From Candidatus Krumholzibacteriota bacterium (GTDB taxonomy: Bacteria; Krumholzibacteriota; Krumholzibacteriia; JAJRXK01): 53,954 nucleotides of DNA. Position numbers and translations under genes: made by a program. How positions within the stretch are numbered: the first letter of the stretch is position 1; each line of letters begins with the position of its first letter. Location of the stretch: positions 1-53,954 of the forward strand of contig JAJDAC010000038.1 of assembly GCA_029262065.1 (NCBI GenBank), written 5' to 3'. Positions 1 through 53,954 of the stretch are shown here, one piece after another. A model generated the notes under the pieces. The model saw only the letters and a list, made by a program, of their open reading frames with translations, was not told the origin of the DNA and did no database searches.

Positions 1-50
1 CCGGCGCTGAGAAGGATCCCCGCGATCGCCCAAAGAGCGTAGTATCTCAT
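1..50 (-). CDS. Secreted protein, 5' end only (probable beta-helix paralog)
   Basis: Only the first 16 codons are inside the window. Read on the minus strand they give MRYYALWAIAGILLSA, a typical signal-peptide start, preceded by a good ribosome binding site (TAGGAGC, about 5 bases before the ATG). The N-terminus resembles that of the complete beta-helix gene at 293..1471 (both contain ...ALWA.AGILL...), and the two leaders upstream are near-duplicates, so this is probably a tandem paralog whose body lies left of the window. The paralogy is inferred from the signal peptide and leader only. Confidence 0.6.
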   Translation of the reverse strand, partial: MRYYALWAIAGILLSA

Positions 51-244
51 GCTGCTCCTAACCAACGATTCTTCATCGATACACCACGAGTATAGACCAT
101 CTCCTTCGCTACCTCGGGTGCATGGTTGGTTTCCGAGTCCAGACACCGGGTGAATGATTCGAAGTCTAATATTCCAATTTGCAGCAGGTTACCCGGGTGA
201 AGCTGGAAGGTATCCACTCAGTGGACATGGGACCCGGGTCCCAT
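51..244 (-). repeat. Duplicated leader block, copy 1, with three palindromes
   Basis: This leader of the truncated gene at 1..50 matches the leader of the 293..1471 gene (copy 2, 1472..1671) over about 190 bases with scattered substitutions. The distal end carries three consecutive palindromes: ACCCGGGT (191..198), TCCAC-TCA-GTGGA (213..225) and the perfect 18-mer ATGGGACCCGGGTCCCAT (227..244). The same three occur in the same order in copy 2. It may combine the upstream gene's terminator with this gene's promoter; its role is not known. Confidence 0.7.
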
Positions 245-292
245 TGGGGGACTTGCGGAGGTGAACGGCGGCCCACTGACGGAAGCGGATCC

Positions 293-1471
293 TTATTGTC
301 CTCCGAACATGCTCCGAAACGAACTCATCGACTGCTTTCGCGTCGGAACCGGATCGGTCAGGAACGGTTCGAAGTCGATGAAGAGGGTGGTGATGTCGTC
401 GTCGTTGCCGTCGAGAATCGAAGCGGCGATCGCGACAGCGTCCGCAGTGCCCCAGTAGTTGTTGCGGAAGTCGGCGTGGAGCTCGGACCCGCCGGGGGAA
501 TTCGCCTTTACAGTCGTGCCTATTGGATGCGAATTCGTAATGTGGTTGCCCTGGAAATTTAGGCCAATAGCCGCGCTCCGGGAGATCTGAATCGTTGCGA
601 CGGAGTATTCACCTTCGAAAATGTTCCCCGCGCCGCTAAGGCCCGCGAAGGCCTGAAGACCGACAAGACCGCCACCGCTTACTCGATTGTCTACAAGATT
701 GAGAAACCCGCCGCTCGAGGATGCCAGGGAAATGAGTTGATCGGAGAAACGACAGTTCGAAACGGTAGTATAGCCTCCCAGAGTCGACTGGAACCCAATT
801 CGACCACCCTCGAATTCGCAGTTGTTGACTATGCTGCCCAGAGATTGCAAGTCGGCGCCAACGATATTCGACTCGAAGAAGCAACTATCAATAAGCACAT
901 TCTGATCGTTACCTGTCTTGAACACCAATATGCCCCGATCCTCACAGCCATCGAACTGACTGTTGAGAATCGTGGTTTCGTCGGGGGCAAAGCTCACAAC
1001 TCCCTGGTGACAAGCCGAGAACCTGGCATCGCGTACTGTGATGCTTTGACCAATGAACTCAACACCACTGCTCACGTTTCGAACAGTGATGTTCTCCAAC
1101 GAGACCGACTGTCCCGAGCTTACGACGATGCCGTAGGGGCCTGTTTCCAGGTCTGGGGCCGGCACTAATGGGCCGATCAAAACAGATGTTGCATCGTCGC
1201 CACGTATCGTGAGTACTTGCTGTGTGATGTGTGCTACTGAGTCGAACGTCGACCCAGAGACCGTGGAGGGGCGGATGTCGGTGTAGTTTCCCGGACCGAT
1301 GGAGATTGTATCTCCGCTGGCAGCGGCCGTCACCGCGTCGAACAGCACGGTGAAATCTCCAGTGCCGTCAGCAGCCACACGAATGGTCTCTGCACGCGGG
1401 GATCCCGAATGGAGAAGGATCCCCGCCCACAGAGCGAACCCCGCCATCGTCCAACGAACCAGATGTCCCAT
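293..1471 (-). CDS. Secreted right-handed parallel beta-helix repeat protein
   Basis: A 392-aa protein with a signal peptide (about residues 1-28, ending ..GSPRAET). It then starts the pectate-lyase-like pattern seen in secreted beta-helix proteins (DGTGDFTVLFDAVTAA..GDTISIGPG), followed by imperfect turns of about 22 residues rich in N and G (ITVRNVSSGVEF, ILNSQFDGCEDRG, LIDSCFFESN). The C-terminus has FRNNYWGT, a motif common in such proteins. The start is set by GAGGAGCAAC just before the ATG. Catalytic residues of a pectate lyase cannot be assigned, so it may be a polysaccharide-binding or lyase-like surface protein. There is no C-terminal sorting domain. Confidence 0.8.
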   Translation of the reverse strand: MGHLVRWTMAGFALWAGILLHSGSPRAETIRVAADGTGDFTVLFDAVTAAASGDTISIGPGNYTDIRPSTVSGSTFDSVAHITQQVLTIRGDDATSVLIGPLVPAPDLETGPYGIVVSSGQSVSLENITVRNVSSGVEFIGQSITVRDARFSACHQGVVSFAPDETTILNSQFDGCEDRGILVFKTGNDQNVLIDSCFFESNIVGADLQSLGSIVNNCEFEGGRIGFQSTLGGYTTVSNCRFSDQLISLASSSGGFLNLVDNRVSGGGLVGLQAFAGLSGAGNIFEGEYSVATIQISRSAAIGLNFQGNHITNSHPIGTTVKANSPGGSELHADFRNNYWGTADAVAIAASILDGNDDDITTLFIDFEPFLTDPVPTRKQSMSSFRSMFGGQ

Positions 1472-1671
1472 GTTGCTCCTCGCGAGGCCGGCTTCCCTTC
1501 ACCGATCGCCTACGAGTATAGCTGATCGTTCTCGTCGCCCCGGGGTGCACAGAGTCTCTGCGTGCAAGCATCATGTAGAACGCCCCGAAGTCTAACATTC
1601 GAATTTGAAGCAGGTTACCCGGGTGAACATTGAGAGGTGTCCACTTTGTGGACATGGGACCCGGGTCCCAT
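1472..1671 (-). repeat. Duplicated leader block, copy 2, with three palindromes
   Basis: Second copy of the block at 51..244. Shared runs include the CGAAGTCTAA and GCAGGTTACCCGGGTGAA regions. Palindromes: ACCCGGGT (1617..1624), GTCCAC-TTT-GTGGAC (1640..1654 region) and ATGGGACCCGGGTCCCAT (1654..1671). The stem of the middle palindrome is kept between copies while its loop changes (TCA to TTT), which suggests selection on structure or on a dyad-binding protein. It fills most of the 360-base gene-free stretch 1472..1831. Confidence 0.7.
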
Positions 1672-1684
1672 CGGAGGGGATTCG

Positions 1685-1736
1685 CGAAGGGTCCAGTCCC
1701 CGGAGGGGAAGTGGGAACCGGACCCTTCGTCTTTTT
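1685..1736. other. Strong inverted repeat with a T-run on the plus strand
   Basis: CGAAGGGTCC (1685..1694) pairs perfectly with GGACCCTTCG (1720..1729), and TTTTT follows at 1732..1736. It has the shape of a rho-independent terminator for plus-strand transcription, but no plus-strand gene lies upstream. For the minus-strand protease ending at 1832 it would be a 3' hairpin without a U-run. It could protect the 3' end or block antisense transcription. The rest of 1672..1831 shows nothing else recognisable. Confidence 0.5.
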
Positions 1737-1831
1737 CGCCGGTCCGTGGAGTGTGGGGCTCACGAGTTGGGCGCGCCTAAGAAAGCCAGCGCCGGGACAT
1801 CGTGGTTTCCGTTCTCACGGACTGGCGTGGC

Positions 1832-4800
1832 TTACTTCAGCAGCGTCATTGTCTTCGTCTGCTCGAAGTCGCCAGCGCGCAGTTGGTAGTAGTACGTGCC
1901 GCTGGCCACGGTGCGTCCCGTGTCGTCGGTGCCGTTCCATACCACTTCGCGGTTTGCGGGGCCTTCCTGGACTTCGCTTACCAGTGTGCGTACCAGTCGG
2001 CCCTGTACGTCGTAGATACTCAAGGCTACTTCGGCCGTGTTAGGCACCGAATAGCGGATCGTGGTCATTGGGTTAAAGGGATTCGGGTAGTTGCCGCCCA
2101 GCGTGAACGCGGTGGCGGGCTGATCGTCGACGCCCGTGGTGACGTCCAGGTAGAACGGACCGGCCACGTAGGGAGCGCTGGCGTTGCCCGCCTGATCGCT
2201 ACCCACGATCTGGAACATGATCGACTGGCTCACCAGGAACGGTGCAATCCACGTGGTCGAGTTGTCCACGAACTCCCCTTCGGCCAGCGTTGCGATCTCG
2301 TACCATGTGTCGCCGCCGTTGGGCGAGTACGACAACTCCACCATTGCTATCGCCTCGTTGCTCTCCCAGGAGATCTTGATCTCTTCGCCCTGGACGATTC
2401 GGTCTTCAGACGTGGGACCGGTCAGACCCACGGCGGGCGCGACGGTATCGATGATGAACGGTCCAATGTGATCCACCGCGCTGGCGTTGCCGGCCTTGTC
2501 CACGGTGGCCAGGTGGAAGTAGTAGGTACCGTCGGCCACATCGGCAAGCTGGAACGAAGTATCGAACCTTACATCGTCGGCGTGGGGCGTACCGTTGGGT
2601 TGGTTGTCGACGGCCATGATGTAGCCGTGGACACCCGACTCATTGTCGCTCGCTCCGTTCCAACTGACCTGGATCGTGTTGATGTTCGTGTAGCCCGGCG
2701 TCACGCTGGCGTCGAACTGGGCATTGGTAGGTGGCACCGTATCGATGAGAAACGGTCCCAGATGCAATACGTCGGGCACGTAGTTGCCGGCGTTGTCGGC
2801 CGCGATCATGTGTATGTAGTGGGTCCCATCGGCCAGCGGCTCACTGATGGTCTCCGGCAGTTGTACGCTGTACGTGTACTGCGCTGGAATCGTGGTGGGC
2901 TGACTGTCCCAGTGCACCAGGTACTGCGTGTTGCACTGGTCGTCGATCGCCGGGTCCCAGCGAACGTCGACGGTGTTGTCGTTGCTCCACTCGCTGACCG
3001 TATGCGTAGGGCTCATGATCCACGCGGGTTGCGACGGTGCCTGGTCATCGACCCAGAAGGTGTTGCAGCCACTCCACGGGCTGACCAGCTCACAGCTCAA
3101 CGATCGCACCCGCCACGTGTAGTGGCCCGCCGTCTGGTTGGGCAGGTGGAACACATTGGTGGGGCTGGCAATGATGGTTCCCGTGCTGCAGTCGGCACCC
3201 GGCGCCTGCGAAACCACGTATTGGATTTCGTAGCTGGTGGCGTCGTCCACGGCGTTCCATGTCATGGAAGGCGACGTGCCCATGCACGTGTAGGCTTCGG
3301 GAGGGTAGAACGCCGACGGAGCGTCGACCGACAGGGCCCGCGTGGTGAACTCGCGGCACGTGGTCCAGCTACCGTAGTTGCCGCAGGCACCCTGGGCCCG
3401 CACCTGATAGTGATAGGTCGTGGAAGGCGTCAGCTGCGTATAGGTGTGATCGGACCACGCCTTGGTGACGGGCGGCGTCGGCCAACCACACGTTGTCGCA
3501 ATGCGAATCTGATAGGCCTGGGCACCAGGCACATCCTGCCAGTCGATCGTGGCGCCCTGGGGGTTCACGCACTGCATGCCATCGGGCGGTCCGTAGAAGG
3601 TAGCCAAGCCGGGCGTGTCGACGGTGGTGAATTCGCGACACGTCGCCCAATTGCTCGTGCCCCCGCAGGCATTGCGGGTGCGCGCGCGCCAGTGATACGT
3701 GGTTCCCGTGCTCAGATTGTTCAGTACGTACGTGTCGACAGCACCCACCTGGTACGTCGTGCCGCCACCGCAAACCGTTCCGACCTGGATGTCGTACCCG
3801 GTCGCGCCCGCTACCGCGTTCCAATGCAGTAGTACACCGTTCGTGGGTTCACACGTGGCATTGTCGTTGGGATCGAACAGCGGTGGGATGAATGGAGTAG
3901 GGCACTGCACGGTGAACGTGTCCTGATCCATGGGACCGGTGACGTTGTTGTTGGTGTTGTAGTCGGGCGTATCCAGAATCACGCCCAGGAATTTCTGGCC
4001 GCTCGATGTGTTCGCGGGAATGATCGGTCCAGGGATAGACACGATATGCGTGCCGTTGGGTCCCAGGTTCAGGTTCACGCCGTAGGTGCCCAGCAGCACG
4101 TCGGCCGACGAGATGATGTTGTTGTTCGACATGTAGATGCGGTAGTTGGCGGTTCCAACGTAGGCCGTCTGCGCGTAGTTGTGGATGCGGAAACTGACCG
4201 AGTTGATGTTGTCGCCGGCGTTCATCACGTTTTCGTCCATGTTTACGAACACCGGAATCAGATCGGCCAGCAACGGTCGATCGGTTGCAATCCAACCGCC
4301 GATGTTGCTGTACTTGCCCGACGTAAGGGCCACGTCGTTGGTGGTGTCGATGCGGTTGCTCTGGATAAGAATGCCGCGCACGATGCTACCGTCCATGGCG
4401 CCCGAACCGCTGGCGCCGCCGAACGAGGCCAGGTCGAACTGACGGTAGTTGCCGCCGCAGCTATCGAAATTTCCCGAGTGCGTGTACATGAACTCGCCGT
4501 CGTAGGGCATTTCGGCGGGGTAGCTGTAATGCCGCCAGGTACCGCTTTCCCAGGCACTGCACGACGAGTCGTAGCCGTAGCCACGCCAGCCCACGAGTGA
4601 GCCCAATGGGCGATCGAGCGTAATGACGCCCACGTCGTGCTCGCCGTCTTCGTTCTGCGTCCAGCCGGTCCAGGAGCGAAGCTGCGTGGCTTGCGCGCTG
4701 CCCCACGGTCCCGATCCGCTTTCGTAGCCAGGAACCACGGTGATGCTCTGGGCCCAGTCGTCGACGTTGGAATCGTGCTTGTACATGCAGTGCCCGGCCG

Positions 4801-5371
4801 TGATCACGTGCATGGGATCGATCATCGTGCCCGTGCAGACGCGATTGAGCATGTTGCCGTTGCCGTCGATGTACGTCATGAACAGCTTCACATGTTTGGG
4901 GTTGGTGCTGTAGGTGGGGTCGTTGACGATGGTCCAGTTGCTGAAGTTCTTGGCCTCGAGCAGTCCGTCGTCGTCCAGGTCGCGTAGCAGCGATCCTTCG
5001 CCGCCGGGAACGAAGTCGCTTCCCAGAATGTCGGCCAGCGGCACACCGTCTTCGGTTCGCGTGGTTCCGTTGGTCAGGTCGTGGGTAACCAACTTGCCGG
5101 CCGATGCGGTGAGCGACTTCGCGGTTTGCAGCGCGGGCATTTCCATGGGCTTGGCCGTGCGCATGAGCTCTTCCAGGTCGACGGTCAGCACCGACCCTTC
5201 GTCGCGGATCTCCACGCCCGCGTTGGCCGCGGCCAGTGCTGAAGCGGAGTTCAACAGTGACGCGGTGGACAACAAAAGGATCGCCGCGAGAAGAAGCTGG
5301 CCACGTGAGAGCTTGGTACGTGGGGGCTTGGTACGTGAGGGCTTGGTACGTGAGGGCTTGGTGCGATGCAT
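1832..5371 (-). CDS. Secreted trypsin/V8-like serine protease with CARDB, fibronectin-III and sorting domains
   Basis: A 1179-aa exported peptidase. After a basic, repetitive N-terminus and a signal peptide (to about residue 48) there is a chymotrypsin-fold domain with a visible triad: His194 in ITAGHC, Asp246 in HDVGVITLD and Ser321 in GGASGSG. Next come a CARDB-like domain (about 385-500), three Cys-containing Fn3-like domains (about 510-790), three Ig-like domains (about 790-1080) and a C-terminal FlgD-like sorting module (NYPNPFNPMTTIRY .. YDVQGRLVRTL .. SGTYYYQL). A longer start 19 codons upstream is open, but AGGAG lies correctly before MHRTKP at 5371. It follows the kinase gene on the same strand after 137 bases, so it may belong to that regulatory unit. 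Substrate unknown. Confidence 0.88.
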   Translation of the reverse strand: MHRTKPSRTKPSRTKPPRTKLSRGQLLLAAILLLSTASLLNSASALAAANAGVEIRDEGSVLTVDLEELMRTAKPMEMPALQTAKSLTASAGKLVTHDLTNGTTRTEDGVPLADILGSDFVPGGEGSLLRDLDDDGLLEAKNFSNWTIVNDPTYSTNPKHVKLFMTYIDGNGNMLNRVCTGTMIDPMHVITAGHCMYKHDSNVDDWAQSITVVPGYESGSGPWGSAQATQLRSWTGWTQNEDGEHDVGVITLDRPLGSLVGWRGYGYDSSCSAWESGTWRHYSYPAEMPYDGEFMYTHSGNFDSCGGNYRQFDLASFGGASGSGAMDGSIVRGILIQSNRIDTTNDVALTSGKYSNIGGWIATDRPLLADLIPVFVNMDENVMNAGDNINSVSFRIHNYAQTAYVGTANYRIYMSNNNIISSADVLLGTYGVNLNLGPNGTHIVSIPGPIIPANTSSGQKFLGVILDTPDYNTNNNVTGPMDQDTFTVQCPTPFIPPLFDPNDNATCEPTNGVLLHWNAVAGATGYDIQVGTVCGGGTTYQVGAVDTYVLNNLSTGTTYHWRARTRNACGGTSNWATCREFTTVDTPGLATFYGPPDGMQCVNPQGATIDWQDVPGAQAYQIRIATTCGWPTPPVTKAWSDHTYTQLTPSTTYHYQVRAQGACGNYGSWTTCREFTTRALSVDAPSAFYPPEAYTCMGTSPSMTWNAVDDATSYEIQYVVSQAPGADCSTGTIIASPTNVFHLPNQTAGHYTWRVRSLSCELVSPWSGCNTFWVDDQAPSQPAWIMSPTHTVSEWSNDNTVDVRWDPAIDDQCNTQYLVHWDSQPTTIPAQYTYSVQLPETISEPLADGTHYIHMIAADNAGNYVPDVLHLGPFLIDTVPPTNAQFDASVTPGYTNINTIQVSWNGASDNESGVHGYIMAVDNQPNGTPHADDVRFDTSFQLADVADGTYYFHLATVDKAGNASAVDHIGPFIIDTVAPAVGLTGPTSEDRIVQGEEIKISWESNEAIAMVELSYSPNGGDTWYEIATLAEGEFVDNSTTWIAPFLVSQSIMFQIVGSDQAGNASAPYVAGPFYLDVTTGVDDQPATAFTLGGNYPNPFNPMTTIRYSVPNTAEVALSIYDVQGRLVRTLVSEVQEGPANREVVWNGTDDTGRTVASGTYYYQLRAGDFEQTKTMTLLK
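5296..5367. repeat. 15-bp in-frame tandem repeat in the protease N-terminus
   Basis: Four 15-base units, GCTTGGTACGTGAGG and variants, at 5311..5325, 5326..5340, 5341..5355 and 5356..5370, with a degenerate fifth before them. On the coding strand they give repeated TKPSR-type pentapeptides that form the positively charged n-region of the signal peptide. Copy-number change would keep the frame. Confidence 0.85.
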
Positions 5372-5455
5372 GGTTCGGACTCCTGGAGGTTGCTTAGGAC
5401 GTTTGGGCGCCAGCGCGCCCCTACCCATGCAACGGCCCAGGGGGGTCGATCCGAA

Positions 5456-5481
5456 CAGGCCCCGGCGGGTGGCCGGGCCTG
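5456..5481. other. GC-rich hairpin between kinase and protease genes
   Basis: CAGGCCCCGGC (5456..5466) pairs with GCCGGGCCTG (5472..5481) with one bulged base. It lies in the 137-base gap between the kinase stop and the protease start. No U-run follows on the minus strand, so it may be an attenuator or processing site rather than a full terminator. Confidence 0.35.
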
Positions 5482-5508
5482 GTCTCTAACTCACATTTTT
5501 ACAGTGCT

Positions 5509-8058
5509 TTATGGGCCTGATTGGGGGTTGGCCAACACCACCAGGGCCTGCTGAACGCCCACTACCTTCTCGTGATCGTCGGGCAGGAAGTTGCGATACG
5601 CCGCCAGTGCTTCCCGGTACGACCTGGCCGCCGCGTCGTTATCACCCTCGCCGGCCAGCAGCTCACCCAGGGCCACCAACGAGTTAGCCTCGAGCATCGA
5701 TCCCGGGCCGAACGACCCGCGGAAGATGCCCACGGCGGCCTGGTACATTTCGATGGCATCGGCGTTCTTGCCCTGAGCTCTCAGCATGTTGGCCAGATCG
5801 TTTGTGAAGATTCCCTGCATGTCCTGGTCGGTGTCGAATTCCTCGAACATGGCAAGCGATTCGCGTAGCAGCGCCTCACTCTCGGCCTGACGGTCGGGAA
5901 AGTTTCCCAGGAAACGCCCAAGCGTGCCCAGGCTGTTGGCTAGTGCGACGTGCGATCCGCCGTGGACATTCTGGTAAAGCTGACGATCGATGTTCACGGC
6001 TTCGGTGAAGTGTTTCTCGGCCAACTCCAGGTTGTCCTGACGAAGCGCGTACCAGCCCAGCCCAGCCAGCAACGGCGAAAGTTCCGGCTGCACGCGCCCG
6101 CCCAGTTCTTCGAAGATCTGAATCGCCTCGTTGTACAGCTGCTCTACGCCTTCGTCTTCGCCCTTCACGGAAAGGAATTCTCCCAGCAGGTACAGCGCGT
6201 TTGCATAGTCCTTGCTCAGACGCACCTTCTGTTTGCGAAACAGTTCCACCGACTGGCGGAACTGGGTCTCGCTTTCGGCCATGTCGCCGGTGTGATGAAG
6301 TGTGGAGCCCATATGGAACCTGACCTTGGCCTCGCTTTCCAGGTGGTTGCCGGGCAGCTGGGCGAACATGGCCAGTGATTCCCGAAGCGTTGCCAGGGCC
6401 GCGTGGACGTCACCGCCATCGCGTTGCACCACGCCCAGTTCCATGAGCAGCGTGGCTAGTTGTTCGCTTTGCCCGTCGGCTTCCCGCAGCGTTTCGATGG
6501 CTTCGCTCAACAGATCCAGAGAGGAAGCGTCCAGGCCCAGTTCGTAGTACACCTCGCCCAGCACCGACATCATCGAGGCTCGCGTGTGCGGATCGGAAAC
6601 CTGCGTGCGTACGCGCAGCGCACCGCGGTCGAGCAGTTGACGCGCGGTGATGGACTCACCTTCGTTCGACGCGGGATTGGTCAACTCGAACAGGTCGGCC
6701 AGGAACGCGCTTATCTCCTGCGCACGGTCGCGTTCGCGCGCCACTTCGGCGGCCTGTTGCGAAGTAACCACTGCGAATCGGAAGGAGGCCACGACCAACG
6801 CGATCAACATGAGTAGGCCCATGCTGGCGCCAATGGCCGCGACCTTGTTACGTCGCAAGAAGCGCGATGTCGTGTAGGCCAGGCTCTCGCCACGGGCCCG
6901 GATAGGGAACCCAGACAGGAAACGCCGCACGTCGTCGGCGAAGTAGGCCACCGACACGTACCGCCGCGATGGATCCTTGCGAAGGGACATGAGAAGAATC
7001 TTGTCGAGGTCGCCGCGAAGCCGCCTTTTCAGGCCACGCACCGATTCCTGGCGGGCCTGCGCAATGCGTTGACTCCGTTGTTCGCTGGGCCGATCGGTAA
7101 CGGACCCTTGGAGTCGGGCGCTTGGAGTGCTGACGTTTTCCTCGAGCACCGCTTTCAGAACCGAAGCAGCGCTACGGTCCTTCAAGTCGTAGGGGGCCAA
7201 ACCCGTCAGTAGTTCGTACAGCACCACGCCCAGGGAGTAGACGTCCGATGCCGTGGTGATCGTTTCACCCAGCAACTGTTCGGGGCTGGCGTAGGCCGGT
7301 GTCATGATGCGTGTAGCCGGCGCATTCGCCTCGGGTTTGTCCTGCACCAGTTTGGCGATGCCGAAGTCGAGTAGCTTGGCCGTGCGGTCTTTCGTGATGA
7401 ATATGTTGGATGGCTTCAGGTCGCGATGGATGACCAGGCTGCGGTGGGCGAAGGCAACCGCCTCGCAGACATCCAGGAACAGGTGCAAGCGATCTTCCAC
7501 CGGCAGCGAGCGCTCGTCGCAGTAGTCGGTAATGGGCGCGCCTTCGACGTACTCCATTACGAAGTATGGTGTGCCGTCTTCGGCCACGCCGCCGTCGAGC
7601 AAGCGGGCGATGTTCGGGTGTTCCAGCCGGGCCAGGATGCGGCGTTCTTCAGAGAACCGTCGACGGGCTTCGGGGTTGGCCGCCGCGCCCATCGGCAACA
7701 ATTTCAAGGCGCCGCGTTGTTCGAAGTCGTCGGTGTTGCGCTGGGCCATGTACACGGCACCCATGCCGCCGCGTCCCAGTAGCCGTCCCAATGTCCACGA
7801 GCCCAGGCGACGGCCCTTCAGGTCGGCGGCTGCGGGCACGGTGTCGTTCGCGCCGTCGGTGGTCATGCCTGCACGCCCGGCCAGCCCGTCGAAGTAGGCA
7901 TCGGCTTCGTCCGATGCCGACAGGAGCGACCCAACTTCGCGTTCGAGTTCGTTATCTCCGTGGCATTGTTCGCGTACGAACGCGTTTCGCTCGGCCGCCG
8001 GCATTTCCAGGGCTCGAGCCAGAAGGTCCTGTACCCGCTCGAATCGTTGCGGGTCCAT
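5509..8058 (-). CDS. Transmembrane serine/threonine protein kinase with TPR sensor domain
   Basis: An 849-aa Hanks-type kinase. After an N-terminal segment (residues 1-80) of the kind that precedes kinases paired with ECF sigma factors, the kinase domain has the glycine loop GRGGMG (95-100), invariant Lys119, catalytic HRDLKPSN (211-218), DFG (231-233) and the SPE activation-segment end (258-260), so it should be active. One membrane helix (about 406-430) is followed by about 400 residues of helical TPR-like repeats, predicted to be extracytoplasmic. The ATG overlaps the upstream sigma-factor stop by one base (TGATG), implying translational coupling. Likely role: sensing an external signal and phosphorylating the sigma factor or a partner. 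Confidence 0.93.
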   Translation of the reverse strand: MDPQRFERVQDLLARALEMPAAERNAFVREQCHGDNELEREVGSLLSASDEADAYFDGLAGRAGMTTDGANDTVPAAADLKGRRLGSWTLGRLLGRGGMGAVYMAQRNTDDFEQRGALKLLPMGAAANPEARRRFSEERRILARLEHPNIARLLDGGVAEDGTPYFVMEYVEGAPITDYCDERSLPVEDRLHLFLDVCEAVAFAHRSLVIHRDLKPSNIFITKDRTAKLLDFGIAKLVQDKPEANAPATRIMTPAYASPEQLLGETITTASDVYSLGVVLYELLTGLAPYDLKDRSAASVLKAVLEENVSTPSARLQGSVTDRPSEQRSQRIAQARQESVRGLKRRLRGDLDKILLMSLRKDPSRRYVSVAYFADDVRRFLSGFPIRARGESLAYTTSRFLRRNKVAAIGASMGLLMLIALVVASFRFAVVTSQQAAEVARERDRAQEISAFLADLFELTNPASNEGESITARQLLDRGALRVRTQVSDPHTRASMMSVLGEVYYELGLDASSLDLLSEAIETLREADGQSEQLATLLMELGVVQRDGGDVHAALATLRESLAMFAQLPGNHLESEAKVRFHMGSTLHHTGDMAESETQFRQSVELFRKQKVRLSKDYANALYLLGEFLSVKGEDEGVEQLYNEAIQIFEELGGRVQPELSPLLAGLGWYALRQDNLELAEKHFTEAVNIDRQLYQNVHGGSHVALANSLGTLGRFLGNFPDRQAESEALLRESLAMFEEFDTDQDMQGIFTNDLANMLRAQGKNADAIEMYQAAVGIFRGSFGPGSMLEANSLVALGELLAGEGDNDAAARSYREALAAYRNFLPDDHEKVVGVQQALVVLANPQSGP

Positions 8059-8633
8059 CAGGCGCCGCCGGAGTCGCCGTGCATTTCACGGTATAGCCAG
8101 GCACGCGCCGCCGACCAGTCGCGTTTCACGGTAGCGGGCGAGATGTTCAGGGCTTCGGCGGTTTCCGCAATGTCGAAACCCGCGAAGAACAAGCATTCCA
8201 CGACGTGACCCTGCCGCGCACTCATGGCTTCGAGTTTCTTCAGCGCGATATTTAGGGCGACAAGTTCTTCGGCTGCGTCCTTGGCCACGGCGTCCGCTTC
8301 GCTCAGCGTAACGTGATCGGCGTCACCGCCGCGTTTGGCCGCGTTCTTCTTTTCGGCGTAGTTGATGAGGACCTGGCGCATGGCCTTGGCGGCCACGGCA
8401 AAGAAATGGCCGCGGTTGGAATACTGCGACCCCGGTTGGGCGGCTACCTTTATATAGGCTTCGTGGATGAGACCCGTGGTGTCCAGGGTGTGGTTGCCCT
8501 GCCATTGGCGTCGTCGCGACTTGGCAATTTGCCGGAGTCGGGGGTACACCGAGGCAAATACCTCATCCATCGCGCCCTGCTCGCCCTGGCCGGCGGCTTC
8601 GAGCAGACGCGTAATGTCGCTGAAATCATCCAT
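8058..8633 (-). CDS. ECF-type RNA polymerase sigma factor, TIGR02999-like
   Basis: A 191-aa sigma-70-family factor. Region 2 lies in the N-terminal half (DEVFASVYPRLRQIAKSRRR .. LDTTGLIHEAYIKV), a pattern characteristic of the TIGR02999 group often found beside Ser/Thr kinases. Region 4 lies near the C-terminus (VECLFFAGFDIAETAEALNI, then SPATVKRDWSAARAWLYREM, a helix-turn-helix). The start at 8633 is chosen over one ten codons upstream because GGGAG sits at proper spacing. The stop overlaps the kinase ATG. No anti-sigma gene is visible, so control through the co-transcribed kinase is the simplest model. Confidence 0.9.
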   Translation of the reverse strand: MDDFSDITRLLEAAGQGEQGAMDEVFASVYPRLRQIAKSRRRQWQGNHTLDTTGLIHEAYIKVAAQPGSQYSNRGHFFAVAAKAMRQVLINYAEKKNAAKRGGDADHVTLSEADAVAKDAAEELVALNIALKKLEAMSARQGHVVECLFFAGFDIAETAEALNISPATVKRDWSAARAWLYREMHGDSGGA

Positions 8634-8689
8634 TTCGAGACTCCCTGCGCAATCCTGCCACACCGCGGGGACATGTCACAACTTCGCGG

Positions 8690-8720
8690 TTGACATATTT
8701 TGATAATGATAATAATTTTC
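8690..8720 (+). promoter_or_regulatory. Fur box over a promoter for the porin-FMN-ApbE operon
   Basis: Bases 8702..8720 read GATAATGATAATAATTTTC, matching 17 of 19 positions of the classical Fur box GATAATGATAATCATTATC. A consensus -35 TTGACA lies at 8690..8695, with AATAAT 15 bases further (8711..8716), so the box covers the core promoter, the standard arrangement for Fur repression by Fe(II). The segment is strikingly AT-rich in a GC-rich window. It lies in the 172-base divergent gap between the sigma factor and the porin; the porin direction fits best, but an effect on the sigma gene is possible. Confidence 0.8.
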
Positions 8721-8805
8721 AATTTCAATTGGCGGGGTACTTGCACAGACAACCCCACCAATGGCGCATCTCATTGCCGGCAATCCGGCTTAGAAGGGTC
8801 TCCCA

Positions 8806-10200
8806 ATGAATGGGCGGCAGACTATTTCTCCCAGATTCACGCGAGGGCTCTTGCCGGGGCACTCAACGCGGCTCCTGCCAGGGCACTCGACGGGGCTCTT
8901 GCCCCGGCTGTCGCTGGTCGTCGCGCTCTGGTTCGTGCCCCACGTGGCGTGGGCCCAGTCCGTCTCCGAATCGGACCTGGAAGACAGGGTCGAGGTGATC
9001 CTGGAAGAGCTGGCCCGCATCCGCGAGCAGATGGCAATTCCCGAAACCCAGCCCGAGTTGACCAGCACCCACGGCATGGGCCCGGCCGCCAGCAAGGTCT
9101 ACCAGGCGCGGCAGGGTGTATCGCTGGGTGGCTACGGCGAGTTCTACTTCGCGTCTCCGGTGGAAGACACCGCGACCACCGGCGCGGTCAACGTGGCCGA
9201 CATGTACCGGTTCATCACGTACTTCGGTTACAAGTTCAACTCGAAGATCGTCATGAACACTGAAATAGAGTTCGAGCACGCCACCACATCGAGCAATTTC
9301 GCCGGCAGTTCCGGTTCGGTCAGCGTGGAGTTCTCGTACCTGGACTTTCTGTTGTCGGAGAAGTTCAACGTGCGCGCGGGAAACCTGCTGCTGCCCGTGG
9401 GCTTCGTGAACGAGTTGCACGAACCACCGTTCTACCGTGGAAACTTCCGGCCCGACATCGAGCGCAACATCATTCCGTCGACCTGGCGCGAACTGGGCGT
9501 GGGCGCGCACGGGCAAATCGCCGAGGGCGTGCGGTACACCGCCTACCTCGTGAACGGAATGAACGGCGCCAAGTTCTCCAACACCGGTGTTCGGGGCGGT
9601 CGCCAGAAGGGCAATCGCGCTGTCTGGGAAGACGTAGCGGGTGTGCTCAACGTACAGCATGATACCAGCGCCACCTCACTGGCCGGGTCGTTCTACACCG
9701 GTGGCGCCGATCAGAACCAGTTGGATGGTCTGAACGTATCGAACTGGATCGCCGAGGCCCACGGCGAGTTGCGTCACAACGGATTCTCGCTGCGCGCGTT
9801 GGTGGCAAAAGGCCACATCGAAGGCGCGGCCGAACTGACCGAGAGCCTGTTTCCTGACCCGGAAGATCCGGACGAAATCGAAACCCGCGTGGTGCCCGAA
9901 GACCAGTTGGGTTGGTACGTCGAAGCGGCCTATGATCTGGGCCCGACCCTGCTGGGCTCGAGCACGCAGACCAGCATCGAGCCGTGGGTGCGGTACGAAG
10001 ACTACAACCTGCAGGATTCGGTTCCCGATGTTCTTGGGCGCTCGGTGGATCTTTCGCGCGCCGTGCAGTCGCTGACCGTTGGTGTTGACGTTCAGCCTCA
10101 CCCCAACGTAGCCCTGAAGTTCGACTACGTGCACACCAAGAACGACGCCGACAAAGCTACCAGCGATGAAGTTCGCCTGGGCGCGGGGTTTGTGTACTGA
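8806..10200 (+). CDS. Outer-membrane porin (phosphate-selective-porin-like beta-barrel)
   Basis: A 464-aa exported protein with a long signal peptide (to AWAQS, about residue 51) and a short predicted coiled coil (ESDLEDRVEVILEELARIRE). Alternating-strand segments follow, starting GGYGEFYF and continuing with porin signatures (FITYFGYKFNSKIVMNTEIE, RAGNLLLPVGFVNELHEPPF), and the protein ends on an aromatic residue (GFVY) as barrel proteins do. It resembles the OprO/OprP-like superfamily; the substrate cannot be read. First gene after the Fur box, with its stop overlapping the next ATG, so it probably passes a metal complex or small electron carrier used by the flavin proteins downstream. Confidence 0.82.
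   Translation: MNGRQTISPRFTRGLLPGHSTRLLPGHSTGLLPRLSLVVALWFVPHVAWAQSVSESDLEDRVEVILEELARIREQMAIPETQPELTSTHGMGPAASKVYQARQGVSLGGYGEFYFASPVEDTATTGAVNVADMYRFITYFGYKFNSKIVMNTEIEFEHATTSSNFAGSSGSVSVEFSYLDFLLSEKFNVRAGNLLLPVGFVNELHEPPFYRGNFRPDIERNIIPSTWRELGVGAHGQIAEGVRYTAYLVNGMNGAKFSNTGVRGGRQKGNRAVWEDVAGVLNVQHDTSATSLAGSFYTGGADQNQLDGLNVSNWIAEAHGELRHNGFSLRALVAKGHIEGAAELTESLFPDPEDPDEIETRVVPEDQLGWYVEAAYDLGPTLLGSSTQTSIEPWVRYEDYNLQDSVPDVLGRSVDLSRAVQSLTVGVDVQPHPNVALKFDYVHTKNDADKATSDEVRLGAGFVY
8842..8913. repeat. 24-bp in-frame tandem repeat in the porin signal peptide
   Basis: Three 24-base units at 8842..8865, 8866..8889 and 8890..8913 encode R/T-x-LLPGHS-type octapeptides (GLLPGHST, RLLPGHST, GLLPRLS). They lengthen the n-region before the hydrophobic core LSLVVALWFV. 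Confidence 0.85.
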
Positions 10201-10859
10201 TGGAACGAACCATGCGCACTCTTCTTCTCGTAGGCTTGCTTCTGCTGTCGTCGGCCGCCGCCCGCGCCGAGGTGTACCACAGCAAGGAGTCGGCGCTGGG
10301 GCTGGCCTTTCCCCAGGCCGATCGTACCGAAAGCCGCACCCTTACCTTGACCGCCGAGCAGGTCACCGCGATCGAAGCGCAGGCGGGGCCCCGGCCAGAG
10401 TCCCGGCTGGTGAACGTGTACGAGGGTTGGGAAGGCGATAAGTTGCTGGGCTACGCCTTCATCGAGACCCACAACGTTCGCAGCCTGCCCGAGACCATTC
10501 TGGTGGTGCTGGACCCTCAGGGCGATTCCCGCGCGGTTCACCTGTTGGCGTTTCATGAGCCACCTGAGTATGAGCCCACCGAAAAGTGGCTGGCCCAGTT
10601 CGCCGAGCGCTCGCTTGACGATGAACTGGCGCTTCGTCGTGGAGTTCGTGGCATGGCCGGGAGTACACTGACAGCTCAGGCCATTACCGGCGCGGTTCGC
10701 CGGCTGATGGCGGTGCTGCAGGTTGCCGTGCTGGGCGCGTCGCAGGGCCCCGAGTTTTCCGACGCCGCGACCGATGCGGCCACCGACACAGGCGCCGACG
10801 CCGCAGGGGTCACCGCCGCTGCTACTGCCGCCGGTGCCAAAGCCACCGAGTTCCGTTAG
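10200..10859 (+). CDS. Extracytosolic FMN-binding domain protein (predicted flavinylated)
   Basis: A 219-aa protein with a signal peptide (ending ARAEV) followed by an FMN-binding domain (PF04205-like): a beta core around LPETILVVLDPQGD, then LRRGVRGMAGSTLTAQAITGAV. The AGSTLT segment matches the place where ApbE covalently attaches FMN to a Thr/Ser in this family (typically SGAT/S-x-T), so one of its threonines, near residue 155-160, is the likely site. The C-terminal 35 residues are Ala/Asp/Thr-rich low complexity. The ATG overlaps the porin stop (TGATG). An ApbE in the same operon supports the flavinylation call. Confidence 0.82.
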   Translation: MERTMRTLLLVGLLLLSSAAARAEVYHSKESALGLAFPQADRTESRTLTLTAEQVTAIEAQAGPRPESRLVNVYEGWEGDKLLGYAFIETHNVRSLPETILVVLDPQGDSRAVHLLAFHEPPEYEPTEKWLAQFAERSLDDELALRRGVRGMAGSTLTAQAITGAVRRLMAVLQVAVLGASQGPEFSDAATDAATDTGADAAGVTAAATAAGAKATEFR

Positions 10860-10868
10860 GAGCCTTCG

Positions 10869-11393
10869 TTGCGATTCGTGGTTACGGGAGAGTGGAGCCG
10901 CAACTCGATGTTGCGGCTCATTCTATGTTTCTTCCTGGTGTACGTGGCTCTGTTCTGGGTGACCAACTGGATCCTGTGGTTCCAGAAAATGGGCCTCACG
11001 CCCGGCTCGATCGTCACGTACATCCTGGGCGACCCCAACTCCGAATTCGGACAGCCCGCGCGACCGTTGGGCTCGCTGGCCGAGGTATCCCACTTCCACC
11101 TGTTCGCCATGGGCATGCTGGTCATGACCCTGACCCACCTGTTGTTGTTCCTGCCCGTGTCCATGCGCACCAAGGGGACGCTGGTGGTCGTGGCTTTCGT
11201 GAGCGCGTTGTTGGACGAGGGTGGAACCTGGCTGGTGAGGTATGCGCACCCCACGTTCGCGTGGTTGAAACTCATTTCGTTTCTCGTGTTTCAAGTGGCG
11301 TTGCTGGGGTTGGTGGTCGCGTTGTTGGTGGGGGTGTGGCGCCCGGGTCGTAATGCGTACACCGACAGCGAAGCAAGAAGGCCGGCGCATTGA
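10869..11393 (+). CDS. Small integral membrane protein with four predicted helices
   Basis: A 174-aa protein with four hydrophobic segments: near LRLILCFFLVYVALFWV; SHFHLFAMGMLVMTLTHLLL; GTLVVVAFVSALLDEGG; and LISFLVFQVALLGLVVALLV. The second carries three histidines (HFH...TH), which could ligate b-type heme or pass electrons. A TTG start with TAGGAG about 7 bases before it follows the FMN-protein stop, and its own stop overlaps the next gene. Placed between a flavinylated carrier and its flavin transferase, it is a good candidate for the membrane electron-entry component, but no named family was recognised and heme binding is inference. Confidence 0.65.
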   Translation: MRFVVTGEWSRNSMLRLILCFFLVYVALFWVTNWILWFQKMGLTPGSIVTYILGDPNSEFGQPARPLGSLAEVSHFHLFAMGMLVMTLTHLLLFLPVSMRTKGTLVVVAFVSALLDEGGTWLVRYAHPTFAWLKLISFLVFQVALLGLVVALLVGVWRPGRNAYTDSEARRPAH

Positions 11394-12802
11394 AGAGCAA
11401 ACTGAGAACCACGAGGTCTACCACCATTGGGTCCAGGGCCACGAGATCCACTTGGCTCACCGCGGTCGTCGCGGCCCTCACGCTTGGCGCCGGCTCGGCC
11501 CATGCCGATGCCTACGAAGCCACGCGCTGGGTCATGGGGACCTATCTGCGAATCGAAATCCCCCTGACGGCGGCGTTCGACTCGTCCCCGAACGCTCCCA
11601 AGTTGGAGGACATCCTCGGCCAGGCCGGCGCGGCCACGTCCCTGGCCTTCGACGAAGTGCAACGGTGGGAGGCCCTGCTCAGCAACTACGACTCCAAATC
11701 GCCGCTCAGCCGGTTGGGCGATGCAGCCCCCGAGTGGATGACCGTGCCCAAAGACCTGTACACATATCTCGAACAGAGTAGAGACGCCTTCGGACTCACG
11801 GGCGAGACCTTCGACATCACGATTGCCTCGGACCCCACGGTACGGGGAATGGACGGCTTGGAGTTGCGTTCTTCCGGCCCGACGCATGAAGCTCGCCTGA
11901 CGCGCGCGGGCATGAGGTTGGATCCCGGCGGAAACGGAAAGGGTTGGGCTTTGGATGCGGCGGTGCGGGTCCTGCGCAACGCCGGTGTGGAAAGCGCCTA
12001 CCTGGACTTTGGCGGTAGCTCGTTCTACGGACTGGGCAAGGCGGCCAAAGCCGACTCGTGGCAGGTTCGCTTTCCCGCGTCGGGTGATGATGCTTACGTG
12101 TTTCAACTGGCAGACGCCGCGCTTTCGTCGTCGGCCGCTTTGCGGGCCGACGAAGACGCCCCCGACGATCGCACGGCGCACATCGTCGACCCCGCCACGG
12201 GTCAGCTGGTGGAAACCGATCGCGAGGTTGCCGTAATGGCGTCGTCGGCCACCGACGCCGAGGTGCTGTCGACCGCGTTGGTGGTGGCGGGAAGCAATGG
12301 CTTTGCCTGGCTCTCGCATTTCCACGCGGCGCAAGCGGTGGTGCGCGAGCCGTCGGGCGACCTTGTGTTCAGCTCACCGCTGGCCCCTTTCAGCTGGTTG
12401 GTGGGTACGTGGGAACGAACTGTCGGCGACACCCACTTCTACGAGCGCTGGCACTCCGCCGCCAACGGTGTCATGCACGGTGAGGGCGGCGTGCTGGACG
12501 AGAACGGCAACCCTGCACAGGCCCTGGAGCAAATCGCGCTGCTCGACATGGGCGACGGCGTCCATTACGTGGCTTACCCGGTGCAAAACGACGTTCCGGT
12601 GGCGTTTCCGTTGGTGGATTTCGCGGACAATCGGTGGACCTTCGAGAACGTCGCCCACGACTTCCCGCAGCGAATTGCCTACGTAAAGGATGGCGCCGAT
12701 CGCATGCGGGTCATCGTCACCGGCCCCGACGACGACGGGCAGAAGAAGGTGCTGTTCTTTCCCTTCAAGCGCGGCGCTTCGACTCAGAACAAATCCAACT
12801 GA
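11390..12802 (+). CDS. apbE: FAD:protein FMN transferase (ApbE) fused to a DUF6265-like domain
   Basis: A 470-aa exported protein. After a signal peptide (ending SAHAD), residues about 40-325 form an ApbE domain with family landmarks: RWVMGTYLRIE; LLSNYDSKSPLSRL; TGETFDITI; DPGGNGKGWALD (usually GGIAKGYAVD); YLDFGGSSFYGLG; RTAHIVDPATGQ; DAEVLSTALVVAG. It transfers FMN from FAD onto Thr/Ser of FMN-binding domains, the obvious substrate being the gene at 10200. Residues about 330-470 are a separate domain (LVGTWERTVGDTHFYERWHS .. FENVAHDFPQRIAYV) resembling DUF6265, a lipocalin-like fold; this fusion is unusual. TTG start overlapping the upstream stop. The 3' end overlaps the convergent polymerase gene by 19 bases. 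Confidence 0.88.
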   Translation: MKSKLRTTRSTTIGSRATRSTWLTAVVAALTLGAGSAHADAYEATRWVMGTYLRIEIPLTAAFDSSPNAPKLEDILGQAGAATSLAFDEVQRWEALLSNYDSKSPLSRLGDAAPEWMTVPKDLYTYLEQSRDAFGLTGETFDITIASDPTVRGMDGLELRSSGPTHEARLTRAGMRLDPGGNGKGWALDAAVRVLRNAGVESAYLDFGGSSFYGLGKAAKADSWQVRFPASGDDAYVFQLADAALSSSAALRADEDAPDDRTAHIVDPATGQLVETDREVAVMASSATDAEVLSTALVVAGSNGFAWLSHFHAAQAVVREPSGDLVFSSPLAPFSWLVGTWERTVGDTHFYERWHSAANGVMHGEGGVLDENGNPAQALEQIALLDMGDGVHYVAYPVQNDVPVAFPLVDFADNRWTFENVAHDFPQRIAYVKDGADRMRVIVTGPDDDGQKKVLFFPFKRGASTQNKSN

Positions 12803-15132
12803 GTGTCGTCACCCACGACCTTGTCGAAATCCAGGTGCAGAATGCCCAGCACGGGCTCGGCGATGGGCTTCACCTGTTTCTGCACGTAGTGCTCGTGGTC
12901 AATGGGTGAGACCAGTGCCTCCATGGGCTCGGCTCCCGCCACGGTAATGACGTAGCGAATGCTGCGTCCGGGCTTGCCCGGTAGTTTGCGGGCCGCGGCC
13001 ACGTGCGGTGGCGTGGACGCGGTGTAGCTATCGAGCGACTTGCGCAGGCGTTTTCGGTACACCAGGTGTTCTTCCAACTCGCCCGCCCGCAATCGCGAGA
13101 CGATGTCGATCAGGTACTCTTCCACCGGTTCATCGTCGAACAGCCGGCGGTAGAGCTCGCGCTGCACCTGTTTGGCCAGGGCCGTCCAATCGCTGCGCAC
13201 CGATTCCATGCCCGTGAAGATGAGCCGCGTCTTGCCGTTTTCATCGGCCAGGCCGGCGTAGCGTTTGCGCGCACCGCCGGTGCTACCGCGCATGCTGGGC
13301 AGTAGGAGTTTCCGGTACAGACGATCGAACTCCAGCTCGAGCTTGCTTTCCACGTTCCAGGTATTGCGCACGTGCTCGGTCAGCGTAGCGTTCAGTTCGC
13401 TTACCAGGTTCTCTCCGAGCGCGCGCGCTTCTTCGGTCGAGTCGCAACCCGACAGTACGAACAGACTATCGGTGTCGCCGTACAACACCTCGAGCCCCTT
13501 GGCTTCGAACTGGTCCTTCGACCACAGCAGGATTTCGCGTCCGAAGCCGGTAATGGCGTTGGCCAACGCCGGCGCCGCGAAGCGGCAGGCCGAAGTGCCA
13601 AGCACGCCGTAGAACGAGTTCATGAGAATCTTGATGGCATGGCTGGCTACCGTGTCGCCGGCGGCCTTGGCCTGCTCGCGACGCGGAAACAGTTCGTCGA
13701 GCATGGTGGGCAGAACGCCCGGCTCGCGTGCGAACGTTGCACCGTTGGGTGCGACGATGAAATTACCATCGCCCTGGCCGTGGGTCTTGTCGTGGCTGGC
13801 GCTGGTAAGCTCGGTGGCTTCGCGTTGACCCAGCGGGTCGATGTTGAAGGTGCGGATGACGCTGGGGTACAGGCTCTTGAAGTCCAGCACCAGCACATTC
13901 GGATACAACCCGGGGCGGGGCTCCAGCACGTGGCCGCCGGTTTGCGATTCTATTTCGTCGGTGTTGGTAACGGTGGGGGCCACGATGCCGCGACGGTGCA
14001 GCTCCGACAGGTACAGGAAGTCGAAACTGGCGATGCTGGCGGCAACCCGGTCGGGCGGCATTCCCGTGAGCTTGCTGCGCTCGACCGTGAGATCCATGAG
14101 GTTCAGTTCTTCCAGGATTTCGCTGACCAGCACCGAGTCGTTCAGGTTGTACTCAACCAGAAGCTCACGGTCGTTCTCGAACGCCTCGAAAATGGCGTCG
14201 ACCCGATGGTCGCCGGTAATGGTCTTCTGTTTTCCCAGTACTTCGGTGGCCACGTTGTTCAGCGCGTAGCTGTCGAAGCGCAGGAATGCGCCTCGCAGCA
14301 ACTCGATGCCGTCGAGTACCACGCGGCCGGGAATCGACGCCTGCCCCGATCCGCGTGGCGTGGACGATGGTCGAATGCGCATGGGCTCACGCGTGCGCCC
14401 CAGCTGAAACGGTACGCGCTCGCGGCCGGCGATGCGCTGCAGTACCGATAGGTCGAAATCCACCACGCTCCAGCCGGTGATCACATCGGGATCCAACTCG
14501 CGTACGCGCTCGACGAACGCAGCCACGAGGTCGCGCTCGGTTCGATACGGGGTGGCGGTCGACGGGCACGAGTACCCCTTGGGTGTGAGCAGCATGACCT
14601 CGGCGGCGCCGGCGCCGTGCAGGGAAATGGACAGAACGCGGTCGGCGGTGAAGTTGGTTTCGATGTCGAAGGACAGTACCGACAGCTTGGGATCCCAGGC
14701 GGCGGGAGAGATGTCGGGGTTCTCGAACACATGTTCGATGTCGCCCACCCGCTTCGACGGACCTTCTATATTCAGCGTGCCACGAATGCCGCGGTCGATC
14801 AGGTAGCGCATGGCGAAGCGCACGTCGGCCTCGAAGCACTCGATGCCGGCTTCTTGCAGTCGGTTCCGTAGGTGCGGCGCGTCCGATGGCGTGCGTAGGT
14901 CCACGCGCACGGTGGGTTCCCCGCGCATGGATTGGCGGGTCTCGGCCGGTTGGACCTGGGCGCCCATGTCGCGGGCCCGGGTCGCGTCTGCCTGGAGAAT
15001 GTGGAAACTGGGCGTTTGTCGGTTGTCGCGAATCAGGAAGGGCTCGCCCGATTCCAACGTACCAAACACGCACACGATCGGCTGGCCCGACTCGATGCGA
15101 TACGTGGGCTGCAGAACGAAACCGCGAGGCAC
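12784..15132 (-). CDS. polB: Family B DNA polymerase (DNA polymerase II type)
   Basis: A 782-aa polymerase, essentially the length of E. coli Pol II. The 3'-5' exonuclease is present (Exo I LSFDIETNF; Exo II region VITGWSVVDFDLSVL). Polymerase motifs are intact: A VLDFKSLYPSVIRTF, B NSFYGVLGTSACRF and C YGDTDSLFV. The C-terminus ends in QLDLF, a canonical sliding-clamp-binding motif. A GTG start at 15132 is chosen because TAGGAGAG precedes it and the protein then begins PRGFVLQPTYR like other Pol II proteins; an ATG 25 codons upstream lacks support. Probably used in DNA repair or lesion-tolerant synthesis. It stands alone on its strand, convergent with apbE. Confidence 0.95.
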   Translation of the reverse strand: MPRGFVLQPTYRIESGQPIVCVFGTLESGEPFLIRDNRQTPSFHILQADATRARDMGAQVQPAETRQSMRGEPTVRVDLRTPSDAPHLRNRLQEAGIECFEADVRFAMRYLIDRGIRGTLNIEGPSKRVGDIEHVFENPDISPAAWDPKLSVLSFDIETNFTADRVLSISLHGAGAAEVMLLTPKGYSCPSTATPYRTERDLVAAFVERVRELDPDVITGWSVVDFDLSVLQRIAGRERVPFQLGRTREPMRIRPSSTPRGSGQASIPGRVVLDGIELLRGAFLRFDSYALNNVATEVLGKQKTITGDHRVDAIFEAFENDRELLVEYNLNDSVLVSEILEELNLMDLTVERSKLTGMPPDRVAASIASFDFLYLSELHRRGIVAPTVTNTDEIESQTGGHVLEPRPGLYPNVLVLDFKSLYPSVIRTFNIDPLGQREATELTSASHDKTHGQGDGNFIVAPNGATFAREPGVLPTMLDELFPRREQAKAAGDTVASHAIKILMNSFYGVLGTSACRFAAPALANAITGFGREILLWSKDQFEAKGLEVLYGDTDSLFVLSGCDSTEEARALGENLVSELNATLTEHVRNTWNVESKLELEFDRLYRKLLLPSMRGSTGGARKRYAGLADENGKTRLIFTGMESVRSDWTALAKQVQRELYRRLFDDEPVEEYLIDIVSRLRAGELEEHLVYRKRLRKSLDSYTASTPPHVAAARKLPGKPGRSIRYVITVAGAEPMEALVSPIDHEHYVQKQVKPIAEPVLGILHLDFDKVVGDDTQLDLF

Positions 15133-15217
15133 GGGATCTCTCCTACTAAAGGAACGATTCAGGCTCAATGACGAAGCAGGCGCAAAACGCGGCCAGGGAC
15201 GCGACAAGGGAATTGCC

Positions 15218-15232
15218 CCTATGCTACTGTAA
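15218..15232 (+). promoter_or_regulatory. Conserved -10-like box upstream of the first secreted protease
   Basis: CCTATGCTACTGTAA here and CCTATGCTAATGTAA at 19102..19116 differ at one base and lie about 95-110 bases before the ATG of the two paralogous protease genes, while surrounding leader bases have diverged. TATGCT is a plausible -10 element; no clear -35 is seen 16-18 bases upstream, so an alternative sigma or an activator may be used. Confidence 0.45.
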
Positions 15233-15325
15233 TCTGATTGGAAATGAATGGGTTAACACCAGACCGAAGCGAGCTCGCCGCCGCTTTGGCTTCTGCCCTA
15301 CCTTGCCTTTCGAAGGGAAAACTTC

Positions 15326-18300
15326 ATGCATCTTGCCAGTGCGATCCGTCGCTTGAAGCGCGGATCGACGATCACCGCTCTGCTGAGCCTTTCGCTTGCA
15401 CTTCTCGCTACCTCTCCGGCCAGCGCACGCCGTGGAGAGGCCCCTCTTGCCACGCCGGGCGTCAGCGCGCGCGGTGTGGATGTATTGTCCGTGACCGCGC
15501 CCGACGTGGCCCAGATCAAGGCCCAAGACGAGGCCCGCACCAAGGCCGGCGAGAAGCGTCATCGCTTCGCCGAGCCGCGGGCCGTATCGGTCACTCCCTA
15601 CACCAGTGGTTCGTGGACCACGCAGCTCGACGGCACCCGCGTGTGGCGTCTGCTGGTTGCGGCCCAGGGCGCGACCGACCTGAACCTGGCCTTCACGACC
15701 TACGAGCTTCCCTACAATGCGAAGCTCTACGTGATCAGCACCGAAGAGGACTACTACGAAGGTCCCTACACGCATGCAGACAACAAGGCTCACGGGCAGT
15801 TGTGGGTTCCCATGATTCCCGGCGGCGAAGCGCTGATCGAGCTGCAGCTTCCGGCGCAAACCAAGTTCGAGCCGAGGCTTGAACTGACGCAGGTGAACTA
15901 CGGCTACCGTGACATGTTCAATCGCGATCCCCACTCGAAGCAGGGTGCGTGCAACAACGACGTAATCTGCCCCGAGGGTCTGCCCTGGGCCGACCAGATC
16001 CAGGCCGTGGGCGTGTACTCGATCAACGGTTCGTTCGCGTGCACCGGTACCATGATCATGGACGTGCCCGGTAGCTTCCGGAACTTCTTCCTGACGGCAT
16101 TCCATTGCGGTATCAGCGTGGCCAACGCGCCCAGCGTAACGGTGTACTGGAACTACGAGTCACCGGTTTGCGGCCAGCTCTCGGGTGGTTCGCTGGCCGA
16201 GAATCAGACCGGCGCCACGTTCCGGGCCAATCGGCAGGACGTGGACATGTGCCTGATCGAACTCGACGCGCCGCCCAATCCCATCTCGAACGTGTACTGG
16301 GCGGGCTGGGATCGTTCCAACGGCGTGCCCTCGGGCAGCGTGGGCATCCATCACCCTGGCACCGACGAAAAGGCCATCAGCTTCAACACCGATGCGTTGA
16401 CCACCGTGAACAGCTGCATCGGCGGCGGTGGTTCCAGCACCCATTGGCAGGTGAACAACTGGGAAGACGGAACCACCGAGCCCGGTTCTTCGGGTTCAGC
16501 CATCTTCGACCCCAACAACCAGCTCGTGGTGGGATTCCTTTCCGGCGGTACGGCTTCGTGCTTCAGCATCACTTCGGACTGCTACGGCAAGTTCGCGGTG
16601 GCGTGGGATGGCTCGTCGGCGGCCACGCGGTTGCGCGACTGGCTCGATCCCGGTGGCGTGGCGCCGCTCACGCGCCAAGGCTCGTATCCCACGGGCGCCG
16701 GTGTGGCGCTGTTCGACAGTGCCGCCACCAGCGACGACTGCGGCGGTACCAGCAATGGTATTTGCGAGCCGGGCGAAACCATCACCGTGCTGGTCGACAT
16801 CCTGGCCGCCGGTGGCGATCTCACCGGCATCAGTGGCGTGCTTTCCAGCAGCACTTCGGGGGTCACCGTGACCCAGGGCGCGTCGGCGTGGTCCAACCTG
16901 AGCGCTGGTGTAAGCGGCACTAACCTCACCGCTTTCGAGGTGACCCTCGACCAGAGCGTGCCGTGTTTCTCCACCGTCGACTTCAATCTGGTGGTCAATG
17001 CCAACGAGGGCGGCCCCTTCAACATGCCGTTCTCGAAGGGCGTGGGCCAGGTCACCGGACCGGCCGGCTTGCCGCTGGCCATTCCCGACAACACGCCGGC
17101 GGGAGCCACCAGTCAGTTCACGGTGGCCGACAACGTGGTCTTGACCGACCTGGACGTGCGCGTGGAAATAAGCCACACGTACGTGGGTGATCTGCGTATC
17201 ACCCTGACCAGTCCGTCCAGCACCACCGTCACCCTGCTCGATCGCCCGGGTGTACCGGCCTCGACGTTTGGTTGCGGTGACAACGACATGAACGTGACCT
17301 TCGACGACGCCTCGGGCGTAGTGCTCGAAACGTTCTGCGCCGGGGCGACCCCTTGGTATTCGAGTGTTGCCGCACCGGTCGGCTCGTTGGCCGCCTTCAA
17401 CGGCGAGAACGCCCAGGGCACCTGGACGCTCAACGTGTCCGACAATGCCGGTCAGGACACGGGTTCCATCGTCGACTGGGAGCTCCTGGCCAGTCCGGGT
17501 CTGTCGGCTGGCGTTTGCGATCCGTGCAACCCGGGCGTCGATGTGATCGTGACCACGTCCACACCGCTTCCGGTGGCCCTCATGACCTTCCCCGGCGGCG
17601 GCGGCGATGCATTGAGCGCGGCGCAGGACTGGGACGGCGTGGTAGGGTCGACCCCCAGCACCGTGGACGCGACCGTAACCGTGCAGTTGCTGCAGGGCGG
17701 TACACCGGTGGTTGGACATCCGGCCAACCTCATGCTGTTGCAGGTGACCTCGCCGGGCAACTGGAACGGTTGCGCTGCGAACTCACCCGTCGGACCAACC
17801 AACGCCAGCGGTATCACGACGTTCTCGTCGCCGTTGTTGGCCGGAGGCTACACGCTACCGGGCGCGGCCATGGAAGTCGCGGTGGGTGGTCTGACCATCA
17901 ACAGCATCACCTACAACGGCAGCGCCATTCCGTTGGACATCCGGGTCATGAGCCCGGACATCGACGGCAATTTCGTCGTGAATCTGGCCGACCTGGGAAT
18001 GTTCGCCACGGATTTCTCCGCGGGCTACGACTTCCGCAGCGACTTCCAGTGGAACGGTGTGCTGAACCTGGTCGACGTGGGCGAGTTCGCGAACGCGTTT
18101 GGTGACGCATGTACCACGATCGTGCCGGGCAATCCCACTGCATCGGCCGATGTATTGGGCGTGTATTTCGACCGGGCGGGTCGCGACCACTCGACCGAAC
18201 TGCGGCCGGGTGAGTTGGTCACCGCGTATCTGGTTTTGCAGGGACCTGGCTCGTCGGACGGCAATGGTGTGGACGCCTGGGACGCACGGCTCGTGACTTC

Positions 18301-18901
18301 ACCCAATCTTGTGGTGAAGAACGTGACGTTGCCCGAGGGTTCGATCAACGTGGGCCGCGACCTCGAGTACATCGTGGGCACCGGTGGCATGGTGGTTCCC
18401 AAGGGAACTCCCGCCGTGCTGGCCACGCTTACGCTCGAGGTTACCGACACCAAGCCGGCGCATCTGTCGCTGGCCGCTTCGTCACTGGCGCGGGGCGGAT
18501 CGCCGCTGGTAGCCCGTGGCGAAGACATTGAAAGCGTCGCGCTTTCGCAGGGACAGGGCGTGCCGGTGGCGTACCTCAACGATGAGAACGCCCCGCGCAA
18601 CGATGGCGTTCCGGTTCCCCGCGAACTGGCGCTCAAGAACGTCCCCAATCCGTTCAACCCGTCGACCGAGATCCGTTTCAACCTGCCGCGCGATGGTCGC
18701 GCCGAGGTACGGATCTTCGACGTGAGCGGTCGCCTGGTGAGCCAGCTCGACGGTGGTCTCATGGCCGCCGGAGCGGGCGCGCTTACCTGGAACGGTGTGG
18801 ATCATCGCGGCGCCGGTGTTCGCAGTGGTCTGTATTTCTACCAGCTGCTACTGAACGGCGAGAGTCTTGGTGAGACCAAGAAGATGAACCTGGTTAAGTA
18901 G
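15326..18901 (+). CDS. Secreted trypsin-like (lysyl-endopeptidase-like) protease with P-domain, dockerin-like and sorting domains
   Basis: An 1191-aa exported protease. A signal peptide (to about 35) and propeptide-like region precede the S1 domain with His260 (TAFHC), Asp307 (DVDMCLIELD) and Ser389 (EPGSSGSA). A proprotein-convertase P-like domain lies at about 580-725 (AIPDNTPAG .. THTYVGD-type core .. GTWTLNVSDNAGQDTG). Two Ca-binding, dockerin-like repeats are at about 878-922 (DIDGNFVVNLADLGMF; DFQWNGVLNLVDVGEF), followed by a cohesin-like beta domain (about 940-1075) and the sorting module (about 1100-1191, NVPNPFNPSTEIRF). The start has AAGGGA at proper spacing. It is the larger of two tandem paralogs, with its own terminator and promoter box, so the copies appear independently transcribed. 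Confidence 0.88.
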   Translation: MHLASAIRRLKRGSTITALLSLSLALLATSPASARRGEAPLATPGVSARGVDVLSVTAPDVAQIKAQDEARTKAGEKRHRFAEPRAVSVTPYTSGSWTTQLDGTRVWRLLVAAQGATDLNLAFTTYELPYNAKLYVISTEEDYYEGPYTHADNKAHGQLWVPMIPGGEALIELQLPAQTKFEPRLELTQVNYGYRDMFNRDPHSKQGACNNDVICPEGLPWADQIQAVGVYSINGSFACTGTMIMDVPGSFRNFFLTAFHCGISVANAPSVTVYWNYESPVCGQLSGGSLAENQTGATFRANRQDVDMCLIELDAPPNPISNVYWAGWDRSNGVPSGSVGIHHPGTDEKAISFNTDALTTVNSCIGGGGSSTHWQVNNWEDGTTEPGSSGSAIFDPNNQLVVGFLSGGTASCFSITSDCYGKFAVAWDGSSAATRLRDWLDPGGVAPLTRQGSYPTGAGVALFDSAATSDDCGGTSNGICEPGETITVLVDILAAGGDLTGISGVLSSSTSGVTVTQGASAWSNLSAGVSGTNLTAFEVTLDQSVPCFSTVDFNLVVNANEGGPFNMPFSKGVGQVTGPAGLPLAIPDNTPAGATSQFTVADNVVLTDLDVRVEISHTYVGDLRITLTSPSSTTVTLLDRPGVPASTFGCGDNDMNVTFDDASGVVLETFCAGATPWYSSVAAPVGSLAAFNGENAQGTWTLNVSDNAGQDTGSIVDWELLASPGLSAGVCDPCNPGVDVIVTTSTPLPVALMTFPGGGGDALSAAQDWDGVVGSTPSTVDATVTVQLLQGGTPVVGHPANLMLLQVTSPGNWNGCAANSPVGPTNASGITTFSSPLLAGGYTLPGAAMEVAVGGLTINSITYNGSAIPLDIRVMSPDIDGNFVVNLADLGMFATDFSAGYDFRSDFQWNGVLNLVDVGEFANAFGDACTTIVPGNPTASADVLGVYFDRAGRDHSTELRPGELVTAYLVLQGPGSSDGNGVDAWDARLVTSPNLVVKNVTLPEGSINVGRDLEYIVGTGGMVVPKGTPAVLATLTLEVTDTKPAHLSLAASSLARGGSPLVARGEDIESVALSQGQGVPVAYLNDENAPRNDGVPVPRELALKNVPNPFNPSTEIRFNLPRDGRAEVRIFDVSGRLVSQLDGGLMAAGAGALTWNGVDHRGAGVRSGLYFYQLLLNGESLGETKKMNLVK

Positions 18902-18980
18902 GCACGCGCAACAAGATCGTCGCGTGCCACCCAAGTGGTGCGCGTGGCTATCTTCTCTTCGCGCACGCGCAACAAGATCG
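18902..18980. repeat. 18-bp direct repeat flanking a short gap before the terminator
   Basis: GCACGCGCAACAAGATCG occurs exactly at 18902..18919, immediately after the protease stop codon, and again at 18963..18980, immediately before the terminator stem. The first copy is followed by an inverted complement (CGCGTGCC), giving a small hairpin. It probably arose by local duplication of the terminator-proximal sequence. Together with the terminator and promoter box it accounts for the notable content of the 324-base gap 18902..19225. Confidence 0.75.
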
Positions 18981-19009
18981 CCCCCCGATCCTCGATCGGG
19001 GGGCTTTCT
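18980..19009 (+). terminator. Rho-independent terminator after the first protease gene
   Basis: GCCCCCCGATC (18980..18990) and GATCGGGGGGC (18994..19004) form an 11-bp perfect stem with a CTC loop, followed by TTTCT. It lies 79 bases past the stop codon and separates the two paralogous protease genes. Confidence 0.9.
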
Positions 19010-19101
19010 CATGTCACAAATCCGTACTACAGGCGCAAAAAACCGAAAAACAGCCCGTCGCGCAGGGGTTTCCCGGTATCCCGCTTTCGTCCATGTCGGG
19101 G

Positions 19102-19116
19102 CCTATGCTAATGTAA
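19102..19116 (+). promoter_or_regulatory. Conserved -10-like box upstream of the second secreted protease
   Basis: CCTATGCTAATGTAA, 14 of 15 identical to the box at 15218..15232, 110 bases before the ATG at 19226. Conservation inside otherwise diverged leaders points to a shared promoter element. Confidence 0.45.
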
Positions 19117-19225
19117 GGTAGCTAACAAAATGGTCTTCACGCAGATCCTGCCTCGCGGGTGCTCCCGCGCAATGGACTCGTGGCGAACCTGTTCCTTGCC
19201 AATCTGTCTACAAGGGGAACTATCC

Positions 19226-22003
19226 ATGCAACTTGCTTCAGCGGTCCGATGCCTCCAGCGCGGGTCGTCGATTGTCGCTCTTATGAGCTTAGCACTCGCA
19301 GTTCTCGCCACCTCTCCGGCGGACGCCCGTCGCGGAGAGGCTCCTTTGGCCACACCTGGCGCCGGTGCGCCCGGTGTGGAAGTGCTCAACGTCACCGCCC
19401 CCGATGTCCCGGCGATGTTGGCTCGTGATGACCAGATGTACAGTGCCGGCGAAAAGCGCTTTCGCTACGCCGAACCCCGCGCCGTGTCGGCCACGCCGTA
19501 CACCAGCGGATCCTGGTCCACCCAGCTCGATGGCACGCGCGTCTGGAACCTGTTGGTTTCGGCTCCCGACGCCACCGACCTGAACCTGGCCTTCACCCGT
19601 TTCGAGGTTCCCTTTGGTGCGAAGCTATATGTGATCAGCACCGAAGAGGACTACTACGAAGGTCCCTACACGCACGAAGACAACAAGGCTCACGGTGAGC
19701 TTTGGGTTCCCGTGATTCCCGGTGCCGAGGCTCTCATCGAGCTTCAGCTTCCGGCCGACACCAAGTTCGAGCCTCAGCTCGAGTTGACGCAGGTGAACTA
19801 TGGCTACCGTGACATGTTCAACCGCGATCCCAACTCGAAGCAGGGTGCGTGCAACAACGACGTGATCTGCCCCGAGGGTCTGCCCTGGGCCGACCAGATC
19901 CAGTCGGTGGCCGTGTACTCGGTGAACGGTTTTTTCGCGTGCACGGGTAACATGGTCATGGACGTGCCCGGTAGCTTCCAGCCGTTCTTCCTGACCGCGT
20001 ACCATTGCGGTGTCACGGCTGGCAACGCGGCCACGCTGACGGTGTACTGGAACTACGAGTCGCCGGTTTGCGGACAGCTTTCCGGTGGATCATTGTCCGA
20101 AAACCAGACCGGTGCGACCTTCCTGGCCAGCCGCCAGGACGTGGACATGTGCCTGGTGCGTCTGGACGCTCCGCCCAGCCCCATATCCAACGTGTACTGG
20201 GCCGGTTGGGATCGTTCGAACACCACGCCGAGTGGCTCGGTGGGTATCCACCACCCGGGTACCGATGAAAAGGCGATCAGCTTCAATACCGATCCCCTGA
20301 CCACGATCAACAGCTGCATCGGTGGCGGTGGCTCGAACACCCACTGGGAAGTGGATGATTGGGAAGACGGCACCACCGAGCCCGGATCGTCGGGTTCGCC
20401 GCTGTTCGATCCCAACAATCAGCTGGTCATCGGCTTCCTGTCCGGTGGTATCGCTTCCTGTAGCACGATTGGCTTTGACTGCTACGGCAAGTTCGCCGAC
20501 GCCTGGGACGGTCCTTCGGCCGCGACACGTCTGCGTGACCACCTGGACCCAGGTGGCCAGGCTCCGCTTACGCTCCAGGGTTCCTATCCCACCGGCGCGG
20601 GCGTGCCGCTGTTCGACAACGCGCGCACCTTCGATGACTGCTTCGGCGTAAGCAACGGCGTTTGCGAGCCCGGTGAGACCGTCACCGTGCTGGTGGAAAT
20701 CGTGGCCGCTGGCGGCGACATCACCGGTATCAGCGGTGTGCTGAGCTCCAGCACGCCCGACGTCGTGGTCATCGGCGACTCGTCGGCTTGGCCCGACCTG
20801 AACGCCGGTGTTGGCGACGTGAACCTGGTGCCGTTCGAGGTGTTCGTGGGACAGGGCGTGCCCTGTTTCTCCAGCATGGACTTCGAACTGGTGGTCAACA
20901 CCGATCAGGGTGGACCGTACAACATGTTCTTCTCGAAGGACGTGGGTCAGGCGGCGTCGCCCGCGGGCCTGCCGCTGGCCATTCCCGACAACGCTCCGGC
21001 CGGTGCGTCGAGCTCGTTCAACGTGTCCGACACCGCCGCCATCACCGATCTGAACGTTCGCGTGCAGATCAACCACACGTACGTAGGCGATATCCAGATC
21101 TTCCTGACCAGCCCGTCGAGCACGACGGTCACGCTGCTGGATCGTCCAGGCGAGCCCGCCACGTTCTTCGGTTGTAGCAACAACGACATGGACGTGACCT
21201 TCGACGACGCGTCTGGCTTCGTGCTGGAAACCCACTGTATCGGTACCACTCCGTGGTACGTCGGTGCGGCGGCTCCGGTCAGCCCGCTGTCGGCGTTCAA
21301 CGGCGAGAATCCCCAGGGTACCTGGACTCTCAACGTGGTCGACAACGCGGGTGCCGACACCGGCTCGCTCGTGGACTGGGAACTCATCGCCACGCCTGGC
21401 TTCTCGGCCGGCACGTGCGACATCTGTGATCCCGTGGTTCCCGTGCAGTTGTCCTCGATCAACGTCGAGCGCAACGGCTGGGACGCCGAACTGCGTTGGG
21501 AAATCGCCCGGGCCGACGGCCTGGCCGGCTTCAACGTGCTTCGCGCCACCGATGGTGCGGCTCGCGTTCAGGTGAACAGCGACCTCATCGTGGGTACGCG
21601 CGACTTCGAGTTCGTCGACGCCGTGGCTCCCGTGGGTGCGGCCACCTACTGGCTGCAAGAGGTCACCTCGAGCGGTACCAAGATCGAACATGGTCCGTTC
21701 CAGTTGGGTGAGGCAAAGGGTGGTGCTCTAGTCCACATGGCGGCCGGTGCTCCCAACCCGTTCAAGGGTCGCACCAGCATCAGCTACGCGATCCGTGACA
21801 GCCGCTCGGTGAACCTGTCCGTATACGACGTGCGCGGTCGCCTGGTGACCACGCTGGTGAATGCCCAGCAGAGCGCTGGTTCCTACACCGCGACCTGGGG
21901 CGGCCACACCGATGGTGGCACTCCGGTGGCGTCGGGCGTGTACGTGATTCGTCTGCAGGCGGGCGATGTCGTCCAGCAGCAGAAGGTCACGATGACGCAG
22001 TAG
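19226..22003 (+). CDS. Secreted trypsin-like protease with P-domain and sorting domain (paralog of the upstream gene)
   Basis: A 925-aa protease that aligns without gaps to the upstream paralog through the catalytic domain (same His260, Asp307, Ser389) and the P-like domain (about 580-725). The C-terminal part differs: instead of dockerin-like and cohesin-like domains it has one Fn3-like segment (about 735-830, VQLSSINVERNGWDAELRW) and a divergent sorting module (about 838-925, APNPFKGRTSISY .. YDVRGRLVTTL .. SGVYVIRL). The ATG at 19226 is preceded by AAGGGGA and lines up with the paralog's start; an in-frame start 32 codons earlier has no such support. Substrate specificity, including any preference for Lys, cannot be read by eye. 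Confidence 0.88.
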   Translation: MQLASAVRCLQRGSSIVALMSLALAVLATSPADARRGEAPLATPGAGAPGVEVLNVTAPDVPAMLARDDQMYSAGEKRFRYAEPRAVSATPYTSGSWSTQLDGTRVWNLLVSAPDATDLNLAFTRFEVPFGAKLYVISTEEDYYEGPYTHEDNKAHGELWVPVIPGAEALIELQLPADTKFEPQLELTQVNYGYRDMFNRDPNSKQGACNNDVICPEGLPWADQIQSVAVYSVNGFFACTGNMVMDVPGSFQPFFLTAYHCGVTAGNAATLTVYWNYESPVCGQLSGGSLSENQTGATFLASRQDVDMCLVRLDAPPSPISNVYWAGWDRSNTTPSGSVGIHHPGTDEKAISFNTDPLTTINSCIGGGGSNTHWEVDDWEDGTTEPGSSGSPLFDPNNQLVIGFLSGGIASCSTIGFDCYGKFADAWDGPSAATRLRDHLDPGGQAPLTLQGSYPTGAGVPLFDNARTFDDCFGVSNGVCEPGETVTVLVEIVAAGGDITGISGVLSSSTPDVVVIGDSSAWPDLNAGVGDVNLVPFEVFVGQGVPCFSSMDFELVVNTDQGGPYNMFFSKDVGQAASPAGLPLAIPDNAPAGASSSFNVSDTAAITDLNVRVQINHTYVGDIQIFLTSPSSTTVTLLDRPGEPATFFGCSNNDMDVTFDDASGFVLETHCIGTTPWYVGAAAPVSPLSAFNGENPQGTWTLNVVDNAGADTGSLVDWELIATPGFSAGTCDICDPVVPVQLSSINVERNGWDAELRWEIARADGLAGFNVLRATDGAARVQVNSDLIVGTRDFEFVDAVAPVGAATYWLQEVTSSGTKIEHGPFQLGEAKGGALVHMAAGAPNPFKGRTSISYAIRDSRSVNLSVYDVRGRLVTTLVNAQQSAGSYTATWGGHTDGGTPVASGVYVIRLQAGDVVQQQKVTMTQ

Positions 22004-22057
22004 AGGGAACTCCCTCAAAGCCTGGGCTGGCTTCGGCTGGTTCGGGTGGATTGAAGA

Positions 22058-22089
22058 GTGGGCCACGGGATTCCGTGGCCCACTTTTTT
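22058..22089 (+). terminator. Rho-independent terminator after the second protease gene
   Basis: GTGGGCCACGG (22058..22068) and CCGTGGCCCAC (22073..22083) form an 11-bp stem with loop GATT, followed by TTTTTT (22084..22089). The arm GGGCCACGGGA is shared with the terminator at 50686..50723. Confidence 0.93.
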
Positions 22090-22173
22090 GTGCCGTGTTT
22101 TTGGTGAGCGGAATGAGTGACTCTGCTAGCCTGGAAGCGCTCTCCGTCTCGTTTCCGCAGAGGATTTCTCGCC

Positions 22174-25011
22174 ATGCTTCGTATTATTGCTGTTGCTTTC
22201 GCCCTGGCTGTGGCCATGCAGGCGCCCGCCGTCCTGGCGCAGACCGTGGGTTCGCTTCCCCTCGACGAGGAATCCACGCGGAACATTGCCGAGTTCACCA
22301 CGGACGAGCGGTACCTGACCGATTGGGTGCGGGTGCTTCCCGATCATCCCACCGTACCCAGCCCGCGCGAAGTACTGGGCTACACGGTTGGTACCCCGTC
22401 ACGGCTCACGCAAGTAGACGACATCCACCGGTACATGCGCGAACTGGCCGCCGCCTCGCCGCGCGTACGCGTGTTCGATGCCGGCCAGAGCTTCGAGGGT
22501 CGTGAGATGATCGTGGTGGCCATCGCGAACGAGGCGACCCTGAACGAGCTGGAAGCGTATCGAACCTATCTTCATCGCCTGGCCGATCCGCGCAAGACCA
22601 CACGAGACGAGGCGCAGGAAATCATCGGGCGTGCGAAGCCCATCTACTGGATGACCGCCGGGCTGCACTCGCCCGAACTGGGTCCGCCCGAAATGACCAT
22701 GGAGCTGGCCTACCGGTTGGCGGTGGAAGACAGGGAGCCCTTCGCCAACATCCGCGACAACGTGATCACCATCATCACGCCGGTGCTCGAGTCCGACGGC
22801 CGCGCCCGCCAGGTCGAGTGGTGGCGCCGTCATGTGAAGGGCCACAAGGACTACAAGGACATGCCGCCGCGCTCGTCGCCGTTCTGGGGCCACTACACGT
22901 TCCACGACAACAACCGCGACGCCATTGCCATTTCCCAGCCGCTGACCCGCAACTACGTGGACACGTACTTCCACTGGTTGCCCACGGTTTCGCTCGACCT
23001 GCACGAGTCGGTGCCGTTGCTCTATGTTTCCACCGGCACCGGTCCCTACAACGAACGCATCGACCCCATCACCGTGAGCGAGTGGCACGCCCTGGCCAAC
23101 TACGAAATCACACGGCTGTCGCAACTGGGCCTGCCCGGCGTATGGACCTGGGGTTTCTACACCGGTTGGTTTCCCGGTTACCTGCTGTGGGTAACCAACA
23201 ATCACAACTCCATGGGCCGTTTCTACGAGACATTTGGCAACGGAACCGCCGAGACACTCGAACGGGATCTGCGTGAGGCGAAGTACGCCGGAAAGAAGCT
23301 TACCGAGAAACAATGGTATCGTTCGGTTCCGCCCGACGAAAAGCTCGAATGGTCGATGCGCAACAACACCAACTTCATGCAATCCGGCGCCATTGCGTCG
23401 CTCGAAATGGTGGCCAACAACCGCGAGATGTTTCTTCGCAACTTCTTCGAGAAGGGCGTCAACGCCCTGTCGCGGGCGCGTGAGAAGGCACCCTATGCAT
23501 TCGTCATCCGACGTGAGCAGCGCGATGTCGCGGCCGCGCGCGATGTGCTCGTCATTCTGGATCGCCACGGAATCGAAATGGGCGCGGTGAGGAGCTCGGT
23601 CAAGCTGGGCGAGAAGGACGATGACGGAAATCAGTTCGAGCTCGAACGCGGCGACATCCTGGTGAAGTTGGAACAACCCTACGGCGCCCTGGCGCGAAAC
23701 CTTCTGGAGGCGCAGGAATTTCCCGAAGACGTCGAGGTGCCGCCGTACGACGACGTGGCCTGGACGCTGGGACTCCACATGGGCGTGACCGTCGACGCGG
23801 TTGATATCGTGGATGTGCTCGATGTGTCGACCGACACGCTGGAAGATTTCTCCGGTGCGATCGAGACACCAGATGTTCCCGACAAGGCGAAGGTGTGGGT
23901 CATTCCGCACCGCGCGCAGCGCGAACTGGGTCCACTGCGTTTGGCGCTGGGTACCACCGTCATGTCCGCGACCGAAGAAGCCTTCGAGCATCGCAAGCAG
24001 ACGATTCCCGCGGGGTCACTGGTCATCGACGGCAACGACGTCGATGCCGAGGCACTTCGCGGCGAACTGCAAAAGCGTGGCCTGGGTGCCATTGCCGTGA
24101 ACAATATGCCCGACGTCCCCATGCACGATGTCGACGTTCCGCGCGTGGCCATGTACCACGCCTGGTGGTCGACGCAGAACGCGGGTTGGGTTCGTTACTC
24201 ACTCGACACCGCGGGTGTGGAGTTCACGCTGATCGACAAGGACGACATAGGAAATGGCCGGCTGGACGACTACGATGTTCTGCTGATGCCGTCGTACCGC
24301 GGCGGCACCCGGCTGGAAAGCGTGATCGCGGGTATCGATCGCAAGTGGAGCCCGTTGGCGTACACGAAAACCGCCGAAACCCCTAGCCACGGAGACATCA
24401 AGTCGTCCGAGGACATCACGGGTGGTCTGGGGTACGACGGCATGGCCCGTATCGACGCCTTTGTGCGCCGTGGCGGCACGTTGATCGCTTTGGGTTCAGC
24501 CGGTGTCATTGCCGCCGACTCGGGCATGTCGCGGCGTATCGACGTGAGCCGTCCGTCGGGGTTGCGCAGTCCGGGGTCGTTCGTCAGCGCAAAGGTTTTG
24601 GCCACGCAATCGCCCCTGGTCTACGGCTACGAAGGCGATACGCACGTGTTCCGCGGCAACGGTCCCATCTACGACGTGGACGACTACGATCGGCATCTGG
24701 TGGCCCTGCAGTTCGGCCACAAGAAGCAGGGCGACTTCCACTTTGGAACGCCGGCCGAGGAAGACGCCAAGGCGCCGGACTTCGTGCTATCGGGCGGTGT
24801 CGTGGGCCAGAAGAAACTGGATGGAAAGCCGGCCATCGTGGCTCAGCGGCTGGGCGAGGGACGGCTGGTCCTGTTCAGCTGGAATCCCATGCACCGGCAT
24901 CTGAACCACCATGATCACGCGTTCGTGTACAACGCGCTGTTGCACTGGAACGATATCGACGAGCTGGAACGGCCAGCGGCCGAAGTCGATGATGAAGAAG
25001 ACCCGGAGTGA
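22174..25011 (+). CDS. Secreted M14-family zinc carboxypeptidase-like metallopeptidase
   Basis: A 945-aa protein with a signal peptide (ending AVLAQTV). The N-terminal domain carries the M14 zinc motif HxxE as His165-Ser-Pro-Glu168 (GLHSPELGPPE) and the third ligand His277 in SLDLHESV, preceded by a typical GQSFEGREM entry segment. Residues about 480-945 form an additional region with a class-I-amidotransferase-like look (DYDVLLMPSYRGG .. FVRRGGTLIALGSAG .. GRLVLFSWNP) of unknown role. The start is taken at MLRIIAV (AGAGGA upstream) rather than 19 codons earlier. It follows the two secreted proteases and likely trims peptides they release. No sorting domain, so it is probably periplasmic or freely secreted. 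Confidence 0.87.
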   Translation: MLRIIAVAFALAVAMQAPAVLAQTVGSLPLDEESTRNIAEFTTDERYLTDWVRVLPDHPTVPSPREVLGYTVGTPSRLTQVDDIHRYMRELAAASPRVRVFDAGQSFEGREMIVVAIANEATLNELEAYRTYLHRLADPRKTTRDEAQEIIGRAKPIYWMTAGLHSPELGPPEMTMELAYRLAVEDREPFANIRDNVITIITPVLESDGRARQVEWWRRHVKGHKDYKDMPPRSSPFWGHYTFHDNNRDAIAISQPLTRNYVDTYFHWLPTVSLDLHESVPLLYVSTGTGPYNERIDPITVSEWHALANYEITRLSQLGLPGVWTWGFYTGWFPGYLLWVTNNHNSMGRFYETFGNGTAETLERDLREAKYAGKKLTEKQWYRSVPPDEKLEWSMRNNTNFMQSGAIASLEMVANNREMFLRNFFEKGVNALSRAREKAPYAFVIRREQRDVAAARDVLVILDRHGIEMGAVRSSVKLGEKDDDGNQFELERGDILVKLEQPYGALARNLLEAQEFPEDVEVPPYDDVAWTLGLHMGVTVDAVDIVDVLDVSTDTLEDFSGAIETPDVPDKAKVWVIPHRAQRELGPLRLALGTTVMSATEEAFEHRKQTIPAGSLVIDGNDVDAEALRGELQKRGLGAIAVNNMPDVPMHDVDVPRVAMYHAWWSTQNAGWVRYSLDTAGVEFTLIDKDDIGNGRLDDYDVLLMPSYRGGTRLESVIAGIDRKWSPLAYTKTAETPSHGDIKSSEDITGGLGYDGMARIDAFVRRGGTLIALGSAGVIAADSGMSRRIDVSRPSGLRSPGSFVSAKVLATQSPLVYGYEGDTHVFRGNGPIYDVDDYDRHLVALQFGHKKQGDFHFGTPAEEDAKAPDFVLSGGVVGQKKLDGKPAIVAQRLGEGRLVLFSWNPMHRHLNHHDHAFVYNALLHWNDIDELERPAAEVDDEEDPE

Positions 25012-25018
25012 GATTTCG

Positions 25019-26128
25019 CTAGGCCCCTGGCCAACTGAGCAGCGTGGACTCGTTGGCAGCATCGAAGAAATGCGCGTGGTCGAGGTCTGCGTGCAGATCG
25101 GCTTCCATCCCTGCACGCACTGCGTCCGAAGCTTCGACCCGGGCCACCCCCCGCGCCCCTTCTTTCGTGCGCCAGTACACCAGGGTCTCGCTACCGAGCG
25201 GTTCGACCACCTCGAGCGTCGTGGCGAGAGTTGCCCGAAGCCGTGATTGTGAAGGCCGAAGATGGATGTCCTCGGGCCGCAATCCAACCGTGAACGACTT
25301 GCCGTCGAGGGAACCAAGGTCAGAGGGAATGTCACCTTCAAGAGTGGTGGATTCGGCCTCCAGATCCAGTCGACGGTTCTCCAGGTCGAAGCGCGCGGAC
25401 CAGAGGTTGATGGGCGGACTGCCGAGGAACGAAGCGACGAATCGGTTGGTAGGGCGGTTGTACAGTTCCAGGGGGCCGTCGACCTGCTGGATCACGCCGT
25501 CACGCATGACGACGATGCGATCGCCCATGGTCATGGCTTCGGTCTGATCGTGCGTGACGTAGATCATGGTCGCGCGAAGATCACGATGTAGCTTGGCGAT
25601 TTCCGTACGCATTTCCACGCGCAGCTTCGCGTCGAGGTTGCTGAGTGGCTCGTCGAACAAGAAGACCTTGGGCCGGCGCACGATGGCGCGACCGAGGGCC
25701 ACGCGCTGGCGTTGACCGCCGCTTAGCTTGGCCGGACGCCGTTCCAACAGGGCCTCGATCCCCAGCAGGCGCGCCGCGTCCCTCACCCTCTCGCCCATCT
25801 CGGTCTTGTTCATGCGCCGGATCCGAAGCCCCATGGCCATGTTGTCGAATACGTTCATGTGCGGATACAGGGCGTAGTTCTGGAACACCATGGCGATATC
25901 GCGATCGCGCGGTGCGACCTCGTTCACGACCCGACCGTCGATGGAGATCGTCCCGGTGGTGACCGACTCGAGCCCGGCAATCATGCGCAGGAGGGTGGAC
26001 TTGCCGCATCCCGAGGGACCCACCAGTACCAGAAACTCCTCGTTGGCGACCGTGAAGCTCGCGTCGGTGACGGCCACGACATCCTTGTCATAGGTCTTGC
26101 CCACGCCCGACAGAGCTACTTCGGCCAT
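25019..26128 (-). CDS. ABC transporter ATP-binding protein, UgpC/MalK/MsmK type
   Basis: A 369-aa carbohydrate ABC ATPase. Walker A GPSGCGKST, Q-loop region AMVFQNYALYPHM, signature LSGGQRQRVALGRA, Walker B KVFLFDEPLSNLD and switch His in YVTHDQTEAMTM are all present. The C-terminal 130 residues match the TOBE/OB regulatory part (VGLRPEDIHL). It is the only ATPase near the binding protein and permeases at 31.8-34.8 kb, whose own operon lacks one, so it is the likely energy module of that importer. Start at MAEVALSG; an ATG 20 codons upstream gives a non-homologous tail. Divergent from the GH144 gene, sharing a 134-base intergenic region. Confidence 0.92.
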   Translation of the reverse strand: MAEVALSGVGKTYDKDVVAVTDASFTVANEEFLVLVGPSGCGKSTLLRMIAGLESVTTGTISIDGRVVNEVAPRDRDIAMVFQNYALYPHMNVFDNMAMGLRIRRMNKTEMGERVRDAARLLGIEALLERRPAKLSGGQRQRVALGRAIVRRPKVFLFDEPLSNLDAKLRVEMRTEIAKLHRDLRATMIYVTHDQTEAMTMGDRIVVMRDGVIQQVDGPLELYNRPTNRFVASFLGSPPINLWSARFDLENRRLDLEAESTTLEGDIPSDLGSLDGKSFTVGLRPEDIHLRPSQSRLRATLATTLEVVEPLGSETLVYWRTKEGARGVARVEASDAVRAGMEADLHADLDHAHFFDAANESTLLSWPGA

Positions 26129-26262
26129 GTTAGTATCCCGTGGAAGAGTTGGGTCAGTCGAACTGCCCGAGTGTGACGGGGAGAACATTCGCGGTCAACG
26201 TCGGGTTCCATCGGCCTTTTTGCCGATGATGCTCGGCGGACTGCAATTTCCGGAGATGTTGT

Positions 26263-27717
26263 ATGCGTTGTTCTGGTCGCGTTTGCCCGTGGATTCCTGT
26301 GTTGCGGTTCATATGCCTGGGCGCCTTGCTGGTGGTGGGATGCGCGGCTGCTTCAGAAGTGCCGCAACCCGAGGCCGGCACTGAAAAACACAGTGATTTT
26401 CTCGACACGTTGCAGCACCGGACGTTCGGGTACTTCTGGGATCTAAGCCATCCTGAAACGGGGCTCTCCCCCGATCGATTTCCCACCGAGTCCTTTGCCA
26501 GCGTGGCGGCCACGGGTTTCGCACTGACGGCCTATCCCATTGGCGTGGAGCGTGGCTACATAACCCGCGAAGAAGCTCGGGCTCGCGTCACGCGGACCCT
26601 TCGCTTTCTGTGGAACGGCACCCAGGGCGAGGATCCCTCCGGCAGCATGGGATATCGGGGGTTCTTCTACCATTTTCTGGATCCCGCCACGGGAAATCGA
26701 TTCGGCGAAGTCGAGTTGTCTACCGTGGATACCGCGTTGTTGTTGGCGGGTGCATTGTTCTGTCAGTCGTACTTCGATCGCGCGCACGCCGAAGAGGTTG
26801 CCATTCGCGAGTTGGTGGAAAAGCTCTACCTGCGCGTTGACTGGAAGTGGGCGTCCGTGCGGCCGCCGGCAGTTTCCCACGGTTGGAATCCCGAGGTGGG
26901 CTTTCTCCCCTACGACTGGCGGGGCTACAACGAGGCGATGATCCTCTACCTGCTGGCCCTGGCCTCCCCGACGCATCCTGTCGACGATTCCGCCTGGGAC
27001 GAGTGGACCTCCCGCTACGAGTGGGGTGAATACCACGGCTACGAGTTTCTGGGTTTTGGTCCGCTGTTCGGTCATCAGTATACCCACCTGTTCATCGACT
27101 TCCGTGGAATCCAGGACGCGGTCATGCGCGAGCGCGGCCTGGACTACTTCGAAAACTCCCGGCGTGCGCTTTTGGCGCAACGCGCCTATGCCATCGAGAA
27201 TCCCATGCAGTGGCGTGGCTACGGCGAGAATCTCTGGGGGCTGACCGCTTGCGATGGCCCGGTCAATCAGGAGCTGGTGATCGATGGCAAGAAGCGCGTG
27301 TTCCAGACCTATTGGGCGCGTGGAACTTCGTTCGCGGGGACCGCTGACGATGGGACCATCGCACCCACGGCCATTGGTGGCGCGATTGCGTTCGATCCCG
27401 AAACCGTCCTTCCGACCCTGATCTCCATGAAGGAGACCTACGGCGAACTCCTGTTCTCGAAGTACGGGTTCCTGGACGCGCTGAATCCCACGCTTACGGC
27501 GCAGGTTCCCGTTCAGCACGGACGCGTTGATCCGAAGATGGGATGGTTCGACACCGACTACCTGGGTATCGATCAGGGACCGATTCTGGCCATGGCCGAG
27601 AACCATCGCTCTGGTCTGGTGTGGGAGACGCTCTCACGCAACCCGCACATCATTCGCGGCCTGCGTCGGGCCGGCTTTCAAGGCGGTTGGCTCGATGATG
27701 CTCCGGAGTCACCGTGA
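26263..27717 (+). CDS. GH144-type endo-beta-1,2-glucanase-like lipoprotein (Glycoamylase family, PF10091)
   Basis: A 484-aa lipoprotein: lipobox LVVGC with the modified Cys at residue 27. The rest is an alpha/alpha-toroid 'putative glucoamylase' domain, the family that holds GH144 endo-beta-1,2-glucanases: LDTLQHRTFGYFWDLSHPET, SVAATGFALTA, GYRGFFYHFLDP, ELSTVDTALLLAGAL, YNEAMILYLLALASP, GPLFGHQYTHLFIDFRGI, NLWGLTACDGP and YLGIDQGPI. It hydrolyses beta-1,2-glucan to sophoro-oligosaccharides if function follows family. The lipid anchor and lack of a sorting domain place it at the periplasmic face of a membrane, unlike its paralog at 48143. Start has GGAG 8 bases upstream. Convergent with the GH94 gene 18 bases away. 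Confidence 0.85.
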   Translation: MRCSGRVCPWIPVLRFICLGALLVVGCAAASEVPQPEAGTEKHSDFLDTLQHRTFGYFWDLSHPETGLSPDRFPTESFASVAATGFALTAYPIGVERGYITREEARARVTRTLRFLWNGTQGEDPSGSMGYRGFFYHFLDPATGNRFGEVELSTVDTALLLAGALFCQSYFDRAHAEEVAIRELVEKLYLRVDWKWASVRPPAVSHGWNPEVGFLPYDWRGYNEAMILYLLALASPTHPVDDSAWDEWTSRYEWGEYHGYEFLGFGPLFGHQYTHLFIDFRGIQDAVMRERGLDYFENSRRALLAQRAYAIENPMQWRGYGENLWGLTACDGPVNQELVIDGKKRVFQTYWARGTSFAGTADDGTIAPTAIGGAIAFDPETVLPTLISMKETYGELLFSKYGFLDALNPTLTAQVPVQHGRVDPKMGWFDTDYLGIDQGPILAMAENHRSGLVWETLSRNPHIIRGLRRAGFQGGWLDDAPESP

Positions 27718-27735
27718 GTCCATCGGCCAGAGTCG

Positions 27736-30700
27736 TCATTGCCCCTCGCGCGATCCCAGGATGAGAAGGATGTGATGGCGTGCACCATCGGTGGGAACGG
27801 GGGCGATGCAGGTTCCCGCTTCCACGGCGAGAGGTTGGCCGTCGAGCGAAGCCGCCACCACGTGCTTGGCCTGTTGGTTGGGATTTGTGGCCTCAATGAC
27901 AACTGGTTCCTGCGCACCCCGTAGTCTCAACTCCAGGGTAAACCCAGGCCATTCGTCGGGAATGCACGGCTTGATCAGGAACGTATCGCCGCCCCGCATT
28001 CTCAGTCCCAGCAACGATTCCACCACGGCCCGAAGCATCCATCCGGAAGAACCGGTATACCAGCTCCAGCCGCCGCGTCCGATGTGGGGTTCGGTCCCCG
28101 CGACGTCGGCCGCCACGACATAGGGTTCCAGACCATAGATAGAGATCGCTTCCGCGCTGTCGGTATGGGCTCGGGGCGTCAGCATTTCGAGGTACCGGGC
28201 GACCCTGTGGTTCTGACCAAGCTCGGCCAGGGCCATGACCACCCACAAGGCGGCGTGGGTGTACTGTCCCCCATTCTCGCGAACCCCCGGGACATAGCCG
28301 CGGATGTACCCCGGATCGTGTGGCGTGTGCTCGAACGGCGGCGTGAGCAGGCGAATCAGACCGGCGCGTTCATCGATGAGATGCTCTTCGACCGAAGCCA
28401 CCGCCCGCAGAGATCTTTCGGGCGGTGCTATCTTCGAAAGCACGGCCCACGCCTGGGTCAGCGCGTCGATGCGGCACTCGGCACTTTCACTGGAACCCAA
28501 CGGTTCTCCGTTGTCATAGTAGCCGCGGCGGTACCACGCTCCATCCCACGCTTCGTTCACCGCGCCGACCATATCGTCGTAGTACGCCTGATAGCTGCGA
28601 ATCCGATCCTCGTCGCCGCGGGCGTCACAGAAGGGCAGGAATGAGGCGATCGTGGTGTAGAGAAACTGACCGAGCCAGACGCTTTCGCCTCGACCTTCAC
28701 GGCCGACGCGATTCATGCCGTCGTTCCAGTCGCCGGTGCCAAACAGGGGAAGGCCATGTGACCCCCGCGTAAGCGAACGATCGAGTGCTCGACAGCAGTG
28801 CTCGTACACGGAGGCCGACTGCGACGAAACACGCGGGTACATGTAGGCCTCGTCCTCGCCGGGCTTCAGCGGCCGGGCCGTCATGAAGGGCACGATCTCA
28901 TCAAGGACGGCGGTATCGCCGGTGGTTTCCACGTAGGTGGCCACGATGTAGGGGAGCCACAACAGATCGTCGGCGAAACGCGTCCGGATTCCCTCGCTCG
29001 TGGGTGGGTGCCACCAGTGAAGCACGTCGCCCTCTTCGAACTGATGCGACGCGTGCAGAAGGATCTGGCGGCGGGTGAGTTCTGGTGCAACCAGAAACAG
29101 GGCCGACACGTCCTGGAGTTGATCGCGAAACCCAAACGCTCCGCCCGACTGGTAGAACGCGGTTCGTCCCCACAGCCGACACGACAGCGTCTGATACAGA
29201 AGCCATCCGTTCACCGTCTGGTTCAGCGCGGTTGACGGTGTATCGATGCGAATCGTGTTGAGGGTCCGATCCCAGAAAGAACGAGCGTTGTTCCATTCGC
29301 CGTCGAGGGCGTCGGGCCGCGCGAGTCCATCAATGGTCTGATGGACTTCGTCCACCGACGCGCCCTCTCCCAGAACGAAATAGGCCTGTGCCGTGGCGCC
29401 GGGGGCAATTTCCACCGACAGTTGCCAGGCCATGCACGGGTCGAGTGCAGTTCCATCGTTGCAGTCCAGCGGCAGCGATTGCGAAATCGCCAGGGGGTTG
29501 GCCGCCGATCGGCCTCGGCCTATGAAGGTCGCCCGATCGCACGTGTAGTGAACCGCGGTTGCCTGCGGACCCGCCCAGGCGGTAGCGAAGGCAACACGGG
29601 ATTGGAACGGTCCCGACAGTCTGTTTCGGGCGAGGATGGCTCCGCAGACCGGGTCGAATTCGGTGGCTACGAACCGCCCCGCCGATGGCCGATCGGTGCC
29701 GAGCAACAACTCGCAGTAGGAAAACAGCGAAAGTCGCCGAGTGGACGTTCCCTGGTTGGTGACCGACAACGCGACCACCTTGAACCCTTCGGTTCTGGCG
29801 CCGAACATGATCGTGTCGTGCACAAGTGAGCGTCCCGAATGGCGAAAGCGGCTGAACCCGAAGCCGTGCTCGACCTGGTAGTCGCCCGGAAGTGGGCACG
29901 GCCCTGGTAATGGCGACCACGACTCTCCGCTGGCGTCGTCGCGCACGTAGAGTGCCTCTGAATGCGGATCCAGCAGCGAGTCGTTGTTCCACGGGGTCAA
30001 ACGATGGGTACGACTGTTGATGCTCCACGTACTACTGGCGCCGGTCTCGCTGACGAGGAATCCGAAGTGTTCGTTGGCGATGACGTTGACCCATGGCCGC
30101 GGCGGCAGCGAAGGGTCGGGTCCTGCCGGACGCACCGTGAGCCGGAAGGACGACGGGCGACGGTCGGACGGCTCGTCGTTGGATTCGTCCCAAAGTGCCT
30201 GCGCGCTGGCGCGTCGCACCGGGAGCAGCGCATCCACCGCCGCCAGTTCCACGCGTGGTTTCCGGAGTCTGGCCAAGACGGGCCATTCATCTTGAATCAC
30301 CAGGTGCGCGCACGCGTGCAGAAGATCGAACTGGGTTGGCGTAAGCCCAGATGCCTGGATGATCTGAGCCACGTGGGGCGTCGCCGGTGACGAGCCCGCC
30401 GGCGACGAGGCAACCGGCGACGAGGCCGCCGGCTCGGCGGTGCTGTCGAGAACGACGATGTCAATGGGGACGCAATGCCACCGCCAGTAGCGGGACATCC
30501 TTGCCACTCGCGACCCGTGCGCCAGATCTTCGGGCGTTGACGCATGAACCAGAGCGAATCTTCGATTCTCCGATAGGCCGAATTCCTGCAACCCACGGAC
30601 ATCACCCACGGCACGACGCAGTGTCTGCGCGCTGGTCCGCAATGCCGGATGACCGTACATGGCGTGCCAGGCCAGCTCTTGCAGATACTTGGCTTCGTCG

Positions 30701-31626
30701 GTGTCGATCTCCAGCTCACGCAAAACGACTCGTTCGCGATCCTGGGCGCGATCGAACTCCGTGGCCAGGTCCGGTTTCTTCGCCAGATCATCCAGCCGGC
30801 GTTCAGCCTCCAATCGATCGGCGGCGGCTCCCAGCACGAACGTGATCTGCCTGGTCGAATGCGGCGCGACTTCGACCGTGGATCGCAAGCAGAGAATGGG
30901 ATCCAGCACGTTTCCGGTCGTGTTCGAAAGCGGGGCGTTTCCGATCAGGGCGCGGGGCGACAACCGCGAAAACCCTCGACCCACGAACTCAACCCGGCTC
31001 GACTCCCAAGCTTCAACGGGAGCGTCAAGAATCGCGTGCAGTACGAAGGGATTCTGTTCGCCGGCCGAGCGCGGCCGTCGCTGGGCGTACAACGCCCCGC
31101 GTTCGGAGTCATACGAGGTCTGGAGGAAGAGTTTGGAAAATTCTGGATGCGCGGCGTAGGCAGCGGGATCGGACAGCACGAGTTCGCACCAGCTCGTGAC
31201 TTCGAAGCGTCGGATCCGGTCCGACGAATTGACCAAACGGATGCGTCGCAACTCCATTGGTTGATCAGCCAGGACGCACGTTTCGAGTTCTGTATCGATT
31301 CCGTGCGCACTTCGCTGCGACTTGATTACGCCGGGAGACCAGTGGTGACGAGTGGTTCCCTCGAAGGGCTCTGACAAGGAGTAGGGGGTGGTATGGTAGG
31401 CGCCCGTTTCGAGATCGCGCACGAAGAACATGAGTCCGGTATCGTCTTCGACCGGGTCGGCCGACCATCGCGTCAGGTGCAACCCGTCGAACGACGAGTG
31501 ACCCGTCCCTTCACGACCAATCGAAACCGAGTAGCGGCCGTTGGTGAGTGACCACATCTGCGGCGTGGGACTCAGCGCGGACTCGATCTTGTATCCGTCT
31601 GGATCTGTTTTCACTGAACACTCCAT
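27736..31626 (-). CDS. GH94 glycoside phosphorylase, probable 1,2-beta-oligoglucan phosphorylase
   Basis: A 1296-aa protein with no signal peptide, so cytoplasmic. The C-terminal half has the GH94 catalytic barrel: GDWNDGMN with the predicted general acid Asp near residue 969, GAFGFRDQLQD, HWWHPPTSEGIRTRFADDLLWLP-type loop (residues about 880-900), ENGGQYTHAALWV, GRGGWSWYTGSSGWMLR. The N-terminal half contains two repeated beta-sandwich/linker regions, giving a size well above cellobiose phosphorylases (about 800 aa) and close to 1,2-beta-oligoglucan phosphorylases. Such enzymes split sophoro-oligosaccharides with phosphate to give glucose-1-phosphate. Flanking GH144 and ABC genes support this substrate. 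Divergent from the binding-protein gene. Confidence 0.85.
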   Translation of the reverse strand: MECSVKTDPDGYKIESALSPTPQMWSLTNGRYSVSIGREGTGHSSFDGLHLTRWSADPVEDDTGLMFFVRDLETGAYHTTPYSLSEPFEGTTRHHWSPGVIKSQRSAHGIDTELETCVLADQPMELRRIRLVNSSDRIRRFEVTSWCELVLSDPAAYAAHPEFSKLFLQTSYDSERGALYAQRRPRSAGEQNPFVLHAILDAPVEAWESSRVEFVGRGFSRLSPRALIGNAPLSNTTGNVLDPILCLRSTVEVAPHSTRQITFVLGAAADRLEAERRLDDLAKKPDLATEFDRAQDRERVVLRELEIDTDEAKYLQELAWHAMYGHPALRTSAQTLRRAVGDVRGLQEFGLSENRRFALVHASTPEDLAHGSRVARMSRYWRWHCVPIDIVVLDSTAEPAASSPVASSPAGSSPATPHVAQIIQASGLTPTQFDLLHACAHLVIQDEWPVLARLRKPRVELAAVDALLPVRRASAQALWDESNDEPSDRRPSSFRLTVRPAGPDPSLPPRPWVNVIANEHFGFLVSETGASSTWSINSRTHRLTPWNNDSLLDPHSEALYVRDDASGESWSPLPGPCPLPGDYQVEHGFGFSRFRHSGRSLVHDTIMFGARTEGFKVVALSVTNQGTSTRRLSLFSYCELLLGTDRPSAGRFVATEFDPVCGAILARNRLSGPFQSRVAFATAWAGPQATAVHYTCDRATFIGRGRSAANPLAISQSLPLDCNDGTALDPCMAWQLSVEIAPGATAQAYFVLGEGASVDEVHQTIDGLARPDALDGEWNNARSFWDRTLNTIRIDTPSTALNQTVNGWLLYQTLSCRLWGRTAFYQSGGAFGFRDQLQDVSALFLVAPELTRRQILLHASHQFEEGDVLHWWHPPTSEGIRTRFADDLLWLPYIVATYVETTGDTAVLDEIVPFMTARPLKPGEDEAYMYPRVSSQSASVYEHCCRALDRSLTRGSHGLPLFGTGDWNDGMNRVGREGRGESVWLGQFLYTTIASFLPFCDARGDEDRIRSYQAYYDDMVGAVNEAWDGAWYRRGYYDNGEPLGSSESAECRIDALTQAWAVLSKIAPPERSLRAVASVEEHLIDERAGLIRLLTPPFEHTPHDPGYIRGYVPGVRENGGQYTHAALWVVMALAELGQNHRVARYLEMLTPRAHTDSAEAISIYGLEPYVVAADVAGTEPHIGRGGWSWYTGSSGWMLRAVVESLLGLRMRGGDTFLIKPCIPDEWPGFTLELRLRGAQEPVVIEATNPNQQAKHVVAASLDGQPLAVEAGTCIAPVPTDGARHHILLILGSREGQ
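30383..30433. repeat. 15-bp in-frame tandem repeat inside the GH94 gene
   Basis: Units GCCGGTGACGAGCCC, GCCGGCGACGAGGCA and ACCGGCGACGAGGCC (30383..30427) plus a partial fourth encode an SSPVA/SSPAG-type linker (coding strand: ..ASSPVASSPAGSSPAT..) between conserved parts of the N-terminal half. It looks like a recent expansion in a surface loop. Confidence 0.85.
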
Positions 31627-31742
31627 GCCCCGTTCGACGCAAACCCGTACCGCGTTTCACAATTCATTCTGAGACGTTCGCCCCGGGCGAGTCAACCGCA
31701 AGCACCCATACGTGTCGCCGGACGTGTCGCCGGGGCACCGAC

Positions 31743-31817
31743 TTGACACTCGATGTCACCCGTGCCAACGTTGCCACCGGTTGTTGTTCCAGGTCTGGTG
31801 TTACATATCGTGAAACA
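31743..31817 (+). promoter_or_regulatory. Putative promoter/operator region for the ABC importer operon
   Basis: TTGACA at 31743..31748, then TGCCAACGTTGCCA (31763..31776), a dyad around CAACGTTG, and a second imperfect dyad TGTTACA-N5-TGAAACA (31799..31817) just at the likely translation start. LacI-family operators have a central CG in such dyads, so the first may bind the regulator at 38188. No good -10 is seen. An exact 12-bp doublet (ACGTGTCGCCGG at 31710..31721 and 31722..31733) lies just upstream. Assignment is tentative. Confidence 0.35.
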
Positions 31818-33108
31818 CATCTTCGCACTTCGATGGCTCTGGTTCTCGATGCTGTTCGGCGCGGGAGCATTGGGATGCGTCGGGGGTGGTTCCGAGGAAA
31901 CGACAGTGGTCCGCTTCTGGGCCATGGGTCGCGAGGGCGAAGTCGTCGAAGAACTGTTGGAGGAATTCGAGCGGCAACATCCACGGATCCGGGTCGACGT
32001 GCAACAACTCCCCTGGTCCGCCGCCCACGAGAAACTCCTTACCGCGTTCGTGGGTCGCTCGACCCCCGATCTTGCCCAACTGGGAAACACCTGGGTATCC
32101 GAGTTCGCGGCGCTCGAAGCACTGGAACCGCTGGACGAGTGGATCGAAGGGGCGCTGGAGCCCGAAAGCTACTTCGCGGGCATCTGGGATACCAACGTCA
32201 TCGACGACGTTCTCTTTGGAATTCCGTGGTACGTAGACACGCGGATGCTCTTCTACCGTAAGGATCTACTTGCGCAGGCCGGCCACGCCACGATGCCCGG
32301 GTCGTGGCCAGGTTGGCGGCAGGCAATGGAAGACGTGAAAGAGATTCAGGGGCCAGACCGCTACGCGATCCTACTTCCGGTGAATGAGTGGACGCAGGCT
32401 GTCATTCTGGGTTTGCAGGCGGGCTCGGGCTTGTTGGCCGACAACAACACCCGTGGCGCGTTCGCCGAGCCACCGTTTCGTCGGGCGCTACAGTTCTACG
32501 TGGATCTGTTCCGCGCCGGGCTGGCGCCACCGGTAAGCAACAATGAAGTGGCGAACCTTTACCAGGAGTTCGCCCGCGGCTACTTCGCCATGTACATAAC
32601 AGGACCGTGGAACCTGGGCGAGTTCGAGCGACGATTGCCAGCCAGCATGGCCGACCAGTGGGGTGTCGCGCCGTTGCCGGGCCCCAACGGCCGCAGTGAT
32701 GGAGTTTCGTTGGCCGGTGGTGCCAGCCTTGTAATGTTTCGTTCTTCCGAACACAAGGCCGCCGCCTGGGAGGTGGTTCGCTTCCTTTCCGCTCCAAAAC
32801 AGCAGGTTCGTTTCTTTGAACTCATGGGCAACCTGCCGGCGCGTCGCGAGGCCTGGCAGGATTCCAGCCTTACGCGCGATAGTCGCGTGGCGGCGTTTGC
32901 CGATCAACTCGACCGGGTGGTTGCGACGCCCAAGATTCCGGAATGGGAACTCATTGCAACGCGGGTGCAGGAGCACGTGGAACATGCGCTCCGGGGCACG
33001 ACGCCAGTCGACAGTGTTTTGGTGCGCTTGGATGCTGAGGTGTCGAAGCTTCTCGAGAAGCGGCGCTGGTTGCTGGCGCGCTCGCAAGCCGATGCGGGTC
33101 GGCCGTGA
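31810..33108 (+). CDS. ABC transporter sugar-binding lipoprotein (CUT1 family)
   Basis: A 432-aa solute-binding protein of the family-1 type: mature start near TTVVRFWAMG, then LLEEFERQHPRIRVDVQQLPW, PDLAQLGNTWVSEFAALEAL, PWYVDTRMLFYRKDLL, YFAMYITGPWNLGEF and a C-terminal ALRGTTPVDSVLVRLDAEV. A hydrophobic leader ends in GALGC, a plausible lipobox. The start is uncertain: GTG at 31810 gives a normal leader, an ATG at 31753 gives a longer one, and neither has a clear Shine-Dalgarno site. Its stop overlaps the permease start. From the neighbouring GH144 and GH94 genes the ligand is probably a sophoro-oligosaccharide. Confidence 0.88.
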   Translation: MKHIFALRWLWFSMLFGAGALGCVGGGSEETTVVRFWAMGREGEVVEELLEEFERQHPRIRVDVQQLPWSAAHEKLLTAFVGRSTPDLAQLGNTWVSEFAALEALEPLDEWIEGALEPESYFAGIWDTNVIDDVLFGIPWYVDTRMLFYRKDLLAQAGHATMPGSWPGWRQAMEDVKEIQGPDRYAILLPVNEWTQAVILGLQAGSGLLADNNTRGAFAEPPFRRALQFYVDLFRAGLAPPVSNNEVANLYQEFARGYFAMYITGPWNLGEFERRLPASMADQWGVAPLPGPNGRSDGVSLAGGASLVMFRSSEHKAAAWEVVRFLSAPKQQVRFFELMGNLPARREAWQDSSLTRDSRVAAFADQLDRVVATPKIPEWELIATRVQEHVEHALRGTTPVDSVLVRLDAEVSKLLEKRRWLLARSQADAGRP

Positions 33109-33986
33109 GCCTGGAACGCGAGCAGGCCAAGGCGGCGCGGTGGTTTCTGACCCCCGCCCTGCTTCTCATCGGCATGTTCTTCTTCCTGCCGGTTGTCGCG
33201 GGCTTGCTGCTGAGTTTCACCGACTTCGATATCTACGCGGTCGCCTCTCCGGATCGGGTCCGATTCGTGGGTTGGCGCAACTACGCCGATCTGTTGGAGT
33301 CGGACACGTTCTGGAGCGCGGTTCGCAACACGCTCTATTTCGTGTTGGTCGGAGCTCCACTCTCGGTGCTGGTTTCGTTGGCCACCGCACTTCTGGTCAA
33401 CACCCCCGGTGTGAAACTCCAGGGTCTATTCCGCACCATCTACTTTGCTCCGGTGGTTACACCGTTGGTCGCGGTGGCCATCGTCTGGCGTTACCTGTAC
33501 CACCCGCGGTACGGCCTGCTGAATCATTGGATGGAAGCAGTGGGGATCGATGCCATCGACTGGCTTGGCGATCCCCGATGGTCGATGCCCGCGATCATCC
33601 TGCTCGCCGTGTGGAAGAACTTTGGCTACAACATGATCATCTTCGTGGCCGGACTCCAGGCGATCCCCCGCGAACTCTACGAGGCAGCTTCGGTGGACGG
33701 CGCCGGACCTTGGTGGCGGTTTCGCTACATTACCGCTCCGTCGCTGGGACCCGCGTTCCTGTTCGTGGGAATCACCACGATGGTGGGGTTCTTCCAGCTG
33801 TTCGCGGAACCGTACGTGATGACCCAGGGCGGGCCACTGGGCAGTACCAGAAGCCTCCTGCTGTTGATGTATGAAGAGGGATTCCGTTGGTGGCGGTTGG
33901 GCGTGGCGTCGACCGTGGCCGTGTTGTTGTTCGGCTTCACGTTGGCGGGGACACTCCTTCAACTGCGGTTCTCGCGAGGTAGATGA
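33105..33986 (+). CDS. ABC sugar permease, MalF/UgpA type
   Basis: A 293-aa inner-membrane permease with six predicted helices and the EAA loop YEAASVDGAGPWWRFRYIT .. P near residues 188-215, which contacts the ATPase. The GTG start at 33105 overlaps the binding-protein stop (GTGA), and its end overlaps the next permease (ATGA), so the three are translationally coupled. It pairs with the 33983 permease to form the translocation channel of the importer. Confidence 0.92.
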   Translation: MSLEREQAKAARWFLTPALLLIGMFFFLPVVAGLLLSFTDFDIYAVASPDRVRFVGWRNYADLLESDTFWSAVRNTLYFVLVGAPLSVLVSLATALLVNTPGVKLQGLFRTIYFAPVVTPLVAVAIVWRYLYHPRYGLLNHWMEAVGIDAIDWLGDPRWSMPAIILLAVWKNFGYNMIIFVAGLQAIPRELYEAASVDGAGPWWRFRYITAPSLGPAFLFVGITTMVGFFQLFAEPYVMTQGGPLGSTRSLLLLMYEEGFRWWRLGVASTVAVLLFGFTLAGTLLQLRFSRGR

Positions 33987-34801
33987 TGCGATCACGGGCC
34001 ATCCTTCTCTATGCGCTGCTGTTGGGGGTAGCCGCGCTGACCCTCGTGCCGCTGCTGTGGATGGTCGCCGCATCGTTCATGTCTCCGGGGGAAGCCACGA
34101 CGCTGCCGCTGCGGTTGGTTCCGCGTCACCCCACGTTCGAAAACTACCTGCATCTGTTCACGCGTCTGGATCTCGCACGGAATTTTGCCAACAGTGTTCT
34201 GATTACGGTTCTGGCCACGTGCGGCTCGGTGGTCGTGAACACCATGGCGGGCTATGCATTCGGAAAGCTGATATTCCCCGGTCGCGACCGGCTATTCCGT
34301 GCGTTGACGCTTGCCCTGTTGGTGCCAGCTCAGGTGGGCATGCTTCCGCTGTTTCTTCTGCTGCGGGAACTGGGCCTGGTGAATACCTACATGGGCGCGC
34401 TCATTCCGTACATGGCCAGCGTGTTCGGGATCTTCCTGATTCGTCAGTATGCCCTCAGTCTTCCCGGCGATCTGCTTGACGCGGCGCGCGTCGACGGAGC
34501 CAGCGAGTTTCGCGTGTTCTGGTGGATCGTCGTGCCCACGATCAAACCCATCATGGTGACGCTGGCCACGTTCACGTTCCTGAGCGCCTGGAACGATTTC
34601 ATGTGGCCATTGATCATACTGACCGACAGCGACAAGCATACGCTTCCCCTGGCCTTGGCGAATCTATCGGGCGAGCACGTCCTGGACACCGAACTCATGA
34701 TGGCGGGATCCATGCTCACGGTACTTCCGGCCCTGTTGGTCTTCCTGGCTTTCCAGCGAAGCTACATGCGAGGCATAACGGCGGGAAGCGTGAAGGGATG
34801 A
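33983..34801 (+). CDS. ABC sugar permease, MalG/UgpE type
   Basis: A 272-aa inner-membrane permease with six predicted helices, a periplasmic SFMSPGEATTLPLRLVPRHP segment after the first helix that is typical of MalG-type subunits, and the EAA loop LLDAARVDGASEFRVFWWIV. It starts within the previous stop (ATGA). The following glycosidase-like gene begins at or a few bases beyond its stop, so transport and hydrolase genes form one unit. Confidence 0.93.
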   Translation: MMRSRAILLYALLLGVAALTLVPLLWMVAASFMSPGEATTLPLRLVPRHPTFENYLHLFTRLDLARNFANSVLITVLATCGSVVVNTMAGYAFGKLIFPGRDRLFRALTLALLVPAQVGMLPLFLLLRELGLVNTYMGALIPYMASVFGIFLIRQYALSLPGDLLDAARVDGASEFRVFWWIVVPTIKPIMVTLATFTFLSAWNDFMWPLIILTDSDKHTLPLALANLSGEHVLDTELMMAGSMLTVLPALLVFLAFQRSYMRGITAGSVKG

Positions 34802-34806
34802 CGTTC

Positions 34807-37800
34807 ATGTGGTCACGCGCCGTGCTCTTGACCATTGGCCTGGGCGTGGCCTGGGCTCTGGTGGCGAATGCGGCCGGGCCGGAGGGTCGCGTCAGTGTGA
34901 GCGAATGTGAGGATCTGGCGGCGTGGACGGCAATTCCGGCCGACGGCGTCTCGTTGGATCTCTCACTCGACGATGGGATCGACGGTCGGGCTCTGCGACT
35001 GGACTTTGATATTCCCGGCGGTGGTTACGCGGTGGCTCGCACCGAAGTCGATCTTCTGCTACCCGAGAACTATGTCTTTCGGTTCTCCGTTCGCGGCAAC
35101 GCACCCGTGAACCACCTCGAGTTCAAGGTCATAGACGAGGTGGGGGACAGCGTGTGGTGGTCGGTTCGACGCGACTTCGTGTTCCCGCGCGAATGGAAGC
35201 GCTTGTCCATCAAGAAGCGGCATCTCGATTTCGCCTGGGGACCCAAGGGCGGCGGCGATATCCACCGCGTTTCCGCCATCGAGTTTGCGGTAACCGCGGG
35301 TAGCGGCGGCAGCGGGCAGGTCTGGATCGACCAGATCGAGTTGGTTCCGTTGGCGGCGGCACGGGAAATTCCGGCCGATCTTCTGGTGCGCGCGTCGACG
35401 GAAGATCCGGCCCATGCAGCCGCCTTGGCCGTCGATGGCAACCTGAACACCGCGTGGGAACCTCGCCAGGAATCCAGTCCGTGGCTTTCGGTTGATCTGG
35501 GTTCCAGCACCGAATACAGCGCTCTGTACCTGACATGGGTCGATGGCCGGCACGCGACGGACTATGTGGTCGAGACATCCGAAGATGGGTTGGTCTGGGT
35601 CACCCTGCGTGAGGTGTCCGGAGCCGACGGCGGTTTCGATCCACTTCATTTGCCGGAGTCGTCATCGCGGTTCGTTCGTCTCCGTGTTCTGCGCGCCTTT
35701 GGTACCGAACCCGTAGCGCTAGCCGAAATGCTCTTGCAGCCGGTCGACTGGGCGGAGTCCAGGGTCGCGTTCTTCGAGCGGCTGGCGACGCGCGTCCCGC
35801 GCGGCCACGTTCCCCGCGGCATGCTGGGCGAACAGGCGTACTGGACGGTGGTGGGGATCGACGCCGATCCGCGAGAGGCGTTGCTGGGCGAAGACGGCGC
35901 CCTGGAGTTCGGCGCTGGACTGGGCTCGATCGAACCGTTCCTGCACGACGGGGAGCGACTGTTCACCTGGGCCGACGGTCGCATCGACCAGACGCTGGCC
36001 GAGGGATACCTGCCGATTCCCACGGTGCGATGGCAGCTACCGGGCTGGGAGTTGCGCGAAACGGCATTTGCCACCGGGCGACCCGGAGCATCGTGGGTGG
36101 TGGTGCGGTATTCACTGACCAACCAGGGCAGCGAATCGGAGTCGATACGACTCGCGCTGGCACTTCGTCCGTACCAGGTGAATCCGCCCAGTCAGACGCT
36201 GAACCTGCAGGGAGGCATTTCCTCTGTTCATGCCATTGAGATGCGGGGCGATGACGTCTACGTAGACGGACAGCCGCGCGTGCGTTCGTTGCGGACCGCC
36301 GACGGATTCGGCGCCGCCAAGTTCGACGCGGGCGACATCGTGACCGGCTATCTTTCGCGCGGCCGATTGCCACAGACAAAAGAAGTGCGCGACGACTTCG
36401 GCGCCGCCTCGGCGGCCCTGGTATATGACCTCGAACTGCAGGCGGGGGCGACGGAGACGATCGACGTTCTGGTGCCGCTGTATCCAGAAGCTGGCTTTCC
36501 GCCCCTTTTGGAAACCGCGGCCAAGACCTGGGTGGACGATCGGCTGGCGCTTGCGCAACAGCGATGGAACGAGCGTGCGCACTCGGTGGAACTCCAGTTG
36601 CCGCCGGCCGCGCGCGAGATCGAAGAAACGTTCCGCGCACAGATCGGCTACATCCTGGTGAACCGGGCGGGCCCTGGCATTCAACCCGGCTGTCGATCGT
36701 ACGCGCGGTCGTGGATTCGCGACGGCGCGCTGACCTCCTGGGCCTTGTTGCGAACGGGACACGTTGCCCCGGCGCTCGAGTTCCTGAAGTGGTACGCACC
36801 CTTCCAGTACGAGAACGGCAAGATCCCGTGTGTGGTCGATGTTCGAGGGGCCGATCCTGTCGATGAGCACGATAGCACCGGCGAGTTCATCTTCCTGGTT
36901 CGCGAAGTCTATCGAGCTACGAACGACATGGCGTTGCTGCGCGAGATGTGGCCTGGGGTCGTGAACGGTATTGGCTACCTGGACTCGCTGCGCCAGCAGC
37001 GTCGTTCCCCGGAGTTCCGTAGCCGCGACCAGGCTCACTTCTACGGCCTGCTTCCCCCTTCCATCAGCCACGAGGGGTATTCGGCCAAACCGATGCACTC
37101 GTACTGGGACGACTTCTTCGCAGTGCGAGGTTTTCGCGACGCGGTGTTCTTGGCGAAGGAGCTGGGTGAGTTGGATGTGGCGGCCCGCTTCGAGATCATT
37201 CGTGACCAGTTCGAGGAAGATCTGTCGGCATCGGTGGCGGCGACGCTGCTCCATCACGGTATTGATTTTGTTCCCGGCTGCGCCGATCTGGGAGACTTCG
37301 ACGCAACCTCCACCACGATCGCGTTGACGCCGGCCGATGCCACGTCGCTGTTGCCGGCGGGCTCGGTTACGCGGACCTTCGAGCGATACTGGGAGTTCTT
37401 CGAGAACCGGCGCAGTGGGCGCGAGCCGTGGGACGCGTACACGCCCTACGAGTTGCGAACGGTGGGTACCTTCGTTCGGCTGGGTTGGCGGCAGCGCGCC
37501 CATGAACTGTTGGACTTCTTCCTCGAGGGCCGTCGTCCGGCTGGCTGGCGGCAGTGGCCGGAAGTGGTTCGTAGCGAACCCCGGCAAGCGGCGTTTCTCG
37601 GGGATCTGCCGCATACGTGGGTCGGATCGGACTACGTGCGATCGGTCCTGGACATGCTGGCGTACGCCAGCGACGACGCCCTCATACTCGCGGCCGGGAT
37701 TCCCGCCGCCTGGTTGGCCGCCCCCGGCGTGAAAGTCGGAAACCTCCCAACCCCGTATGGGGAATTGAGTTATACCGCAGCTCGCAGCGCCGATTCTACT

Positions 37801-37971
37801 CGGGTGGTCGTCGCCGGCGGCCTCGTGGTGCCTCCGAACGGCGTCGTCCTGGATCTTCCCCTGGCCGAACACCAACGGTCCGCCACCGTCAACGGTCAGC
37901 CCGCCAGCTGGAGCGACTCGGGCGGAATCCTGGTGTGGGATCTGCCGGCCACGGTGGTTGTAGGTCCCTGA
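34807..37971 (+). CDS. Secreted F5/8-type-C (CBM32-like) plus six-hairpin glycosidase-like protein, family unresolved
   Basis: A 1054-aa exported protein. A signal peptide (ending ANAAG) is followed by a beta-sandwich (about 20-180), an F5/8 type C domain (about 191-305: ALAVDGNLNTAWEP .. WLSVDLGSS .. YVVETSEDGLVW), a beta-supersandwich-like region (about 320-590) and an alpha/alpha-toroid domain from about 600 with RSYARSWIRDGALTSWALL, EHDSTGEFIFLVREVY, YWDDFFAVRGFRDA and GREPWDAYTPYELRT. The layout resembles GH15- and debranching-type enzymes, but I cannot place it in a GH family. ATG at 34807 has GAAGGG nine bases upstream; an ATG at 34798 overlaps the permease stop. It is probably a periplasmic or surface hydrolase for the same glucan. 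Confidence 0.75.
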   Translation: MWSRAVLLTIGLGVAWALVANAAGPEGRVSVSECEDLAAWTAIPADGVSLDLSLDDGIDGRALRLDFDIPGGGYAVARTEVDLLLPENYVFRFSVRGNAPVNHLEFKVIDEVGDSVWWSVRRDFVFPREWKRLSIKKRHLDFAWGPKGGGDIHRVSAIEFAVTAGSGGSGQVWIDQIELVPLAAAREIPADLLVRASTEDPAHAAALAVDGNLNTAWEPRQESSPWLSVDLGSSTEYSALYLTWVDGRHATDYVVETSEDGLVWVTLREVSGADGGFDPLHLPESSSRFVRLRVLRAFGTEPVALAEMLLQPVDWAESRVAFFERLATRVPRGHVPRGMLGEQAYWTVVGIDADPREALLGEDGALEFGAGLGSIEPFLHDGERLFTWADGRIDQTLAEGYLPIPTVRWQLPGWELRETAFATGRPGASWVVVRYSLTNQGSESESIRLALALRPYQVNPPSQTLNLQGGISSVHAIEMRGDDVYVDGQPRVRSLRTADGFGAAKFDAGDIVTGYLSRGRLPQTKEVRDDFGAASAALVYDLELQAGATETIDVLVPLYPEAGFPPLLETAAKTWVDDRLALAQQRWNERAHSVELQLPPAAREIEETFRAQIGYILVNRAGPGIQPGCRSYARSWIRDGALTSWALLRTGHVAPALEFLKWYAPFQYENGKIPCVVDVRGADPVDEHDSTGEFIFLVREVYRATNDMALLREMWPGVVNGIGYLDSLRQQRRSPEFRSRDQAHFYGLLPPSISHEGYSAKPMHSYWDDFFAVRGFRDAVFLAKELGELDVAARFEIIRDQFEEDLSASVAATLLHHGIDFVPGCADLGDFDATSTTIALTPADATSLLPAGSVTRTFERYWEFFENRRSGREPWDAYTPYELRTVGTFVRLGWRQRAHELLDFFLEGRRPAGWRQWPEVVRSEPRQAAFLGDLPHTWVGSDYVRSVLDMLAYASDDALILAAGIPAAWLAAPGVKVGNLPTPYGELSYTAARSADSTRVVVAGGLVVPPNGVVLDLPLAEHQRSATVNGQPASWSDSGGILVWDLPATVVVGP

Positions 37972-38020
37972 TCCGCGGGTTGTAGGTCCCCTGATTCACG
38001 GGTTGTAGGTCCCTGATCCA
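37957..38020. repeat. Three-copy 20-23 bp tandem repeat spanning a stop codon
   Basis: Units at 37957..37977, 37978..38000 and 38001..38020 share GGTTGTAGGTCCC(C)TGAT. The first unit encodes the last residues VVGP and stop of the glycosidase-like gene; the others lie in the 216-base gap before the LacI gene. The unit is not palindromic and has no T-run, so it does not look like a terminator or CRISPR. Confidence 0.8.
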
Positions 38021-38094
38021 TTGCCGGCCGGCATCTTTGCGGCCTCGTCCGGCTGGACGCGTGGGCCCTGCGGAAGCTCCTGCGTTTGCCCTCC

Positions 38095-38129
38095 TTGACA
38101 CCCGTAGGGTGGATATGTAACCGTTTACA
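38095..38129 (+). promoter_or_regulatory. Promoter with LacI-family operator upstream of the regulator
   Basis: TTGACA (38095..38100) is followed by TGTAACCGTTTACA (38116..38129), a 14-bp dyad with arms TGTAA/TTACA and a central CG, close to the generic LacI/GalR operator TGTAAACGNTTACA. The operator covers the position of the -10 element (TATGTA at 38114..38119, TAACCG at 38118..38123). This predicts autorepression of the regulator and, through overlapping genes, repression of the surface module downstream. Confidence 0.7.
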
Positions 38130-38187
38130 CGGCTGTTTAGGGGCAGCTTCGCCCCGGCGTCGGACCGCACCCATTCCTTGGGAGTTG

Positions 38188-39261
38188 ATGGTGGCAACCA
38201 TTCGCGATGTAGCGAGCGCCGCCTCCGTGTCCATCGCGACCGTTTCGCGCGTGCTCAACGGAAGTCCTCGTGTCAGCGAGGATGCCCGCGAACGCGTCTG
38301 GGCCGCCGCCGACCAACTCGACTACTGGCCCAACACCGCAGCTCGCAGCCTCACGACCCAACGCACCCACGCACTGGGTGTTCTGCTCCCCGACCTGTTC
38401 GGCGAGTTCTTCTCCGAGGTCATCCGTGGCATCGACGAAGCGGCACGTGCCCAGAAACTACAGGTCCTGATTTCGAGTTCGCACGCCGACACGCAGGAAG
38501 TGTTGCTGGCTGCGCGTTCCATGCGCGGCCGGATCGACGGGTTGATAATCATGGCGCCCGACGAGGGTTCGATCGAACCCATTCAGCGAATCGCTCGGCG
38601 CTTTCCCGTGCTTCTGGTCAATCCGCCCTCGTCGGTCGATGGCTGCAGTTCGGTATCGGTGGACAACTTCGAGGGAGCTCGCGCCGTCGTCGAACATCTC
38701 CTGCAAAACGGCCACCGGGAGATTGCCATGGTCAGAGGGCCGGCCGGGAACGTGGATGCTGAAGATCGCTTCCGGGGCTACCGCGACGCACTCGCGGCGG
38801 CGGGTATCGAAGCTGAGTCGCGGCTGGAGATTGCCGGAGCATTCACCGAGACATCGGGTTTCCAGGCGGGCCTGGAACTCCTGTCCCTCAAGAACCGACC
38901 CACCGCCGTTTTCGCCGCCAATGATTCCATGGCCGTCGGACTCGTGAGTGCGCTGCGCAGCCGCGGGCTGCAGGTTCCTCGGGATCTTGCCGTCGTGGGG
39001 TTTGATGACATCGTCATCGCAAGCTACCTGAGCCCGGCGCTCACCACGGTTCATGTCGATGCCTACGAGCTGGGGCTTCGCGCCGTGAGGCTCTTGTTGC
39101 CAAGCCTGGAATCCCCTGGTTCGAGCGAACAGTGTCACGAGGTGCTTGCAGCCCCCGTCGTCGTCCGGGAGTCCTGTGGCTCATCGCAGTCACCCGCAAT
39201 GAAGTCCGAGTCAGGACGAGACAACAAAATCACTCAACGTGGGAGGAAAACCGGACCATGA
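38188..39261 (+). CDS. LacI-family transcriptional regulator
   Basis: A 357-aa regulator. The N-terminal helix-turn-helix TIRDVASAASVSIATVSRVL is followed by the hinge and a periplasmic-binding-protein-like sensor domain (LGVLLPDLFGEFFSEVIRG .. AVFAANDSMAVGLVSALRSR .. AVVGFDDI). ATG at 38188 with GGGAG just upstream. It should bind the operator at 38116 and release it when a sugar from the imported glucan is present. The stop overlaps the next ATG (ATGA), so the regulator heads the surface-protein operon; placing a repressor first suggests tight negative feedback. Confidence 0.94.
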   Translation: MVATIRDVASAASVSIATVSRVLNGSPRVSEDARERVWAAADQLDYWPNTAARSLTTQRTHALGVLLPDLFGEFFSEVIRGIDEAARAQKLQVLISSSHADTQEVLLAARSMRGRIDGLIIMAPDEGSIEPIQRIARRFPVLLVNPPSSVDGCSSVSVDNFEGARAVVEHLLQNGHREIAMVRGPAGNVDAEDRFRGYRDALAAAGIEAESRLEIAGAFTETSGFQAGLELLSLKNRPTAVFAANDSMAVGLVSALRSRGLQVPRDLAVVGFDDIVIASYLSPALTTVHVDAYELGLRAVRLLLPSLESPGSSEQCHEVLAAPVVVRESCGSSQSPAMKSESGRDNKITQRGRKTGP

Positions 39262-41141
39262 ATACAATACGCGTTTCGGCCCTGATCTCTGTCTTGTTCC
39301 TCGCCGTTACCGCGCAGGCGCAGGTACCGCGCGACAATGTCTTCTGGGCTCGAACATCCGCGGGGCCGATCGTGCTCGACGGAGTGCTCGACGAAGTGGA
39401 CTGGGCGAAGGCGGAAACCAAGTTCATCCAGTACGAACAGAGCGCTGGGATTCCCGGCAGTGGTTGGAAGCTCGAGAGTGGAGCCTTCTTTCCCACCGAT
39501 CCGGCGACGGCGACGGTTCGCATGTTGGTCGTTGGCAATCAACTCTACCTGGGCGTCGATGTGACCGACGAGTCGGTAGGTGGATCCGAGGAATTCAATC
39601 GTTTCGACGGCCTACTCATGGCTCTGAAAGACCATGTGGCCGACACCGGTGGCACGGCGAGCCCGCCGGCCGAGTACTTCTACACCTGGTGGTATCCGCA
39701 GAACCTCGATCCGCAGCCCGCGGGGCAGGTACCGCAGTTTCTTGGAAAGTGGGCCCAGCTTCCCTACGGAACGCCGCGCACCCAGGAAGACATCGACAAC
39801 TGGGACGCGGTGACCGTGGTCCACGGCACATCCAACGACGACTCCGACGTCGACGCCGGCTATACGGTCGAGATGCGTTTCAACCTTACGCCCATGGGAT
39901 ACGACGTGACCCAACCGGGTGGCGACATTCTCGAGTGGAACATCTCCATCTACGACTGCGATTGGTTCTGGCCGTTCAACGCCTCGATCTTTGGAACTCA
40001 GCGGGTCTGGTGGCAGTCCCCCTGGGGAAACACGGCCTGGTACGACGAGGTTCGGGTCTTTGCTCGCCCCGATGTCACCGTCGATACCCCCGTGGTTCCG
40101 TTTCTACCGCCGGAAGTCGTCATCCCGCGACTCACTCCGGCACCGACCATCGACGGCGAGCTGACCGAATCCATCTGGTCTGACGCCTCCATCTATGAGT
40201 TCGACCTCAGGTGGAACGACACTGCTCTGCGCGATTCGTACCCCGAGGTTGGGCCGTTTCGATCGGGCCAGTTTCAACCCGAAATCGAAGGCGGCGCGGC
40301 CTTCGTCGTGGACGGTGCGGATGCCACGGTGAAGATGTTCTTCGAGGGATCCACACTGTACATGGGGTTCGACGTACGCGACCTGGTGATCACCTCGCAC
40401 ACGCCGATCGATCGGTGGGATGGCTTTTCCGTGTCGCTGAATGATCGCGTGGTAGTGGGTGCCGACAACAACCTCCAGGGCCGGGACATTTCCTTCCGCG
40501 TCGACACCGACGGTAGTGCGTTGGCCGAGGAATATCTGACCACGCTGTTGTCGTCGGGCGATGCGCAGGTAGCCATCTCGATGAACCCGGGATCGGTGCC
40601 CGACAACGTGGGCAACGTCGATAACGGTTACACGGCCGAACTTGCCGTGGACCTGACGGCGCTGGGGTACCCGGCCAATCTGGGAGACCGGGCGCTCTTC
40701 ATTGGCGTGGTTCACTTCGATGCCGACTCGTTCATTCCGGTCACCGACAGCTACGCCACCCGCGTCTGGTGGTTCCGCGAGCGTGCGGGCGATTGCTGCC
40801 CCGCGTGGGCGCACCTCGAGCCGACGGCCGTAGGCGTGCTTCCGGATTTTCCCGGCGACCCATCCGCGGCGTTTGCCTATGCGGTGCCCAATCCCTCGCG
40901 CGGACCGGCGTTGCGCTACTCGTTCCCGCGGCGAGCGCGGTTGGAGTTTTCCCTGTACGACCTTCGCGGACGCCTGGTCGAAAGGCGTGACCTTGGGGTG
41001 CAGGGCTCGGGCGAGCGACAGATGCAGATCGACTGGCGCGATCATAGCGCCGGAATCTACCTGTACCAGTTGCGCGGGATCCATCCGACCAGCGGAGAAG
41101 ATCTGGGCGTAGTTCACGGCAAGACGGTGTTGGTCAAGTAG
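39258..41141 (+). CDS. Secreted protein with two CBM9-like domains and a sorting domain
   Basis: A 627-aa exported protein. Signal peptide ends AQAQV. Two CBM9-like beta-sandwiches are seen: one from about residue 30 (VLDGVLDEVDWAKAE .. VRMLVVGNQLYLGVDVTDES) and one from about 277 (TIDGELTESIWSDAS .. VKMFFEGSTLYMGFDVRDL). The sorting module follows (about 537-627, VPNPSRGPALRYSF .. YDLRGRLVERR .. SAGIYLYQL). Strong GGGAGGA site; ATG overlaps the LacI stop. As the first structural gene it is the likely surface glycan-binding protein, taking a SusD/SusE-like capture role. Confidence 0.8.
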   Translation: MNTIRVSALISVLFLAVTAQAQVPRDNVFWARTSAGPIVLDGVLDEVDWAKAETKFIQYEQSAGIPGSGWKLESGAFFPTDPATATVRMLVVGNQLYLGVDVTDESVGGSEEFNRFDGLLMALKDHVADTGGTASPPAEYFYTWWYPQNLDPQPAGQVPQFLGKWAQLPYGTPRTQEDIDNWDAVTVVHGTSNDDSDVDAGYTVEMRFNLTPMGYDVTQPGGDILEWNISIYDCDWFWPFNASIFGTQRVWWQSPWGNTAWYDEVRVFARPDVTVDTPVVPFLPPEVVIPRLTPAPTIDGELTESIWSDASIYEFDLRWNDTALRDSYPEVGPFRSGQFQPEIEGGAAFVVDGADATVKMFFEGSTLYMGFDVRDLVITSHTPIDRWDGFSVSLNDRVVVGADNNLQGRDISFRVDTDGSALAEEYLTTLLSSGDAQVAISMNPGSVPDNVGNVDNGYTAELAVDLTALGYPANLGDRALFIGVVHFDADSFIPVTDSYATRVWWFRERAGDCCPAWAHLEPTAVGVLPDFPGDPSAAFAYAVPNPSRGPALRYSFPRRARLEFSLYDLRGRLVERRDLGVQGSGERQMQIDWRDHSAGIYLYQLRGIHPTSGEDLGVVHGKTVLVK

Positions 41142-41152
41142 GAGAAGGAACG

Positions 41153-43822
41153 GTGTTGGAGTTTTCGCGACCGGCCTGGTTGGGTTTGTTGATCGGCGTC
41201 GCCCTCATGGGCGTCGCCTGCGATGCCTGGTCGGGAATCACGGGCAAGATCTCGGGAGTGGTGGTCGACGAGCACGACGCGCCGATCTTCGTGGTGGCGA
41301 TCGAACTCGTCGAGTTGCCCCACCTGGCCCTGACCAAGCAGGACGGCAGCTACGAGATCCTCAACGTGCCTCCTGGCACCTACGGCGTTCGCTTTCAGCG
41401 CCTGGGATTCGAGACGGTACTGGTGCAGAACGTCGTGGTTTCGTCCGACAACACGACGAAGATCAACACGAAGATGGTTCTGGATGTCCTCGAGATGGAC
41501 GAGATCGTGGTCCGGGCCCAGACCCCGCCCGTGGTTCTCGACCAGACCAGCACCCAGACGAATCTCTCGGCCGAGGAAATCGAGGACCTACCGGTGCAGG
41601 AGCTGGAGGACGTGGTCAACCTCCAGGCCGGGGTCGTGGACGGCCATTTTCGCGGTGGCCGAATCGGCGAGGTCCAGTTCCAGGTCGACGGTGTGAGCGT
41701 GAACAACCCGTTCGACAACAAATCGTCTCTGCGGCTGGACCGCTCGATCCTACAGGAGGTCCAGATCATCAGCGGGACCTTCGATGCCGAGTATGGGCAA
41801 GCCATGAGCGGAGTGGTCAACGCGGTCCTCAAGGACGGGACGCGCGAGTTCGAATGGAACGCCGAGGTGATCACCGGGACCTACCTGTTTCCGGGACACG
41901 CCGAGCGCCTCTTGAACGACACCATCCGTCCGGGCGGAATCCAGAACTATCAGTTGAGTCTGAGTGGCCCCTTGCCGATTCCTGACACGGTATTTCTGGT
42001 GAGTGGCCGCCGGAATTCGACCGACAGCCACATCTACGGCGAGCGTCGATTCGTGCCCACCGACGAATCGAATTTCGAAACCCGTGAATTCGTGCCCACG
42101 GGCGATGGCGCCGAAGTTCCACTGGGGTTCACCGAAGAGTGGTCCGGAGTGGTCAAGTTGACCAATCGATCGTGGGTCAACTCCCGCGCGAGCTACCAGG
42201 CCGTGGTCAACTCCATTGATAGCCGCGCCCCGAACTTCGCGTTCCGATTCAATCCCGATGGTTTGAGTACGCAGGAGACCTTCTCTATCGCGCACGGTCT
42301 GGACTGGACCCAGACGCTCAGCAACACCACGTTCATCGACTTCAGCGCGCGCCAGAACTACTTCAGGTACCGCGACGTTCGGTACGAGGACCCGTTCGAT
42401 TCGCGCTACGATGATGCCGGCCGCCCCGTCGCCGACGATGCCTACGAACTGGGCGCGATCGTGCAGGGCGTTTCACTCAATCGCTTCGAACAGACGACCG
42501 ACAGCTATCTTGTGAAGACGGTGCTTCGCAGCCAGGTCACGCCAGCGCATCTGGTGAGGTTCGGAGGTGAATTCCAGGTCTCGCAAGTGCAGTTTGGAAC
42601 TCCAGGCCATCTGACGTTCGTCACCGACACCAACGAAGAGGGGAATACGGTCGAGTTGCTCGATCGCAAGTTCGACGAACCGCCCGACTTTCTCGCCGTC
42701 AGCGAGTATCACCCCCGGGTGGCCGCCGCGTTCGTGCAGGATCGCATCGAGTTACCCGACATCACGGTGCGCGCGGGACTTCGCCTCGACTACTTCGACT
42801 CCAGGGCCACGCTTCCGAGTGACCTGCGCAATCCGGCCAACGCCATCGACGGCGCACCGGCATCGTTTCCCGTGTCGGCCTCGAGCAAGTGGGCGGTATC
42901 GCCACGATTGGGCGTGGCGTATCCCATCTTGAGCCACGCCGCCGTCCATTTTGCCTACGGCCACTTTCGGCAGTTCCCTCCCCTGCGCGACATCTTCACC
43001 AATGCCGACTACTCGGTGCTGGAGCGGCTGCAGGCCGGGCGCGATCCCGGCGTACTGGGCAACCCCGACGTAAAACCCGAGAAGACCGTGCAATACGAAA
43101 TCGGCTACAAGCAACTCGTATCGGATGATCTGGGTATCGACGTGACCGCGTTCTACAAGGACATCCGCGATCTCGTCGGCGTCGAGTTCATCACCACCTA
43201 CACCGGCGCCGAGTACGCGCGCTTGACGAACGTGGACTTCGGTAACGTTCTGGGCATCACGTTCTCTCTGGACCATCGCAGGTTGGGGCCGCTGCGGGTG
43301 TCGTTGGACTACACCTGGCAACAAGCGTTGGGAAATTCCAGCGATCCGCGCGAGACGGCTACGCGTGCCGAGGTCGGAGAGGATCCCCGTCCCCGGCTCC
43401 TTCCATTCAATTGGGACCAACGCCACACGCTCAACACCACACTCTCACTCGCGCACTCGGAGGCTTACTCAATGGGCGCCATCTTGCGCGTGGCGAGCGG
43501 TCAACCCTACACGCCGCTTACGGGCCTGGGTGGATACGGCAACGGCCTGGTCACCAACTCCGATCGCAAGCCGTTCGGTTGGCTCGTGGATCTACGGGCC
43601 GAGCGTCGGATCAAAGCCAAGGGAGCGCGCCTTGGTCTGTTCGCGCGCGTGTTCAACCTGTTCGACACGCGCTATTTCAACGGGCCGGTGTTTGCCAGCA
43701 CGGGCAGTGCTGACTACTCGCGCCTACCCAACGATGCCACCGCACTGCTCGATCCCACGCGGTTCTATCCGCCGCGAAGACTCGAAGTCGGAATACGCAT
43801 AGCCCCCGGAGGAGACAAGTGA
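41153..43822 (+). CDS. TonB-dependent receptor with carboxypeptidase-regulatory-like N-domain
   Basis: An 889-aa outer-membrane receptor. After a signal sequence (a Cys in GVACD could be lipidated) there is a carboxypeptidase-regulatory-like beta-sandwich (about 25-110, ISGVVVDEHDAPI .. QDGSYEILNVPPGTYGVRF), a plug (about 125-235, DLPVQELEDVVNLQAGVV .. QFQVDGVSVNNPF .. EVQIISGTFDAEYGQAMSGV) and a 22-strand-type barrel to the C-terminus (RLEVGIRIAPG). GTG start with GGAGAAGGA. It imports oligosaccharides across the outer membrane with TonB energy. No SusD homolog follows. Its stop overlaps the next gene. Confidence 0.92.
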   Translation: MLEFSRPAWLGLLIGVALMGVACDAWSGITGKISGVVVDEHDAPIFVVAIELVELPHLALTKQDGSYEILNVPPGTYGVRFQRLGFETVLVQNVVVSSDNTTKINTKMVLDVLEMDEIVVRAQTPPVVLDQTSTQTNLSAEEIEDLPVQELEDVVNLQAGVVDGHFRGGRIGEVQFQVDGVSVNNPFDNKSSLRLDRSILQEVQIISGTFDAEYGQAMSGVVNAVLKDGTREFEWNAEVITGTYLFPGHAERLLNDTIRPGGIQNYQLSLSGPLPIPDTVFLVSGRRNSTDSHIYGERRFVPTDESNFETREFVPTGDGAEVPLGFTEEWSGVVKLTNRSWVNSRASYQAVVNSIDSRAPNFAFRFNPDGLSTQETFSIAHGLDWTQTLSNTTFIDFSARQNYFRYRDVRYEDPFDSRYDDAGRPVADDAYELGAIVQGVSLNRFEQTTDSYLVKTVLRSQVTPAHLVRFGGEFQVSQVQFGTPGHLTFVTDTNEEGNTVELLDRKFDEPPDFLAVSEYHPRVAAAFVQDRIELPDITVRAGLRLDYFDSRATLPSDLRNPANAIDGAPASFPVSASSKWAVSPRLGVAYPILSHAAVHFAYGHFRQFPPLRDIFTNADYSVLERLQAGRDPGVLGNPDVKPEKTVQYEIGYKQLVSDDLGIDVTAFYKDIRDLVGVEFITTYTGAEYARLTNVDFGNVLGITFSLDHRRLGPLRVSLDYTWQQALGNSSDPRETATRAEVGEDPRPRLLPFNWDQRHTLNTTLSLAHSEAYSMGAILRVASGQPYTPLTGLGGYGNGLVTNSDRKPFGWLVDLRAERRIKAKGARLGLFARVFNLFDTRYFNGPVFASTGSADYSRLPNDATALLDPTRFYPPRRLEVGIRIAPGGDK

Positions 43823-46800
43823 TGTCGCGCTTTCGCCCCTGGTTGGCCGTGCTCACGTTGGGACTGGGCGGGCTGTTCGTGTCGACGCTCGCGGCGCGGT
43901 CGCAGGAACTCGAACCGGTCATCCCGCAAGCCGAGCGTGGGCGAGCCGACGCGGAACGGGCCGGCACCCTGGATGCCAGCAACATCCGCACGGTGTTCTG
44001 GAACTACGGGATGGTGGGTGACTACCCCGCCGACCCGGTGAACGCCGATCTCAGCGTGTTCCACTCGGTGGAGGTTCCCAAGGGCTCGGGCATGAACTAC
44101 AGCGACGGAATCACGCCGTTCGTCCTGGCCAGGGTCATCCAGCGCAACGGCGCGCCCGCGTACATCATGGAGACCGGCTTTCGCGAACGTCAGACCACGA
44201 GTCCGAACTTCAATCGGGTCATGCGGTTCGAACCTCGCCCCGGTTTCTTCCAGGCCGACCCCGGCATCAATCTGGGATTGTCTCCGGCCATGAGCAGTGA
44301 TCCGCGTACCTGGCCCGACGTCTGGCCCGATCGCCTTCTGGAATTCGATGATCCCGGTTGGGCCGGCAGTTGGAACGGCTACTTCGGCAAGGCGCGGGTG
44401 GCCGATCAGGAAACCTACATGGTCATGGACGACAACTTCTACGACGCGTGGGATTTCCAGCCCGACGACCGTGATCCCACGCGTAAAGGTCTGGGGCTGC
44501 GCATCGAACTACGTGGGTTCCAGTGGTCGAACCCGCAGGCTCGTAACGTCATCTTCTGGCACTACGACATCACGAACGAAGGAACCACCGACTACGACGA
44601 CAACATCATCTTTGGGCTCTACATGGACTCGGGGGTGGGCGGACCCGCACTGTCTTGCGACGGCGTGTTCGAATCCGACGACGACAACGCGTTCTTCGAC
44701 CGTGAGCTCGACGAAGACGTACTGAATCTGGTGTACACGTGGGACGAAGGTGGCCATGGGCGCGATCTGAACAGCTCGTGCAGCACGACCGGCTATCTTG
44801 GTTACGCGTACCTCGAAACCCCGGGCAACGCGCTCGACGGAGAAGACAACGACCAGGATGGCTTCGTCGATGAGATGCGCGACGGGGGACCGGGTATCCG
44901 CATTGACGGCCGCGATGCGATTCGCGCGTACGTCGTGGCCAACTACGATCTGGCGCGGTTCGAGGCGGCCTACGGTCCGCTCGAAGAACTCCCGGCGTAC
45001 CTCGAGGGAATCTGGTGGACCGGCGACGAAGACCTCGATTGGGTGGCCGAAGTCCACGATACGGGCGGCGACGGCGTGTTCGAGACGGCGGACGAAGGCG
45101 AGGGCGACGGTATCCCCACCGATGGTGAACCCAACTTCGATCGCACCGACCTGCACGAATCGGATCAGATTGGCCTGACGGGGTTCAAGATCAACCGCAT
45201 CCGCGCGGGGCAGGGCAACCCGAATCAGGAAATCGACGACATCCTGTTCTTCACCACCAACGCCAACTGGCCGCAGCGGTTGTACGAACAGTTCACGCAC
45301 CCCGATCCCGCCGAACGTTTCGACGACGCTCTGGCCTCCAACTACAACATCGGCTTCCTTTTCGCGTCGGGCCCGTTCACGCTGAAGGCCGGCCAGAGCG
45401 AACGCTTCAGCCTGGCCCTGGCCTACGGCGCCGACCTGACCGAGCTGCGCCGCACGGTCAAGACGGTTCAGCAGATCTACGACTCCAACTACCGATTCGC
45501 GGTTCCGCCGGCCACGCCGATCGTCACGGCCGAAGAGGGCGATGGCTTCGTGCGGTTGTCGTGGGACAACGTGGCGGAGCGGTCGATCGATCCCGTTACC
45601 GGTGAGCGCGACTTCGAGGGCTATCGCATCTACCGATCCACCGACGTGAACTTCCTGGATTCCGTCCAGATCACGTCGGGTACGGGCGGCGATATCGTGG
45701 GGCGCCGTCCGATTGCCCAGTTCGATTTGATCGACGGGCGGCGCGGGTTCAGCGACCGTACCGAGTCGGGCGTCCAGTACTGGCTGGGCACCGATAGCGG
45801 AATCCAACACACCTGGACCGACTTCAGCGTGACGAACGGCCAGGAGTATTTCTACGCGGTTACCGCCTACGACTACGGCTCCGAATCCGAGGACCCGGAC
45901 AAGAGCTTCTTTCCCTCGGAAAACGGACTCACGGGGTCTCGCAGTCGGAAGGGCGAGCTGCTGTTGCCCACCAACATCGTAGCCGTGCGGCCGAATCGTC
46001 GCGTGGCCGGCTATCGTCCGGCCGAAGCGGAGCTCGCCGAGCAGACGGCGGGACGCGGCCGTGGCGAGGTTGCCATTCAGATCGTCAACAACGAACTCGT
46101 GCCCGACGATCATCTGTTCGAGTTGACGTTCGAGACCGAGTCTTCCCGCGCGATCCGCGCCACGTCCTACGCGTTAACCGACGTTACCGATGGGCAACAG
46201 CTGTATCGTTTCGGGCAGGACCTCGATGGCCTGGGCGTGGGTCCGACCGCCAAGGGGTTGCTGGCGCTCGTGACACAGACCGAAGAGACGGTAAGTCCCG
46301 ACCCCGAGACGACCGGTTTCAGCTCGGGCTCCGATACCGACGTCGTCCTGGAAGTGGTCTACCTCCAGGATCTGTCGATCGACGAACGCCGTCCGGGGTT
46401 TCCCGAAGACATCTCCATCGTGTTCTCCGATACCGTCGTGGGTACGGGGTTGGACGAGAGCCCGTTCTTTCCGCCCAATCCGGCGAAGTTCACCATAACG
46501 GCCCACGCCGAAGCGGGCGATCTGGCGCTGGATTTCCGGTTCCGCGACCTGGACGGCGACGGCACGCTGAGCGCGGCCAACGAAGTGATCGACATCGTGT
46601 CGTATCCGGAAGCCACGCCGAATACCCGGCGATTGATGTGGCGAGTGCAGCTGGTGGCCGGCGAACCGATTCCCACCAGCCCACCGGTGGGCGGCGACAC
46701 GTTCGAGATTCGACTGCGTCGCCCGTTCATGGTGGAAGACGTGTTTCGCTTCCGCACCCGATCCCAGTCGTTGGACCCGGCTCTCAGCCAGGCCGAGTTC

Positions 46801-47106
46801 GAACCCTACGTCGTACCCAATCCGTACCTCGCCTCGGCCAGTTTCGAACCCCAGCGCTTTGCCGATTCTGGGCGTGGCGAACGGCGCATGGAGTTTCGCG
46901 GCCTTCCCAGCCGTGCGGAGATCCGGATCTACAACATCCGTGGCGAGCTGGTGCGGGCCCTGAATCACGACGGATCCAACGAGGGTTTCCTGCCCTGGGA
47001 TCTGCGCACGAAGGACAACCTCGACGTGGCGCCTGGGCTGTATGTATTCCACGTCGACGGTGGCGTTGCCGGCCGGTTCACCGGCAAATTCGCGGTGGTG
47101 AAGTGA
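43822..47106 (+). CDS. Large secreted surface protein with Ca-binding motif, Fn3-like region and sorting domain
   Basis: A 1094-aa exported protein without a recognised enzyme domain. The signal peptide ends near AARSQE; the N-terminal 500 residues hold many aromatic/Asp-rich strands (VFWNYGMVGDYP .. NVIFWHYDITNEGTTDYDDN), a calcium-type loop GEDNDQDGFVDEM (near residue 340) and a Fn3-like segment (about 575-690, VRLSWDNVAE .. FEGYRIYRST). Sorting module about 990-1094 (VVPNPYLAS .. IYNIRGELVRAL .. APGLYVFHVDGG). GGAGGAG precedes the start, which overlaps the TonB-receptor stop; its own stop overlaps the PorV-like ATG. It is probably a partner of the receptor, in place of a SusD lipoprotein. 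Confidence 0.75.
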   Translation: MSRFRPWLAVLTLGLGGLFVSTLAARSQELEPVIPQAERGRADAERAGTLDASNIRTVFWNYGMVGDYPADPVNADLSVFHSVEVPKGSGMNYSDGITPFVLARVIQRNGAPAYIMETGFRERQTTSPNFNRVMRFEPRPGFFQADPGINLGLSPAMSSDPRTWPDVWPDRLLEFDDPGWAGSWNGYFGKARVADQETYMVMDDNFYDAWDFQPDDRDPTRKGLGLRIELRGFQWSNPQARNVIFWHYDITNEGTTDYDDNIIFGLYMDSGVGGPALSCDGVFESDDDNAFFDRELDEDVLNLVYTWDEGGHGRDLNSSCSTTGYLGYAYLETPGNALDGEDNDQDGFVDEMRDGGPGIRIDGRDAIRAYVVANYDLARFEAAYGPLEELPAYLEGIWWTGDEDLDWVAEVHDTGGDGVFETADEGEGDGIPTDGEPNFDRTDLHESDQIGLTGFKINRIRAGQGNPNQEIDDILFFTTNANWPQRLYEQFTHPDPAERFDDALASNYNIGFLFASGPFTLKAGQSERFSLALAYGADLTELRRTVKTVQQIYDSNYRFAVPPATPIVTAEEGDGFVRLSWDNVAERSIDPVTGERDFEGYRIYRSTDVNFLDSVQITSGTGGDIVGRRPIAQFDLIDGRRGFSDRTESGVQYWLGTDSGIQHTWTDFSVTNGQEYFYAVTAYDYGSESEDPDKSFFPSENGLTGSRSRKGELLLPTNIVAVRPNRRVAGYRPAEAELAEQTAGRGRGEVAIQIVNNELVPDDHLFELTFETESSRAIRATSYALTDVTDGQQLYRFGQDLDGLGVGPTAKGLLALVTQTEETVSPDPETTGFSSGSDTDVVLEVVYLQDLSIDERRPGFPEDISIVFSDTVVGTGLDESPFFPPNPAKFTITAHAEAGDLALDFRFRDLDGDGTLSAANEVIDIVSYPEATPNTRRLMWRVQLVAGEPIPTSPPVGGDTFEIRLRRPFMVEDVFRFRTRSQSLDPALSQAEFEPYVVPNPYLASASFEPQRFADSGRGERRMEFRGLPSRAEIRIYNIRGELVRALNHDGSNEGFLPWDLRTKDNLDVAPGLYVFHVDGGVAGRFTGKFAVVK

Positions 47107-48122
47107 TGGCTCAACGGTCGCTATTCCTGGGTGCGCTTCTTCTGGTGCTGGCTTCGGCACCCGCGGTGCACGCGCAAAGCAACACGGGCACCACCCTGGG
47201 AACGTTCCTCAAGATCGAAACGAGTGGTCGTAGCGCGGCCATGGGAAACGCCGGTGTCGCGCTGACGGGCGGCATTGAATCCGTCTACTTCAACCCCGCG
47301 GTCATCGGTTCCCTGCATCGCGTCACGGCGCAATTCAGTCATCTGTTCTGGTTCGCCGAGATCGAACTGGACTACGCCGCCCTGGCGATACCGATTCAGG
47401 GTTGGGGTACGTTCTTCGGTAGCGTTACTGCGCTGAACTCCGGCGATATCGACGTGCGAACGGTCAATGACCCCCTGGGAACCGGCGAGCGCTACAGCGT
47501 TTCCAATGTCAGCGTCAGCGTGGGCTTCGGCCGTCAGCTGAGCGATCGCTTTGCGCTCGGCGGCCAACTGAATTTCATCAACGAGCGCATATGGAACAGC
47601 TCGCACCACGCGGCGACCTTCAGCGTGGGAACCGTGTATCGTCTTACCGATGGCGGCATACGGCTGGGTTCTGGGCTTTCGAACCTCAGCACGCGGTCCC
47701 AGTTCGCGGGTCGGGACCTTGCCATCCAGTTCGACGGGAATCCGGGCGCCAACGGCGACAACAGTTCTCTTCCGGCCGACCAGTTCACCGGTGAGTTTGC
47801 CGTACCGCTGTTGTTCCGGATAGGCCTCGAGGTTCCGTACCAGGTCACGGCCAAGACCCGCGTTACGTTCCTGATCGACGCTTTGCACCCCAACGACAAT
47901 TCAGAGAGCCTGAACGTGGGTGGCGAGTGGTCGTTGGGCAGGGTGCTGTCCCTGCGCGGCGGCTATCAGGCCATGTTTCAGGACGACTCCGAGTTGGGTT
48001 GGACGTTCGGCTTCGGGCTTCGGCGCGATCGCCGCGATACCGACATGCGCATCGACTATGCCTGGGCCGGGCACGAAACCCTTGCTGCGACGCACCTGAT
48101 TTCGGTCGCGCTCGCGTTCTAG
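47106..48122 (+). CDS. PorV/PorQ-family outer-membrane protein
   Basis: A 338-aa protein with a signal peptide (ending VHAQS) and the PorV/PorQ hallmark just after it: TFLKIETSGRSAAMGNAGVA .. GGIESVYFNPA, then FSHLFWFAEIELDYAA and repeated barrel strands to a terminal aromatic (ALAF). In T9SS organisms PorV-type proteins bind C-terminal sorting domains at the surface. Its ATG overlaps the stop of a sorting-domain protein and it precedes a sorting-domain GH144, so it may be a locus-dedicated shuttle or anchor; that role is inference. Confidence 0.82.
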   Translation: MAQRSLFLGALLLVLASAPAVHAQSNTGTTLGTFLKIETSGRSAAMGNAGVALTGGIESVYFNPAVIGSLHRVTAQFSHLFWFAEIELDYAALAIPIQGWGTFFGSVTALNSGDIDVRTVNDPLGTGERYSVSNVSVSVGFGRQLSDRFALGGQLNFINERIWNSSHHAATFSVGTVYRLTDGGIRLGSGLSNLSTRSQFAGRDLAIQFDGNPGANGDNSSLPADQFTGEFAVPLLFRIGLEVPYQVTAKTRVTFLIDALHPNDNSESLNVGGEWSLGRVLSLRGGYQAMFQDDSELGWTFGFGLRRDRRDTDMRIDYAWAGHETLAATHLISVALAF

Positions 48123-48142
48123 TACAAGAAAGGCACCTACGG

Positions 48143-49759
48143 ATGATACTCAACCTGGAACGCTTCTCACCGACGGCTGGATGTTGGGCGAAGCTTGGTC
48201 TCGTTCTGGCTTTCCTTACCGTTTCGGGGGCAGGCACGGCGAAGGCGATCACGCCGGAGCAACTGCTCGACGATCTCCAGCGCACCGCGTTCGACTACTT
48301 CTGGAACGAGGCCAACCCAGCCAACGGTCTGGTCAAGGACCGCAGCACGGCCGGGTCGCCGTCCAGCATCGCCGCCACGGGCTTTGGCCTTACAGCTATA
48401 TGTATTGGCATCGACCACGGTTGGGTGTCGCGCGTGGACGGCCGCGATCGCGTACTCACCACGCTGCAGACGTTCTGGAATGGGCCGCAGGGCGACCAAG
48501 CCAATGGAAACATCGGCTACCAGGGACTGTTCTACCACTTCCTGGACATGACCACCGCCACGCGGACCTGGAACAGCGAGCTCTCGACCATCGACACCGC
48601 CCTGTTGGTAGCGGGAATCATCGATGCCCGGGAGTATTTCGACACCGCCGACCCGGTCGACGTCCAGGTGCGCGCGCTGGCCGACTCCATCGTGGATCGC
48701 GTGGACTGGGAGTGGACGCGGGCCAGCGGCATCGGCATCCGCATGGGCTGGATGCCCGGCACTGGATTCGACGGTTTCGGAACCTGGGTGGGGTACAACG
48801 AGGCCATGATCATGTACATCCTGGCCCTGGGATCGAACACCAACCCCATTCCGACATTCACCTGGTTCACCTGGACCAGCGGATACAACTGGGACACCCA
48901 GTACGGTTACACGTACGTCACCTTTCCGCCGATGTTCGGTCACCAGTACTCGCATTGTTGGATCGACTTCAAGGGTATTCAAGACATCTACATGCGAAGC
49001 AAGGGAATCACGTACTTCGAGAATTCCCGGCGCGCCGCGTATGCGGCTCGCGAATACAGCATCGACAACCCGGGTAATTTCGACGACTACGGCCCGAACG
49101 TGTGGGGTCTGACCGCGTCCGATGGTCCATTCGGATACAACGCCCGGGGAGCCCCCCCGGCGCAGAACGACGACGGGACCATCACTCCCACGGCGGCCGC
49201 GGCAAGCATCGCCTTTGCTCCCGAGATCGTGATTCCCGCCCTGGTGACCATGTTCGACAACTACGGCCCGAGCCTGTGGTCGACCTACGGCTTCAAGGAC
49301 GCGTTCAATCCCACGCAGAATTGGTTTGCCACAGATGTGCTGGGCATCGATCAGGGTCCGATCATCATCATGATCGAGAACTACCTGAACGAGTCGGTGT
49401 GGAATCGGTTCATGCAGAACCCCAACGTTCAGCAGGGTCTGGCGCTGGCCGGCTTCGAGCCCGCGACCACCGCGGTGGCCGAGCCCGTCATTGGCCAGAC
49501 CGTCACCCTGTTTCAGAACGCCCCCAATCCCTTCGGGTCCCAATCGACCATTTCGTATCGGCTGGATCGTGCCAGCCGGGCCGTCGTCGACCTGATCGAC
49601 GTTCGGGGTCGAGCAATTCTAACGCTGGTCGATGAACACCAGTCGGCCGGACAGCATCATGTGACGTTGGATGGTTCCGATCTGCCCAACGGCGTGTACT
49701 TCTATCGGCTTCGGGCCGACGGAGCGACCGTCGAAAAACGTTGCGTGCTCGTAAGGTAG
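48143..49759 (+). CDS. GH144-type endo-beta-1,2-glucanase-like protein with C-terminal sorting domain
   Basis: A 538-aa exported enzyme and paralog of the lipoprotein at 26263. Signal peptide (ending GTAKA), then the Glycoamylase/GH144 toroid: LLDDLQRTAFDYFWNEANPA, SIAATGFGLTA, GYQGLFYHFLDM, ELSTIDTALLVAGI, YNEAMIMYILALGS, PPMFGHQYSHCWIDFKGI, NVWGLTASDGP, LGIDQGPIIIM. Residues about 450-538 are the sorting module (NAPNPFGSQSTISY .. IDVRGRAILTL .. NGVYFYRL), so it is predicted to be displayed on the outer surface, where it would cut polymer for the TonB receptor. AAAGG about 10 bases before the ATG; 20 bases after the PorV-like gene. Confidence 0.86.
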   Translation: MILNLERFSPTAGCWAKLGLVLAFLTVSGAGTAKAITPEQLLDDLQRTAFDYFWNEANPANGLVKDRSTAGSPSSIAATGFGLTAICIGIDHGWVSRVDGRDRVLTTLQTFWNGPQGDQANGNIGYQGLFYHFLDMTTATRTWNSELSTIDTALLVAGIIDAREYFDTADPVDVQVRALADSIVDRVDWEWTRASGIGIRMGWMPGTGFDGFGTWVGYNEAMIMYILALGSNTNPIPTFTWFTWTSGYNWDTQYGYTYVTFPPMFGHQYSHCWIDFKGIQDIYMRSKGITYFENSRRAAYAAREYSIDNPGNFDDYGPNVWGLTASDGPFGYNARGAPPAQNDDGTITPTAAAASIAFAPEIVIPALVTMFDNYGPSLWSTYGFKDAFNPTQNWFATDVLGIDQGPIIIMIENYLNESVWNRFMQNPNVQQGLALAGFEPATTAVAEPVIGQTVTLFQNAPNPFGSQSTISYRLDRASRAVVDLIDVRGRAILTLVDEHQSAGQHHVTLDGSDLPNGVYFYRLRADGATVEKRCVLVR

Positions 49760-49760
49760 G

Positions 49761-49778
49761 TGCCGGCAGACGCCGGCA
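49761..49778 (+). other. Short perfect hairpin after the surface GH144 gene
   Basis: TGCCGGC (49761..49767) and GCCGGCA (49772..49778) with loop AGAC, directly after the stop codon. No U-run follows, so it may stabilise the upstream message or partially attenuate read-through into the gene at 49851. Confidence 0.4.
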
Positions 49779-49850
49779 GGAAGGAGGTCGCGGTTTCTGG
49801 TTCCTTGCTCAAGTAAATTGTCCCGTGTAACTGCCTATGGAGGTAACAAC

Positions 49851-50657
49851 ATGAAACGCATCAATTCGACGCTCCAGGTTCTTGGAGCCGTCATGCTGGT
49901 TCTCGCAGTTTCCATTCCCGCGTTGGCGGGTTCGCCCAACCCAACTGGAGTGGTACTGAACGAGCGCATCTTCAACGACTGTCCGTCTTCGACGCTGGTG
50001 TCGACGGACAACTATCCCGCCATGGTTCGTTTTGACGATCAGAATCTCAGTTGCGGTGGGTTTGCCAACCTGCACAACTGGCGCTTCTCCGAAGACGGTG
50101 TCAGCGCGATCGAGTATGTGAACGAGAACAGCTTTCGCGCGAGCGCCGACCTGACGCTCACGGGAACCGGGTGTGAGGGCGGCCTGTCCGTGTCTCCCTG
50201 GTGGTCGCCCGACGTGGATGGCCGGTTCAACGTCCGGATCCCGGACGGAGAGATTGCATGTTTCGGCGGACGGCTGCCGTTCTATTCGTTCACTTCGTCC
50301 CACGGAATCAACTACGCGGCTGGTGAGGTCATCAATATCGAGGTGACGTACCTGCCCAACTCGCTGGCCCAACACGCCCCCGCGACGATCCAGTACGACG
50401 TGCTGTATCTGGGCAACTCCTACTCGAGTGGCCCTCTCCCGTTCGATGAGGGCAATCCGGCCGAGGATCCCCCCCACGGAGTATGGGGCATGCTCAGCCC
50501 AGCCCAGGTCGGTGGCTATGTTCAGATGTTCCTGCAGGGTGGAAACCCCGCGGCCGGAAACACCGCTACCTGGGAAAACGTCCTGTATGCGGATCTGGGC
50601 ACTGTCGCCACCGAGCTGAATTCCTTCGGCCAGGTCAAGGCGCTGTTCGGACAGTAG
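49851..50657 (+). CDS. Secreted protein of unknown function
   Basis: A 268-aa protein with a clear signal peptide (IPALAG, about residue 27) and an excellent Shine-Dalgarno site (GGAGG) before the ATG; an in-frame start 11 codons earlier is not supported. The mature part is beta-rich with four cysteines (FNDCPSS, NLSCGGF, GTGCEGG, EIACFGG) that could form two disulfides, and a concanavalin/jelly-roll-like strand pattern (FRASADLTLTG .. EVINIEVTYLP). No family recognised and no sorting domain. A terminator follows. It may belong to the glucan locus by position only. Confidence 0.7.
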   Translation: MKRINSTLQVLGAVMLVLAVSIPALAGSPNPTGVVLNERIFNDCPSSTLVSTDNYPAMVRFDDQNLSCGGFANLHNWRFSEDGVSAIEYVNENSFRASADLTLTGTGCEGGLSVSPWWSPDVDGRFNVRIPDGEIACFGGRLPFYSFTSSHGINYAAGEVINIEVTYLPNSLAQHAPATIQYDVLYLGNSYSSGPLPFDEGNPAEDPPHGVWGMLSPAQVGGYVQMFLQGGNPAAGNTATWENVLYADLGTVATELNSFGQVKALFGQ

Positions 50658-50685
50658 ACGGCGTTGGAATTGTTTCGCGATTGGT

Positions 50686-50723
50686 GTTGGGCCACGGGAT
50701 ACATTCCCGTGGCCCAACTTTTT
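50686..50723 (+). terminator. Rho-independent terminator
   Basis: GTTGGGCCACGGGA (50686..50699) and TCCCGTGGCCCAAC (50705..50718) form a 14-bp perfect stem with loop TACAT, followed by TTTTT (50719..50723). The GGGCCACGGGA arm is the same as in the terminator at 22058..22089. Confidence 0.93.
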
Positions 50724-50784
50724 GTACCCGCGCGGCGTTCGTCTACTGGGAAGAAGACCAAAGGCGTGCGACGGAATTGCGTGA

Positions 50785-51669
50785 CTAGAAGCGGCCTTTG
50801 ACCGATCCCCAGGTGATGGTTTCGGTGGCCACGGTGCAGTCGGTGCCCACCGGTTCTACGTGAAACGTTCGCTGCGTGAACTCGCCCCACTCGCCGGCGA
50901 CGCGAGCACGCACCTGCCATTTCCAGTTGATACGGTTGCTGTTCGCGATGAAGCCGCTGCCCTCATGGTGATAGAGTCCTTCGGGCACGATCACATCGAC
51001 GACGGGAATGGATGTGGGAGTCGCTTGTACCACCAGGTTGTAGTCGCTCGCGCCTTCGCAGAGGTCCCAAGCGAAATCCCAGACAATGGGATTTGCCACG
51101 TTCGAACAGCCGTTGTCGAGGAGCGACCCGTGCGCGGGGTCGAGTAGGGCTACCACGCATGGTTCCGTGTTGGGGCCGTCGGCGTACAAACGCACGACAA
51201 CGTTATAGTTGAGATCGTTCCCCGCAAACTCCAGCTCAACGATCTCCATCGTAACCCGTCGAATCTGTTCGCCTTGAAAATCCGTGGATACGAGGCCGAA
51301 CATGGTGTCCTCTTGATCGCACAGCGTCACGGCCGACCCCTGTTTGGTGATCTTCAGGCACGCGAGTTCGGGGAGCCCATTCGTGAGGACACCGATCACA
51401 TCGACAAAATGGGTGTCGGTCAAACCGGTCGCTTCGACAGTCTGTCCCACCGACGATGAGTCAAAGGTGAACTCCTCGAAGAGGGCATCGAAGAGTCCGG
51501 TGGAGACATGACCCACGCGGAAGTCGATTCCCACCTCGTTGTTGGCCGACCCGCCGGTGGTGCCCGACCAGGTGGCCGTGCCTACGAGTTGGGCTCGCGC
51601 CGCGGGAGCGAGAAAGCACAGGAGCACGGGAACAACGAGGACCGGCAGGACACTCTTGCAATTGGGCAT
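50785..51669 (-). CDS. Secreted protein of unknown function with Fn3-like C-terminus
   Basis: A 294-aa protein with a signal peptide (APAARAQL) and GGGAGAG before the ATG. The first half is a beta-sandwich (TATWSGTTGG .. FDALFEEFTFDSSSVGQTVE .. RVTMEIVELEFAGNDLNYNV). The second half is Fn3-like with Cys residues and the Trp pattern of sugar- or protein-binding Fn3 repeats (SNVANPIVWDFAWDLCEGASDYNLVVQ .. NWKWQVRARV), similar in style to the Cys-containing Fn3 domains of the protease at 1832. No sorting domain. Function unknown. Confidence 0.7.
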   Translation of the reverse strand: MPNCKSVLPVLVVPVLLCFLAPAARAQLVGTATWSGTTGGSANNEVGIDFRVGHVSTGLFDALFEEFTFDSSSVGQTVEATGLTDTHFVDVIGVLTNGLPELACLKITKQGSAVTLCDQEDTMFGLVSTDFQGEQIRRVTMEIVELEFAGNDLNYNVVVRLYADGPNTEPCVVALLDPAHGSLLDNGCSNVANPIVWDFAWDLCEGASDYNLVVQATPTSIPVVDVIVPEGLYHHEGSGFIANSNRINWKWQVRARVAGEWGEFTQRTFHVEPVGTDCTVATETITWGSVKGRF

Positions 51670-51859
51670 GGGAACTCTCCCGGCGCGGTGCGCCTCTTGG
51701 GGACCTTGGCCTGCGGCAGGCCGTGCGTAGTTGTTTCGGTGGGAGGGCTTCCATTGTACCCCATGCGGGGCTCGATGGTTTCGGAATTGTGCACTTTGGG
51801 CCGGAGCGAGCCTTATCCCTTAGAGACACGAAACCGGACCCATGCCAAGGAGACACGCC

Positions 51860-53569
51860 GTGCGTGGCCCCGCTCACTCTCATCTTACTCTGTCTTGCGC
51901 GCTCCCACGCCTTGTTGCGATCCCAGGCCTTGTTGCGCTGTTGGGTCTTGTTGCGCCGCTGACCCTGTCGGCTCCCGTTGCCATGGCCGAGAGCCCCTTC
52001 TGGGGCTGCCCGCTGCTCATCGACGACTTCTCCCAGGGTGGTGTCCAAATTACCGAAGGGCCGTTGGACTACACGGTTATCGGACTCCCCACCGAGAGCT
52101 GCTACGGCGGGCGGAGGCAGGTCATCGTTCAGCCCCACCCCGGTCACAAGGGCGGCATGACCTACGGCGGAGGTGGGGACTACCGTTTCTTCATGGAGAC
52201 CGAGTCGCAGTATCCACAGGGCGACGCGATCAACAACGCCGACGTGATCCTGCACTACGACTTTGCCCAACCCATAGACGTCACGCAGGGCGGTGCGAAC
52301 GATCGTGTAATTGTGGACGTGGTGTCGGAGTCCTACCTGACCGGGTTGGTGCGGTTCAAGCTCGGGAACGCCGCTCACGGCTTTGCGATGTTGTTGAATC
52401 CGGGCGAGAACGTGTTCTTGCTGTCCTCGAACTCGACTTTCGACTTCACGCAGGTCGATCGATTTTCGCTGCACCTCTATACCTACGGCCCCGAAGGCGA
52501 AGGCGATGGAACCATAAGTCGCATCCGACTCACGGGGCCCGACAACCCATTGTTGAATTTCGAAGTGCCGTCGGTCACCGAGTACGGACCGCCGTGGCCG
52601 GTGTGGGGTCCGTACTTCAACACCTGGCAGGAAGTGGCGGGAGTGCAAACGCGAACCACGCAAGTGGGGCTGTTGCTGAACGGCGCGATCGACCTTGGCA
52701 GTCGACTGCCCTTGAACGTGGCCATGACCGGCTCCGACAACGCTCCCAGCGGCGAGCGCGTGGGTACCAACGGCGCCATTGGGTTCGTGCAGCCGGCGGT
52801 GGGGAAGGCATATTATCAAATGCACGGCGAGCCGGATGGCCAGACTCGCGACCAAACGCACGGCAAAGCGCTCGGGGATGCCGCGTTCGACTTCACCGTC
52901 GACATTCAACCCGCTGGTTCGCAGGTGCCTCTTGGCGTTGTGGTGGATGACAGTGCCGAAGGAACCGTGGGAGGAACGTTCCATATTCCCTTCGAGGTGG
53001 AAGTCTACGACCAGCCCACCGCGCTGATCGCCGGCACCAACTCCTACACCATGCGGGTGCAGGTGGACGATCCGTCGCTCGAGTTTTCCGACGTGCGCAT
53101 TACGCCGCCGGTCGACGGGGCCACCAGTTTCGACGTGAGCTTCGAACTGCTGTCGAGGGGGGCCAGGGTTGTAGCCGGCATGGCTGCACCAGGTATAGTT
53201 GCGCCAGGTATGGTTACACCCGGCGATGATCCCCTGTTCACGGTGAGCATGGTCGGCGACTGGTTCCCCGAGGTGGTAACCACGGCGGCGCCAAGTGTGG
53301 CGCCGACCATGGTGCTGTCGGCGTGGCCGAGCGTGGCGAGTGATCGCACGGTGTTGCGTTTGGAAGGCGCGAACGACGCGGGCGGGCAGGTGCGGGTGAT
53401 CGATGTTCGCGGCCGTGTGGTGAGGCGCCTTGCGTTCGCACCGGGAAAGAGCCAGTTGGTCTGGGACACCCGAAACGATCGCGGCGTCCGGGTTCCATCG
53501 GGCGTCTACTTTGCGCAGGCAACGTTCAACGGGCAGCGTGCGGTGCGTCGGATCACGGTGATGCGGTAG
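51860..53569 (+). CDS. Secreted beta-sandwich protein with sorting domain, function unknown
   Basis: A 569-aa exported protein. A repetitive Leu/Ala/Val signal region (ending PVAMAES) is followed by a beta-sandwich (about 50-225: CPLLIDDFSQGGVQIT .. VILHYDFAQPIDVT .. RFSLHLYTYG) that may be a carbohydrate- or lipid-binding fold, a second region with MTGSDNAPSGERVGTNGA, and a C-terminal sorting-type module (about 480-569, LSAWPSVASDRTVLRL .. IDVRGRVVRRL .. PSGVYFAQA). GTG at 51860 has AAGGAGA at proper spacing, so it is preferred over the ATG at 51842, which would put that site inside the gene. No enzyme signature seen. Confidence 0.75.
   Translation: MRGPAHSHLTLSCALPRLVAIPGLVALLGLVAPLTLSAPVAMAESPFWGCPLLIDDFSQGGVQITEGPLDYTVIGLPTESCYGGRRQVIVQPHPGHKGGMTYGGGGDYRFFMETESQYPQGDAINNADVILHYDFAQPIDVTQGGANDRVIVDVVSESYLTGLVRFKLGNAAHGFAMLLNPGENVFLLSSNSTFDFTQVDRFSLHLYTYGPEGEGDGTISRIRLTGPDNPLLNFEVPSVTEYGPPWPVWGPYFNTWQEVAGVQTRTTQVGLLLNGAIDLGSRLPLNVAMTGSDNAPSGERVGTNGAIGFVQPAVGKAYYQMHGEPDGQTRDQTHGKALGDAAFDFTVDIQPAGSQVPLGVVVDDSAEGTVGGTFHIPFEVEVYDQPTALIAGTNSYTMRVQVDDPSLEFSDVRITPPVDGATSFDVSFELLSRGARVVAGMAAPGIVAPGMVTPGDDPLFTVSMVGDWFPEVVTTAAPSVAPTMVLSAWPSVASDRTVLRLEGANDAGGQVRVIDVRGRVVRRLAFAPGKSQLVWDTRNDRGVRVPSGVYFAQATFNGQRAVRRITVMR
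51909..51962. repeat. 18-bp in-frame tandem repeat in a signal peptide
   Basis: Three 18-base units (GCCTTGTTGCGATCCCAG, GCCTTGTTGCGCTGTTGG, GTCTTGTTGCGCCGCTGA) encode ALVAIPG/LVALLGL/VAPL, that is, the hydrophobic core of the signal peptide itself. Confidence 0.85.
53177..53221. repeat. 15-bp in-frame tandem repeat in the 51860 gene
   Basis: Units GGCATGGCTGCACCA, GGTATAGTTGCGCCA and GGTATGGTTACACCC encode GMAAP, GIVAP and GMVTP, a linker before the C-terminal domain. Confidence 0.85.
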
Positions 53570-53577
53570 ATCTGCAG

Positions 53578-53624
53578 ATGAGACCCGGGCCCCATGTCTC
53601 TCGACGATGGGACCCGGGTCCTAT
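53578..53624. terminator. Imperfect long inverted repeat between convergent genes
   Basis: The left arm from ATGAGACCCGGGCCCCATG (53578) pairs with the right arm ATGGGACCCGGGTCCTAT (53607..53624) with a few mismatches, around the loop CTCTCG. It sits between a plus-strand gene ending at 53569 and a minus-strand gene ending at 53654, as expected of a bidirectional terminator, although T-runs are weak. Both arms contain the ACCCGGG(T/C)CC core of the palindrome at 227 and 1654. Confidence 0.55.
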
Positions 53625-53653
53625 GTTTCCCTGGTCAGGTTCTACGTAGCAGG

Positions 53654-53954
53654 CTACTTGATGAGAGTCATGCGTCGCGACGTGGTCGTCTCACCTGCTT
53701 CCAGCCGAGCAATGTAAACGCCCGATGACACTTGTGCACCGCTGTCAGTACGACCGTTCCAGGTGATCTCGTGTCGTCCCGCCGTTTTCTCTCCGTTCAC
53801 CAGCGTGGCCACGAGACGCCCCGCGGCGTTGTACACCAGCAGTCTTACGTGACCGGTCTGGGGAACGTTGAACGCAATGAGCGTGGACGGGTTGAACGGA
53901 TTCGGCACCGCGTCGTGCAGCGCGAACTTCGGCTCAGTGGGGTTGTCGGCCGCC
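53654..53954 (-). CDS. Secreted protein, C-terminal sorting domain only (5' end outside the window)
   Basis: The reading frame is open to the window edge. The last about 100 residues are a complete FlgD-like sorting module: VPNPFNPSTLIAFNVPQTG, then VYNAAGRLVATLVNGEK, ITWNGRTDSGAQVSSGVY and a basic tail ending RRMTLIK. This is the eighth such C-terminus in the window. What precedes it cannot be seen; the GTG at 53908 is an internal Val, not a start. Confidence 0.88.
   Translation of the reverse strand, partial: AADNPTEPKFALHDAVPNPFNPSTLIAFNVPQTGHVRLLVYNAAGRLVATLVNGEKTAGRHEITWNGRTDSGAQVSSGVYIARLEAGETTTSRRMTLIK

Follow-up and report, generated by a model that had tools for sequence, protein, structure and literature searches.

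A putative GH15-like hydrolase encoded among β-1,2-glucan genes of a Candidatus Krumholzibacteriota bacterium

β-1,2-Glucan is a rare bacterial sugar polymer. The enzymes described for it either break or form β-1,2 bonds or, as with the GH186 enzyme XccOpgD (PMC11228985), cyclise the glucan through an α-1,6 linkage. The window analysed here, the whole stretch of 53,954 nucleotides of contig JAJDAC010000038.1 (assembly GCA_029262065.1), carries a β-1,2-glucan locus together with a gene, here called P0001, for a large multidomain protein. Which glycoside hydrolase (GH) family this protein is related to, and which bond would be left for it to cut, are the questions raised by the locus.

The locus, the gene and its domains

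The neighbours of P0001 include genes for breakdown and import of β-1,2-glucan (Table 1). XCC2207, the close relative of one of the two GH144 enzymes, was shown to be a β-1,2-glucanase (PMC12102758), and Lin1841, a relative of the solute-binding protein, is a Sop-binding protein of Listeria (PMC8861115, PMC12369401). A profile scan of the same genome found no MdoG gene, and the two PF10091 genes in the window are the only ones in the genome. Lacking both MdoG and an extra PF10091 gene, the organism has neither of the two known β-1,2-glucan-making routes and is therefore, judged by its gene content, a consumer of β-1,2-glucan and not a maker. A GH1 gene was also detected in this genome.

Table 1. 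Features of the window, with positions numbered from its first nucleotide and residues numbered in P0001.
Feature	Coordinates	Strand	Details
P0001 gene	34807..37971	+	1054 aa; predicted secreted GH15-like multidomain protein; translation
Signal peptide, probable	34807..34875	+	residues 1-23, MWSRAVLLTIGLGVAWALVANAA; read by eye; low pLDDT over 1-26
Domain 1, CBM11-like beta-sandwich	34888..35352	+	residues 28-182; VIA alignment, hmmsearch
Domain 2, F5/8 type C, CBM32-like	35353..35742	+	residues 183-312; PF00754, fold
Supersandwich	35785..36576	+	residues ~327-590; beta-strands of the model; aligned with GH15 N-terminal domains from residue 343
(alpha/alpha)6 toroid	36592..37686	+	residues ~596-960; model, Z ~29.8 to KfGH15 over 596-952
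SWIRDGALTSW	36709..36741	+	residues 635-645; W636-x-R638-D639, counterpart of GH15 W-x-R-D (hhalign)
EHDSTGEF	36865..36888	+	residues 687-694; E687 and D689 invariant
Family signature SISHEGYSAKPMHSYWDDF	37060..37116	+	residues 752-770; invariant columns; E756 (favoured candidate general acid), D768/D769
Glu919 (WPEVV)	37561..37563	+	counterpart of the GH15 general base Glu (LPEQ); hhalign, invariant
C-terminal beta-cap	37687..37968	+	residues 961-1054; model
MalK-type ATPase	25019..26188	-	profile match
GH144 gene, close homolog of XCC2207 (XcSGL)	26263..27717	+	541.9 bits to 8xul; PF10091
GH94 enzyme, closest to phosphorylase domain of cyclic β-1,2-glucan synthase (CGS)	27736..31626	-	783 bits to 8rf9
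ABC solute-binding protein (SBP), relative of Xanthomonas 3uor and Lin1841	31753..33108	+	452 and 198 bits
ABC permease, MalF type	33105..33986	+	PF00528
ABC permease, MalG type	33983..34801	+	PF00528; stop 5 nt before the P0001 gene
LacI-family regulator	38212..39261	+	start codon upstream, ORF from 38086
TonB-dependent receptor	41153..43822	+	profile match
Second GH144 gene, with T9SS/FlgD-like tail	47927..49759	+	PF10091; 407 bits to 8xul

P0001 is a single-copy gene in its genome, and its frame has no internal stop. The original prediction, made from the sequence alone, had described a secreted, multidomain, glycosidase-like protein translationally linked to the importer. The linkage was judged reasonable from the 5-nt gap that follows the MalG-type permease ORF (end at 34801), from an AAGGG 9 nt 5' of ATG34807, and from an alternative in-frame ATG at 34798 that would overlap the permease stop as ATGA. 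Secretion agrees with the N-terminus, which looks like a signal peptide by eye.

The AlphaFold2 model of P0001, built on 65 aligned homologs, reached a pLDDT of 92.0 and a pTM of 0.90. Two carbohydrate-binding-like domains stand at the front. The first, which precedes the F5/8-C domain and was absent from the domains listed in the original prediction, aligned to CtCBM11 6r31 by VIA (Z 18.7, rmsd 2.2, 151 aligned), whereas by sequence hmmsearch gave only E 0.0026 to 1v0a and the Pfam scan returned no match for it. The F5/8-C domain had been predicted correctly: PF00754 scored 59 bits at residues 195-300 (cut-off 28.2), the fold aligned to 4zz5, the CBM32 of a glucanase/chitosanase, with Z 21.2, and both the score and the fold place domain 2 in CBM32/F5-8C. 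The predicted toroid was likewise recovered, with helices spanning residues 600-951 of the model.

Kinship to GH15

Among the matches listed by VIA-align, the closest fold was that of the GH15 dextran dextrinase 9ju0 (Z 31.6, rmsd 3.7, 552 aligned, 13% identity). Isomaltose glucohydrolase KfGH15 of Kribbella flavida (5z3a-e) aligned with Z ~29.8 over 315 residues, bacterial glucoamylase 1lf6 with Z 29.1 and glucodextranase 1ug9 with Z 28.8; identity to GH15 structures was only 12-14%. The GH15 order of a supersandwich before an (alpha/alpha)6 toroid was found over residues 343-958 (Z 28.8-31.6). Next among the matches listed came the GH65 α-1,2-glucosidase 7fe3 (Z 28.7), GH116 β-glucosidases (28.4) and the GH94 enzyme SOGP 5h3z (25.6), and the Z gap between the GH15, GH65 and GH116 matches is only about 1-3. 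GH65 and GH116 enzymes share the fold with P0001, which differs from them in having no match to their profiles and in a larger rmsd (4.4-5.6). Foldseek ranked dextran dextrinase first and GH94 after it.

Profile searches pointed in the same direction, at low scores. The GH15 oligosaccharide amylase model TIGR01577 was matched by 65/65 aligned members (best 1.2e-13, far below the 820.7-bit cut-off) and TreH1 by 36/65; weak matches to the GH78 six-hairpin model PF17389, GDE_C and PF00723 were found in 54, 19 and 17 of the 65 members, and sub-threshold hits also included GH95. P0001 itself scored 21.8 bits with TIGR01577 and 14.3 bits with PF17389, below its 24.5-bit cut-off, and had no PF00723 match at E<=1 (cut-off 22 bits), the best E across the 65 members being 1.9e-4. 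Membership of GH15 was thus not reached by curated score (PF00723, TIGR01577), and no curated catalytic-family cut-off in Pfam or NCBIfam was reached by P0001. The best hit of a PDB search with the catalytic profile was KfGH15, at only E 0.11. When the toroid profile was aligned by hhalign to GH15 sequences from the same genome and from plasmids, one target gave 91.8% (E 7.5e-7); against one GH15 sequence alone the hhalign probability of the family was 0.5, the signal appearing only with a GH15 profile.

Because no named family cut-off was reached, the sequence and the model are read as placing P0001 on a distant branch of the GH15-like superfamily (clan GH-L type architecture), outside GH15 by curated criteria. 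The original prediction was right on novelty and on the pathway: P0001 reaches no named GH family in Pfam or NCBIfam. A strong assignment to some characterised family would have spoken against this, but none was obtained, the identity to GH15 being low and the curated cut-offs far off. Its view of the kinship was not supported. It had drawn P0001 from the fold group of recent β-1,2-glucanase families (GH144, GH162 and GH192-194, clan GH-S), whereas the supersandwich, toroid and cap have their closest fold and profile relatives, among the matches listed, in GH15.

Two other assignments were tried and rejected. P0001 shares its pathway, its gene neighbourhood and an (alpha/alpha)6 toroid with GH144 and the clan GH-S β-1,2-glucanases (XcSGL, CpSGL; GH162, GH192-194), but it has an added supersandwich and beta-cap. 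At E<=1 P0001 was not matched by PF10091, which was also missing among the families of the 65 members, no GH144/GH162-type toroid was present among the 50 VIA-align matches listed, and membership of the GH144/GH162 clan was rejected on the missing profile match and the nearest fold among those listed. With GH94 SOGP and the CGS phosphorylase it shares the supersandwich, toroid and cap, and the pathway; it differs in being predicted to be secreted, in having no GH94 profile match (PF17167/PF06165, either in P0001 or in the family hits of the 65 aligned homologs) and in having a base Glu, and the presence of this Glu indicates a protein built as a hydrolase. A GH94-type phosphorylase was rejected on the lack of a profile match and on a single-sequence hhalign probability of 5.3 to the GH94 enzyme of the window.

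Catalytic residues of the toroid

Conservation was scored over the 65 aligned homologs (36-55% identity). The original prediction had noticed SWIRDGALTSW and EHDSTGEF in the toroid, where both were located, and had proposed conservation of the acidic residues as a check. R638, D639, E687 and D689 were invariant in the 65 homologs, as were E756 and E919, and the invariance of E756, D768, D769, E919, D639, E687, D689, D830, D832 and D933 extended to methanotroph homologs of 31-34% identity.

In the hhalign alignment SWIRDG was paired with GH15 W-x-R-D, WPEVV with LPEQV, and LPHTWVGSDYV with the next helix. The Glu of LPEQ corresponds in the printed alignment to E636 of 1lf6, the general base. 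Glu919 was aligned with the base Glu in two profile alignments and, by this correspondence, is assigned as the counterpart of the GH15 catalytic base; GH15 enzymes carry this Glu (LPEQ) between the last toroid helices, the place that Glu919 takes by alignment.

P0001 is thus like the GH15 enzymes 9ju0, 5z3a-e, 1lf6 and 1ug9 in its supersandwich and toroid, in W-x-R-D and in a base Glu at the matching place. It differs from them in the CBM11-like and CBM32-like domains in front, in its β-1,2-glucan locus, in the low identity and in the acid region, where P0001 has SHEGYS...YWDD and GH15 has WEE, several residues ahead of its helix. The WEE acid motif is absent from P0001, and hhalign left a gap in that region. 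In the model, the helix of residues 766-785 is preceded by the invariant SISHEGYSAKPMHSYWDD; counted from this helix, Glu756 lies nearer the position of the GH15 acid, and Asp768 lies in the first helix turn. The loop of Glu756 (751-760) is of modest confidence (pLDDT 62), and its correspondence with the GH15 acid lacks residue-level certainty. The general acid, assigned with less certainty than the base, is likely to be Glu756, or else Asp768.

These residues also bear on a transglycosylase or phosphorylase that would reshape Sop_n before import. The best VIA match among the matches listed, dextran dextrinase, is a GH15 glucosyltransferase, and loci of this kind are known to encode a GH35 β-1,2-glucosyltransferase (PMC8861115), GH35 genes also occurring beside P0001 homologs. 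The retained base Glu makes a phosphorylase unlikely, however, and there is little apparent reason for an enzyme outside the cell to carry out transfer, so we regard this reading as very improbable.

Homologs and candidate substrates

A genome scan for P0001 homologs was evaluated for 80 loci, the best 80 of 283, collected through the P0001 homolog itself. Their record labels included Krumholzibacteriota, Gemmatimonadota, Acidobacteria, Proteobacteria, Ignavibacteria, Bacteroidetes and Phycisphaerae, among others. Within these best 80 of 283, GH144 was present in 56/58 loci with at least 4.5 kb upstream and the full GH144-SBP-permease-permease cassette in 45/58; of the 59 loci with 5 kb downstream, GH1 was present in 39 and GH94 in 26. 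The tie to β-1,2-glucan in the original prediction was well supported by the GH144 counts and by the GH144 enzyme of the window that is close to XCC2207. Among 28 related genomes, a strong GH144 pair was found in seven, all seven of which have a P0001 homolog (eight genomes in all have one); simple counting, in which relatedness is ignored, gives p ~7e-6 for this co-occurrence.

Near the GH144 genes of rhizobial, Sphingomonas and Spirosoma plasmids no P0001 homolog was found. GH144 loci without a homolog thus exist, and P0001 homologs are not essential for β-1,2-glucan use. As far as the gene content indicates, the link is one-way: a homolog implies β-1,2-glucan use, and the converse is not required. 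Being one-way, the link is compatible with an enzyme directed at a particular trait of certain glucans.

Taken with the fold and the model, these data make it very probable that P0001 is a GH15-like hydrolase serving the breakdown of β-1,2-glucan. It is read most economically as an exo-acting, inverting hydrolase that acts together with GH144, ahead of import and outside the cytoplasm. For β-1,2 bonds the pathway already has GH144, GH94, GH1 and GH3, and an extra enzyme for a non-β-1,2 bond is therefore preferred; P0001 probably cuts a linkage beyond the reach of the known enzymes of the pathway. A terminal α-linked glucose is favoured because several of the characterised enzymes closest in fold are GH15 members that act on α-1,6 bonds. 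There is about an even chance that P0001 is a secreted, exo-acting, inverting enzyme of an uncharacterised GH15-like family for environmental β-1,2-glucan, with a preference for terminal α-linked glucosyl residues; that the linkage is α at all is evenly poised. Kinship to GH15 leaves the anomer specificity unfixed, since β-linkages are what the GH94 enzymes, whose fold is related, act on.

That the linkage is α-1,6 in particular is suggested tentatively, by analogy. Ralstonia, Xanthomonas and Cereibacter produce α-1,6-cyclised β-1,2-glucans, with DP 13, 16 and 18 (PMC11842490), and the proposal was drawn from this substrate chemistry, not from the P0001 locus. It is possible, if doubtful, that P0001 founds a GH family, new within the GH15-like superfamily, whose activity is hydrolysis of the α-1,6 bond in these cyclised OPGs. 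In the proposed sequence, the two N-terminal CBM-like domains would hold the glucan, GH144 would cleave the β-1,2 backbone, and P0001, located either in the periplasm or outside the cell, would then trim the non-reducing ends of the GH144 products before import. The W-x-R-D motif would bind the terminal glucose at subsite -1, Glu756 (or Asp768) would protonate the leaving group, and Glu919 would activate the water. The remainder would be imported by the SBP and two permeases and passed to phosphorolysis (GH94) or a β-glucosidase (GH1/GH3). Attack at the non-reducing end, put forward in the original prediction, is compatible with the GH15-type pocket of the model. The weakness of the α-1,6 proposal is that an exo enzyme reaches this bond only once the ring has been cut and its non-reducing side trimmed.

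An inverting exo-β-1,2-glucosidase, or a sophorose-releasing exo-enzyme, acting at the non-reducing end of linear β-1,2-glucan or Sop_n and binding the sugar in the flipped orientation of GH94, is the main rival reading and a serious one, though less likely. The other enzymes of the locus are all β-1,2 enzymes, GH94 phosphorylases such as 5h3z prove that the fold accepts β-glucosides, and GH94 came second in Foldseek; against this, the profiles favour GH15 and GH15 trehalase, GH94 is absent among the families of the 65 members, and in most loci the exo-β-glucosidase role is already taken by GH1 or GH3. We consider it less likely still, and improbable, that P0001 strips β-1,2-glucans of a side group that is not glucose or is linked differently, for instance a β-1,6-glucosyl branch as in enterobacterial-type OPGs, or some other α-hexosyl decoration. 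The exo-pocket architecture, the accessory place of the homologs among GH144 loci, and the sub-threshold GH78, GDE_C and GH95 matches alongside GH15 would suit it, but it shares W-x-R-D and the base Glu with GH15 enzymes specific for glucose, and any decoration is conjectural.

In the portions of the literature available to us we found no described enzyme acting on the α-1,6 bond of cyclised β-1,2-glucans, and no P0001-like gene named in connection with β-1,2-glucan; no paper on P0001 homologs was found in the open-licence literature. If the α-1,6 proposal is true, P0001 would represent a new family with a new activity, its gene could mark the consumers of α-1,6-cyclised glucans, and the step would let other bacteria fully digest glucans of host interaction. 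The question is testable, as the gene is widespread, conserved and in an operon with a homolog of a proven β-1,2-glucanase, in Xanthomonas included.

The order in Xanthomonas sacchari is LacI-TonB-GH144-SBP-permease-permease-homolog, followed by Entner-Doudoroff genes. That this homolog is broken, having no gene in the table, was considered and rejected: the open frame has 1169 codons and the PLSDB gene table is incomplete. Divergent homologs retain the tie to the pathway but have different transporters. Bacteroidales loci keep GH144, the P0001 homolog, GH35 and SOGP, with an MFS transporter. The Methylosinus homolog, cytoplasmic by its N-terminus, adjoins a SOGP-domain phosphorylase and a GH15. 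In NCBI the homologs are annotated only as discoidin domain-containing protein.

Further proteins encoded near the glucan genes

A Pfam search of the 1095-aa protein encoded in the window (table below) found no domain. Its homolog in an Ignavibacteriales locus (L064; 1331 bits) adjoins a gene of the β-1,2-glucanase family GH144, and because of this match and its position the protein is perhaps conserved in glucan loci, where it may represent a conserved outer-surface component. For the CBM9-like protein, homologs were found in several loci that belong to the same cluster (L018, L019, L021, L024 and L087).

Features in the window and in plasmid loci
Sequence	Position	Strand	Feature
Window	12784-15207	-	Gene for an 807-aa DNA polymerase of family B
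Window	15326-22003	+	Two neighbouring long secreted proteins, each with trypsin-like peptidase domain, P-domain and FlgD-like tail
Window	39255-41141	+	Two-part CBM9-like protein, secreted; sorting tail weak
Window	43819-47106	+	1095-aa protein, FlgD/PorZ-like tail
L100, Methylosinus sp. C49 plasmid	4445-12418		Compact cluster: GH15, SOGP-type phosphorylase, P0001 homolog
L099, Xanthomonas sacchari plasmid	about 11533-15000		P0001 homolog, intact 1169-codon open frame

Homologs in Methylosinus and Xanthomonas

On the Methylosinus sp. C49 plasmid, the homolog of P0001 (the secreted GH15-like protein of the window) was without a signal peptide, and the cluster adjoins an ABC transporter; it is possibly a cytoplasmic form of the system. 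The Xanthomonas sacchari homolog was absent from the distributed gene table, yet its frame is intact. In Xanthomonas citri, the TonB-type receptor XAC2312 is one of two genes under joint control of PhoP and low osmotic stress (PMC9108719). Judged from its locus number, XAC2312 may be part of that species' copy of the P0001-homolog locus.

DNA polymerase gene

The DNA polymerase encoded in this bacterial window was observed to be of family B.
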